Assembly: GCF_018320785.1 (NCBI RefSeq)
Contig: NC_054866.1
Coordinates: 36,185,000-36,248,999 of the forward strand
Direction: 5' to 3'
Length of the DNA stretch: 64,000 nucleotides
Source of the DNA: Cheilinus undulatus
Lineage: Eukaryota > Chordata > Actinopteri > Labriformes > Labridae
In this document: positions 1 to 64,000 of the stretch, one piece after another
How positions within the stretch are numbered: the stretch's first letter is position 1
Layout: each line of letters opens with the position of its first letter
Notes under the pieces: model-generated
Databases searched by the model: none
Told to the model about the DNA's origin: nothing
Seen by the model: the letters and a program-made list of their open reading frames with translations, nothing else
Position numbers and translations under genes: made by a program

Positions 1-429
1 TTCATCAAGCGATCTGAGGGAACAGGCCCAGTAGTAAGTGTGACATATCCAGTGGCTTTTTTTTCCAGTGTACACAACACCGCTTTGGTCAAACTTTTAT
101 TAAAATAGAAGACTGTTTATAAAATACTGCACTTCAGAAGGTGTATTTACCAAACAGTAAATTGACATTTGAGTTTCATGGATTAGTTTCATATTATATT
201 CACACTGCGAGCAGTCTCACAGGCCTGCCCTCAGATTTGGCTGGGCCACTGCAAAACCGAGTGAAAGGGCGCTCCCCAGTTTTGATTTATTGATAATGTC
301 AGTGTGATGTGTGTTGGATTGATAGCATTGATGCTACAGACCTGGCTAACAGTCAGTTTGGAGCTGAAAAGTGAATCAAGCTATTATTAGGCTCTGATGT
401 AGAAATTATTTATTCGTGCTACTTTGAAA

Positions 430-960
430 CCTGTTCCATCACACTTCCCGTCAATTTTTGTCACATTTTTCCACTTTTCACCCACTCTGCAACTTTTTGC
501 CTCTTCTTTTAACCCACCTTTACCCAATTTTTGTAACTTTTGGCCCTTATATGCCAAATTAACCCGTTTTGCCACTTTTTGACGATTTTTCCCCTTCCTT
601 TTGCCACTTTTGACCAATATATGCACCTTGGTGCCCTATTTTGCCACTTTTAATCCATTTTTGCCAAGTTCTTACATATTTTTTCCACTTTAAAACATCT
701 TGCCACTTCTTCCCACTTTTTAAACAATTTTACCACTTCTTTTCACCACTTTTAACCCATTTTTGCAGCTTTTTTGTCATGCTTGCCAGTCCCTTTTTTG
801 GCCCTTTTTGTCACTTCATTTTGCCTCAATTCTAACCCACTTTTGCCAATTTCTCCTGCATTTTTTTTACCACTTTTAACTCTTCACCACTTCTTTTTGA
901 CACTTTTGCAGCTTTGTGCCCTGCTTGCTAGTTGTTTCTTCTTTTACCCATTTTTTGTTA
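430..960. repeat. pyrimidine-rich degenerate tandem repeat
   Basis: The tract repeats variants of TTTTGCCACTTTT and AACCCATTTTTGCC at irregular spacings of about 16-24 bases. It is strongly C/T-biased on the + strand. Short open frames on both strands are a by-product of the low complexity. No gene is supported. Confidence 0.75.
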
Positions 961-1008
961 TCTCTTGAAATCTCTTGAAATCATTTTCTTCTTTTCATTT
1001 ATCCCTTT

Positions 1009-1316
1009 AAAGTCAATTGTATCATATTCTATAATCGATTTCATGAGTCCTCTGTCAAGTAAACATGATCAATACTTTCCTAAAAAAAACCTTTAGTATA
1101 CAATCTGATAAATGCTAAGAAAAAATGCCCTTCAGTGCATTATCGGTTGCAAAAAACACACCTCATGTATCAAATGTGATTCAAAAAATATATACACGTG
1201 AAATGTTATAGCAGCTTTTCTGGAGAGGGATTTTATTTGAAGGTTTAATAAACATCTCAGTTCCAAAAAATGAGACTTTTCTGGCTATTGTTTGAGTTAT
1301 CAGCCTTTACAGTTGT
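1009..1316. repeat. diverged copy of a ~300-bp interspersed repeat
   Basis: It matches the stretches at about 2985-3283 and 7783-8081 in the same order of landmarks: a TGTATCATAT-type start, a CTGATAAATG block, an AATGCCCT block, TGTATCAAATG followed by ATACAAAAAATATATA, then AAACATxTCAGTTC and TTCTGGCTAT. This copy is clearly more diverged than the other two. No coding capacity is seen, so it looks like a non-autonomous element of unknown class. Confidence 0.6.
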
Positions 1317-2619
1317 TTCAGTGTCTTCTACTTTATTGTCTGGCATTCTTCTGTTTTTGCACATCATGGTTTAGCTTTCTTTCTTAATGACTGTCCTAAT
1401 CATTCACTTCAGTGTGCCGATCAACATTGTTCACATCATCAATAAACCATTTCTTTATTTTAACAAAAGTGGTTGAGATTTGAAAAAAGGCTATATTGTT
1501 CAAGAGCATAAATAAATGAAATTCATTTTTTTGTTACTTTGAGACTCTTTATCATTCAGGGTACATATAAAGTATGGTAAATATAAAATACACCTTAACT
1601 TTACAATAGACCATGACTCTGCTGACCTCCATGGGCTCCCAGTTCTGCTGGGCCCCTGAAAGCTCTCCCCTTTATCCCCTCTTATGGGCAGCCCTGAATC
1701 CCAGAATGCTTTGTGAGTAGCTTGCAGTATTAACCTTGAAGGCTACTTTTAACAGATTTTCTCCTTCATGATGTGGAATTCATTCATAAAACCAATAAGG
1801 AGTAACCAATAAGGCAGTAAGGTGTTACTCCTGAAAAAAGGAGATTACCTGTACATTACAACTCCAGGCATCTGGCACACATGAATAGGTGGGCTAAATG
1901 ATAAATAATTATGGATTCAGGAGTCCTGTCCCTCTCTCCCTGTAGATATGTTCTTAAAATGTACCTGCTTTGACTATAATTTTAAAACAAGAGGTAAAAT
2001 ATAAGACACCAGATATGGGCACTTATTCATACTTTCTCTGTGTCCCTGATAAAAAAGCATGAGTTCCCTATTTTCTTCTGAAATATCAACATTTCCACTC
2101 TAAGAGGAGTAAGCAAAGTAGGTTGGAGGGGTGTTGTGAAAGAGAGACATTTGTCTGCAACTAACATTCCTTTTCTCCGACACAGCCACCATCAGCATTT
2201 CCTCAGTGCTTGTGGAAATAGGAAAAAGGTCTAATTTACCACTATGTTGTAAAGCCAATGTGTAATTTAGAGGCAATCTGGAGGAGCTGTAACACAGCTG
2301 AGGAAACATTAAACCCCTATAAATAAAAGTGAGACAGGAGCAGACGTCGTACCTTTGGACAGCTCTCTCTGCTATCTTTATTGTTTATGTAAGATATATG
2401 TGCATGTTCTCCAAACAGACATCCCTTGTAAAGCATTTTCCCTCATAGATAAATACAGCATTTGGCTCTCAGGTGCATTATTTATGATGCTGTTAATTAC
2501 AATATAAGTGTATAAAAGTGATGACTGCCACACATTTACACCCATAAACTCAGATTACAAAGATGATGTCCTGATAGCAACCATGGCATCTTCAGCTCTT
2601 AACATAACATAGTACCTAA
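1317..2619. other. no gene recognised
   Basis: AT-rich sequence with only short open frames and no recognisable protein similarity. A small imperfect inverted repeat built from GGAGTAAC and GTTACTCC lies near 1800-1835. Nothing else is supported. Confidence 0.5.
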
Positions 2620-4396
2620 ACTTTAAATACGATTTTTTTTTTTTGGTCGTAAACTTTGAAAGATATGGAAAGCAAAGCCTGGGAGAGACTTTGGCTGCCA
2701 AAAACAAACTCTGTCATCTCGTTAACTCTGTAAATAGACTCACAGGTTGAGTCTAACACCAACTGGAGCAGTGACATCATTTAACATGACATCATTCAGG
2801 ACCATCTGCTGCGGCTCGTCTGCTCTATGTAAATGTCTTTACAGCACCTCAGATACCACGATGACATCACAAGAAAAACAGATCCTCATTATAGCTCTGA
2901 GGTCAGGCTGCTACTGAAGTCATGTTTGCTACTTGAATTGTTACCCTTAAGCAATTTTCATTTATGTCAATTTTAACCCCTCAAAGCTTGTTGTATCGTA
3001 TTTGATACACACTTTTATGATACCTCTATCTAATCAATAGGATCAATAAATTACTAAAAAAATCTGAATACAACCTGATAAATGATAAAAAATGCCCTCA
3101 AGTGGATTATCAGTTACCAAAAACACCTAATGTATCAAATGAGATACAAAAAATATATATGTCAAATTTTATGGAAATTTGTATTGTTTGGATTTCAGTA
3201 GAAAGGGAAATAAACATTTCAGTTCGAAAAAATGAGAATTCTGGCTATAATTTGTGTTTTCAGGCTTTAATGGGTTAAAGGTTTTTTAAAAAAATTGATC
3301 TAAATCCAATTTATAAGCAGTCAAGTAAACTCTTAACATGGCTTTGTTTTGACAAAGACATTGCACAAATATGTTTAGTTTGTTTCATAAAGCTTTACAT
3401 GCCTTAGAGCTTTCCAGGATAAAAATAGTTTAAATCTGAAGAAACTGAATACAATAGACAAAAAACCCTCATCTCAGCAGGTCCTTTTGTTGTTACTTCA
3501 TGCTACGTCACATTCCCGTGCTTGTGCTCCTTCACTTGCATCCGTGCCGCGCCTAGGCCCACTTCATCCTTCCATGCTGGGGCCGCGAAGAGTGCAGCGC
3601 CGATGCACAGAACGATTGCTCTCACACTGGCCAAACATACCTGGCTTCAGGCTGAAATGGACCCAGGCTCGGTACGGATGGCCTAGTGTGTGTGTGTGCC
3701 CCAAGACTTGGAGGACCAAGGACCAGGCTTTTGTCCCCATGATCAGACACCGGGAACGCCACACTGTGTTATTCAGCAAACCCATCACTCAATGCGTGAG
3801 TCCAAGTCTGCAGTTGATCTCAGCCTTGCAGTCAGTGGACTGCTGGGTTACACTGACAAAGCAGGTGTATCGCTCTTCAATTTCTACGCTGTAGTTGCAC
3901 AGATTTGATGGCAGCATCCAAGGCATCCCCAGATGCCTGCCTCTGTTACCCACCCCATTATTTGGTCCACGCAGGTACTGAGGGGGTGAATTCCACATAA
4001 TGAGGGGGTGTAGGGGCCAAGGCACTACCCTGTCTCACCCCAGAGTTAACTGGGAAGACGTCAGAGGTGGAGTCACACACACACTTCACAGCACTCTACC
4101 AGAATATTGGGCAGACATTAGCTGGATGAGCGCACATGGGATCCCGTGGAGCTTCAGAATCCTTTACAGGGCACCTCAAACATCTTCCCGTAGTCAACAT
4201 AGCCTGCAAGCAACCCTCTACTGGATCTCAAAAGTGCCAAGATGTGGTCTACTGTAGACCTCTCAGGTGTAAAGCCCAACTGTTCAGGCCACTGGTGTTG
4301 GAGCAGCAGATCACAGCTCCTGTTCAGCAGTATCAGTGCAAGGACCTTGCCAGGTACTGAGAGAAGTGTAATACTTGTTACACTCTCACTGATCCC
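2620..4396. repeat. direct segmental duplication, copy 1
   Basis: This block is nearly identical to 7418-9169 in the same orientation. The match runs from a shared CTTTAAATAC to a shared TCACTGATCCC, after which the two flanks diverge at once. It contains the ~300-bp repeat (about 2985-3283) and the 3' part of a decayed LINE. Copy 1 has a 28-base stretch near 3915-3942 that copy 2 lacks. Confidence 0.85.
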
Positions 4397-4810
4397 CCTT
4401 TTCCTTCCAGACAGGAACAACAATGCCCCTTTTCCAGTTGGTAGGCTTCCAGTCATCATGTCTAAGGAAGCAGGGGTAATCTTGTATGTGGAGGCAAATA
4501 GGGGCCATGGGTTTGTAGCATCAGCATTGTCCTTTCCTGGAGCATGCATGCACAGACTCTGGGCCTGTTTTAGGTGGCAATGCTGTTTGGGCTGTGATGG
4601 TCGTGTGGTAAGATAGGATAAAGAAGGATTGCGTGTTTGCATCACAGGTGGGGAGAGATCATTAACATTGAGGGGATTGGCTCTTGAAAGCCAGAGCTCA
4701 TTGTTCAACTCTCCTGAGGTACTATGTGACAAACTAAACAAAGCACCCAAGAGAGGTTCCCACCTGACAACCCTGGAAAGGCTTGCATCTTGCTGCCCAT
4801 TAGCATGCAC
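3487..4810 (-). pseudogene. decayed non-LTR retrotransposon (LINE) reverse transcriptase
   Basis: Read on the minus strand, about 4400-4150 encodes a recognisable reverse-transcriptase segment: RGISESVTSITLLSVPGKV, then PEQLGFTPERSTVDHILAL, then an AGYVDYGKMFE block corresponding to the AAYVDLKKAFD motif of fish LINEs. Further downstream on the minus strand, QSTDC...RLGLTH and LLNNTVWRSR match the usual region after the catalytic domain. The FADD catalytic box is missing and frames are broken. It would once have supplied the reverse transcriptase of a fish LINE and is now dead. The family cannot be assigned safely by eye. The part beyond 4396 is present only in this copy, and the stretch 4400-4810 is less certain to be LINE. 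Confidence 0.65.
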
Positions 4811-4934
4811 ATGGAGGTCAGTATTAAGGACTTTATGAGGTTTCGGATTTCTTGACTGATAACTTATTAATTCAGCAGGTCACAAGTACCTTGTGTTTAT
4901 TTCAAAGTCATTTTATAATCACAGTTGCAAGAGT

Positions 4935-6076
4935 ACCTGGATGCATCTGAGGACCTCCACTTCACATCGGAAGTCGGAAAATCGCCTGCATATCTCGTCT
5001 TCTAATACCGGAAGTCACTTGAAGTGAACGTCTTCTTCATTGTTTTCTCCTTGTGTCACCACCATGTTAATAGAGGCAAGTCCGCCAAGTAAGGAAATAC
5101 AAGTAGATGAAAAATTCGGGAGTTTTCGGGTTAATAAGCACATTGATAATGTTACATTTATTTTAATGAATCGATTTATGATCTAAATTCACGTATCACT
5201 GAGCACTGACATAATATGTGACGGGAGACTGGCTGGCCGCATGTCTGTGTTGCCACCATGTTGCCAGAGGCAAGTCGCTACGTCATTCAATACAGTAGAC
5301 AAGGATTGTGCAAGCTTTTGGAATAAAAAAGCTCAAACAATGAGATTGCATGGATTTAAAGGAATCATTTGTAACAAATGATAGATGTTAGAATTATAAT
5401 TGACAGTGAAACATAGAGGCAGAATCTGCTTTTTTGTATTTTCTAAGTTAAATGAAAAGATGTACTCCATGATTCAAAATAGAATAATTTAATATATAAT
5501 ACAGTTTCATATACGTATAGATATTTTTTATTTTTAATCTATATATACAAATTTATATATTAATCTGATTGTTTGACCTCTTGATTCTGATAACTTGCAC
5601 AACAAGGCCTTTTTCACCTGTATATGAAGTACTTCCGTTTATTGTGTGGGACCACTTCGGCCAAAATGGGCCATCTGCACGAAAAACGATTTATGACTTA
5701 TTTATGTACTTATATTTCACTATCAGTTGTTATTTTTATATGGGTCATTTATTAAATGATTCATTAAAATCCATGTAATCTCGTCATTTGAGCTTTTATT
5801 TCCGATAACGTGCACAGTCCTTGTCCACTGTATTGAATGACTTAGCGACTTGCCTCAGGGAACAAGGTGGAGACGTCAGTGTCCTGCCAGCCAAACTCCC
5901 GTCGCATATTATATCTGTGCAAAGTGATACTTGAATTTGCCGCCTATATTAATATGCACAAAGAAAACAACGAAGAAGCGGTTCAGTTCAAGTGACTTCT
6001 GGTATAAAAAGACAAGATATGGCAGCGCTCGTCCGATTTCCAGTGTGGAGTGGAGGTCCTCCGATGCATCCAGGTC
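4935..6076. mobile_element. long-inverted-repeat (fold-back type) non-autonomous transposon
   Basis: The left arm (about 4935-5370) and right arm (about 5745-6076) are reverse complements of each other over several hundred bases. Outer ends pair ACCTGGATGCATC with GATGCATCCAGGT. Inner landmarks are GAGGCAAGTCGCTA pairing with TAGCGACTTGCCTC, and AAAGCTCAAA pairing with TTTGAGCTTT. The left arm carries roughly 100 extra bases around 5085-5195. The AT-rich loop (about 5371-5744) has no convincing coding region. Superfamily is unknown, and no clear target-site duplication was found. Confidence 0.75.
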
Positions 6077-7417
6077 CCTCTCCACAGTAATGGCTTCTGC
6101 CCTGGTTTGCACTTGACACTGACCTTTATGCATATGAATTCCACATGATTGTGGTTAACAGCTGAAGCCGACACTCTATGCCCTGTCTCTTTGGCCTATC
6201 TGCTGCCCACTGTATGCAGACAGGTCTATGCTGAGTACATAGACACCATGTCAAATATGCCTGGTATCCCACCCTGGATAGTCTCTCAAAGAGATCTGTT
6301 GTCCCGCTTTTCTTCCATTCCTAAGCCACAGCTCCACATCCTGCTTACACAGGAAAAAGGCTAGGGATAACCAGACATACTTTGACACCTTGGATGAGAA
6401 TTCAAAAAAAGAATACTGCTGTGAGGTGCCAATGGCATTTACAGTATTTTTTAAATAATTCTTTCTTTGTACTTACTATACTGAGTCCATTCCACCTTTT
6501 TAATGTGTGGTAATACTTATTCTTTCAAAAAGAGTTACTGGGACTTTATCTGAGGTGGAAAAGTGTTGTAAATGTGAATTAAACTTGAAGCAAAGGTACA
6601 AAAAATACTGATGGCCCTGGTGACATATGAATCAACAGAGCCAACATAAATGTTCATCATTTTAATGCAACCCTACAACATACTGGATACTTACTGTAAA
6701 ATAAATGTCACTGTAGAAATGAACTGCACTCGCACCATCTTTTCTAGTCTTCCGCCCTTTCCCAAAGGTCTTTTAAAATGCAATGATAGATTTTATTGCT
6801 TCAAGTTTTCAAGAGATTTTTTTGGATAATGGTTGCATTTTATTTTATCCAGCAGAAAGAGAGCAGCATTAGCACTCATTTTGACAGATTTACTGTTGGA
6901 TAGAAAAAATTAACCTCACTCTCACTCACAGAGTCACTCTCTTTTGAGCTCCGTCTTTTTCTTCACCAAACAGTTAAGCAATTTTTTATTGGCTCTTTTA
7001 ACCTCAAAGCCTTGTTTGGAATGCATTTTGTAGTTTCTCCTACTTCTTTGGGATAACCTGATAAGTTTAAAATGTCAGCCTTGTCTTTGCATACAGATTA
7101 GTTTTTAGAAAAAATGTTGTCTGCAAATCTCACAAAGGTCCTGTTTCTGCAGAAAATATTGCATTCGGTAGGTTTTTGTGCAGATGTGTTAGCTGTTTGT
7201 CAGCGAGTTAGTCAGTTGTTGGAGGTGCTCAGTCAGTCATTGAGAGTGATATGGTGTAGTAATTTTTCTAGTTATTTTGATGATGGATCACAAGGACTTG
7301 TTAAGGCCATGCATAAAACAATCTACTAAAAGTTCTAAAATTCTTTTCAAAAGTTTCCATTCCAAAATCTACACCAATTCCCCAAAAATCAAACAAATTA
7401 CCTAAATATCTGCCTCC
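6077..7417. other. no gene recognised
   Basis: AT-rich spacer between the inverted-repeat element and the second duplication copy. The open frames at 6149-6364 and 7114-7329 are short and show no recognisable domain. Nothing is supported here. Confidence 0.5.
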
Positions 7418-9169
7418 ACTTTAAATACCGTTTTTTTTTTGGTCATAAACTTTGAAAGATATGGAAAGCAAAGCCTGGGAGAGACTTTGGCTGCCAAAAA
7501 CAAACTCTGTCATCTCGTTAACTCTGTAAATAGACTCACAGGTTGAGTCTAACACCAACTGGAGCAGTGACATCATTTAACATGACATCATTCAGGACCA
7601 CCTGCTGCGGCTCGTCTGCTCTATGTAAATGTCTTTACAGCACCTCAGATACCACGATGACATCACAAGAAAAACAGATCCTCATTATAGCTCTGAGGTC
7701 AGGCTGCTACTGAAGTCATGTTTGCTACTTGAATTGTTACCCTTAAGCAATTTTCATTTATGTCAATTTTAACCCCTCAAAGCTTGTTGTATCGTATTTG
7801 ATACATACTTTTATTCTACCTCTATCTAATCAATAGGATCAATAAATTACTAAAAAGAACTTCTGAATACAATCTGATAAATGATAAAAATGCCCTCAAG
7901 TGGATTATCAGTTACCAGAAAACACCTAATGTATCAAATGAGATACAAAAAATATATATGTCAAATTTTATGGAAATTTGTATTGTTTGGATTTCAGTAG
8001 AAAGTGAAATAAACATTTCAGTTCGAAAAAATTAGAATTCTGGCTATAATTTGTGTTTTCATGCTTTAATGGGTTAAAGGTTTTTTTTTTTAAAATGGAT
8101 CTAAATCCAATTTATAAGCAGTCAAGTAAACTCTTAACATGGCTTTGATTTGACAAAGACGTTGCACAAATATGTTTAGTTTGTTTCATAAAGCTTTACA
8201 TGCCTTGGAGCTTTCCAGGATAAAAATAGTTTAAATCTGAAGAAACTGAATACAATAGACAAAAAACCCTCATCTCAGCAGGTCCTTTTGTTGTTACTTC
8301 ATGCTACGTCACATTCCCGTGCTTGTGCTCCTTCATTTGCATCCGTGCCGCACCTAGGCCCACTTCATCCTTCCATGCTGGGGCCGCGAAATGTGCAGCG
8401 CCGAAGCACAGAACGATTGCTCTCACACTGGCCAAACATACCAGACTTCAGGCTGAAATGGACCCAGGCTCGGTACGGATGGCCTAGTGTGTGTGTGTGC
8501 CCCAAGACTTGGAGGACCAAGGACCAGGCTTTTGTCCCCATGGTCAGATACCGGGAACGCCACACTGTGTTATTCAGCAAACCCATCACTCAATGCGTGA
8601 GTCCAAGTCTGCAGTTGATCTCAGCCTTGCAGTCAGTGGACTGCTGGGTTACACTGACAAAGTAGATGCATCGCTCTTCAATTTCTACGCTGTAGTTGCA
8701 CAGATTTGATGGCCTCTGTTACCCACCCCATTATTTGGTCCACGCAGGTACTGAGGGGGTGAATTCCACATAATGAGGGGGTGTAGGGGCAAAGGCACTA
8801 CCCTGTCTCACCCCAGAGTTAACTGGGAAGAAGTCAGAGGTGGAGTCACACACACACTTCACAGCACTCTACCAGAATATTGGGCAGACATTAGCTGGAT
8901 GAGCGCACATGGGATCCCGTGGAGCTTCAGAATCCTTTACAGGGCACCTCAAACATCTTCCCGTAGTCAACATAGCCTGCAAACAACCCTCTACTGGATC
9001 TCAAAAGTGCCAGGATGTGGTCTACTGTAGACCTCTCAGGTGTAAAGCCCAACTGTTCAGGCCACTGGTGTTGGAGCAGCAGATCACAGCTCCTGTTCAG
9101 CAGTATCAGTGCAAGGACCTTGCCAGGTACTGAGAGAAGTGTAATACTTGTTACACTCTCACTGATCCC
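7418..9169. repeat. direct segmental duplication, copy 2
   Basis: Second copy of the block at 2620-4396, same orientation, starting 4798 bases downstream of the first. Differences are scattered substitutions, a poly-T length change and a 28-base deletion near 8713. The sharp break after TCACTGATCCC marks the end of homology. Confidence 0.85.
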
Positions 9170-9172
9170 ACT
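8288..9172 (-). pseudogene. decayed LINE reverse transcriptase, second copy
   Basis: Same minus-strand fragment as in copy 1, with RGISESVTSITLLSVPGKV-like translation (here SGISESV...) and PEQLGFTPERSTVDHILAL. It is truncated at the duplication boundary, so it lacks the 5' extension present beyond 4396 in copy 1. It is non-functional. Confidence 0.65.
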
Positions 9173-10429
9173 TTCATTCTGAAACGTATTGTATGCATAA
9201 AGTATTCCATAAAAGGTATTCCAATTTTTTTTCAAATATTCCACAAATGTTTCAGAGAAACTGAACTATCATAAAATCCTATATTTTCCAATAAAAGTTT
9301 TCGAAAAAATTCCATGTGAATTCCTGAAAAATGCAAGCAAATACCCCAAATTACCCAATTGAAATGATGGTGATCTCCCAAAACAAATTCCCCAAATTTC
9401 AATGAAAAGATTTCCCAATCTCCTGTAAAGAATTTAATTCTGTCTTTTTTGGTATCCCTGTAGACAAACAGTGCTTCTTATTTTGTGATAATAATGATTA
9501 TAATACCATCATCCTGCTGCCTTGTAACATTAAATGTATGACTCATCCAGAATCTTTAACTGAAAATGTAAACAAAGGCCGAAACTGCAGCCTGAGAACC
9601 ACTTCACCTGTAAACTTCTCCATCGCAGAGGCATTGCAAATATCTTTTATCTACATTGTCCTCATAGAGGATGAATGTGACTTGAATGCCAAATACTGAC
9701 AACTAGTTTTTGTGGAGATTTTGGCTAAAATCTCTTTGCTGTGATCAATACTGGCTGAAATGGAAGGGTGATATTTTTCCAAAACTATACATTTCTGGTC
9801 TGATACACTCAGATACAGTGATTTAAGAGGGCATGGAAGACTTCTAGGGACATCAGCAACCTCTGGTGACATTGTGGGTTTCTCAATGTTTAACACATAC
9901 CATTTTATAGGTCATACACTCTTATTTTATATTAAAGTTGGGCTTAAGTTCACTTCACAGTTGGATGGACACAAAAATTAAAACTGAGTTAATGAAACTA
10001 AAGAATCAGGTGCGTAAGCCAGGCACTGTTTAGTAGGTCATTCATTGATGCATATTCCAGACCTGAGAGATGAGCATGGATTTGTGTAGTAATACCAAAA
10101 TAAAAGGAGTTGCTAGGTGAGCTGTGGATGAAATCAATCACATCATTCACTGATATAAACGTAAGAGAAGGAGCCAGCTGGATCCAAAGATTAACGTGTG
10201 TGTGTGTGTGTCTGTAAACCTCTGATGCAGACGGTCAACACACCCACACCGACAACATGAGGCTCATGAGAGAAGAAGGAATGTTCTTAGGTCAGCAGCT
10301 GTAGAGCAGCCAAAACGATCCCAAAGACAAAAATCAGCAGTAGAGGGGCAAATAGATGATTACCATGAAACTTGTCAAGCGTTAACATAGAATATGTGCA
10401 TTTTGAATAATGAGAACTTTAATTATATA
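9173..10429. other. no gene recognised
   Basis: AT-rich spacer with a short (TG)n run near 10197-10210. The minus-strand open frame at 9651-9896 has no recognisable domain. Confidence 0.45.
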
Positions 10430-10689
10430 GCTCTGTTTAAAACACACACTTAGAAAGTGCTTCACAAATCCCAAAAGGGGCAGACGGATAAGCAAACAAC
10501 CAACATACCCTATGTTCAATTACGAACACAAGTACATACACACACACAAAAATAAAACAGTAATCTATAAAAAATGAGTTTTTAGCAGCTTATCAAAAAC
10601 TACAGATTCAGCAGACCTGATGTTATTAGGAAGATTGTTCCAAGGTTCAGGAGCTGCCACTGCAATTGCACGATCACCTCTGGATTTAA

Positions 10690-11955
10690 AGGGCTACATA
10701 TTTTACCACAAGTTTATATTGGTCCCAAAGGTCCCCAAAACATGCCTGTGAAGTTTGTTGCCAAAAAAAAAAAACACTCAAGTATTGGATTTTTGTATGT
10801 CTAAAAAACCCTCTGTTTCAGCCCTTCTCAGAACATGCTGTTTCTGTGTCTGTGGCTTAAAATGTTAATGAGCTACACTTTATTGCCAAAAGCATTCACT
10901 CACCCATCCAAATAATTGAAATCAGGTGTTCCAATAACTCCCATAGCCACAGGTGTATAAAATCAAGTACCTTTGCAGACTGTTTCTACAAACATTTGTG
11001 AAAGAATGGATCACCTCAGGAGCTCAGTGAATTCCAGCGTGGTACTGTGATAGGATGCCACCTGTGCAACAAGTCCAGTCGTGAAATTTCCTCGCTCCTA
11101 AATATTCCACAGCCAACTGTCAGTGGTTTTATAACAAAGTGGAAGTGATTGGGAATAACAGCAACTCAGCCACAAAGTGGTAGGCCACGTAAAATGACGG
11201 AGCGGGGTCAGTGGATGCTGAGGCACATAGTGCTCAGAGGTCGCCAACTTTCAACAGACCTCCAAACTTCATGTGGCTTTCAGATAAGCTCAAGAACAGT
11301 GCATAGAGAGCTTCATGGAATGGGTTTCCATGGCTGAGCAGCTGCATCCAAGCCATACATCACCAAGTACAATGCAAAGTGTCAGATGCAGTGGTGTAAA
11401 GCACGCCGCCGCTGGACTCTAGACCAGTGGAGACGCGTTCTCTGGAGTGACAAATCACGCTTCTCCATCTGGCAATCTGATGGACGAGTCTGTTTTTGGC
11501 AGTTGCCAGGAGAACAGTACTTGTCTGACTGCATTGTGCCAGGTGTAAAGTTTGGTGGAGGGGGATTATGGTGTGGGGTTGTTTTTCAGGAGCTGGGCTT
11601 GGCCCCTTAGTTCCAGTGAAAGGAACTCTGAATGCTTCAGCATACCAAGAGATTTTGGACAATTCCATGCTCCCAACTTTGTGGGAACAGTTTGAGGATG
11701 GCCCCTTCCTGTTCCAACATGACTGTGCACCAGTGCACAAAGCCAGGTCCATAAAGACATGGATGAGAGAGTTTGGTGTGGATGAACTTGACTGGCCTGC
11801 ACAGAGTCCTGACCTCAATCTGACAGAAAACCTTTGGGATGAATCAGAGCCGAGACTGAAATTTTTACGATTCTTGAGGGGATTGTGGACAGGCCAGGGG
11901 CACATATTTTTGTTAGAAAAACCGGAGAAAGTGATTTTTGCATAATATTTCCCCT
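10690..11955. mobile_element. TTAA-flanked (piggyBac-like) non-autonomous element
   Basis: The ends are short inverted repeats, AGGGCTACATATTTTA on the left and the reverse complement of AATATTTCCCCT on the right. Each end is directly flanked by TTAA (10686-10689 and 11956-11959), the target-site duplication of piggyBac-type transposons. It encodes no transposase of its own. Its interior is occupied by a truncated Tc1 element. The superfamily call rests on the TTAA sites and needs a database match. Confidence 0.55.
10876..11842 (+). pseudogene. truncated Tc1/mariner transposase
   Basis: Starts after a TA with a Tc1-type terminal sequence (CACTTTATTGCCAAAAGC) of a family common in fish. Downstream, the + strand encodes pieces of a Tc1 transposase, normally a nuclear DDE recombinase of about 340 residues that cuts and pastes the element at TA sites. 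VLWSDKSRFSIWQSDGR matches the WSDE region, MVWGCFS the segment after it, [10 protein letters not shown] the QDNxPxH-like region and [12 protein letters not shown] the final DDE-region block. Frames change between 11200 and 11570. The protein stops at NLWD, where sequence switches to unrelated DNA, so the C-terminus and right terminal repeat are gone. It is inactive. Confidence 0.85.
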
Positions 11956-12439
11956 TTAAAATTTAAACGAGGGACTGTTAGAAGACCCTGATCAGATGAC
12001 TGGAGGCGGTGACTGCAAGAGTAACTGCTCAGTAGAGCTAGGCCATGCAGGACCTTGTATGTAATTAATTAAATTTATAAATTGATCCTAAAAGTAACTG
12101 AAAGCCAATGAAGAGATGCAAGAACTGGAGTGACATGGGAATGATGACTAGTATGTGTTAATAACCTAGCTTCTCCATTTAGTAAAGACTGAAGACGTGA
12201 AATGGAGAACTAAGTGATGCCAGAGAAGAGAGTTACAGTAGTCTAATTGGTAATGATAATGTTCTAAAATGTGTTGTTCAATCCAATTATGCGCTGTTAT
12301 TAAGCCCGGTGTTTGAGCTATTCTGTTTGCCTCTGCTGCACTTGTTGTCAGATTGTGAGCATGTGAGCTGTAAAGGTTTTCACATCTGTTAGTGGTGTTA
12401 TCAGGCTGCAGAGATACAGATTATAGGCTGTAAATTACG

Positions 12440-12661
12440 TTGACATTACATACTGCACATTCAAATGCATGATTGTTATGTTGTTTTTACAGCTGACAAA
12501 TTGAATGAGTGGCTATAGGGTTTTAATATTTAGTAACACAAAAGTACTCTAACGTGTCAGTTTTAGAAGTAGGTAATGCAGTAACGTAACAAATTACTTT
12601 TATCAGTATGTAATGCAGTAATCTAACGAGTTAGTTGCAAAAGTAAGGCTACCCAACACTG
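12440..12661. mobile_element. hAT-like element end
   Basis: The stretch ends in TAGCCTACCC-type sequence with CCCAACACTG at 12652-12661. That is the reverse complement of the CAGTGTTGGG terminus common among fish hAT elements. It includes the usual AGTAATGCAGTAACGTAAC run. No matching opposite end was recognised, so it is likely truncated. Confidence 0.5.
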
Positions 12662-15539
12662 TTTATTAGCATACCATGGAATGATGTTCACACCATGGGT
12701 TCTTTACCCAAGTTCCAGGCCCCCAAGGAGGCCTTAAAGGTTTCAGGTTGGAAGAGTTACATGCTCTGATGTTTTCAAGAATTTTTTCATGTGTGTTCTT
12801 AAGCTCAGAGAATCTCAGACACAACAAGGGGGCTTAAAGTGCACCTTAATGTGGCATGACAGCAAATGTGCTTTTAATTTCAGTAAAATCTACAACTACT
12901 GAAGCCTACTGTGTTTTCCAGTTTTATCCATCCTTGCTTTATCTCCATATGGCTTGCTGTAGATTTGTCAGTGCGGGTAACCATATGGATGGCAGACTTG
13001 TTGGAACCAGCTCTGAACAGCACAACAGCAGAGGCAGTAGCTAAAGAAACCTTACACTGTCAAAACAAAGTATGGCTTACAGATTCCAGCTATGCAAGCA
13101 GAAGCCAATCCCAAAGCTTGACATCAGAAATGTTTACACATAAACATTCATACCTAAAGACAAAGACAGTCACAAACAAACCAGAGGCTAGGACCACCAC
13201 AGAGGCTTTTTTACTCTCTCTTTCAAATGTCGCTCTACCTGTCACAATGACGAGATGATCAACCGTCCAGTGTTTGTAAAGGTCAGGAGTCACAGTTCAG
13301 CCTTATCCTGCCCTCACATCATGCAGGCTTTTCAGACCACAGCTGTTACTGCTCTGTGTAAGCTTGATATTTGCCCTAAATCACCGGGGTTTCTTTTTTT
13401 CCTTATAGGAATCTCCAAAGGCTATGTAGAGACCAGCAATTTTCTCTTAAAGCAAGACTGCTCAAGGCAAAACCCCACGTGCAGGGAGGAAATTAAATCT
13501 TTCTGCCTCCATTCTCCAGCTCCACTGGGGGGAAAAACATGCATGACGGTAGCTATGTTCGAAAAGTCATGAGATGTGGGATTTGGCAGGAGGTGAAAGT
13601 GATGAGTGGTGACTTAAAGGTCAAAGGGTGGCGAGGGAGGTGAGAAACGGGGTGCACCTACAGAGAGGGGAAAGCATGTGTGTTTAAGGGAGGGGGTTTT
13701 GAAGAGACTCAGAGGGGTTTAAATGGAAAGTCTGTCAAGTCTTGTGTTACTCTCTTCTTATTTCCTCCCTTCATTCCTTTCTTCCTGTCTGTCTGAGAGG
13801 GAGCTGACAAGGATTATTGTGTGCTGGAACAGAGTGCAGCTTTGCCTTTGTCTGCAAATGTGTCAATTATTCATGTAATCCAGCACATCAGTACATATGG
13901 TAAGTGTACACTTTTCCTAGAGAGCGCTGATTTTAGAGGTTGATAGCCAAACATAACGGGACATACCCGATTATAAAAGCAGATTGATTGTTTCACAAAC
14001 TTATGTCAGATCTGTCGAGAAACCCTAGATGTTAAAAGAAGGAGCAAAGAAGAAAAACAGAGAGCTGGCCACGGAAATTCAAAGACTGACTAATGTTAAA
14101 CTGAAAAGCAGAAAATGGAGGCCTTGGAGGAGAATGTATGCACAGTGCAGTCATTATGATACCAGATTTAATGGAATAATACCACTTCATCTTAATATGG
14201 ATATGAGGATTTCAAATAAAGAGACATTACATACTGTACGAGATTAAATGTGGGTAGAGCTTTACCCTTGACTGCAAGAACAACTCAAACTGATAAGCAT
14301 TCATTAAGGAAGTGAATGCTGCTGACTGGACCAATCACGCCTCAGACACAGGAAGTTGCAGCATTGCCATGCTAAGTGTTGGCACATAACAGAAAGAGGG
14401 GCAAAAGGGCATCTGAATCTGGAAATGATCTGGAGAAGTGAATGTCAACACATTTAGAACATCAGTCCTCAATTCCTTAAATCTTTAAAAAGAAAGTGTT
14501 GTGAAAACCTCTAAATTTAACAATATATGGATGATACATTCAGTGTTATGCAAGATAAGACAAAGAGCTAGTTTAAAGTTTATTTAATGAACAGCATTCA
14601 CTTTTCTAAATTTAATCCAACAGCCCAACCATCAGCATGTTTACATTCATTTAGTCTCTTTTTCTTGTTAATAGCACACTTTTTAAATAGATTCTCCTGA
14701 ACTGCAGTCCTCACTCATTGGCCAATATTTACCAACACGGGACAATTATTAAAGTAGATGTCATTCCAAAGCTGTAACTGATGTGACTGACCACACAGAT
14801 TTTTTTTTACAATGGAGTGGACAAAAACTTTATAAAAATGTGGGATATTTTTCCCATTTGAATATTTAGCCCCCTGATTTATTCATAAATCTGGCTTCAG
14901 CAGTACTGGCAACTGCCCTGTGTGAGCTGCAAGCTGAACTGTTGCCTCCAATTTCCACATACAGTGACTGTGCCACGATCCGCCAGCTAATGGTGCTGCA
15001 GAGCAAATCGCTCCCTCTCTAGTCTATCAGAGCATTTCCTCAGCCAGCGCACCAGATCGGCAGTGGCGTGTGCCTGGAGCGCCTCTTTACTCTGCTTCGT
15101 TCAAGATATGCTGCCAAACCACGTCAATACCCGTCAATCAGAAAGCTCCAAAAAAGGAAGTCACAAGCGTAGAATATCTGGTTCTTTCAAAATACAACAC
15201 AGTGCTCCCAGTCGCAAATCATCCCTATATCAACATCACGTCTCATCCTGCAGTGAGAGCAAAGGGTCACCGAGAGGTCAGTGGATCACAGAGCTACAAC
15301 AGCGCCATTGAAAAGTTAAATTTTGAGGATATTTAACCCAAGAATTTTACACAAAACCACAGATCCTTTAAGCAAACATTAACCTTTTAACTTCCTAATG
15401 GCGGAAGCAGTAGTATCGTGGACTTATACCGGAAAGGATGATAAATTAAGCCCAAAAGGTAAAATAGTCACTCACCTCATGCTCACCTTTCGTTGGACCA
15501 AACCCGCGGCGCTTTGGTGTGCAGCACAGTCGTCCTATG
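12662..15539. other. no gene recognised
   Basis: Mixed unique-looking sequence. Open frames at 12911-13258, 13255-13572, 14029-14247 and 15063-15336 show no recognisable domain or convincing splice context. A short purine-rich stretch lies at 13590-13740. A good minus-strand splice-donor-like sequence (GGTGAGTGAC) is found near 15470-15480 but without a supported exon. Confidence 0.45.
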
Positions 15540-15559
15540 TGGAAATTGCGGGTTAGCTA

Positions 15560-16870
15560 TTAAAGATAGGTACAGTATAATACAATACAATACGGTATGG
15601 TACATTACGTTACGATAATGTAATGTTACGTTACATCACGTTACTTTACAGTAATATATGATACAATATGATACGATAAGATATGGTACGGTATAGTAGG
15701 ATATGATATCATGTGGTGTGGAATGATACGACATAATACGGTACAATACCATATGTACCATACCATAAGATAAAAATGGTTCATTACGATATGATATAAT
15801 ATGATACAGTACGGTATGGTGTTGTAAGATACAATATGTTACAGAATGGTACATAAAACAATACTAAACCATACAATACAGAGTGATACGATACCGTATG
15901 CTGTGGTAAATTACAATATGGAATGGTAGGGTATGATACAAAACAATACTATAAAATAGGAGTACAGTGCAATATGATATGATATGGTATTGTATGGTAG
16001 CATATATAGTAACAGTGAAGTAGTACAATACCATTTGGTATGGTACGATATGATATAATACAGTATAATACCATATAATATGGTACAGTAAGATACAGTC
16101 CTCACAATACAATATATATATAGTTAAGTATGATCCAGTACAGGGGTGCCCAAATTCTTTTCAGTGAAGGGCCAAAAATGAAGCGAGGTGGAGGGTCGCG
16201 GGCCAAAAATAAACATTCATGTTGCAGTGCATGAAATTAAATATGCCTATAGCATAATTGTGCAAAATAATAACTCATACAAAGTAATTTTGAAAATGAT
16301 TAACACTATTCTTTATTGTGTTTAACAGCATGAAATAACTCAACAGCGCCACCCTACCCCCAATGTACCACAATGTTAATTTGTGGTCAGGAGAGGAAGT
16401 GCAACAATAACTAAATATTGAAAGAAATCTTTAGACTGCTGGCGGTGGGAAATTAATAATAATTGGAAAAAAAAAATTCGAACAAGGGAAGCGGGCCAAA
16501 AATAATAGCTCGTGGGCCAAATTTGGCCTGCAGGCCCCAAATTGGACAGCCCTGATCCAGTATGATGCAATGCCATATAGTACAATATGCTAGGATATGG
16601 TAAAGTATGATACGATAAGATACGATACGGTATGAAACAACACAGTATGGTGCAATATGGTACAGTGCAATACGATACAAAAGATATGAAATGTTATGAG
16701 TCGATATGATACGCTACGGTATCATACAGTGCATTATGATGCGATACAATATGATATACTGCAATACGATAGGATACAAAAGATATATGATACGATAGGA
16801 TATGGTATGATACAATATGGTACAGTGGAATATGACAGGATACAAAAGATACGGTACGGTATGGTTTGAT
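15560..16870. repeat. degenerate pentanucleotide tract
   Basis: Long run of variants of a five-base unit such as GATAC, GATAT, GGTAC and AATAT, interrupted by the hAT-like element at 16141-16554. The tract makes long minus-strand frames rich in YHI/VSY repeats, which are artefacts of the repeat. It looks like an old, mutated microsatellite. Confidence 0.8.
16141..16554. mobile_element. non-autonomous hAT-like element with 8-bp TSD
   Basis: A 414-bp element beginning CAGGGGTGCCCAAATT and ending in AATTGGACAGCCCTG (imperfect inverted repeats). It is flanked on both sides by the identical 8-mer ATCCAGTA (16133-16140 and 16555-16562). CAGGG termini with an 8-bp duplication are the hAT signature. 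It has no transposase gene. It sits inside the pentanucleotide tract, so it is younger than that tract. Confidence 0.85.
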
Positions 16871-18560
16871 ATATTTTATTGCCCCTTTGGGGAAAACTTG
16901 CTTTGGCCTAAACAAGTGCTGAATGCATTTGCTTGCCTCAAGGGTAGTATTACTGAATAATAAGCAATGTAAGCAAACAATAATCCACATGTTAACCAAA
17001 CAAGCACATAACAGCAATAAACAAAAACACAGTATATTGTGCATCACTTGTTTGTAATATGTTTATTGTTTCATTCATTGATTAACATGCACAGTGAAGT
17101 TAAACTTGATCTGCTGACCTTGCTAACATGTTAGCAAGCAGCTAACTGATTGTTGTCAAATGGTGAACACGTGGACAAACCTTACTACTCGATACATTTC
17201 ATACATTCTCTATACTTTTTGTACAAATGAGGAAAAACTGAATACCTGACTCTAATGGTGTTAAGTAAAGGCAGACTGTAATGCTGCTTCTGCTATGCTG
17301 AGCATTGATGCTTATCAACTTCCGGCTCAAAGAGTTATGTGAAGACTGTGGAGCGTATGCAGAATGCCTGGTCCAGTTTGGTTCCTTGTCTGCAGAGTGA
17401 TCTCATGAGAAAGTCTTGTTTGTAAAAGATAATTTGCAATAACTTGATTGAATTGTGCTGCCTTTTTAAGTAGTCACACATACTTTATGTCATCATTTCT
17501 TGCTGTTAAAGTCAGACATTAGATTCAGTACATGTGAGTCCAACAGCCGACTGACCTAAACTTTGCCAGGACTGAAGTTTGGATAAGGTCAGACCTTTTA
17601 AAAATACTTTTAAGTGGTATTGTGTATTTAAAACTCTTATTAGGGGTGCCAGTAGCCAAGTTTATGTCTGTGCATTCCATGTACTGAGGCTGTTGTCCTC
17701 AAATCAGCAACCTGAGTTTGAATCTGGCCTGTTTCTTCTTTTCAACATGCCATTCCCCATTCTCTCATTCCCCAGTTTCAAACTCTGTCCACTCTTCTAT
17801 CCGTATAAATGCATAAAAGTCCAAAACAATTAAAACAAAAACAAGAAAAATCAGAGTAACCCTTATTTACAGAGGTCTGAAATGCATTATAAAGGCCACA
17901 ATCCATTCAACAATCTAGACTCTTGAAAACTTCAGACAGGATAGCGTCTGCTCTGAATTACAACAGACAAAGATTTGGGGAAGTTTCTTCATGCTGTGTC
18001 TAGAGGGAGGGAGGCTGGAGAGAGAAAAATGTCAAATTTCACAAGAGGGACACAGTCTTGGTAGAAAACACTACAACAAACAGAACCTTGGAATAGAACT
18101 GAATGGAATTGTCAGCAGTAGGGAGGTTTTATAGCAATGAATCATCCTCTAAGAGCTTTTTCATATATTTTCCACCTTGGAGCAGCAGGTTTTACAACCA
18201 GATGCTTCCAGGTTGCTGGTTCTTTTTAAGAGAATTGCATTGTATTGTATCACAGAGCTTCCTAAAACTATGGGGACACATTCAATTTTAAACCTGTCAT
18301 CATGCAAGAATTTTTTAAAATGATGAATGCTTTACCTCTGTTCTTAACTTTCATTTTTTCTTCCTTTTTGCAGTGCATGCTGGGATATTTTGCAGTTCAC
18401 CCAACTTACAGAGGAACTAGCTGAAGAAAAAAAAATAAGAAAAGCAAGAAAAAAATGAGAACTGAGAAGAGAAAACGGAAATGAATGATGACATGCCACA
18501 ACAGAACAGGCTTGAATTAATCAAACAAGTGATATTGTGGCATTCAAGAGGTTCCTACAT
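16871..18560. other. no gene recognised apart from one SINE
   Basis: AT-rich sequence. Apart from the SINE at 17640-17850 I see only short open frames without domains. Confidence 0.4.
17640..17850 (+). mobile_element. tRNA-derived SINE copy
   Basis: Contains a B-box-like GAGTTTGAATCTGG, followed by a body with CCCCAGTTTCAAACTCTGTCCACT and a tail TAAATGCATAAAAGTCC running into A-rich sequence. The same body is present in the SINE at 27632-27790. Such elements are transcribed by RNA polymerase III and copied by LINE machinery. This copy is diverged. Confidence 0.55.
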
Positions 18561-18569
18561 ACTGTATGT

Positions 18570-19316
18570 AGAGTGCTGTGTACATTTGGCTCCTTCCTTA
18601 TTTATGATGCCCTTTTGGCCCAGTATCTTTCTGATTGTTGAACCATGAACACTGACCTTAACTAAGTCAACTGAGGTCTTCAGGTCTTTGTATGTTGCTC
18701 TAGATTCTTTTGTGACCTCCTGGATGAGTTGTCAGTGTGCTTTTGGACTAAATTTGGTAGGCCAGCAGCTCCTGGAAAGGCTCACCACTGTTTAAAGTTT
18801 TCTCCATTTGTGGATAACAGCTCTCACTGGGGTTCACTGGAGTTCCAAATCCTCAGAAATGGTTTTGTGACCCTTTCCAGACTGATACATGTCAATGACT
18901 TTGTTTCTCATCTGTTTTTAAATTTCTTTAGATTGCGGCATATGTTGCTTTTTTAGATGTTTTAACCCTCTTCACTTTGTCGACAGGTTCTATTTAAGTG
19001 ATTTCTTGGTTCAGCAGGTCTGGCGGTAATAAAGCCTGGGTGAGGCTGGAGAAATTGTACTCAGCTTTCCAAAACAAATGATGATTAAACAAGGGGGATC
19101 AACTACTTTTTCACACAGGGCCAGGTAAGTTTGTTTAGCTTTTCCCTTAATAAATGAAATTTTCATAGAAAAATTCTATCTGGTAATTTTGTATTTACTC
19201 TGTTTATCCTTGTCCAATATTTAAATTTCTTTGATGATCTGAAACATTTACCTTAGATAAATATACAATAAAAGAGAAAGAAATCAGGAAATGTACGCAT
19301 ACTTTTTCACAGTACT
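18570..19316 (-). mobile_element. Tc1/mariner 5' part with transposase N-terminus (broken)
   Basis: On the minus strand, about 18950-18720 translates into the N-terminal helix-turn-helix of a Tc1 transposase: a start like MRNKVIDMYQSGKG, then VRAVIHKWRKL, and a GRPTKF-like hook. Stops and frame changes interrupt it. The + strand end ACTTTTTCACAGTACT (about 19300-19316) fits the outer terminal repeat of this family. The catalytic DDE part and the other terminus are missing. Confidence 0.65.
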
Positions 19317-19761
19317 TGTTGCAATGCCATGATTTTGTGTTTTCTTGGTTAATATAAAACACTCATGAGAAACTTCTGCTTTATGTCCATTTTGGCAACC
19401 CGTAGTCAGAGTGGTGCCTCTCTTATCTTTTTGCAGGTTTTGTTCCCTGTATGTGTGAGTCGGTCAAAAATCAACAACTGGTGTTTGACACCTAAAACTC
19501 CTTTTGTTTTCTTTAATCGGTGAAATATAATGCTCAGTGAGAATGTTTGTCACATAAAAAAGTTTAACTGTATAACTTGCCTTTAAAGGGTGTAATCCAC
19601 AACATAAAATAGAAAGATTAGTTAGTGTTGTATTTCACATGATATTGAGGAGTCATACAATCAAACAATACCCAGCATCTTGTTGATGTTTCAGTCAGGA
19701 GACACTTGAATATGACCGAATACATTTTTTCCACTAAGTTTGGAAATGAATGTGAAATGTA

Positions 19762-20255
19762 CAGTTCTTAACAAATTTATTAGACCACCCTAACCCTAAT
19801 CAAAGTAAGGTTTATGCCATAGCTGCCCTAAATTAACAGCATTGGTCGTTACCAAAATCATTTTCTATGTTTCTGCGATGGTTAATACACCAATATGTAG
19901 AAGCTCTTTAACCTAAATGATATTTTTAATGCTAAAATATAATTATTATTGTTATCCATGAATTTTCAAATTTACTGATTTACAAAAAGCCTGAAAAATA
20001 GTGAAGCACATTATTATTTCTTGATTAATATGTCAAATTATAGTTATTAACTTGCATTCCTGATCAGAAAAATGAGTTTTAGTGGTTGAATGTTATGATT
20101 GATTAATTTCTGACTTCTCAGAGAAGCCCAGTGAGCCGGCTCAAATTTGGGTGAATTCAGTTTGAAATTCCTCATTCCTGTTCAAAGCACTTCATGATGC
20201 TGGATGATCTCTGAGACAAATATGACAGGTGGTCTAATACATTTGTTAAGCACTG
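19762..20255. mobile_element. Tc1-type MITE, copy 1
   Basis: A 494-bp element with inverted ends, CAGTTCTTAACAAATTTATT on the left and the reverse complement of AATACATTTGTTAAGCACTG on the right. It is flanked by TA on both sides (19760-19761 and 20256-20257). A second copy is at 58546-59079. It lacks about 48 internal bases that the second copy keeps. It is non-coding. Confidence 0.8.
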
Positions 20256-20257
20256 TA

Positions 20258-21610
20258 CATTGTCTTGAAACTCACATCCCATTGCGATGTCTCTATGTAC
20301 TGTAAAACTGAAGTTCAAAATAGAATTTTTGAAACTGATTAAGTCAACATTTTTAAGAAGTGAAATAGTTCTTGAGAAATCATTTATGCTGGGTTACCAT
20401 TACTTTTTTAAGTTAAACTACTCTGTGGAAACTGTCCTCTACTTAAAAACCATCATGTTCAGTATACCATCCATTCTATATTACAGTTACTCCTGACAGG
20501 TGGGACATCTGTAACTGAGTGGTTAACTTCACTCAGGGTGCAAAAGTTCCAAATGCCTAAAGGCATTCTGAGTAAACTCAGCAGACTGTCAAACATTTTG
20601 AGTGCAAATACAAAACAATACGTAGAATGATTGAGTACTGTTTACTTAAAACTAAAAATGTGCTCTGTATAGTCAGAAAATAATAGAGCTGAAAAAGCTA
20701 CTGTGGATTTTGGATATACACAACTCATTTTTTTAACAGCCTCCATCTTTTCAGTGTTACAGTGCGGAAAGAGAAGTGAGGCCATGAGTAGTATATAATA
20801 CTGACCCTCACCACCATCTTCCCCACACCGATGGAGTCTAACCATGATTGGTGGTGGTACAGAGAGAATGCAGGAGTTAATGAGGCATGGACTTCTGAAG
20901 AACTTGGCTTTAACATCAACAGAATGGAGGAGAAATGCCGAAATAAAGGAGCAGAGAGAACAGATACAAATTTGGCTGCACCTGTGTAATTGTCATAACC
21001 TTAAGCGGGCATCTGCAGAGTAGGTGTCAGACAAAGTCTGTTACAAGATGCTGCCAAAATAGACTTAAAGGGATATTTCAGTATTTTTGAAGTTAGATTG
21101 TATGAGGTACTTGGCAGTGGAAAACTTCTACTTTTATTGCACATTGTACAAAGAAATTTGCTACGCTACTCTTAAAGACAAGGAGAATAAAAGGGTGATA
21201 AATGAAACGCCAAAAGTTCTAAAAGTCTAGCACTTTGAATGCAATCTACTGTGTAATGCTAATAAAAATAAAGCAGGGTTTAAATAAAAAATGGAGAAAT
21301 TGCATGTGGTTTTTGAGTCATGTAGCACCAGCCATATTACACAAGATGGTAGACTTCATTGCACCTTTAAAATAACCATTTTGTATTGTAAAAGAGATGT
21401 ACTGTGAAAAAAAAATAGTAAAACAATAACAATGATTAAAAAAACACATACATGTTATGAACATATGTGACTCCTGTAGAGATCGATGTTCTTGGGGGAT
21501 TGGTGGTTGTAATTATGGCACTGCTCCTTGAGAGTTCAGTTCCGTAATGGCTCTGGGGTAGAAACTGTTCATAAACCTTGATGTGTGAGTTTTTAATGTC
21601 CTAAAATGTT
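20258..21610. other. no gene recognised
   Basis: AT-rich sequence with short frames only. No domains, RNA genes or clear repeats were recognised. Confidence 0.4.
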
Positions 21611-21618
21611 GTCTAGAT

Positions 21619-22107
21619 CAGTGATTCTCAACTGGTCTTGCCTCAGGACCCGTCACCACCTCCTGAATGAGCAATTTTGACCCAAATTTCTGAAAATTTT
21701 CAGCAAAACTAATTTATTTAACAATGAATACTGAAGTTTATATTCTATTTGGAACAAAATATGACAGAAGAAAGAGGCAGGACAAGCACCTCATAATTAA
21801 AACCTTTATGCATGTATTGTATCTTAATACATTTACCAAGATTCAGTGTCAATTTTGTTTTCTAGAGTTTTTGAGAAAGTAAGACAATCAGTTTTGTTTC
21901 CTCAGAAAAAGAGTTCAACAGGTTAAGAGCTCAAGAAAATGACTAAAATGACAATAGAAAAACAGCGTAAAATAAAATTTACAAAAGTATTTTGGCTTTG
22001 GCCCTGCATACACCATGGACCTTAAGCTACAGTTTTGCACAAACACCTTCATGAGCCATTGAGAACAGCTCCAATACCAACTTTTGGACACCAGTTGAGA
22101 ACCACTG
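21619..22107. mobile_element. non-autonomous hAT-like element
   Basis: A 489-bp element with inverted ends CAGTGATTCTCAACTGG and the reverse complement of CCAGTTGAGAACCACTG. It is flanked by GTCTAGAT and GTCTAAAT (21611-21618, 22108-22115), an 8-bp target duplication with one mismatch. No coding region is present. Confidence 0.8.
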
Positions 22108-22229
22108 GTCTAAATGGCAGAATAGTGAAAAGATGGTTGGATGGGAAGGTGACATCTTTGAGAAAGCAGCTGGCTTTGTGGAGAGGAGACGGCGTGTTTT
22201 AAAGATCTCCTCCAGCGAGGGCAGGGGGG

Positions 22230-22362
22230 AGTTTGATTGTTTTTTTGTTTTTTTTTGGGTTTTTTTTGTTTTTTTGTTTTTTTGTTTTTTTTGGTGCAGT
22301 GTTGATGATATTAGTAGTGGCATTAGCCTCCATTGATGTCAGGATGCCCCCCCCCCCCTTAA
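22230..22362. repeat. T/G-rich and poly-C low-complexity run
   Basis: A T-rich tract with scattered G (22236-22291) is followed by a short C run near 22349-22358. It creates spurious open frames on both strands. Confidence 0.7.
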
Positions 22363-23033
22363 GGAAAGCCAGCTAAGGGCACCAGCAAGGAAGCTAGGCT
22401 TTAGCACCCCAGATGGTACAGTTACTGCTCAATTTCACTTTCATTTTTTATGTAAAAATTGGCCTAAAATCAATGTTGGCTCAAATGTATAGTATATTAA
22501 AAACATTTGAAGCATTTAACTTTTCTCCAAGACAGTTACTTTTTCACTATTTTTCAGTGCAACTTTGAGATTCGTATTCTTCCGATTCAGTGTATTATCA
22601 CCTTATCATGCAAGAAGCATAAGAAAAGGCATAACAGGGAATCACAGTAAGTGAAACTTTAACACTAACAAAGTTAGTCTTTTACTGAAGAAAACAGTTC
22701 TTCTGATAAAACACAATGAGACTCATTAGTAAGGATGCTTGTGACAATATCTGAGGAAATAATGACTTTTAAACGTCAGGACATTGTGTTTCTTGTCTTC
22801 TACCATGCTTTTTCTCTGTTTTTAAAATATCTTATCCCTTAACTTTGGATTTATTTGTTGCTAATCAGTTGCACTCAGTGGACAATTACTGTACTGATCT
22901 AAACTTTCTGTTTTTGAAGAAGCACATCCTAGCATGTAGACTGCAGCCTTCGCTTACCCGCGACAGGAAAAAGAAAGGAGAAGAAAAAAATCAAGTCTTC
23001 CTGTTTTTTGGGTATCACTGGGGTACACACATA

Positions 23034-23041
23034 TAAATACA
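23034..23041 (+). promoter_or_regulatory. candidate TATA box of gene A
   Basis: TATAAATA lies about 30 bases upstream of a purine-rich stretch suited to a transcription start near 23065, and about 135 bases upstream of a good splice donor. The spacing is inferred; no transcript data are available. Confidence 0.4.
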
Positions 23042-23064
23042 CATTGACTGCTTGCAACACTTGA

Positions 23065-23175
23065 AGAGAGGAGACTAGACACATGGATCACTTTTACACA
23101 ACATAAAGAAGAGAGACAGAGCTAAAAACTCATCAAGAACACCTCTAGGACCTTAGTTATCACAGTAAATACCAG
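23065..23175 (+). other. candidate 5' UTR exon of gene A, with a short uORF
   Basis: Sequence between the TATA box and the donor CAG|GTCAGT (donor at 23176). It would splice to the acceptor TTTGTTTTACAG ending at 23362, ten bases before the receptor ATG. It contains a 7-codon upstream reading frame at 23083-23106. Human P2RY12 also has untranslated 5' exons, which supports the model. It is inferred from splice signals only. Confidence 0.4.
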
Positions 23176-23372
23176 GTCAGTTGAACCTTGAAATGTAATC
23201 ATTTTATAATATAGATGTGGATATGACTATTTACAGAGTGTGTTTTAAGATTTCTGGAAGATTTCTGCAGATTTGAAAAATTATAATTTGCATTAGCAAG
23301 ATAACTGGTTAAAAATGTGACCAAAATATACCATTTAAACTGTTTTATGATTTGTTTTACAGGGAAACAAAC

Positions 23373-26240
23373 ATGGATGATTTTACAACTTTGCCTCTGT
23401 CCTCTGGCAACCACAGCAGCCGCACCAACATCACATGTTCCCGGGATAATGTCCTGAAGACGGTGGTTTTCCCCGTTCTTTACTCCTTTCTCTTTTTGAT
23501 CGGACTGACTCTTAATGGGGTGGCAGTGTGGGTGTTTTTCCGCATCCCATCCAAGTCTCACTTCATCATCTACCTGAAGAATATTGTGGTTGCAGATGTC
23601 ATCATGACCTTCACGTTCCCTTTTAAGGTACCGTTTCACTTCCTCTTGACACAGAAAGCCACTTTATGGATGTTCCTGATGTGCTTATTGGTGGTTTTTG
23701 AACTATACCAACAATGTTATTATCATGGGGTTTCAAAAAATCTTTACTGAATCATTCAAGTCCAAGTCATTCATTAAAGCTCAATAGTCTATTTCCTTGC
23801 AAGGTTTCAAGAATGCAGTTAAAATGTTCCAAAAATATTACTGAAGTGTACTAAGAGAGATTATTTAACCTTTTGGATTTCTGTATTTCTAGTAACTAAT
23901 TAGCAACACTAAATACGGGGCTGGAGTTTAAAGGTTAATAAATAGTTAACAGATAGTTTGTCAAACTTAGAAAATATGGTAAGGATTGGCATCAGTCAGA
24001 AATATCAGAATTTGGTATGCTGAATGCCCAGTTTGTCTCCATATACTGTGTAGTATTGAAATCATGCAGCTAGGGTACAGGCTGAGACTGAGGGTGACCA
24101 GAATCGTTTAATCCTGCATCTTCCTGCACATGTAGGCTACTGTCAAGTTGTCTGTGTATTTTTTAGTTCTTTAGAGCTGTGATTCTCTGCAGGACCAAAC
24201 TTCAGCAACTTCAAAAAACTCAGAACACAAATCTAATTTATTCAATGAAAAACGCTGCAGTTTGGAGCCCAAATAAAACAAGTATAACTGAACAAAGAGT
24301 GGACAAATCAAAAATGTTTTAAAAGCACAGCATTACAAAAGGAAATGTATGCATGAATTTTAATTTACAGCATTTTCCTGAGAAAAGTTGACAGTTTTTC
24401 CAGGTATTTCCTCGTTATCTGGAGAAAACCAGCTTCTTCAGCCACAGAAATAAAAAATTCATTTTTTTTCCTAAAAATCTACTCATCATTAAGAAAATCC
24501 TCAAAGATACAATTCTGTATTTAATGTATGTTCACTCAGGGCTTCCATAAATACACCCCCCCCCATTTCTTTCCTAGCACACAGTCGCGACCCACTGCAA
24601 TGGGTTTGACGACTCACCAGTCAAAAACTGCTGTTTAAAGCATGCCACTTCTATTTCTCTCTCTGTGTCTGCAATTCTTAAACAGATGAATTTTGATTAA
24701 ACGAGAGTCCATCAACCAATAATCGGTCTAAAAATTGCATGTTGTCAGCCCTAGATATAAAATGACTACTTTTGTCTTTGTATAACTTCATTTAAAATTT
24801 GGTCCCCTGGATTTCTATAAGCTTCAATACAATATGGTACATTTCCCAGACTAGTCAATCTTTTTTCCTAATCTTTTACAATTCGGCATCCCCAATTCCC
24901 TCTATATTTCCTTAAATAATGAGTGCATGACTGTTAATCATTAGGTTAATGATTTCTTTTTCACTTTAACACTTTAATCACATTTAGGTTTCCTAATATT
25001 CCATACATTTGTTAAATACTCCTCCCCAGCAAAGTTATTCATTTCATCTTTGAACCGGCTTGGTAACATTTAGCATCCCTAACATTGTATTCATTTCAAT
25101 TATAAGGATGTTATTAATATTTATTATTCTGTTTTTCATTCCATCTCTCAATCCCTTTGTAGGCAACCTGGCATACCAAGATTTAATTTGTATCCATGTG
25201 TGTATTCACAAAAATGCAACCCTTTAATGACAATTTGGGATCCAAGAGTTTGGTTCATGTTAGGATGCATTAGTTGAAAGTTACATCTTTATAATACATT
25301 TAAACAGGGGAAACTTAGAAAATGTCAGCATATCACCAAACTGTAACAGACTCTGGAAGAATTTAAGTGTTTAATAAAGTGCATGTTTCTACAGGTGTTA
25401 TCAGACTCCAACATCGCCTCCACAGGCCTGCGTATATTTGTGTGTCGGGTTTCTTCAGTGCTCTTCTACCTCACCATGTACATCAGCATCCTCTTCTTCG
25501 GCCTCATCAGCATCGACCGCTGCAGAAAGACTCTGAAGCCCTTCAGGGGGACTAATGCAGCCCGACTGACTCGTCGAAAAATCCTCTCAGGAGCCATCTG
25601 GACGTTTCAACTGATTCTCTGTCTGCCCAACGTGATCCTCACGAGTAAAACCCCCGAGTCCCCGTATTTCAAGTGCAGTGACCTGAAGACAAAGGCTGGG
25701 CTGTACTGGCATGAGGTGGTGAATTATGTCTGCCAGGTTGTGTTCTGGAGCAACCTGGTGACGGTAGTCGTTTGTTATACTCTGATCACTAAGGAGCTGT
25801 ACAGATCATACTCCCGCACTAAATCCCAGGGCTCTAGAGGGACTGTGTGTAAAGCACCGAGTGGAGGAACGGTCCGAAAGCCAGGACAGGCTAAAAGAAA
25901 AATGAATGTAAATGTGTTCCTGGTGCTGGCGGTGTTCTTTGTGTGCTTTGTGCCGTTTCACTTTGCTCGTGTGCCGTACACAATGAGCCAGACTCGAGTG
26001 GTTCTCTTTGACTGCAAACTTAAGCTCTTCTTTTTTCAGCTGAAGGAAAGCACGCTCTTCCTCTCATCTTCCAACTCTGTTCTGGATCCTCTGATCTACT
26101 TCTTCCTCTGTAAGTCGTTCAGGACCACTCTGTTCAAGAGCCTGAGACTGCCGGCTGGAACCTGCAGCTGGTTGCTAAATAGGGGATCAGAGAATGACAC
26201 AGACAGCACCCCTATGAGAGACTCCTCTGTGCATGCATAG
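23373..26240 (+). CDS. p2ry12: P2Y12-like purinergic receptor (gene A), two coding exons
   Basis: Exons 23373-23627 and 25395-26240 join in phase 0 (donor AAG|GTACCG, acceptor TCTACAG|GTG), giving 366 residues with seven membrane segments. P2RY12 is a plasma-membrane Gi-coupled ADP receptor. Marks of the subfamily: FIIYLKN before TM2, FPFK|VLSDS, conserved cysteines C102 and C179, WHEVVNYVCQVVFW and CYTLITKELYRSY in TM5 almost as in mammalian P2Y12, HFARVPYTMSQTR in TM6 with H274 and R277, KEST at 302-305, and DPLIY at 316-320. The N-terminus carries NHSS and NITC glycosylation sites. The ATG follows a clear 3' splice site. Oddities: DRC (126-128) replaces DRY, and intracellular loop 3 is about 20 residues longer than in mammals. 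The 1.77-kb intron in TM2 holds a decayed hAT-like element. P2RY12 orthology is likely; a tree would settle it. Confidence 0.93.
24177..24633. mobile_element. decayed hAT-like element inside gene A intron
   Basis: The right end carries CGCGACCCACTGCAATGGGTT and then CTCACCAGTC...ACTGCTG, the degraded form of the fish hAT terminus GACTCACCAGTTGAGAACCACTG. The left end has CTGTGATTCTCTGCAGGACC. The flanking TCTTTAGA and TTTAAAGC are only roughly alike. It lies wholly in the intron. Confidence 0.45.
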
Positions 26241-26620
26241 GGCAACTGATGCTGATAAAGACTTTTTACAGAGTGGTTAAAGACATGGTAATCTCATCTG
26301 TAAATCCGCGTTAGGCCGTTCACAAACAAGTCCCTACACCCTTCTCCCTATGTACTTCTACTCTTGCGTGGAGGGCCTGCCATATGAAGTGCCAACAAAA
26401 CTTTATGAGACACCTCTAAATAAGGATAAAATCCCATTATCATACAGATGTAAATAAGTCAAAAACACAACAAAACATTATATACAGGATCTAACTGATA
26501 AGTGCCCGCCTTGAAAACAGTAACTGTGTTTATTTAAATATAGTGTTGCATATTTGAAGGGGACAGAAGAAATCTTGCTTCTTATAAAGCTTAGATTGAG
26601 AACAATAACATCTAAGAAAA

Positions 26621-26626
26621 AATAAA
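26621..26626 (+). terminator. candidate poly(A) signal of gene A
   Basis: AATAAA about 380 bases after the stop codon of gene A, in an A-rich stretch. Plausible but unverified. Confidence 0.35.
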
Positions 26627-26805
26627 TTCAAACTAAAAAATAAAGGACTATTTTCTCAGATTCTGGAGTGATTTCAATGACTGTCTTTTTGCATGAACAG
26701 ATTTTAAGAAGACAACTCATTATATGATTTATGGGAAACCATTGTTTACAAAGGAGTGAAGGAATTTAACCCAAAGTACTTGTACATGAAGCATGCAAGG
26801 AGTAT

Positions 26806-26960
26806 AGGGTTGAATGGTGATGCAGTGATTAGCACTGTTGCCTAACAGCATGAAGGTTCCTGGTTCAAACCCGTATGGGACTGGGCCTCTGCATTGAGTT
26901 TGCATGCATGAGTTTCCATCTAAGGCATGCATCAGTGAAGCATTATGCCCCTCCCACCTG
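26806..26960 (+). mobile_element. tRNA-like SINE or related repeat
   Basis: Contains the widespread fish sequence GGTGATGCAGTGATTAGCAC (A-box region), then GCCTAACAGCATGAAGGTTC and a B-box-like GGTTCAAACCC at about 26862, followed by GAGTTTGCATGC. Degenerate; not a functional tRNA gene. Confidence 0.5.
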
Positions 26961-26998
26961 TTTCTTACCTCCTTTTTTAAATTGAAAGGCCTTTGTAA

Positions 26999-27518
26999 CA
27001 AGGTTGTTATAGTTAACTAAAACTAACTAAAAAACTAAAGTTCAAAGATCATTTTAGTTAACTGAAACTAAATAAAAACTAAGCTTTACCAAAAAAAGTG
27101 AAAACTAACTAAAACTGTATAGTGCGCTTACAAAACTAACTAAAATAAGATAAAAATGGAGACAAAATATCCTTAGTTTTAGTCTTTGACACAACCACAC
27201 TGACTGGCACCTACACACAAATCTGGGGAGTGTAAAGTTGCCTGATCTGATTGGTTAAGACTTCACACACTGGCAGTTTTATGTCTGGAGTTGTAGTCAA
27301 ACAACATCACTAAGTAACTAAAATGATAAGTGAAGAGTAGCCTGTTTTAATATGTTTATAAAAATGTATGACGCTCACTCTGCCCCGATATCTAGCTGCA
27401 AAAAAAAACCCTAACACTAAAACTAATCAAAACTAAAATAAAACTAAGTATTTTTGCAAAATAAAAACTAAACTAAACTAACAAACCAGCAGTCAAAACT
27501 AATAAAAACTAACCTTGC
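26999..27518. mobile_element. AACTAAAA-rich non-autonomous repeat
   Basis: Begins CAAGGTTGTTATAGTTAACT and ends with AAAACTAACCTTGCTTT, giving short inverted ends of CAAGGTTxxT type. The body is filled with AACTAAAA units on the same strand at both ends. It is a common fish interspersed repeat type; the class was not determined. Confidence 0.5.
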
Positions 27519-27631
27519 TTTGCAATAAAATCTTTATACATCACAGGGTGTTTTAACTAAAAAATGAACTAAAGTTTCCAATAAATGGATAAATTTAGCA
27601 TTTTGAGGGAGAAAGTTGTTGAAAACTGGCA

Positions 27632-27790
27632 ATGCCTGGATGCAGATGGCCTAGCAGTTAGGTCACTACTCATGTACATGGGCTGCCAGGGTTCAAGTCT
27701 GGCCTGTGACTCCTTTCCTAATCACTCATCCCTGTTTCTGACACTATCTACTGTCCTCCTCTCTAAAACAAAGCTATAAAACGCCCCAAA
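27632..27790 (+). mobile_element. tRNA-derived SINE copy
   Basis: A-box-like GGCCTAGCAGTTAGG and B-box GGTTCAAGTCTGGCC are spaced as in a tRNA-derived promoter. They are followed by the same body as at 17640 (CTGTTTCTGACACTATCTAC, then TCCTCTCTAAAA) and a TATAAAACGCCCCAAAA tail. Not a functional tRNA: cloverleaf pairing is not evident. Confidence 0.6.
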
Positions 27791-28019
27791 ATACTGTACA
27801 AAAAAAAGTGGCAATGTTTCTCAGATATAAGCTAAGATGTGATAAACCTTTGTTCCACAATTGGGGGAAATATGGTCAGGGTTTGGGTAAGAGTTAAGGT
27901 AAAGGTTGGGACAGCAAGAATTCAACCTGACCTGCAAAAACTGATAACAAAACGATGAACAAAGCTGTGTAAATAGTCTGCTTACATGAAAACACTCTAA
28001 CGCAATTAAAATAGACCAA

Positions 28020-28390
28020 GCTAAAACTAACAAAGCTATGTTAGCTGCATAAGCTACACAGATAATGTAGCTGAAAGCTGTACACCTTTTGCAGTTTTGT
28101 GAAGCTCATAAACCCATATTTTATCCATGTATGCAGCTAACGTAGCAAAGGCTGATGTAGCTATGGCTAATGAAGATATATCAATATTAGCTTATGCTAC
28201 ATTTGCTTAAAGTAACTATGCTATGTTAACTACGTTACCTAAATAGCCAACATAGCTGCTTTAGCATTAGTTGCATTTTCTGAAGCTCATGTTGCTAAAG
28301 CTAAAGCTAACTTGGCTATTTTGTTGTTGTATTGTTATCTATGTCGCTAGTATAGCTTTCTTAGCTTTAGCTAAAGCCAACGAAGGGAAC
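28020..28390. repeat. GCTA/TAGC-rich degenerate tract
   Basis: Over about 370 bases the words GCTA, TAGC and AGCT recur every 8-15 bases on both strands (AGCTGCATAAGCTA, TTAGCTTTAGCTAAAG). It appears to be a decayed short tandem repeat with a self-complementary core. No gene. Confidence 0.55.
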
Positions 28391-31300
28391 CACTGTTCAT
28401 TTTACTTCTTCTGAAACAGGTCTACATAATTCAATCCCAGATTAGTCCTCTGACCTTATTTTCTTTTTTTATTCACAATATCTTCTTTAGTCTGTAATGT
28501 CTGCAGTGTGGTTATTTCATGAATGTAACTGCCAGACTTTGTTTATGACTAAAGTTGAATTTAAAAAAAAAAAAAAACTTTCTAAAACAGGAATAGGTGG
28601 TACTGGGAAATTATGTCACTTCTGTCCTGGTGGCGTCTCACAGTAGTGGTCTTCGAGAGGGGTCACCTGAGATCTGCAGTCTGCAGCCAGAGTCAACTTT
28701 TGGAACAGCTTTTCTCCTTCAATTTGTGTGAAATTTATCCATGATATGACAATGGTGGCTTACTAATTAGTCAACATTATCAAGTGCAGTTTTATTGAAA
28801 AACTTCTCAATTCAACTATGAATGTGAAAATGGAGATGGGCGAGCTGAGCAGTCTGTCACACTGAGTGGCCAATCCCTGCATGGCTTTGATGCATTCAGT
28901 GGGGAAGTAGCGTCTCACAGTCAGAAGACATGATTGTTATTACTTATTCTAGGACAAAAAAATCATCCTGAGTTTAAAGGTTGTCTTCACATTGCCTGTG
29001 GAGTAAAAGCAACAAAACATGTACATGCATTTTCAAGCTGACTTTTGCGAAACTCAAAACCAACACAAGCACTTTTTTTATTATGTTTTCCTTTCTGTTC
29101 TCTATTCCAGTTAACATCCTAAACCCCAACATTTACTTCCTCTACTCTAATACCATGACCTGAAAAGAAATGTGATGCTTTTACTTACAACTTGGAAACC
29201 TATCTTAAGCTCTATTTTTCTCAGCATGTCCCACATGTATATCAAACAGTAACTCCTGCCAGTAAAATCCCATCAATAAACTTTGATCTCCAGTTGCAAT
29301 CTACATGATTTCATAGACTATTTGAACCATAAAGTAGGTGGAAGTGATTTGCATAAATGTTGTATATATTTTTCCTATTTTTTTTTTAGCTTATTTCAAT
29401 GCTTTCAAACCAGCTAAGAAGAGAAACATACTGATGGACAGAGAGACGACTACAGGGGCTATCTAAAAGACTGGGATGTGTGTTGAAACAGCCCAAAGAC
29501 TTGGACAGGCCAGTTCTCAGAAATCATAATGAAACAGCAAAAAAGGAAGTTAGAATGCTTTTATATTTTGTTAGTCTTGTGGTTATCACATAATGAGCAT
29601 TGCAGTACTTTGAGTGAAGTCAATGAATTACTTTCCTCCCCTGATTACAGGAAATAGAAATAATAATTATTAGACCCAAATGTATTTTTTGTTTATCATT
29701 ATATGAAAAAGTGAATAAAGTTGTTTGTCATGTTTTTAATGTCAAGACAAGACCTGGATCTGAACTACAAATGCAAGATTTACCTAAAAACATTGTTGTA
29801 TGGTTAAGCACCTTGTGTGCTATTTGAATACATTTGCCCCAACTGCTGCTCTGAATTCATGGATTTGCATCTTTCTGGTTAAGAGGGCTCTGGCACCTAG
29901 GTCAAACACCATTTGTAGGTGTTAACTATGCCAGGTGTCACAGTGTGAAGTTAAGGACATGACCATTGTTGGTGAGTGTATTAATTTAATGTACAGTGTG
30001 TTTTAATAAATGTTATGTGGGGTTAGACATGGGTGTGACTGGAAAAAGTAAACATTTGACTGTTGTTGTTTTCTAAATGAACTTATAAAATGTGCTTAAA
30101 TATCTTAAAACGTTCTCCAGAGGATAACAAATGAAAGCATGTTCAAGTATGGTTGTTATATTAGAGGAAAGATTCCATGTTATTAAATCAGATCATGCTT
30201 AGAAGCTTTAATTTGGCTTTGTGGAGATCAAACTGATGGTTACCTTAGACAATTTTCTAGCAGTGTCCTTTAGCCAATGCTTCCTCTTCAAAGTGCTAAT
30301 TCTGTGAAGTACAGTTTTTACTACTGTTACCATTTGTAAATAAATAGGAGTGCATGTACAAAATGACTCAATGAAATCTGACAATCCCGGGTTAATGCTA
30401 TGGATTTATTGTTTCAGTTTAGTTTCTTTCTTTGTGTCAGTAACCCTGTTAAATAAACAATTACAATCAGAGATTATCTTAAGGAATTTCCTTTGTTATG
30501 CTTTTATTCTGTTATTTGCCCCATCTTTTAAGCAAAGGAAAGAAAATCAGGAAGTCCTGATACATTTAAAGTTAAGTCATACTGTAAGTTTAAGTGAATT
30601 GAAACATTCAAAGGCACAGCAGTGTCCCTGTTTTAAGCCCCTATAATCTATATACATGTTTGTTTGATATATTTATTGTTACTTTGTGTGACAGAGTAAT
30701 CTAATCTGTTAAACACCATTACTTTGCATGTTGAAAACAAATCCAACAATTACATAACCTTCCTCAAACACAGTGTCAAAAGTTCCACAATGCATTCAAA
30801 TATTTGGGTTGGGCATTCAAAACCAAATGATTGTAGCAAATGTTTTCACTAATGGTAAATGCAAATCACAGGGGAACATTTAGAGCAGAATGTAGTATAG
30901 AACACACGTGAGGTACCAACTGATGACAGGAAAAAAATCCCCTCAAACCATTCAATAAATTCTGAAAATGAAATGAAATGGAAATTATCCTCACATCCCT
31001 ACTCAGTGTGGTTAGAAGTAAACTCATGCAAATGTTCACTTGTCAAATCACTTCATTTTACTTTCAAATTTCTTAAAACATAGTTAAGTAATAATAAAAG
31101 CTAATAAAAAGTGCAATACCCCGCTAACATGAGGATTGCGTTAGGGTTTAGGTTAAAAGATAATCTTACTTTTTTTGCCCAGGTCTACTGATCCAAGAGT
31201 TGCTATGTTGTTGCACTGCATGGCCATGCATTTATGTAAGTGGCACAGTCGCTCTAATAACTAGGCCCAAATCCAGACTCTATGCTGAGGAGGTTGCCCC

Positions 31301-31520
31301 AGTCTTCACTGTTCTAGTTATTTTTCCAGGAATTTTTACACATTAAATGGTTAGGGCAAGGGCTAGGGGTAAGGAACTTTAAGGCTTTAGATATAGTTAA
31401 GTTTATAGTCTGGAGTGAGGGTGGATGTTATAAATTAGGCTTAAGGATAGGTTAACCTCCACCTTCCACATACTCCTTCCTTCTCTTAGACAGACGGTCC
31501 CTTATGTAATACTATACCAT
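28391..31520. other. no gene recognised
   Basis: AT-rich spacer with short frames and an A run near 28562-28577. No domains, RNA genes or complete transposons could be supported. Confidence 0.4.
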
Positions 31521-32050
31521 TTACTAGAGGTGGGAATCACTAGTGGCCCCATGATACAATATTATCATGATATTTGGGTCACGACTCGATATTATTGCGA
31601 TTTTAAACATTTTGCATTAAAGTATTATGATACCATATATCACGACATATTATGATCTAAACCATTTTTTCAACTGTTCAGCTAATTTAGCATTAGTCTT
31701 GCCCTGATGTTTGTAATATTTCCACAGTATTTTATTTCCATGTAGCACTTCTTGCAAACCTATGTGTCATGTCCATCTCATTTGGCCCTGCTTGCCTTGC
31801 TAATGTCCTTCCCCTGGTGTTGCCATGTCTGTTGTACAAACTTTCTCTTGTTCTATGATCGCCACCTCTGCCAACCTCACTGAACAAACAGTTGTCCAAG
31901 CAATTGATTTTATATTTCCATTCTAATAGACTTCAGTTCATTTTAGAAGTTCATTTGAAAAAAATCAATACTTGGTGGATGAGACAATACGATATATCAT
32001 CAGACAAAATATCACGATACTATACTGTATCGATTTTTTCTCCCCCCCAC
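31520..32050. repeat. candidate interspersed repeat with ATATCACGATA ends
   Basis: The left part has GATACAATATTATCATGATA and TATATCACGAC. The right part has ACGATATATCATC, ATATCACGATAC and TGTATCGATTTTTT. This pair of TATCGATA-rich ends flanking a non-coding body is typical of a fish repeat family. The boundaries are approximate. Confidence 0.4.
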
Positions 32051-32054
32051 CATT

Positions 32055-32470
32055 GACAAAGGATGTCCAAACTATGGCTCTCGGGGCAACTGTATGAGGC
32101 CCATGGACCATTCTTTTATCGGCTCATATCAAATTTTTAAAATAAAATTATGTTCCACATTTGGACTTAAAACTTGTCCTCTCTTGTACAGTACCTCTCA
32201 TTTTATGCCACTAATTGGTGCTCCAGTGTTTTCCATCCATTTACGTACAGAAAAAATCTGGGAAGCGTTTTATTTGATTTTTCTGGATTTTTATAGTCGT
32301 TGTTTTTAGCTTAGCATGTATAGTGCAGTGAAAGGACACACGTGACAGCACCTTACCGGCCATTACGAGTCGCAACAGCGAAACAAAAAAAACAGTGACC
32401 CTATTACAACTTATTTTGCTATAGTACATGTTAAAAGGGAAAAGATAAAAGGTAATGGCACTTTTTGTAA
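32055..32470. repeat. candidate hAT-derived fragment
   Basis: Begins GATGTCCAAACTATGGCTCTCGGGG, resembling the GTCCAAACTACGGCCC start of fish hAT-related repeats. No matching far end was found, so only a fragment is proposed. Confidence 0.3.
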
Positions 32471-33188
32471 CTGTCAGTCGTTCCGGTGAAAGTTCTGCGG
32501 CTCTCTGCTATTACGAACTCTGACCCAGGACTTTGCATTGTGGGTAACAGTAGGCAAAGCAGACTGGTCTGATGCATACCGTGAAATTTTCCCAAATCAG
32601 TATGTCATCTGGGTATTTTTGGCATACTGCAACTTTTGCATTTGTTCGCATACTGCATACTACATTTTAGGCAAATCAGTACGCACTGCTAGTATAGTAG
32701 GTAAATTCAGAAACAGCCTCCTCTGTTGTCCTCCTGTTGTCCCACCCCTTTTACACCTGATAGGTTGATCAGAGACTAACTTACACCCTTTTCTCTCTTG
32801 GCTGACACCTGTCTAACCAGTCAACAACTCTCGTCATTGAATAATGCATTCAAGGGCCATTAGAAATGATAAGGTTTTACAATTACTTCACAATGCTCTC
32901 CTTTGGGACATCAATGTGAAATATCGCTGAGAATATATTGTTTAGATCTTATTTAGCACAAAGTACACACTTCTTTCCCTTGATCAAAATGAAAGAAAAT
33001 TTAAACTAAATACACATTAGCACATTTAACCAGGTGCTACATCAAAAATATTGAAATGGACAGAAAATCAACCTCAGAAAGATGCACAGGAAAATCTGGG
33101 GAGTAATTAGTGGGGTTCTGTTAAAGCTGACGATGTGCAAATCCTGTTGACTTAATCTCTGTGTCTCTTTATAAACACAGATTTCAAG

Positions 33189-34178
33189 ATGGCATCTGAC
33201 AACTCTACACTCCTCCGCTCTGACTGTGCTTCCTTTGACTCTGAACTTTTAAATACAGCTGACGCATGCTTTTATTTTCTTTTGTTCCCAATTGCATTTG
33301 TGCTTAATGGCATAGCTGCTTGGGTGTCCTTTCACCTCCAGTCTACCTCTACCTTCATTGTGTATCTAAAAAACCTGGTGGCTGCCGACTTCCTCATGAC
33401 ACTTATGCTCCCACCAATGGCAGCTAGCAGACTATCTGGAGCAACAGTGTGGCTGATGGCGTTTGATTGTCGCTTCTCATCTGTCATTTTCTACAGCTGT
33501 ATGTACACAAGTATCGCCTTAATGGGTCTTATAAGCCTTGACCGCTTCTTCAAAATTGTTCGGCCTTGTGGGAAGGCACTGGGACAAAGCGTCACCTTCA
33601 GTGTTGTTACATCTAGCTTGGTTTGGTTGGTATTATTTGCCGGCACAGCTATCCCAACAATGATTCTGACAGACGAGAGTCCAGTGAATGTAACATCACA
33701 GAACTGCATGTCTCTGAAAAGTCCAACTGCTATGGCCCTCCATAGCTACGTGGTCCTCTCGATGGAACTTCTCTTCTGGATCGTCAGCATACTAATTGTG
33801 TCCTGCTATGTATGCATCACCATGAAAGTCCTACAGTCATTCAGAAACTCTGGGAGCAATAACAGCCAAGGAAGGAAGAGGACCAAGCTGAGGGTCTTCT
33901 TTATACTTCTTGTGTTTTTTGTGTGTTTTGTGCCTCTTCATATTGTACGCATTCCATCTACAATTCATCAACTCTTACACATCCACAGCTGCATGGATTC
34001 GTGGGTGAAAATAGGCCACAAATTTTGCCTGTGGCTCTCGTCTACCAATGCCTGTTTGGACCCCCTACTCTACATCTACCTGTGCAGGGAGTACCGAGAC
34101 AAGCTAGTGGACATGCTGAAAGCTAGAGGGATCTGTGTCGGCTTGTTTTCAGATGAAAAAGAGGAGGATTCCCAGTAG
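33189..34178 (+). CDS. P2Y13/14-like receptor (gene B), intronless coding region
   Basis: A single 329-residue frame with seven membrane segments, of the P2Y12-type Gi-coupled nucleotide receptor family, acting at the plasma membrane. Evidence: FIVYLKNLVAADFLMTLMLP in TM2, CRFSSVIFY in TM3 (shared with mammalian P2RY13), DRF at 118-120, disulphide cysteines C94 and C173, extracellular C13 and C268, VFFVCFVPLHIVRIPST in TM6 with H251 and R254, and NACLDPLLYIYLCREY in TM7. The ATG lies nine bases after a 3' splice site (AACACAG ending at 33180), so a 5' untranslated exon is expected. The lysine usual 14 residues before the DPxxY aspartate is replaced by H277. NST (5) and NVT (167) are possible glycosylation sites. 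It is a clear tandem paralogue of gene C, sharing QSFRNSGSNN before TM6. P2RY13 versus P2RY14 orthology is unresolved. Confidence 0.92.
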   Translation: MASDNSTLLRSDCASFDSELLNTADACFYFLLFPIAFVLNGIAAWVSFHLQSTSTFIVYLKNLVAADFLMTLMLPPMAASRLSGATVWLMAFDCRFSSVIFYSCMYTSIALMGLISLDRFFKIVRPCGKALGQSVTFSVVTSSLVWLVLFAGTAIPTMILTDESPVNVTSQNCMSLKSPTAMALHSYVVLSMELLFWIVSILIVSCYVCITMKVLQSFRNSGSNNSQGRKRTKLRVFFILLVFFVCFVPLHIVRIPSTIHQLLHIHSCMDSWVKIGHKFCLWLSSTNACLDPLLYIYLCREYRDKLVDMLKARGICVGLFSDEKEEDSQ

Positions 34179-34405
34179 AGAGATGCCATTTCAGGAGACC
34201 TCACTCCACATCTCTGCATCCCTCTGTCAACCCCCCTGTTTTTCATTTTTGAGTTATCTTAGATAAATAATCTGTGTAGAAATACTGGTGTTTTTATATG
34301 GAATGATCACTGTCTGCTGTATGTGATGACAAATGATATCAAAAATGTCAGAAAACCTTGTCAAAATGTACGTTTTGGTGTTATTAAAGTAAGATATCCA
34401 AACAT

Positions 34406-34411
34406 AATAAA
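34406..34411 (+). terminator. poly(A) signal of gene B
   Basis: AATAAA 228 bases after the stop codon, followed within 20 bases by a GT-rich stretch (TTTGTGTGTGG), the usual downstream element. Confidence 0.55.
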
Positions 34412-34655
34412 TGCATTTCTGTTTGTGTGTGGTATCTATCTAGAAAGATAACAAAGTTTGCAGATAACAGTCAGAGTGACCTTTCACAGTCTCTGATAGG
34501 TTTGAAATTCTTCCAGTGGTGATGCCTTTATTTTGATAGACTTGTAGTTTGGGCAGGTTAGACAGGATTGACAGGCACAAAGAAAGGTTAATGTAAAAAC
34601 AAACACACACGCAAACTAAAACATGAGATCTGGCACAACATGAACTTAGGACATG

Positions 34656-35218
34656 CCCTTTCCCACCAAGCCAGTTCCAGTGCTGGTTCAGAGGCAGTGC
34701 TTACTCTAGCACCACTTCTTGGCATTTCTCTTGCCATAGCTGTTGCTCAGGGCCAAAACAAAACAACAGATCCAGAATAGCTGGCAACTCCTTGCCAGTC
34801 CAGGGGTTCACATGAGGCCTTATGCCGGTCTCTGGGGGAGAGGCTTTTAATGCACAGGTAACCAGGAAGATGGCAACAGAGCTTTAAATGAGACGGCAAG
34901 ACAACAAACGTGACTATTGTTCAAACGTCAGAACAAGAAGCACAAAGGCATTGGACCAGTGTCATTTGGACTTTAAGGAAAGGTGGAAGCCAGCAGGAAA
35001 GCTTGCAGAGTGATATATCTCTTTTGTTGTGCCTGAATTTGGCTGGGAAAACAGATATGCATGCCAATTTTTACAGTGACTGATGATGTGACTCTCTGGC
35101 CAGCACTAGCCCTTGGAAAAGCAACCCGGTTCACTGGCTGTTCTTAAATCGAACCATCTGCAAACTGGCTCCAGCTCTAGGCCAGAACCGGCCCTTGAAC
35201 TGACTTGGTGGGACAGGG
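34656..35218. mobile_element. non-autonomous TIR element (CCCACCAAG ends)
   Basis: A 563-bp element whose ends pair as inverted repeats: CCCTTTCCCACCAAGCCAGT on the left against the reverse complement of ACTGACTTGGTGGGACAGGG on the right. The similarity continues into GTTCCAGTGCTGGTTC and GAACCGGCCCTTGAAC. It is non-coding. No convincing target-site duplication was seen, so the superfamily is open. Confidence 0.65.
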
Positions 35219-35569
35219 GTGAGAGACTCCAAAAGACATTCAATGTCAGCCAAAATGGTCATTAATCACCCCCCCCCCCCCAAAAAAGATTAAATCAATT
35301 CTAGTTTTTGTTCAATTATGTTTGTCTTTTATCTGACTGTCATTGCTACTGACATATTCAAGACATTGGATGCAGTAACTTTGGCTTTTAGTCTGGGAAT
35401 GGATTTGTAATTTAGAGATGGAGTACTCTCACAATCACTTCTGATCTTTAATTTTAATGCTCTACTGCCCTCTAGTGACAAAATGAAGACTGTGCCACTT
35501 CTGTTGCCTTCAATTAGATCTGCGTAAGCTTCAAGCTTAAAGGTATCAGATGGATATAATATATCTGAC

Positions 35570-36065
35570 CATGGCTGTAGCACGGGGGTGATTACCCAGG
35601 CCCATGGTAGGGGGGGCTTAGGAAGCCTGAACTTTTTTTTCTTAGTATTAAGTGTCATTATTGAATAAGATGTGATGAAATGAATTGGTCAACAGACTGA
35701 AATTTGTCCTATCAGAATAAAAAATATAATGGGAAGCCCCCACTCCTCCCTTCAAAAATGTCCAAATGGTATGGTCCACCCCAGCCCTGTGTGAAAGTGC
35801 AGAGCCTGGAGGAGAGGAGAAAGGAGGGACAGAGAGCAAGATGAGGCTTATAGACACATAAACTAATGTGAAGGAGATAACTCAAGTAAAATTAATGCAG
35901 CCAAAGTAAAGATGTTGCTCATTAATTTAATAAAATCCAAGTTCAAAAATAAATTAAATCTCATTTATATTTGTAAACAACACAACTTTTTTGCTTGGCT
36001 GGCCGGCGAAGGGGGGCCCTGTGTGATTTTCTTTCTGGGGGCCCAAAATCCGTAGTTACGCCCCT
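35570..36065. mobile_element. non-autonomous element with matching 9-bp flanks
   Basis: Both sides carry ATATCTGAC (35561-35569 and 36066-36074), which suggests a target duplication. The right end GTAGTTACGCCCCT is the reverse complement of the common fish terminus AGGGGCGTAACTAC, and the left end GGCTGTAGCACGGGGGTG is a weaker match. No coding region. Confidence 0.55.
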
Positions 36066-36349
36066 ATATCTGACTGACAAAATAAATGTTATTATTGATT
36101 AGAAAACAACAACAATATCAATATTCCTTTTTTATTGTGCTTTTATTTGAAAGGACAACATATGGAGAGTAAAATAGGGTAGAAAGAGTTGGAAATCAAG
36201 TCAGTGGCACTGCAGGTCAAACTTCACCAAAGTCACACACTTTGAAGACTTCACATAGGGTGTGACCTGAATGCTAGCTATCAGCATCTGAACCCACTCA
36301 AAGTGACCTGATGTTAACTGTACTTCCACTAGCTTTGCTTACAGCCTGT

Positions 36350-36512
36350 TGTTGAGGTTGTAAATGTGTTTTCACTTTGACATTAAAGAGTTCTTTGGGT
36401 TTTCTTTGTCAAAAAAGCCATATTATATTGGTCAAGACTGAGTTATAAAATTTTAAAAAAGGGAAAAACATCCAAGGGGATGAATAATTCTTATAGGAAC
36501 TGTATTTTCACT
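36350..36512 (+). mobile_element. 3' end fragment of the Tc1 family seen at 38371
   Basis: Matches 39540-39692 in order: TTTTCACTTTGACATT, AGCCATATTATATTGGTCA, AAACATCCAAGGGG and a TTATAGGAACTGTA end. The rest of the element is absent. Confidence 0.65.
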
Positions 36513-38368
36513 GCCTGGACACATAACACAGCAGAACCATGCCAAGTTTGAGCCCTTTGTTTCCAATGCTGTAATAAATGCTTTAATTCTTTTCCACAGT
36601 AAATAATTTCATTTGGGTTTTTCATCAGCACATTCAATAATGTCATTATCTCTAATTATTCTTTAAGTAATAAACTATGTCTTTGTGAAATGCCATATCT
36701 TTCTGAAATTAAACATTAAAATACCAATGCACCCACTTTATTTTCAGCACAATACACTACAACAATAAATGTGGTCCCTGATGCTTCTGCCACTGTCAGA
36801 CAAAGAGGTTTAGGGGATCTGATTCAAATAGAATTAAAACTGTAAATCTACTTGGAGGTTATTGCACATGCTTTCTTCTCTGGAGAGCGGTCTGTTTGGT
36901 CTCTTTAACAGCTGAGGCCCCCTGCTGGTTGAATGATGCCATTGCATTGTGTACTGCAGGATCACTCTACTAACTTTTCTTGCATCAAATCATGCAGACA
37001 GCCAACAAAGATAACTATTTTAATATGCTGTAATTATATTATTTTCAATTTATTTTAATACGTTATTGCTTCAGTTTCCCAAAAGGAAGGTACTTATCTC
37101 TGCTAACAAAACAAAACAAAACAAAACAAACAAACAAAAAAACAGTGGCTAAATTTGGAAATACCAAAGTAAAGGCACATGCATATTAGCATAAATGTGT
37201 TTTGTTGATCATTTTATTAACAACAAATAGATGGTCAGTCAGGAAATACAATGTGTATCTAGTCGTTCAATTGCAGACTGAGGTAAAAAGCCACATCAAT
37301 ATTAGAATAAATTTGTTATGTTAATCATGGAGAGGATGATGACAACCACCAGACAAGGAGGAGAGTTCAGGTTGCTGTAATTTGTCCGCAGACATAAAAA
37401 CTCCAAACTTCAATAAGCTCCGCTTTATGAGGTGAGACAGAAACAGGCCATATGTAGTCAAATAACATCTGAAACTCAAGCTTTCAGTTTATCCAATTAT
37501 CAAACCTCTGCTCCTTTATGACTGTATGACTCACGCTTTGTTTTTGGCTAAAGACCAGCAAGTTTTTCCTATTTTTGCATATGTTCCGAATTGTCTCCTC
37601 ACAGCTGAAATGCTGATTTGCTTGCCAGGTAAATCAACAGTGTTTCTTAAACACCTACCACGCTGGGACAGGCACGTAAGTCTGTGTTGAAGCTTTGCTT
37701 TTTGTGAGGAGTGAGTCAAGTCATCAACTGTAAGTTATCATCAGAATGTATCACATATATGATTAGTTTAGCCAATCAGGAGAAGCTGTAGACATTGTTT
37801 AGTGTTGTAAAATGACTAATATTGTGCTCAAAAATGTCCACAAATGAACAAACTGTATGTTTTCTTTTTCGCTGAAAGTGAAATTCTGTAACAAATGTGT
37901 GTGCCCAGCACTCCTCCAGCTTTTATCAATCTTTTTTAGCCCGAGAAATGATTCTTTGAATCAATGCCAAGTGTAAGCTATTTAATGGGCTAAATGATGA
38001 TGAGGATTATAAATAAAATAAATTTGTGCTCAGATTTAAAAAAAATAAATAAATAAATAAATTTTGTTGCTATTACATTCATTTACAGTAAGTAATCTTG
38101 TTGGAAAATGGCATTCAATTATTCAAAAAGAAAGAAGTTTTTCTTAGGAACAGTTTATCATTAACCTTTTCTTTCTAGAGAATAAAGTACTTGCACTTTC
38201 AGAGGTGGATACATCAGACTTTTCCACTTTTTTAACTTGTGATAACAAGTAAATTTGATCTTTTCTCAAGATTTTGACTTATTTATCCCATAGATTCAGA
38301 GCAAATATGTTTGTTGTCCCATTATAAACAGTGAATTCAAGTCATTTTCTCTAGCAATTTGCTTATTA
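36513..38368. other. no gene recognised
   Basis: AT-rich spacer with AAACA repeats near 37109-37145 and AAAT repeats near 38038-38062. No exon or domain recognised. Confidence 0.45.
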
Positions 38369-38370
38369 TA

Positions 38371-39692
38371 GAGTGCCTATAGAAAGTATTCACCACATTT
38401 ATTGATTTTTTTAAAACAAACATGGTCAATATAATTTCACTTTATTGACAATGTCAAAGTTAAGATTGATTCATATGAGTATGGTGAATGTCCAGTCACT
38501 GGCTACCATTACACCATGAAGAAAAAAGAACACTTCAAGAAACTCAGTGAAAAGGTGATTGAGAAGTATACTTCTAAGGCACTGAACGTCCCCTGGACTT
38601 TAGTTCAATCCATGAAGACATAAAAGGAGTATGGCACATGTGTAAATCTGCCTAGATCAGGCCATCCTCACAAACTGAGTGACCGTGCAAGAAGGAGACT
38701 AGTGAGAGAGGCCACCAAGACTACTCTGAAGGAGTTACAAGCTTCAGCAGCTGAGATGGAAGAGACTCTGCATACAACAACTGTTGCCTGCTTCTTCACC
38801 ATTCAAAGCTTCATGGGAGAGTGGCAAAGAGAAAGCCACTTGAAGAAAACTCATATCAAATTTGGAATAGAGTTTGCCAAAAAGCATCTTGGAGACTCCA
38901 TGGTCAAGTTGAAGAACGTTCTTTGGTCTGATGAGAACAAAATGGTGTTTTTTGGCCATCACACAAGATGTTACGTTTGGTACCAAACATTGCATATCAC
39001 CACAAATACACCATCTCCACTGTAAAGCAGTGATGGCAGCATCCTGCTGTGGGTATGCTTCTTGGCAGCCAGCACTAGAAAGCTTTTACAAGTAGAGAGT
39101 AAAATAAATGCAGCAAAGGTAGGAAAATCCTGGAGGACAATGTTATTCAGCCTGCAAGAGAACTATGGCTTGGGAGAAAATGTATTTTCCAGCAATACAA
39201 TGACCCAACGCTACACAGAATTGCTTAAAGATAGCAAGGTGAATGTTCTGGAGGGGCCGAGTCAAAGCCCAGACCTCAATCCATTCGAAAATTTGTGTCT
39301 GGACTTAAAAAGGGCTCTTTGTGACCGATCCTTGCGCAACCTGACAGAGCTTGAGCAGTTTTGCAAAGGAGAATGGAGTAAAATTGCAGCATCCAGATGT
39401 GCAAGCCTGATTGAGACTTATTGACACAGACTCAGTGCTGATTGCAGACAAAGGTGTATCTTCTAAGACTTGAAAGAGACTGATGTTTTTTTACAGTCAC
39501 TCTTTTAATATTACGTATTTTTCTTCATTTGACATTACTTTTAAAAATCCGTTTTCACTTTGACATTTGAGAGTTTTTTGTAATTATTTGTTGTTAATAA
39601 AAAGCCTAGTTATATTGTCATGATTGGTTTGATTTACAAAATCAATAAAAAGGGTAAAACATCCAAGGGGGTGAACACTTTTATAGGCACTG
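38371..39692 (+). pseudogene. near full-length dead Tc1/mariner element with transposase remnants
   Basis: A 1,322-bp element flanked by TA (38369-38370 and 39693-39694). Terminal repeats are GAGTGCCTATAGAAAGTATTC on the left and the reverse complement of GTGAACACTTTTATAGGCAC on the right. Inside, the + strand encodes broken pieces of Tc1 transposase: LRSGHPHKLSD-like hook sequence near 38655, NVLWSDENKMVFFGHH near 38930 (first catalytic region), and SQSPDLNPFENLCLDLK near 39270 followed by ELEQFCKGEWSKI. Stops and frameshifts separate them, so no full enzyme can be made. It lies just upstream of gene C's first coding exon, and any promoter role is untested. Confidence 0.85.
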
Positions 39693-39780
39693 TAACAGGA
39701 AATCCAGCATTAGATTTCAAGAAAAATAAGTCCAAATCTATCAAAAACTGAATGAAATCTTTCTCTTTTCTTTTGCAAAG

Positions 39781-39852
39781 CCTGCCTCTGTGACGAACAT
39801 AAGCGACAGGTGATCGATGCATGTATGGATCTGTTTGACGTCGGCCAGCAGA
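39781..39852 (+). other. small first coding exon of gene C
   Basis: Preceded by a long pyrimidine tract and acceptor (CTTTTCTTTTGCAAAG ending at 39780) and ended by the strong donor CAGA|GTGAGT at 39853. An ATG at 39825 opens a 9-codon frame ending in phase 1, exactly the phase required by the main exon at 39961. The intron is 108 bases. The acceptor implies at least one more 5' exon, not located. Confidence 0.6.
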
Positions 39853-40970
39853 GTGAGTGAAGAACTCCGAAACTTTCCTTTTAAGTGAAAAAACACAAAG
39901 ATGATAAAATATGAAGACAGTTTGGATTTTGTGGTCTAAATGTGTTTTTATTTCTCATAGGTACAGCGACGGCATCAAGTCAACCATCTTACAATGAGTC
40001 TGGTTGTAAGGGATTTCTTGACAACACACATTTTACCTCCATGCTTTACTTCCTCATATTCCCATTAGCTTTGCTGCTAAACAGCGTGGCAGCCTGGGTG
40101 TCCTTGCACCTCAAATCCGCCACCACTTTCATTGTGTACTTGAAAAATCTTGTAGCTGCTGACCTTATCATGACTGTGATCGTGCCGATCAAAGCTGCAA
40201 GTGATATGCCGGGTGCATCGACTGCTTTGTTTATCCTGTCTTGTTATTTAAGCTCCTTTCTCTACAGCACCCTGTATACCTGTATTGCCTTGCTGGGCTT
40301 GATAAGTCTAGATCGTTTCTTCAAGATCATGATGCCTTACAGCAAAATGTTCAGTAGCGTGACTTTTAGCAAAGTGGTGTCAGGATTAGTGTGGGTGAGC
40401 GTTTTTGGAGGCTCAGCTTTACCAAACATTATCCTGAATGACAAATCAGTCGCCAACATGACAGAGATCAGCTCCTGCATGGCACTAAAAGGAGAGGCAG
40501 GGTATGCTGCTCATGAAAATACAGTAATTTTCATGAATGTTTTTTTCTGGCTCATCAGCATGGTCATCGCGGTTTGCTATATTTGCATCACAAACAAAGT
40601 GATCCAGTCTTTCAGAAACTCAGGCAGCAATAACAACCAGGGAAAGCAGAAGATCAAGCTACGCGTCTTTCTTGTTCTCATCGTGTTTTTCGTGTCGTTC
40701 GGACCGTACCACGTCATCAGGATCCCGTACACTTTCCAACAAGTCAACTACTCATCGACCACCAGCTGCTCTTATCTGTTAGGAAAGTTTGGCAAGGAAA
40801 TCACCCTGTGGTTTGCCACCACGAACATCTGCATGAACCCACTTCTCTATGTGTTTCTGTGCAGAGAGTTTAAGGAGGAACTGAGGTCTTTGATGAAAAG
40901 TTTGTCTGTTTCATTTCATGTAGTCTTTGTGGGGAAAGCAGACAGCAATATACCTCCAACAAAGCTCTAA
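39825..40970 (+). CDS. P2Y13/14-like receptor (gene C), two coding exons
   Basis: Main exon 39961-40970 has no own ATG before TM1 and starts at an acceptor (TATTTCTCATAG|GTACAG). Joining it in phase 1 to 39825-39852 gives 345 residues. It is a plasma-membrane P2Y12-type receptor: FIVYLKNLVAADLIMTV in TM2, cysteines C104 and C182, DRF at 127-129, GPYHVIRIPYTFQQ in TM6 with H260 and R263, KEITLW in TM7 with K288, and NICMNPLLYVFLC. NPLLY at 302-306 has asparagine where this subfamily normally has aspartate (DPxxY). NES, NMT and NYS are possible glycosylation sites outside the membrane. The shared QSFRNSGSNN loop and overall similarity mark it as a tandem duplicate of gene B. Likely ligand: a nucleotide or nucleotide sugar, inferred from the family. 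The N-terminal exon is predicted from splice signals. Confidence 0.9.
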
Positions 40971-41289
40971 CAGAGCTTGAGTTTGAGGTTATTATTGTGG
41001 CTTTATAAGAGTGTGTTCTATGTCCTACAAATTACTTTTTACCGACTTATTGATTCGAGCCTGGATTGAAAAAAAAAACAGCCTCAGTAGCTTTTGTGCT
41101 CAAACCAACTTCGTGTGCTTAGATCTACAGCGTTTAGGCTTAAAAATGTCTGTTGATTCTCAAATCTTTGGTTGCATGCTAAAATGCCTTGCTCTCATGC
41201 TAAAACCATGTTTTCTCTCTTTCTGCATCTTCCTCTAATCTCTGTTTGCATCTGCCTCTTCTCAAAATGTTTTTTAATCTAATTATCCT

Positions 41290-41586
41290 CAGTGGCTCAG
41301 ATTTCCAATATTCAGCATGCTCGTTCTTTTCAGCATCTCTGTCACTCTTCTAGGATCTTCTCCCCTGTTTTTCTGCATCTCAGTCTTCCCTTCTACCCTG
41401 CCTCACCCTCTACTCTTTTTCTCTTCCTCTTTATGCATTTTCCTCTTCTCCATTTTTCCTGCATCTTTCTCATCTCTAACTGCAGGTTATGCTTTTTATT
41501 TGTTTCCCTTTATCTCCCTCCTCTCTCTTCCTACATCTCTCTCTTCTCTTGCACAACACCCATCCCTTCACTTTTTTTCCCTGTAA
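41290..41586. repeat. C/T-rich low-complexity stretch
   Basis: Repeated TCTTCTCC, CATCTCTC and TTTCCCT words over about 300 bases. Two overlapping open frames here are composition artefacts. Confidence 0.5.
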
Positions 41587-42340
41587 CTTAGCAAAAAGAT
41601 ATGGTACAAGTATTTATAGTAGTAAGTAGTATGTAAGTACTTAGAAAACATTAACAAATAAGCAATTAACTACCTGTATCCATTAGTGAACCATTACTTA
41701 ACAAGTAGATAAGGAACACATAATTATGATAGTAGGTAACCAAGGTGTAACCAACCACTAGTTAACCATAAACATAGGTATGACTCAATAAAGTTAATAT
41801 TTATTGAAGCCAAAACTATGTGCTAGTAAACATTAAAATTTTTTTTACTAACTTCTAGTTAGTACCACAAATCAATTAGAAACTAACTACTAGTTGATAA
41901 TCAAGAAAATAACTAACTATTAGTTAGCATTTATCAAACATCACCTGACAAAAAGTAGAAAAAAAAAAAATAACAAAAAGCAAATTTTAATTATTTAGAA
42001 GTTTAAAAAACTACTAGAAGAATAAACCAATGAGTTACTAACTACTCGTAGACCATTAAGCAATGAGTCACGAACTACTAGTTAACCATTAAGCAATAAG
42101 TAACCTTTTACTAGATAACCATTGAGGCAGCTTTAACTACTAGTAAACCATTAAGCAACGAGTACCTAACTACTAGTTAACCATTAAGGTAGGTATAACT
42201 AACTACTAGTAAACCATTAAGCAATGAGTCTATAACTACTAGTAAACCATTAAGCAATAAGTCTAGTAAACCATTAAGCGATGAGTCACTAACTACTAGT
42301 AAACCAATAAGGCAGTTATAACTAACTACAAGTAAACCAT

Positions 42341-42342
<2 letters not shown>

Positions 42343-42418
<76 letters not shown>
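42343..42418. repeat. (GATA)n tract 1 in satellite
   Basis: Perfect GATA repeat between AACCATTA on the left and CTTTATAGAGGCAGCATTAA on the right. The same junctions recur at all eight tracts in the array. Confidence 0.95.
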
Positions 42419-43482
42419 CTTTATAGAGGCAGCATTAAGGTAGGTATAACTAACTACTCGTAAACCATTAAGCAATGAGTCACTAACTACTAGTAAACCA
42501 TTAAGGTAGGTATAACTAACTACAAGTAAACCATTAAGGTAGGTATAACTAACTACAAGTAAACCATTAAGCCATGAGTCACTAACTACTAGTAAACCAT
42601 TAAGGTAGGTATAACTAACTACAAGTAAACCATTAAGGTAGGTATAACTAACTACAAGTAAACCATTAAGCAATGAGTCACTAACTACTCGAAAACCATT
42701 AAGGTAGGTATAACTAACTACAAGTAAACCATTAAGGTAGGTATAACTAACTACTCGTAAACCATTAAGCAATGAGTCACTAACTACTAGTAAACCATTA
42801 AGGTAGGTATAACTAACTACAAGTAAACCATTAAGGTAGGTATAACTAACTACTCGTAAACCATTAAGCAATGAGTCACTAACTACTAGTAAACCATTAA
42901 GGTAGGTATAACTAACTACAAGTAAACCATTAAGCTAGGTATAACTAACTACAAGTAAACCATTAAGCCATGAGTCACTAACTACTAGTAAACCATTAAG
43001 GTAGGTATAACTAACTACAAGTAAACCATTAAGGTAGGTATAACTAACTACAAGTAAACCATTAAGCAATGAGTCACTAACTACTCGAAAACCATTAAGG
43101 TAGGTATAACTAACTACAAATAAACCATTAAGGTAGGTATAACTAACTACTCGTAAACCATTAAGCAATGAGTCACTAACTACTAGTAAACCATTAAGGT
43201 AGGTATAACTAACTACAAGTAAACCATTAAGGTAGGTATAACTAACTACTCGTAAACCATTAAGCAATGAGTCACTAACTACTAGTAAACCATTAAGGTA
43301 GGTATAACTAACTACAAGTAAACCATTAAGGTAGGTATAACTAACTACTAGTAAACCATTAAGCAATGAGTCACTAACTACTAGTAAACCATTAAGCAAT
43401 AAGTCTAGTAAACCATTAAGCGATGAGACACTAACTACTAGTAAACCAATAAGGCAGTTATAACTAACTACGAGTAAACCAT

Positions 43483-43483
<1 letters not shown>

Positions 43484-43536
<53 letters not shown>
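43484..43536. repeat. (GATA)n tract 2 in satellite
   Basis: GATA repeat with the same left and right junction sequences as tract 1. Confidence 0.95.
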
Positions 43537-43837
43537 CTTTATAGAGGCAGCATTAAGGTAGGTATAACTAACTACTCGTAGACCATTAAGCAATGAGTCA
43601 CGAACTACTAGTTAACCATTAAGCAATAAGTAACCTTTTACTAGATAACCATTGAGGCAGCTTTAACTACTAGTTAACCATTAAGCAACGAGTACCTAAC
43701 TACTAGTTAACCATTAAGGTAGGTATAACTAACTACTAGTAAACCATTAAGCAATAAGTCTAGTAAACCATTAAGCGATGAGTCACTAACTACTAGTAAA
43801 CCAATAAGGCAGTTATAACTAACTACGAGTAAACCAT

Positions 43838-43839
<2 letters not shown>

Positions 43840-43879
<40 letters not shown>
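43840..43879. repeat. (GATA)n tract 3 in satellite
   Basis: Shortest GATA tract, same junctions. Confidence 0.95.
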
Positions 43880-44349
43880 CTTTATAGAGGCAGCATTAAG
43901 GTAGGTATAACTAACTACTCGTAAACCATTAAGCAATGAGTCACTAACTACTAGTAAACCATTAAGGTAGGTATAACTAACTACAAGTAAACCATTAAGG
44001 TAGGTATAACTAACTACTCGTAAACCATTAAGCAATGAGTCACTAACTACTAGTAAACCATTAAGGTAGGTATAACTAACTACAAGTAAACCATTAAGGT
44101 AGGTATAACTAACTACTCGTAAACCATTAAGCAATGAGTCACTAACTACTAGTAAACCATTAAGGTAGGTATAACTAACTACAAGTAAACCATTAAGGTA
44201 GGTATAACTAACTACTAGTAAACCATTAAGCAATGAGTCACTAACTACTAGTAAACCATTAAGCAATAAGTCTAGTAAACCATTAAGCGATGAGACACTA
44301 ACTACTAGTAAACCAATAAGGCAGTTATAACTAACTACGAGTAAACCAT

Positions 44350-44351
<2 letters not shown>

Positions 44352-44395
<44 letters not shown>
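44352..44395. repeat. (GATA)n tract 4 in satellite
   Basis: GATA repeat, same junctions. It is preceded by the GCGATGAGACACTAAC variant also seen before tract 2. Confidence 0.95.
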
Positions 44396-44729
44396 CTTTA
44401 TAGAGGCAGCATTAAGGTAGGTATAACTAACTACTCGTAGACCATTAAGCAATGAGTCACGAACTACTAGTTAACCATTAAGCAATAAGTAACCTTTTAC
44501 TAGATAACCATTGAGGCAGCTTTAACTACTAGTAAACCATTAAGCAACGAGTACCTAACTACTAGTTAACCATTAAGGTAGGTATAACTAACTACTAGTA
44601 AACCATTAAGCAATGAGTCTATAACTACTAGTAAACCATTAAGCAATAAGTCTAGTAAACCATTAAGCGATGAGTCACTAACTACTAGTAAACCAATAAG
44701 GCAGTTATAACTAACTACTCGTAAACCAT

Positions 44730-44731
<2 letters not shown>

Positions 44732-44795
<64 letters not shown>
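44732..44795. repeat. (GATA)n tract 5 in satellite
   Basis: GATA repeat. The left junction uses CTCGTAAACCATTA instead of CGAGTAAACCATTA. Confidence 0.95.
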
Positions 44796-45232
44796 CTTTA
44801 TAGAGGCAGCATTAAGGTAGGTATAACTAACTACTCGTAAACCATTAAGCAATGAGTCACTAACTACTAGTAAACCATTAAGGTAGGTATAACTAACTAC
44901 TTGTAAACCATTAAGCAATGAGTCACTAACTACTAGTAAACCATTAAGGTAGGTATAACTAACTACAAGTAAACCATTAAGGTAGGTATAACTAACTACT
45001 CGTAAACCATTAAGCAATGAGTCACTAACTACTAGTAAACCATTAAGGTAGGTATAACTAACTACAAGTAAACCATTAAGGTAGGTATAACTAACTACTA
45101 GTAAACCATTAAGCAATGAGTCTATAACTACTAGTAAACCATTAAGCAATAAGTCTAGTAAACCATTAAGCGATGAGTCACTAACTACTAGTAAACCAAT
45201 AAGGCAGTTATAACTAACTACGAGTAAACCAT

Positions 45233-45233
<1 letters not shown>

Positions 45234-45282
<49 letters not shown>
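45234..45282. repeat. (GATA)n tract 6 in satellite
   Basis: GATA repeat, same junctions. It is the last tract before a 3.1-kb stretch without GATA. Confidence 0.95.
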
Positions 45283-48200
45283 CTTTATAGAGGCAGCATT
45301 AAGGTAGGTATAACTAACTACTCGTAAACCATTAAGCAATGAGTCACGAACTACTAGTAAACCATTAAGGTAGGTATAACTAACTACAAGTAAACCATTA
45401 AGGTAGGTATAACTAACTACAAGTAAACCATTAAGGTAGGTATAACTAACTACTCGTAAACCATTAAGCAATGAGTCACTAACTACTAGTAAACCATTAA
45501 GGTAGGTATAACTAACTACAAGTAAACCATTAAGGTAGGTATAACTAACTACTCGTAAACCATTAAGCAATGAGTCACTAACTACTAGTAAACCATTAAG
45601 GTAGGTATAACTAACTACAAGTAAACCATTAAGGTAGGTATAACTAACTACTCGTAAACCATTAAGCAATGAGTCACTAACTACTAGTAAACCATTAAGG
45701 TAGGTATAAATAACTACAAGTAAACCATTAAGGTAGGTATAACTAACTACAAGTAAACCATTAAGGTAGGTATAACTAACTACTCGTAAACCATTAAGCA
45801 ATGAGTCACTAACTACTAGTAAACCATTAAGGTAGGTATAACTAACTACAAGTAAACCATTAAGGTAGGTATAACTAACTACTCGTAAACCATTAAGCAA
45901 AGAGTCACTAACTACTAGTAAACCATTAAGGTAGGTATAACTAACTACAAGTAAACCATTAAGGTAGGTATAACTATCTACAAGTAAACCATTAAGGTAG
46001 GTATAACTAACTACTCGTAAACCATTAAGCAATGATTCACTAACTACTAGTAAACCATTAAGGTAGGTATAACTAACTACTCGTAAACCATTAAGCAATG
46101 AGTCACTAACTACTAGTAAATCATTAAGGTAGGTATAACTAACTACAAGTAAACCATTAAGGTAGGTATAACTAACTACAAGTAAACCATTAAGCAATGA
46201 GTCACTAACTACTAGTAAACCATTAGGGTAGGTATAACTAACTACAAGTAAACCATTAAGGTAGGTATAACTAACTACTAGAAAACCATTAAGGTAGGTA
46301 TAACTATCTACAAGTAAACCATCAAGCAATGAGTCACTAACTACTAGTAAACCATTAAGGTAGGTATAACTAACTACTCGAAAACCATTAAGGTAGGTAT
46401 GACTAACTACTCGAAAACCATTAAGGTAGGTATAACTAACTACAAGTAAACCATTAAGGTAGGTATAACTAACTACTCGTAAACCATTAAGCAATGAGTC
46501 ACTAACTACTAGTAAACCATCAAGCAATGAGTCACTCACTACTAGTAAACCATTAAGGTAGGTATAACTAACTACTTGAAAACCATTAAGGTAGGTGTAA
46601 CTATCTACAAGTAAACCATTAAGCAATGAGTCACTAACTACTCGAAAACCATTAAGGTAGGTATAACTAACTACTCGAAAACCATTAAGGTAGGTATAAC
46701 TATCTACAAGTAAACCATTAAGCAATGAGTCACTAACTACTAGTAAACCATTAAGGTAGGTATAACTAACTACAAGTAAACCATTAAGGTAGGTATAACT
46801 AACTACTAGTAAACCATTAAGCAATGAGTCTATAACTACTAGTAAACCATTAAGCAATAAGTCTAGTAAACCATTAAGCGATGAGTCACTAACTACTAGT
46901 AAACCATTAAGGTAGGTATAACTAACTACTTGAAAACCATTAAGGTAGGTATAACTATCTACAAGTAAACCATTAAGCAATGAGTCACTAACTACTCGAA
47001 AACCATTAAGGTAGCTATAACTAACTACTCGAAAACCATTAAGGTAGGTATAACTATCTACAAGTAAACCATTAAGCAATGAGTCACTAACTACTAGTAA
47101 ACCATTAAGGTAGGTATAACTAACTACAAGTAAACCATTAAGGTAGGTATAACTAACTACTCGTAAACCATTAAGCAATGAGTCACTAACTACTAGTAAA
47201 CCATTAAGGTAGGTATAACTAACTACTAGAAAACCATTAAGGTAGGTATAACTATCTACAAGTAAACCATCAAGCAATGAGTCACTAACTACTAGTAAAC
47301 CATTAAGGTAGGTATAACTAACTACTCGAAAACCATTAAGGTAGGTATGACTAACTACTCGAAAACCATTAAGGTAGGTATAACTAACTACAAGTAAACC
47401 ATTAAGGTAGGTATAACTAACTACTCGTAAACCATTAAGCAATGAGTCACTAACTACTAGTAAACCATCAAGCAATGAGTCACTCACTACTAGTAAACCA
47501 TTAAGGTAGGTATAACTAACTACTTGAAAACCATTAAGGTAGGTATAACTATCTACAAGTAAACCATTAAGCAATGAGTCACTAACTACTCGAAAACCAT
47601 TAAGGTAGGTATAACTAACTACTCGAAAACCATTAAGGTAGGTATAACTATCTACAAGTAAACCATTAAGCAATGAGTCACTAACTACTAGTAAACCATT
47701 AAGGTAGGTATAACTAACTACAAGTAAACCATTAAGGTAGGTATAACTAACTACTAGTAAACCATTAAGCAATGAGTCTATAACTACTAGTAAACCATTA
47801 AGCAATAGGTCTAGTAAACCATTAAGCAATGAGTCACTAACTACTAGTAAACCATTAAGGTAGGTATAACTAACTACTTGAAAACCATTAAGGTAGGTAT
47901 AACTATCTACAAGTAAACCATTAAGCAATGAGTCACTAACTACTCTAAAACCATTAAGGTAGCTATAACTAACTACTCGAAAACCATTAAGGTAGGTATA
48001 ACTATCTACAAGTAAACCATTAAGCAATGAGTCACTAACTACTAGTAAACCATTAAGGTAGGTATAACTAACTACAAGTAAACCATTAAGGTAGGTATAA
48101 CTAACTACTCGTAAACCATTAAGCAATGAGTCACTAACTACTAGTAAACCATTAAGGTAGGTATAACTAACTACAAGTAAACCATTAAGGTAGGTATAAC

Positions 48201-48341
48201 TAACTACTAGTAAACCATTAAGCAATGAGTCTATAACTACTAGTAAACCATTAAGCAATAAGTCTAGTAAACCATTAAGCGATGAGTCACTAACTACTAG
48301 TAAACCAATAAGGCAGTTATAACTAACTACGAGTAAACCAT

Positions 48342-48343
<2 letters not shown>

Positions 48344-48391
<48 letters not shown>
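48344..48391. repeat. (GATA)n tract 7 in satellite
   Basis: GATA repeat, same junctions. It lies 1,237 bases upstream of tract 8. Confidence 0.95.
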
Positions 48392-49578
48392 CTTTATAGA
48401 GGCAGCATTAAGGTAGGTATAACTAACTACTCGTAAACCATTAAGCAATGAGTCACTAACTACTAGTAAACCATTAAGGTAGGTATAACTAACTACAAGT
48501 AAACAATTAAGGTAGGTATAACTAACTACAAGTAAACCATTAAGGTAGGTATAACTAACTACTCGAAAACCATTAAGGTAGGTATGACTAACTACTCGAA
48601 AACCATTAAGGTAGGTATAACTAACTACAAGTAAACCATTAAGGTAGGTATAACTAACTACTCGTAAACCATTAAGCAATGAGTCACTAACTACTAGTAA
48701 ACCATCAAGCAATGAGTCACTCACTACTAGTAAACCATTAAGGTAGGTATAACTAACTACTTGAAAACCATTAAGGTAGGTATAACTATCTACAAGTAAA
48801 CCATTAAGCAATGAGTCACTAACTACTCGAAAACCATTAAGGTAGGTATAACTAACTACTCGAAAACCATTAAGGTAGGTATAACTATCTACAAGTAAAC
48901 CATTAAGCAATGAGTCACTAACTACTAGTAAACCATTAAGGTAGGTATAACTAACTACAAGTAAACCATTAAGGTAGGTATAACTAACTACTAGTAAACC
49001 ATTAAGCAATGAGTCTATAACTACTAGTAAACCATTAAGCAATAAGTCTAGTAAACCATTAAGCGATGAGTCACTAACTACTAGTAAACCATTAAGGTAG
49101 GTATAACTAACTACTTGAAAACCATTAAGGTAGGTATAACTATCTACAAGTAAACCATTAAGCAATTAGTCACTAACTACTCTAAAACCATTAAGGTAGC
49201 TATAACTAACTACTCGAAAACCATTAAGGTAGGTATAACTATCTACAAGTAAACCATTAAGCAATGAGTCACTAACTACTAGTAAACCATTAAGGTAGGT
49301 ATAACTAACTACAAGTAAACCATTAAGGTAGGTATAACTAACTACTCGTAAACCATTAAGCAATGAGTCACTAACTACTAGTAAACCATTAAGGTAGGTA
49401 TAACTAACTACAAGTAAACCATTAAGGTAGGTATAACTAACTACTAGTAAACCATTAAGCAATGAGTCTATAACTACTAGTAAACCATTAAGCAATAAGT
49501 CTAGTAAACCATTAAGCGATGAGTCACTAACTACTAGTAAACCAATAAGGCAGTTATAACTAACTACGAGTAAACCAT

Positions 49579-49580
<2 letters not shown>

Positions 49581-49635
<55 letters not shown>
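49581..49635. repeat. (GATA)n tract 8 in satellite
   Basis: Last GATA repeat of the array, same junctions. Confidence 0.95.
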
Positions 49636-49636
<1 letters not shown>

Positions 49637-51250
49637 CTTTATAGAGGCAGCATTAAGGTAGGTATAACTAACTACTCGTAAACCATTAAGCAATGAGTCA
49701 CTAACTACTAGTAAACCATTAAGGTAGGTATAACTAACTACAAGTAAACAATTAAGGTAGGTATAACTAACTACTCGTAAACCATTAAGCAATGAGTCAC
49801 TAACTACTAGTAAACCATTAAGGTAGGTATAACTAACTACTAGTAAACCATTAAGGTAGGTATAACTAACTACTCGTAAACCATTAAGCAATGAGTCACT
49901 AACTACTAGTAAACCATTAAGGTAGGTATAACTAACTACTAGTAAACCATTAAGGTAGGTATAACTAACTACTCGTAAACCATTAAGCAATGAGTCACGA
50001 ACTACTAGTAAACCATTAAGGTAGGTATAACTAACTACTAGTAAACCATTAAGGTAGGTATAACTAACTACTCGTAAACCATTAAGCAATGAGTCACGAA
50101 CTACTAGTAAACCATTAAGGTAGGTATAACTAACTACTCGAAAACCATTAAGGTAGGTATAACTAACTACTCGAAAACCATTAAGGTAGGTATAACTATC
50201 TACAAGTAAACCATTAAGGTAGGTATAACTAACTACTCGTAAACCATTAATCAATGAGTCACTAACTACTAGTAAACCATTAAGCAATGAGTCACTAACT
50301 ACTTGAAAACCATTAAGGTAGGTATAACTATCTACAAGTAAACCGTTAAGCAATGAGTCACTAACTACTCGAAAACCATCAAGCAATGAGTCACTAACTA
50401 CTAGTAAACCATTAAGGTAGGTATAACTAACTACTCGAAAACCATTAAGGTAGGTATAACTAACTACTCGAAAACCATTAAGGTAGGTATAACTAACTAC
50501 AAGTAAACCATTAAGGTAGGTATAACTAACTACTCGTAAACCATTAAGCAATGAGTCACTAACTACTAGTAAACCATCAAGCAATGAGTCACTAACTACT
50601 AGTAAACCATCAAGCAATGAGTCACTAACTACTAGTAAACCATTAAGGTAGGTATAACTAACTACTAGTAAACCAATAAGGTAGGTATAACTAACTACTC
50701 GAAAACCATTAAGCAATGAGTCACTAACTACTAGTTAACCATCAAGCACTGAGTAACTAACTACTAGATAAACATAATGGCCATTATAACTAACCACTAG
50801 TTAACCATTAATGGAGGTATTATTTGTAACCAGTTAACCCTTAACTAAGGTATAACTAACTACTACGTGACATTAACAAATGAGAAACAAGCTTCTAGTT
50901 GACCATTATCTAATGAGTAACTAGGTAACAATAATCCAGTGAGTAATTAATAGTTAACAAACAAGAAGGATATAACTAACAACTAGTCAGCCATTATTTA
51001 ACCCTTACAACTGTAAATGTACACAAATTTTACATTAGTTAACCATTACTTAACAGATGAATGAGGTACTAGAATTTTGCAAAGTTACCTACCTTGTTAG
51101 TAGTTACCTCCTAACAATTTAAAATGTAATAGCAGTTAACTAGTATTTAGTTACTCATAGGTAAATGTAGTTATTTACTAATGGTTAACTGGCAGTTAGT
51201 TACTCTTTCATTAATGGTGAATTATGCATTTGTTACCTGATGTTTTTTCA

Positions 51251-53980
51251 AAATGTGTGTTCCTTATCTATCTGTTAAATCATAATTAACTTTTGGTTAG
51301 CTATAGCTACTCATTCGTTACCAACTCAATGTGAAATGTGTGCACCTTATTGTAAAGTATTACCCTGTCTTCTTCTTTGTGCTTTATTTCTTACCAAAAT
51401 GTCTGCTGGCTCTGAAATCTTCATGGGCTTGCTCAGATTTCCTATACTCATGTTTTCTCTTCCTACATCTCTAAGCCATTAGATGTGACCCAAACAAGCG
51501 GTGAATGGTTTGTGCAGGAGCACAGGAAATTTGAGCAGTAACTAAAGATCTGAGAGCAGGCAGTCACCTTGAGCTTAAACTGAGCAAATTTAAGCACAAG
51601 GAGGCAGATTTGAGCACAGAAGCAGGTTGTTACATACATCCTTTAATCAAGTGCTATCAACCATTGACTGTATAATGATATGGGCAGCATGGACCCATCT
51701 ACTTTAGTTTGAAGCAGAAAGTCTCATTAATGGAAAATTCAGTGAATGCATTATTATTTGTTGATACATTTCCCCCCTTGCTGTTTCTCCTCTTCTCCGC
51801 CAGTCTGTATGAGATTTCTGCATCTGTCCACAGAGGTGTCAATCACCTACTATTCTTCTTTTACTATTTTTTTTAAACATAAAACAACATTGTAAAACAA
51901 AACTGCTTAGAAAATGGAACACTTGGACCTGTAAGAGCAAGGTAATCTCTAACTAAAACCACAGAATCTAGGTTTGACTAAATAATTTAAACATGCATTT
52001 TAACTATGAAGTTTGCATTCCTCTATTAACATGGAGAAGACAGGGTTTATGTTTATATTGAATCAGCCACCAGGGGGAGCTCTACATGTTTTGACTTCAC
52101 TCTCAGGCAGCTGTTGCTCTATTTCAATAAAAAGTCTATGATGTAAAATATGTCTGCTTTAGTTAAATGTCAGATTAAAATTCAAATATTTTGTTTTGCT
52201 TTGACTTTTAAAAGCTGTACTGAAGTTGTGTATTTGCTGTTTTACTGCGGCTGGTCACTTTAATATCTTTGAAAACATGAACAGGAAGTACAAGAGGAAT
52301 GAGATAAACAGTGTGCTAGAGAGGAAGATGTTCATGTGCTGTTTTTATCAACAAACTTCAGATGTTTTAAAATTAGAAGGCAAATAGAATTTTACAATGG
52401 GAGAGAGAAAAAAAAGCTGTCATATAAAGCTGTTAAAATCTAGTTCATGTTTGTGCTCATACTCGTGTTTTTTATGATTGTGGTCATTGTAAAAAAAAAA
52501 AAAAGGGGGGGGGGGGTTAGTGTGTTTATCAGGACTTTTTCAGTGTGTATCACCTGGCATTATGTGAACCGCATGCCTCTGAGCCCCAGCATGAAAAGTT
52601 ACTGAGTGAAAAGGACGTGTGCAGAAACCTCCTTGATAAAAAGATAAAAATAAATAAGATGTTAAGTAAAATTAATTCTGCACTCATGAATCCTTCCAAA
52701 AACATGTGCAATTAGGTGTTATTGTGCTCTGTGTTCCAGAAATCAAATGAACACCTTTATAAAAAAAAAAAACAATTTCTAATTAGAATTACATTATTAA
52801 TTTTCTTTACAGTTTTAATTTCTGATCCAATTGTTTTAAATTGCATTTTCATTGTTTAAAGTACTTCATTTTCATTGTAAATGCTTGCCCTTTTAGCCTT
52901 GACTGTCCTATCATTGCTTTTTTATTGCTACCTCCTCAGCTTTGAGGGTTTTGTTTGTACTTGCTTGATTTTATTTGCATTTGCTTTTCTCCTGTCTGTA
53001 CCTCTGCTCCAGAGTAAAAGATGACTCTCTCTAAGTGTGTTTTACCTATAAATAAATGATGATGACTGTGAAATTTTTATCTTTTTAATTGAAAGCACCA
53101 GTGAGGAGTTCCTCATTGGTTATTAAATAGATTTAAATAGATACTGATGCCTCACTTCTACTGCAGGAAACAAAACCAGCAATAACAACACTGGTGGATT
53201 CAGAGGCAGGCAGAGAGGGTGATGGCCTACCCTGGTACCCTTATGTTATAACAGAATGCAGTGAAGTGCCTTTGGGTGGTCCCTATGATCAAGTGCCCAC
53301 CAGGGTGCCCTCCCTGTGGTCAAAAAGTGAAGAAGTTCCTATGGTTCTCAAGATTGATTGTATTAATCCTGATAAATTAATAACTACAATTACAATGCAT
53401 TGATCTATTTTAATGAAGATTAATCGCATGCCTTTCAACACACTTCAGTGAAGCCACTGCAGAGGCTCCCTGCAGCCACAGTGATTTAAAATACAGTAAG
53501 TCCTTAATGCAGAGTTTCTGTTAGCTGGCATTTACTGGTCTTTGGCCATTTTCACAGGCGGATGTCCAGCAGATTAGAATATTGATGGCCAAAATGTCTG
53601 AAAAATATGCCAATTACCAAATATGAAATGAGCAATAATTTCATATTGATAGGTTTCAAGAACCTTTGAATAAAAATTTACAGTTTTATAAACTCATAGT
53701 AGTTTTACTATGACCTACTTCCTGTGCAGTGCTGGGGTTGGTAACATATGTACCTTACACAGCACATGGCTAATGTAGATGGTGAATATTCATGAAATCA
53801 ATGTGGATGACATCAAAAAAGCCAGGGAAGTATATAGCTACTGAAAAGTATACAGCAAAATCAGCAGTATGGACGGATTTTGAACTGGCCAAGACTTCAA
53901 GAAATACCGGGACAAGGATGGGCCTGGGCCAAGCAGAGAGTTGTAGTGGACTTTGATGAGTGGGTAAATCTACCTATGAC
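51251..53980. other. no gene recognised
   Basis: AT-rich sequence with a poly-A to poly-G run at about 52491-52516. The 69-codon frame at 53194-53403 includes a GTGCCC-rich repeat-like stretch but no domain. No exon supported. Confidence 0.4.
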
Positions 53981-53983
53981 CAA

Positions 53984-54664
53984 TTGACTCTCTGCTAAGC
54001 CTCTCCCTAAAACAGCCACTGTTCAATCCCAGGTTAGCAACTGTAACTATGCACGGGAGGCCTGACACGCTTTCAGCATTCGCTAGTGTACCAATGCCGT
54101 GAGCTTACAGGACCTACAAATCTTTACAGTGGGGTGCTGAATTTTTCGCTTTCATTTATTCAGCAAATGGTTAACGTTAACATACATATATTAAAAGCTA
54201 ACTTAACATTAGCTTAAAATATAATCATATCTGCTTCATGTTTATGTTGTTAAGCTGTCTGCAGTCCTCCAGGTTTCAGCTTCATTATATCCACCATCAA
54301 TGATTAAATCAAAATTCTTCCATACCCATTTTCCTGCATAGTTGTCGGTAGTTTTAATGTCACCGAAGGTAGTTCGCTTGAATTCCTTAGACTTGATCTC
54401 ATGAATAATTGTTGCCTTAATTAGCTATGTGCTAGCTTACTGTTAGGTATTTAGCCTAATGCTAACTAATCTGCTCACACTCGGTCAACAAATGATAGCG
54501 CTTTTACAAGTGCGCCATGGACATTTCTGTCTCTTTCGCTGATATTTTCGAACACTTCAGAATACCCCCTACTTACAAGTGGAAAATTACATATTCAGCA
54601 AGGTGTTAAAGCATGCCTGATGTAGTAACAGTAACCAAGGGGGGCGGGGCTTAGCGAAGGGTCT
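53984..54664. mobile_element. candidate TIR element with GCTAAGCC ends
   Basis: Left end GACTCTCTGCTAAGCCTCTCCC pairs as an inverted repeat with the right end GGGGCGGGGCTTAGCGAAGGGTC. Both are near the edges of a 680-bp block without coding sequence. Target duplication not identified; superfamily unknown. Confidence 0.5.
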
Positions 54665-56150
54665 AACAAAGATGAATTGTACTCAACACGGAATCATGTC
54701 ATGCCTAAATGCCCGGACTGTTAGGGCTGATTGGGAGAGCACAGTCTCTCTTCCCCAAAGCTTGATGTTCATGCTCGGAGCTTTCTGGCTAATCAGCAGC
54801 AGCGGTGTGGGAAGGGTCATCAATGACAGAACTGTACTGAACTATCCACAGTGGACTCTTGTCTTTCTTCGGCAATACTCTAAATAAACCGCAATTGTTG
54901 GATTTTAGTTTTTAACACAGACATGGACCTTTATCACAGTGTTTTTGTTTATATGTGTTTTAATGCTTTTAATTGCAGGTTATTGGTCAAACGTCATTTG
55001 CATCTTGTGTTATGGAACATTTTACTTTTTCTACTTTCCTCTTATTTTCTTTTCAGTTCAGTACAAGTTCCTTTTCTATGGTTATACTATACCATAATCT
55101 TCAATGGACCTATAAGACAAGGTCTGTATCCAAACAGGAACTCAACTACCCTCAGTTTAAGACAGTAGAAAACCCCCAAATGACACAAAGATGGTTTTAA
55201 ATGCAAAATAGTATGATTTTATAGGCGATACAAAGGATGTGATTTATGGCAATAAACAACAGAAATTCTGAAAAGTAAATGTATACAACATATGTGTAGT
55301 AATTGTTTAAAGCCAACATAAACATTTCTGTGAAAAAAATCTATTTTAGCTTTAAAACACCCATTTTTAAAATTACCATGAAAAAAAACCCAGCAAATTA
55401 AAAATCTTGCAAAATGTGAGCTTTATGCATGAAATAGTACTGTTGAGGACTGCAGGAACTTTAGTGTTGGATGAATAAAATCTCCTGTGAGAGGACACCC
55501 TGATACTTCTTTGTCTCACTATGTTTAATGAACTGGGGAGGGAGTGGGGGGCTCTTGGGCCCCCCTATAGCTGTCCACTTTTTCCCACAGCCTGACTACT
55601 CTATAGGTCTGCGGAAAGCCCTGGTTGTGCAGTGGTGACACTGGGTCAGCTGGAGGTATAGTGTAATCTGACTGTTATGGGGTAATGGGTTGGGATTAAC
55701 AAATAAGTACCATTTTGTCAAAATGTACCATTTCGACGGGTCAGGGATTCACCCACCTGTCATAAACAGTGAAACGGTCTGAGGACACAACAGCATGTCC
55801 AAGTTCACTTGAGTTTAAGTTCATTTAAGGTTCAAATAACACACATCATTTCTGAAATATTACTTCCCCCCACGGTCATATTTCCTGGTTCTGATCCAAG
55901 CCAATTCACACAGGAAATAATGCTGTTGTTCTCAGGATGCACTATTTTTGACAAGATAGCACAGAAGGGAATTAAACTCTTGAAAGTCAAACCGAACTGA
56001 GAATAAATCCAAGTGAGAGTTCTTTCATATCTGCAAAGGTTACAACTGGTGTGGTAAAGGCTGGCATTAATGGTTAAAAGCAAGAAGTCAGTGTTGCAAT
56101 GTTCATTACATCAATAAATAACAGACACAATTCTTAAACTAAGTAAAGAA
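54665..56150. other. no gene recognised
   Basis: AT-rich sequence. Short frames at 54672-54887, 54923-55200 and 55809-56000 show no recognisable domain. Confidence 0.4.
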
Positions 56151-56699
56151 GGACAAACAGAGGAGGGGTGTGTAAGCTGTGGGGGATATCAGCTGCAGGC
56201 AGTGTGGGGAGGAGGTCCATATACATGTGGGTAAAGCAATGAGTCCACGGCTTTGGTCTTCTGTCTGTCAACACGCCACACAGACTGACGCAAGCATAGC
56301 AGAGGAAGGGGGACTGGCACAGAGCAGAACAAGGCTCTCTGCAGACAATTGGAGCAGGAAGCGAGGAAGGAAAGGGGGCTTTCACCCGGAGGAAGACTGG
56401 CAAACTGCTTGGGATTGTGACAAGACAGCCACACAGTAGCTGCAGAGACCACCCATTGTAAGAGCATCAAACACACACATGCACTTAAAGAGAGAGAGTG
56501 AGAGAAATACTGAGGAGCGCACCCGGGGGTGAAACCTCACAGGGCTTACAGGCTGTATAATTCAGATTAAAAGTAACATTAAGTAATACAAGGGAAGTTC
56601 TTGAATGGGGTTTCTTTGGTTTCATTAGTTTCCTATGAGAAAAAGCAGAAAGAAGAATTGACTTTTCCCCTCTTCCTCTTTTTGAAGAAGTGTATTTAT

Positions 56700-56755
56700 T
56701 CACAGCTTTATTTATTGCTCCTCACATCTGGTGCAGCATAAAGACACAAAACAAG
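56700..56755 (+). other. possible 5' exon end for gene D
   Basis: A good donor (ACAAG|GTAAGA at 56756) follows a less AT-rich region at 56160-56560. It could be an untranslated exon splicing to the acceptor at 62319. A second donor-like TTTAAG|GTAAGC lies at about 57077. No transcript evidence; weak. Confidence 0.15.
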
Positions 56756-57099
56756 GTAAGACTACATCTTCTAAACTAAAGTCTGAGCCTGGCAAAATTA
56801 GCACAACAATAGTTGTTAAAGCTGTAAATAACATTAGTTTGCACAATAAAAACTGCCAGTATTGCACATCGTGGTTGCCAAGGCACCTGCGTCAGGGTTC
56901 AGTGTTATTCAAAGCAGTAAGTTTTCCTTGTAAAGATAGCACACAGGCAGATAAACTGTCAGACAGGAAGGTAACACATGATAGACACATGGAAGAGTTT
57001 ATTTTGAGATCATTTCAACTCTGCAGTCTCTCTGTTCAGCTATAGTCCTGCTGTTGTCTACTACAACCTTGTTTAAGGTAAGCAAACAAGCATCTTCAA

Positions 57100-58025
57100 T
57101 GAACTGTTTTTCAGTTGTTTTAAAATAAAGTTTTCATGTAGTTCAGGAATAGGCATAACTGGTTTTAACTTATTGAAATGTGTTAGAAAGTTAGTTTAAT
57201 ATCAGGTTTGAGTCTAAAAAGATTATGAAAAGAGTGAAGGATAAACAAAAAGAGCAAGTCAGACAAATTTGTTTGATCTTTGCATATTTCATAATCCCTG
57301 AAAAACAGATTACATTGAACTTTATTTTCTTAATGTAATGTTTCATGTCTGTGAAGGATAAAATACTAAATATTATGCTTTAGTTGAGGAATCAACACTA
57401 AAAACAATCACTCATAGTAGCATAGAAGGTGGAGGTGTTGCCCAAACTTTAATCTGGTGACCCACTTTTTAGGGTACCAGCCATTGGGACCAAATATCTT
57501 TTCTTTCTTTATATTATTGCTTTAAGTCTGCCTTTTGTGCCAGCCTTGGCTGGCAGTCTGAACTGATGGCTGGTACTAGCTTGTTAATTCAGGACTTTAT
57601 CTGGTCCTGATCTGTCTTTGCATACCTGACCCCATGGACCTTCAGTATCTGTCTGGTCTGGAACAATGCATTTCTTTTTGCATTAGCCAAGCATCAATAA
57701 TGGTGAATTTATCACTTTTGCCATCCAGTAGCTGGTAAAGTCTTGTTTTGCGTTTTATTATGGTGGAGCAGGTTAGTGTTGTAGGGTGGAGCCCCTGATG
57801 TGACTTTATTTTTTAATCTCCCATGATCCAACCAAGGGTCCCAATCCAGTCTTTGGTAATGAGTGGCATACAGAATATTGTGAGTTTTACTCAAAGTTAA
57901 TGTTGTGGTAAAACAATGTTCTGTATTTTTGTCTTCACAACCAATGTAATGTTTTTCAAACTGAAAAATACTTAAATGACATCAAGAAAGTAATTCATAA
58001 GGATATACTTCAATATAAAGTAGAC
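57100..58025. other. no gene recognised
   Basis: Spacer with short frames and no supported feature, ending at the hAT-like insertion. Confidence 0.4.
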
Positions 58026-58545
58026 CAGTGATCATCAACCAGCAGCCTGAGGACCACATCAGGCCCCCCTCATCTTCCGTCTGACCCCCAGAAGATTATT
58101 GTATTCAGAAAATATGCAGAGTAAAAAATATGTTGTGGTACCCCTGTAGCCCAAAACACCAGTGCCGGACCAGTGCATTGCATCATTTGACACAATTTCT
58201 TTTTCTGTGCTCCCATATAAGCTGCTACTACAGCAGTCGAGGTGGGCAAACAGCAGTTGTCTTGGGGAAACACTCCGCCAGTAGCGTCAAGAATAGAGTA
58301 CTGACTTAAATTGCCATGGTGTGGTGCATCTACAGGTGTCTGACCGCCGCAGGTGTGGGTTTGTTCATGTCTGAGAACCAAAGCCTGTTTCTTGTGTGTT
58401 TTTCACCAGTCAGGACTCAGCATTTTTTAATCAAACCCAATGATGGACATCATGGCAGCCCCTGGCTAAAACAGCTCAATCATCTCTTGGCAACAAAATA
58501 ACTAATAGGAGTTGATTCCAATGCTTAAAGGTTAAAGATTAGGTA

Positions 58546-59079
58546 CAGTGCTTAAAAAATATATCAAACCACCACCCAAAGTAAGGTTTATGCCACAGCT
58601 GCCCTAAATTAACAGCATTGGTAATTACCAAAATCATTTTTTATGATTCTGCAATGGTTAATATACCAATATGTAGAAGCTCTTTAATCCAAATGATATT
58701 TTTAATGCTAAAATAGAATTATTATTGTTATCCATGAATTTTCAAATTTACTGATTTACAAAAAACTGAAAAAATAGTAAAGCACATTATTATTTCTTCA
58801 TTAATATGTCAAATTATAGTTATTTACTTGCATTCCTGAACAGAAAAATGAGTTTTAGTGGTTGAATGTTATGCTTGAGTCATTTCTGACTTCTCAGAGA
58901 GGCCCAGTGAGCTGGCTCAAATTTGGGTGAATTCAGTTTGAAATCCCTCATTCGTGTTTAAAATGGTAAAACGTGGAGAGCTCACTGAAAATGGAAGAGT
59001 CCGCATTAAAGCACTTCATGATGCTGGATGGTCTTTGAGACAAATATGACAGCTGGTCTAATAAATTTGTTAAGCACTG
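58546..59079. mobile_element. Tc1-type MITE, copy 2
   Basis: A 534-bp element with CAGTGCTTAA and TTAAGCACTG ends and TA flanks (58544-58545, 59080-59081). It is closely related to 19762-20255 but keeps about 48 extra bases near the right end. These translate as a short transposase-like start (MVKRGELTENGRVRIKALHD), which points to descent from a Tc1 element by internal deletion. Confidence 0.8.
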
Positions 59080-59124
59080 TACATTTGAAAGGAAATTAAA
59101 TATTTAGACAACAATGTGTCAACT

Positions 59125-60855
59125 AGGGCTGCAAGCGGCACTGAAGGGCCCTCGCACCCCTGCGCAGGTCGGGGCATCACACAACCACCAGTGTGTGGCA
59201 ACTGTGGGGTGTATGCAAACCCCTGCAGTGTGCTGCTGCACAGCAAGAAGACCAGGATGATCTTCCTCTGAGCATCATTACGTTTAAAAAAAAAATCAGC
59301 ACGGTGCAGTTTATTTATGAGGTAGTACTGCCACTCAACAGTAGGTGGCAGTATGTCAGAGGTGGATGTTGATATGTAGAGGTGATGAGGGAAGGACTAT
59401 TATCATGTTAAATCATAAAAATATTGGAATTTTTATTTTGGAGGTGCTAATGGCATCTTATAGTGGGGGGCGCTACCACTTCGGAGTCCAGGAGATATGT
59501 TCCCTCGGAGAACTAATGGAGGTGCTAATGGCATCTCACAGTAGGGGGCGCTATAGCAAATCCATGAAATTAACACTGAAATTTGTAGAGAGGCAGATGC
59601 TGATAATACATGTGAAATTTGAAGGCAATCAGGTGGTTCATTTGAGAGTTACACCCACTTCCTGTGAAATGGCGAAGGATCAAAATGGCCACCATGGCCA
59701 CTAGGGTGTCTGTTAATGAAACATGTCAATGTAAGGACAGATATTGAGGACTTTATGAGAAAATCAGAGCATTACAGGTTCAACACACTAAGAAAAATGC
59801 AAAAAATGACCCATTTGCATCACTTCCTGTTGGCAGAGGAGGGCGCCATTTTCATGTGGGTGTGTTCAGTGTGATACTGATGTGTTGCCATAACATTCTG
59901 AAGACCATAGAATGATCTCCACCAAAGTTACATCAGTTTTCAGTGTAAAATTGTCAGAAAAATTGAGGTATATTGGAATTGGGGCAGAGCTGATGGACTT
60001 CCTGTTGGGATTTTGGCATGGGTCCAAATTGCTTTTTTGTAGCTCTGATGATGATCCATATGCACAGCGATAATCATAGGCCTAGGATGAACAGTGGATT
60101 TTTGGTGAATTTTTTGTGCGAACCCAGAAATCACACATTAAAAATTAAGGGTGTAAATGTTCACCTGGCAGAAGGGGGCGCTGTGGCAACGTGATGATAT
60201 TGATGCATGGTTGTATTCAGGACCAATGTGTGATTTTCCATGTGACGTTTGGTGATGATTGACATAAGCACTAAAAAGTTATAAGGCCTTATTGTGTAAT
60301 TTTTACTGTAAAAAACACATCAAAAATAGGGCAAAATCGGGCCGCTATTATGACTCCACCTACTGATGAAAAGTCACAGATAGCACAACTTAAGAGCTCC
60401 AGGGGGGTCTAGTTTATGCAAAAAAATTCTGGAGTCCATCAGTTCCCATCCCTAGAACAAGTTCGTTCAAATGCAAAATGTGTGCTTTTCCAAAAATGCC
60501 AAAATTTGACGAAAAACAGTTTGTAGTGCATTTCCTTTACATTTTAGAGGATGGTCATAATGTAATGTTTTGTTCATCTCATCATGATACATATGTGTAC
60601 CAATTTTGGTGCATGTAGGTGTTACCCACGGCCTTATCTCACTTTTGGCCCCGCCCAGTGGCGACTGCTGGATGGGTATGCAAAATTCCACCAAAAGGTT
60701 GTTATTTCCGGGGGGACAATTTTGGGTGAAGTTTGGTGAGTTTTTGAGCATGTTAAGGCCCCCAAATTAGTGATTTCGCGGGAAGTAAAATATTAATAAG
60801 AACGGCTACAGATACAATAGGGTCCTTGCACCGAGGTCGGTGCTCGGGCCCTAAA
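59125..60855. mobile_element. unclassified ~1.7-kb interspersed repeat
   Basis: Starts AGGGCTGCAAGCGGCACTG and GGGCCCTCGCACCCC and ends GGTCGGTGCTCGGGCCCTAA. The two ends share an inverted GGGCCC(T/G)CGxACC-like block. Inside are recurring AGGGGGCGCT words at about 59465, 59533 and 60174, and a near repeat of GAGGTGCTAATGGCATCT. There is no intact coding region. It lies inside the hAT-like element. Confidence 0.6.
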
Positions 60856-60937
60856 GACAGAAAAATTGTTTATGTATTTAAGTTTATTTGAAAGTCTGGC
60901 CCCTGCACAAATGTTGCTGATGACCCCTGAAGTAGAC

Positions 60938-62319
60938 CTAAACATAAGTATTGACATACAGGGCCATAGCCAGGGTTTTCAAAAATACTGAACTTCAGAA
61001 GCTTAATGTCTTTGTCTTGGTGTATTTTCTCCAGTTTGCACTAAAAAAGAAATAAGTTAATTGTTTTCAGGTCAAACTTGGCATATACCTTACCAAAGAC
61101 TGCAAATTGGCAAAATGAGCCTTCATTTCAGTTTTTGGGTGTTATCAAAAGAGCAAGTATTCTCTAAGCGCTTTAAAATCTTTACAATTGCGAAAAGGAA
61201 GTGAAGTTATTGTTGAGTATCTATCTCGGAAATTACAGAGGCCCTGACCACACTGACATGAAGATAGACAGCGTTGCTGCACAGAGCAGTGGTTACTGTC
61301 ACTTCACAGATAGAGGTCTGGTTTGCTCTGTGGTTCAGGCAAAAACATAAACTGTGCTGACTAAACAATTACATTTGATGTACAATTTTGATAAAAGATT
61401 ATACACACAAGTTCAATGCTTAAGAGAGTTACCCGTGTGAAATTAATACAGACTTGTTTTAAAGTGATAGTTTTGTACATTTGGAGTGGAGCTGTATGAG
61501 GTATTTGTCAGTAATGAGTCTAATAGTCACAGGAGATGCTGATCAGTATGACCCATTTAAAGAGAGACCAGCTGGAGTGCGAACATGAAAGCTTGGTTGT
61601 AAGGCTGTGTAGATGTTTCCTGTGTAGTTTTTAAAACAAAATGAGCCCAAAACAATGTTTGGGTAAAAGTCTGCTATGTTAAAAAAAAAAAAAAAAAAAA
61701 AATCAAGATACTTGAAAAGTGGTACTTTCTTAATGCACTGTATCTGTCAGACTCACTATACTTTAATTTTCAACTCCATCAATACACTAAATCCTTGCAC
61801 ATTTGTTAAAATAGTGAATGTTATTCCCCTCTCTCTGTGTCTTTACAGTATTGTTTGTTTCACAGACAATGGTTTATTTCTTTAGGGCAATAATTCTTCA
61901 TTTATTAATGCTAGATGAAATAACCATGAATTGTTGATTCATATGGTGGGCTCCTAATCTGGACTGCTGTTATCTGACCATCATCTCTCATCTGTTTACA
62001 AGCATTTTTCTAACTAAATATAGTCTACCTTTATTTTTATATAGCCATAGCTTTATTAATATATTCATAGCAGCTGGTTAAGAAAACAAAAATCAGTTGT
62101 ATGTTTCAGAGCACACATGATGCAACACATTTAAGTTCCTGCTGATTTTTAAACAACGGGATACTTTACTCTAACTTGGCATAAGTTCAGAGAGCTCCAT
62201 TATTTAGTGTGACAAAGGAAAAAAGATATACCATAACCTTGCTGCCAAACAAAGTTTTCTAATTAACTATTCCATCCTTATCCATCCTTTCTCTCTCCCT
62301 CTTTCTCATCCCTCTTCAG
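60938..62319. other. no gene recognised
   Basis: AT-rich spacer with a poly-A run at 61680-61701. It ends in a long pyrimidine tract (TCTCTCTCCCTCTTTCTC) that leads into the 3' splice site of gene D. Confidence 0.45.
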
Positions 62320-62338
62320 GTCCACCAAATATCAGAAA

Positions 62339-62981
62339 ATGAACAGCACCTTCTCAAACACGTCCAAGTGCATCCGGGACACCAGTGTGACAGCTGTGGT
62401 CTTCCCCTGTCTGTACAGCATCCTCTTTGTAGTTGCCCTCATACTGAACTCCCTGGCTGGATGGATCTTCTTCAGCATCCCCAGCACCTCAACATTTGTT
62501 GTCTTCCTAAAAAATGTGGTAAGACATGGTGGATTTATCCTTTTAAAATAATGAAATCAGTGATATCAATAAATAAACCTTTTCTTTTCAGGTGGTGGCT
62601 GACTTGCTGATGACCCTGACCATCCCTCTGAGAATCTTAAGCGACGCTGGCGTGGGTTCCTGGAAACTCCGTGCCTTCCACTGCAGATACTCCGCTGTTC
62701 TCTTCTACATCACTATGTACATCAGCATCCTCCTGCTGGGCCTCATCAGCCTGGACCGCTACCTGAAAATAGTCAAGCCGTTTGGGAAGTGTGCCCTGCA
62801 GCGGGTGCGTGTCGGCCAGGTGCTGAGTGCAGGGATCTGGGTGGTGATGCTTTCTCTGGCATTGCCTAATGTTATCCTGAGTGACCAGCCGCCACGGTTG
62901 TCTGGAGGCCGACTCAAATGTACGTCTATGAAGAGCAAGGCTGGCCTGCTGTGGCACGAGGGATTCAACTACTTCTGTCAG
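62339..62981 (+). CDS. P2Y13/14/GPR87-like receptor (gene D), 5' part
   Basis: Exons 62339-62518 and 62592-62981 join in phase 0 across a 73-base intron (GTG|GTAAGA ... TTTTCAG|GTG). They give the first 190 residues, TM1 to the start of TM5. The second exon ends at CAG|GTAGAT in phase 0, and the remaining exon with TM5-TM7 must lie beyond base 64000. Family marks: SKCIRD in the N-terminus, GWIFFSIPSTSTF, LKNVVVADLLMTLTIPLRILSDAG, LRAFHCRYSAVLFY, DRYLKIVKPFG (DRY intact at 115-117), cysteines C91 and C170, and WHEGFNYFCQ. N2 and N7 are glycosylation sites. The ATG sits 20 bases after a 3' splice site (CCTCTTCAG ending 62319), so there is a 5' untranslated exon. The sequence has features of P2RY13, P2RY14 and GPR87, so orthology is unresolved. 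Confidence 0.88.
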
Positions 62982-63720
62982 GTAGATATAACAGAAAGAT
63001 TTTTACAAATATCAGGGTAAATAAGAATTAGAAAGGAAGGGCAGTGCAGGCCACACATTTCATTTTGATGTGTAGTTGAAGCAAGCAAATGGTGAGCTAA
63101 TGTTAGAGGGAACAGGGTAACAGCAGGCTTGGTTTTGTCAAAAGGTTTTAAAAAAGGAGGTCTTCTGCATTCATAAAAGGTAATAATAATATGTCATTCT
63201 TTACTCTAGTGATAGTTCAAATACTTTTTGCAAAACCAGTGCACTGAGGACTGTAGCCTCTGTCAACTTAGCCAACCCAACACCCTATATATGGGGATAA
63301 TTATACTGTAATCATTGTCAAACACAGAACCAAATATGACCATATAAGGAAACTAATACAAAGTCACTTATCTCAAATGTAAAATCATCACATTTTCTAA
63401 AACCTTTCTGCTCTAAACCCTCTGGATTTCTTTCAATGTTTCTAACTGGTCTTAAAATTAAAAAGGTTACATGCTAAAGAAAATGCAGTCCCTATCAAAT
63501 ACTTTGAAAGTAAAAACAAATAGAAAAGGCCGAAGTATATCTGTTAAAATCTTAGAGTTACAGTAAAACATTGTGAAAATACTTAAAATGCTGACTCAAT
63601 TTAAACTCATATGGTATTTGTACCCATAAAAGTATATAAAATATGCAATATCCACATCAGCCCACAGTATTAACTGGAACCCTCAAAGATCCCACCATAA
63701 GTCTGATTTATGCATGGTTC
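62982..63720. other. start of gene D intron 2
   Basis: Begins with the donor GTAGAT after the TM5-start codon. AT-rich, with no exon or domain recognised before the window ends. Confidence 0.6.
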
Positions 63721-64000
63721 TATAGTCATGGAAAAAATTATTAGTCCGCCCTTGTTTTCCTCAATTTCTTTTTCATTTTAATGCCTGGTACAACTAAAGG
63801 TACATTTGTTTGGACAAATATAATGATAACAACGAAAATAGCTCATAAGAGTTTAATTTAAGAGCTGATATCTAGCCATTTTCCATGGTTTTCTTGATAA
63901 TAATCAAAATCACTTAAGTTCTTACATCAATAGTTATGGCATTGTACTGCCAAAAACAGTGCTTTTAGGCATTCCATGTTTTCTTTCTGTCTGTTAGTCA
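63721..64000 (-). mobile_element. Tc1-like element end, cut by window
   Basis: Starts TATAGTCATGGAAAAAATTA with ATTAGTCCGCCC, then TGCCTGGTACAACTAAAGG and GCTCATAAGAGTTTAATTT, a terminus I recognise as a common fish Tc1-type family. Coding sequence would be expected further right on the minus strand. It lies in gene D's intron 2. Confidence 0.55.

Follow-up and report, generated by a model that had tools for sequence, protein, structure and literature searches.

The window, a stretch of 64,000 nucleotides of Cheilinus undulatus DNA, carries on its + strand a P2Y13/P2Y14-like receptor ORF (39915-40970; Pfam 7tm_1; best PDB matches P2Y13, E 3.2e-61, and P2Y14, E 2.6e-56) and the next receptor exon, which is P2Y12/P2Y14-like (62577-63020; Pfam 7tm_1; best PDB match P2Y14, E 3.7e-36). 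A preliminary description had placed a large array of 33-bp repeats, with two monomer types and GATA tracts, between two receptor genes, and the Pfam and PDB matches confirm this placement.

Structure of the 33-bp array

TRF delimits the 33-bp tandem array at 42028-50811 on the + strand (269 copies, 76% match) and returns a second row, with a period of 99 bp, for 42433-50811. Cutting the array into monomers gave 263 segments, including 232 of exactly 33 bp, 11 of 24 bp and eight with GATA. By strict prefix, 76 of these monomers are of type S and 122 of type G; identity is 94.5% within S, 94.8% within G and 76.8% between the two, such that TRF and monomer clustering bear out the two monomer types described previously. 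The monomers are mostly arranged as 99-bp S-g-G trimers, and these are in turn part of larger segment duplications: exact monomer runs recur at offsets of 867, 948, 1237, 2185, 2389, 3109 and 4346 bp when GATA lengths are ignored. A scan of the window copy of the transposon described below revealed that all ORFs of 90 aa or more contained wholly within it are translations of the array. At 8.8 kb, interstitial and with receptor genes on either side, the array does not qualify as a classical heterochromatic satellite, a class that forms very long arrays in heterochromatin or at the centromere.

The eight (GATA)n tracts, all on the + strand and located by TRF and the monomer cut, occupy 42341-42418, 43483-43536, 43838-43879, 44350-44395, 44730-44795, 45233-45282, 48342-48391 and 49579-49636, with GATA repeats of 76, 52, 40, 44, 64, 48, 48 and 56 bp, respectively. 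Every one of them (8/8) is entered through AACCATTA on the left and left through CTTTATAGAGGCAGCATTAA on the right, and the flanks resemble those of tract 1 at 98-99% (left 100 bp) and 98-100% (right 60 bp). Because the junctions are common to all eight tracts and the flanks are nearly identical, the tracts belong to one higher-order unit, as had been proposed. We infer that the GATA tract had a single origin and was then copied along with its flanking sequence.

Transposon ends around the array

To characterize the borders of the array, we used a profile of the ends of a dispersed repeat family, built from eight ends at other loci and run on the window and on the first 20 of the loci compared (8 of these 20 supplied the ends and match the profile by construction). 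The window contains 192 profile matches at E 0.05 or better, all within 41652-51364, with 189 on the + strand and three on the - strand, while the reversed-sequence control yielded three matches, none above 15.0 bits and each in the same locus (L027). On the left, profile matches and a pairwise score define a degenerate terminal/subterminal region on the + strand (41583-41990), with matches at 41652-41722 (E 6.7e-9) and 41709-41772 (E 3.2e-7); the segment 41560-41800 aligns to the end consensus with a score of 88, compared to a maximum of 34 among shuffled sequences (0/1000). The score of its outermost ~50 bases was reached by 20/1000 shuffles, so that these bases are not reliably recognised and the exact left tip is uncertain. 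Beyond the array, degenerate family repeats still in the orientation of the left arm (50812-51084, +; matches at 50874-50923, 50947-51029 and 51033-51084) are followed by the right terminal inverted repeat on the - strand (51134-51364), defined by profile matches and by alignment with 11 other ends, an alignment that also reveals the 33-bp sub-repeat within the family ends. Its tip, at 51364, is marked by a - strand match at 51364-51247 that covers model positions 1-125 (60.7 bits, E 2.3e-17), with additional - strand matches at 51267-51217 and 51227-51168. Family ends in inverted orientation, + at 41652-41772 and - at 51364-51247, therefore flank the array, the outermost left tip being eroded.

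The array appears not to be a free-standing satellite but to occupy the interior of a transposon copy at about 41583-51364, which belongs to a dispersed family of DNA elements with inverted ends. The reading as a stand-alone satellite had missed that the array sits inside a transposon copy and that its monomer is the sub-repeat of that transposon; the limits given at the time, 41590-51250, are wider than the clean array and come close to those of the transposon copy.

Direct BLAST comparison of the left and right flanks yields only a scatter of short inverted matches within the element, the best of them 79% over 48 bases, and the inverted-end structure is clearly visible only through comparison with other loci. 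An inverted pair also lies beyond the proposed borders (41090-41209 / 51505-51623, 69% over 121 columns), with no further copy in the window or the 40 other loci at E 1e-3, and may stem from a larger, older inverted structure surrounding the window copy.

The family and its arrays across the genome

The window copy was compared with 40 other loci of the same genome, 20 picked by monomer similarity (and hence biased to arrays) and 20 by end similarity. The 123-bp end consensus has at least 72 matches in this genome (best 40 of 137 candidates scored), and matches starting within its first 5 bases are 76-93% identical to it. Tips were recognised at 33 of the 41 loci, 8 of which supplied the profile. 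The sub-repeat lies on both strands, with the + strand to the left by median position, at 14 of the first 20 loci and on a single strand at 6 of them, and TRF arrays occur in both orientations among family loci. Such inverted arms of direct sub-repeats, found in dispersed copies, are as expected of a non-autonomous foldback-type element. A literature search with the tip string TTTACAATAAGG gave no match.

Seven two-ended copies, 947-1,687 bp long, were used to look for a target-site duplication. Their paired flanks are 62% identical at exactly k=8 and shift 0, compared to 33% for cross-paired flanks, and k=8 is alone among k 2-12 in giving this signal (permutation p 0.001, best of 11 k); in this test the left tip of L019 came from a fuzzy pattern below the tip-recognition threshold, and some tips (L035 right, L045 right) were extrapolated from profile matches starting a few bases inside. 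The seven copies thus carry a decayed 8-bp target-site duplication, as in hAT elements, while that of the window copy was looked for and is unreadable. As the duplication is 8 bp long, fitting hAT or P, the family is probably hAT-like with a foldback architecture; this length is also compatible with P or Merlin. hAT domains are common in the genome (150 scored of 765 candidates), and, among the matches listed and with positions compared by eye, none was seen adjoining a family end.

The window array is the longest among the 41 family loci examined, and to that extent the earlier description of it as unusual holds; on the other side, arrays of at least 1.7 kb occur at 6/41 loci, in a sample enriched for arrays, monomer similarity having been the criterion for 20 of the 40 other loci. 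We compared the array units with a family sub-repeat written by eye, which equals the TRF unit of L015, itself not among the compared units. Seven of the eight array types are 0.79-0.91 identical to this sub-repeat (S 0.88, G 0.79), whereas 100 shuffles of it, made against the S unit only, reached at most 0.76; the 49-bp unit of L040, at 0.61, is on par with the shuffles. Between loci, and leaving L040 out, unit identity is 0.69-0.88. The arrays are internally homogeneous, yet different between loci, and since their units are mostly as near, or nearer, to the family sub-repeat than to one another, the arrays probably grew independently and in place. The L017 unit is closer to that of L050 (0.88) than to the sub-repeat (0.82), and these two arrays may therefore not be independent. 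The window array looks younger than the insertion, because 212/232 of its 33-mers have an identical twin elsewhere in the array, compared to the 76-93% identity of family ends to their consensus.

These observations raise the possibility, which we put forward tentatively, that one family seeds satellites repeatedly through a runaway-prone 33-bp sub-repeat. Six or more long arrays would have formed in this way, the majority independently and with units of their own, and the GATA tract of the window would be a marker of the order of segment duplications. If true, the family would offer a natural replicate experiment on how satellites start and form higher-order units.

Origin of the array and comparable systems

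Very probably, the array arose by amplification of the sub-repeat within a single copy of this dispersed DNA transposon, whose inverted arms are built of ~33-bp repeats. A transposon copy with few 33-bp units in its left arm would have inserted, and slippage and unequal exchange in this arm would then have raised the unit number to about 260. Divergence of the S from the G type, formation of the S-g-G trimer and duplication of segments containing a single GATA tract would also belong to this account. The window copy has probably lost its mobility and persists as debris, and if it affects the P2Y receptor genes at all, it probably does so incidentally.

Large near-identical segments, such as the 16-monomer exact run at an offset of 1237 bp (GATA length ignored), mis-assemble easily, and an assembly artefact could account for part of the length and repetition. 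This is improbable, as the window is without N and as the GATA tracts vary in length (40-76 bp) and the monomers by point changes (58 distinct sequences among 263 segments), both expected for real duplications. It is a little less likely still that an ordinary euchromatic minisatellite adjoins unrelated transposon ends by chance: the weak left tip and the unreadable target-site duplication of the window copy would fit, whereas the 33-bp unit also lies within the family ends and recurs at many other family loci, in arrays both short and long and often in both orientations within a locus. Arrival of the array whole, as a mobile satellite cassette expanded before or during transposition, would agree with the long arrays of several family copies and with the likeness of the L017 and L050 units, yet we regard it as very unlikely in view of the variation of units by locus, of the absence of GATA tracts of at least four units from all 40 other family loci, and of the distance of the window monomers from any other locus among the matches listed (best-scoring 83% over 88 bases; highest identity 85% over 54 bases). 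Least likely of all is an array under selection for a role at the P2Y receptor cluster, for instance as an enhancer, an insulator or a source of piRNAs, to which its position about 0.6 kb past the upstream receptor ORF might point; neutral transposon decay and repeat turnover are sufficient, and an Rfam scan of the whole window gave no match at the gathering threshold.

The proposed amplification within a transposon copy takes the place of the more obvious reading, in which the array is a separate satellite that might have a regulatory role. The birth of satellites from transposon-internal repeats is a known route, and here its forms, from short two-ended copies through intermediate arrays to an 8.8-kb array with higher-order structure, are found within one genome. 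Akin to the window family, gadMor-hAT-1784 and gadMor-hAT-8043 of Atlantic cod are non-autonomous, hAT-derived fish elements with ~600-bp TIRs of tandem repeats, and a sister form has retained one TIR, in the form of a tandem array (insertions averaging 5,838 bp in length, 2 TEs, chromosome 7); in contrast, their unit is 167-169 bp rather than 33, they are located at inversion breakpoints, and the sections of the report used here mention no GATA tract, compared to eight in the window (PMC12368964). In Drosophila virilis, repeats within the TIRs of Tetris, an apparently non-autonomous foldback element, likewise form satellite-like arrays of kb size (TIR-220), and no autonomous partner of Tetris was found, although its unit is ~220 bp, its host is an insect and its amplification is tied to beta-heterochromatin (PMC4079207). 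Tandem arrays of variable copy number also arise from or inside the Xenopus MITEs Xstir and miDNA4 (Hikosaka and Kawahara 2004; Scalvenzi and Pollet; both via the review PMC12628747), a likeness by description and not by unit sequence, with miDNA4 described as a Tc1/mariner MITE. Finally, Galileo (P superfamily) of Drosophila willistoni has foldback-like long TIRs and a TSD of 7 or 8 bp; it differs in its assignment through its transposase, its ~140-bp repeats and its palindromic target-site motif, while its longest copy (9,021 bp) resembles the window copy in being made up of two TIRs that contain direct tandem repeats; this Galileo copy lacks a transposase segment (PMC4168063).

Monomers, GATA tracts and duplicated segments

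Tandem Repeats Finder (TRF) delimited a 33-bp tandem array at 42028-50811 of the window (269 copies, 76% match) and also reported a row with a period of 99 bp (42433-50811) and eight rows of TAGA. Cutting the array at the AACCATTAA motif to delimit monomers yielded 263 segments, most of them (232) 33 bp long; 11 measured 24 bp, eight carried GATA and the remainder were of odd size. By strict prefix the two main types are S (AACCATTAAGCAATGAGTCACTAACTACTAGTA, n=76) and G (AACCATTAAGGTAGGTATAACTAACTACTAGTA, n=122). Identity among S copies is 94.5% and among G copies 94.8%, falling to 76.8% across the types; TRF, the motif cut and these identities bear out the two-type 33-bp array of the preliminary description. 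A frequent order in which S is followed by g (a G variant with ACAAG) and then by G accounts for the 99-bp period. Within the window array an identical twin exists for 212 of the 232 full-length monomers, and eight runs of nine or more monomers recur exactly (GATA lengths being disregarded in the scoring), at offsets of 867, 948, 1237, 2185, 2389, 3109 and 4346 bp, indicating that the duplicated segments far exceed the S-g-G trimer in size.

The eight GATA tracts (76, 52, 40, 44, 64, 48, 48 and 56 bp from first to eighth) all have AACCATTA at the left junction and CTTTATAGAGGCAGCATTAA at the right, as had been claimed. Compared with the flanks of the first tract, the left 100 bp are 98-99% and the right 60 bp 98-100% identical. 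In light of these near-identical flanks and common junctions, a single original tract was most likely copied together with its surroundings and altered in length afterwards. GATA runs of at least four units were absent from the 40 other loci of the transposon family to which the array-bearing element belongs.

An inverted-ended transposon around the array

A search of the genome (1.17 Gb, 46 contigs) with the window monomer returned 213 matches; beyond the window locus, the best-scoring among the matches listed was 83% identical over 88 bases, and the highest identity among them was 85% over 54 bases. Among 20 loci retrieved from these matches, several have in common, at their start or end, a terminal sequence (consensus GGTAACACTTTACAATAAGGTACACACATTTTGCATAGTTAGTAGGTAACGAATAAGTAACTAACTACTAGTTAACCATTAG...), which the window carries at 51364 on the minus strand, reading inward. 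An end profile made from eight ends of other loci (the window left out) aligned, from model position 1 to 125, with the right end of the window copy (E 2.3e-17, 60.7 bits); two plus-strand matches, with E 6.7e-9 and E 3.2e-7, fall on its left side at 41652-41772. All 192 window matches at E 0.05 or better (189 plus, three minus) fall in 41652-51364, and a reversed-sequence control of the profile produced three matches, none above 15.0 bits and each of them in another family locus, L027. The preliminary reading of a 33-bp satellite thus stands as an observation of the array and only in part as an interpretation, since the array lies inside a transposon copy (~41583-51364) with profile-matched ends.

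The left tip is eroded over its outermost ~50 bases, whose score 20 of 1000 shuffles equalled; for the larger left end, none of 1000 did. Comparison of the flanks also revealed an inverted match between 41090-41209 and 51505-51623 (69% over 121 columns, E 8e-7), just outside both proposed borders, which counts against clean borders. Searches of the window and of the 40 loci at E 1e-3 found no further copy of this pair; it possibly represents the ends of an older element enclosing the window copy in a nested arrangement.

A 123-bp end consensus matched 72 places in the genome (best 40 of 137 candidates scored), and retrieval of 20 more loci brought the total to 41, window included. Tips scored above threshold in 33 of the 41 (eight of them profile sources) and in none of the other eight; short two-ended copies are present, e.g. 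L021 2622-3568 (947 bp) and L044 2256-3341 (1,086 bp). Profile matches lay on both strands in 14 of the 20 first-retrieved loci, with plus matches leftward by median position, and on a single strand in six; the both-strand layout corresponds to the inverted arms of foldback elements. Across seven two-ended copies, flank identity over the eight bases abutting the tips was 62%, whereas mismatched pairs gave 33% (permutation p 0.001, corrected to ~0.01 because eleven lengths were tried); the remaining lengths in 2-12 gave p of at least 0.15 and the remaining shifts identities of at most 43%. An 8-bp duplication would be compatible with hAT, and the genome has many hAT transposase domains (best 150 of 765 candidates scored). 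Because this duplication length is also compatible with P or Merlin, and because comparison by eye placed no hAT domain next to a family end among the listed positions, assignment to the hAT superfamily is probable, not proven.

Array growth across the family

The family sub-repeat used as reference (AACCATTAACAAATGAGTAACTAACTACTAGTT) is identical to the TRF unit of L015 and agrees with the inner portion of the end consensus. Window units scored 0.88 (S) and 0.79 (G) against it, and other units 0.88 (L027 left array), 0.82 (L027 right array), 0.82 (L017), 0.91 (L009), 0.88 (L050) and 0.61 (L040); as 100 shuffles of the sub-repeat against S reached a maximum of 0.76, the G score and those near 0.8 lie only modestly over chance. 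The 49-bp unit of L040 fails this comparison, although the locus nonetheless has a family tip; it forms a 3.7-kb array (5021-8730) whose relation to the 33-bp sub-repeat is not clear-cut. With L040 excluded, unit scores between loci were 0.69-0.88, and the sub-repeat was the best or tied-best match outside the own locus for six of seven units. The L017 unit is nearer to that of L050 (0.88) than to the sub-repeat, so that these two arrays may be of one origin. In the six arrays outside the window (at five loci), neighbouring copies are 82-92% alike.

TRF-covered length reached at least 1.7 kb in six of the 41 loci, the window being the largest (8855 bp), followed by L027 (4939), L040 (4392), L017 (2025), L009 (1849) and L050 (1714). 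In L027 both inverted arms of one copy, at 515-2715 (+) and 2718-5455 (-), have grown into long arrays, and their units differ in length (33 versus 32 bp) and are 0.73 identical, a pattern that separate enlargement of each arm would produce.

Among end matches that begin no further in than base five of the consensus, identity to it is 76-93% (80% for the window end), while most window monomers have an identical twin, which argues for an old insertion and later array growth. The element would have inserted long ago and decayed, and its left arm would later have expanded in place via slippage and unequal exchange; the structure suggests an S/G split, formation of the trimer, growth of one GATA tract and segment duplication. 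Array growth was repeated and probably mostly independent, and this recurrence in a single family of a single genome is the mildly interesting point.

Arrays grown from transposon-internal repeats are an already established kind, of which the window array is another case. As far as the accounts describe them, the architecture is alike in Tetris of Drosophila virilis, an array from transposon-internal repeats (PMC4079207), the MITE-derived arrays of Xenopus, per a review (PMC12628747), Galileo copies with tandem repeats within extended TIRs (PMC4168063), and the hAT-derived fish element gadMor-hAT-1784, with ~600-bp TIRs built of 167-169-bp tandem repeats, and its one-armed form gadMor-hAT-8043 (PMC12368964). 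Here that architecture is combined with a 33-bp unit, higher-order structure and a GATA cassette. We found no description of the family in open-licence literature; it may well be listed in Repbase or Dfam.

Receptor genes and other window features

The upstream neighbour of the element is a P2Y13/P2Y14-like receptor ORF (39915-40970; PDB match P2Y13, E 3.2e-61) that ends ~0.6 kb before it, and the next receptor exon identified downstream is P2Y12/P2Y14-like (62577-63020). Other receptor ORFs (7tm_1) lie at 25347-26240 and 33156-34178. Nothing in these sequence findings suggests an influence of the array on the receptor genes. Transposase fragments at 11529-11945 and 39026-39424 match Pfam DDE_3, the second under Pfam's cut-off; we read them as Tc1/mariner-type, 'Tc1' being an interpretive label. 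Near-identical translated stretches at 3391-4257 and 8192-9030, ~4.8 kb apart, suggest either that a segment was duplicated locally or that another repeat is present twice, and TRF reported degenerate AT-rich repeats of short period, of the ATATGGTACGATACA kind, at 16044-16823.
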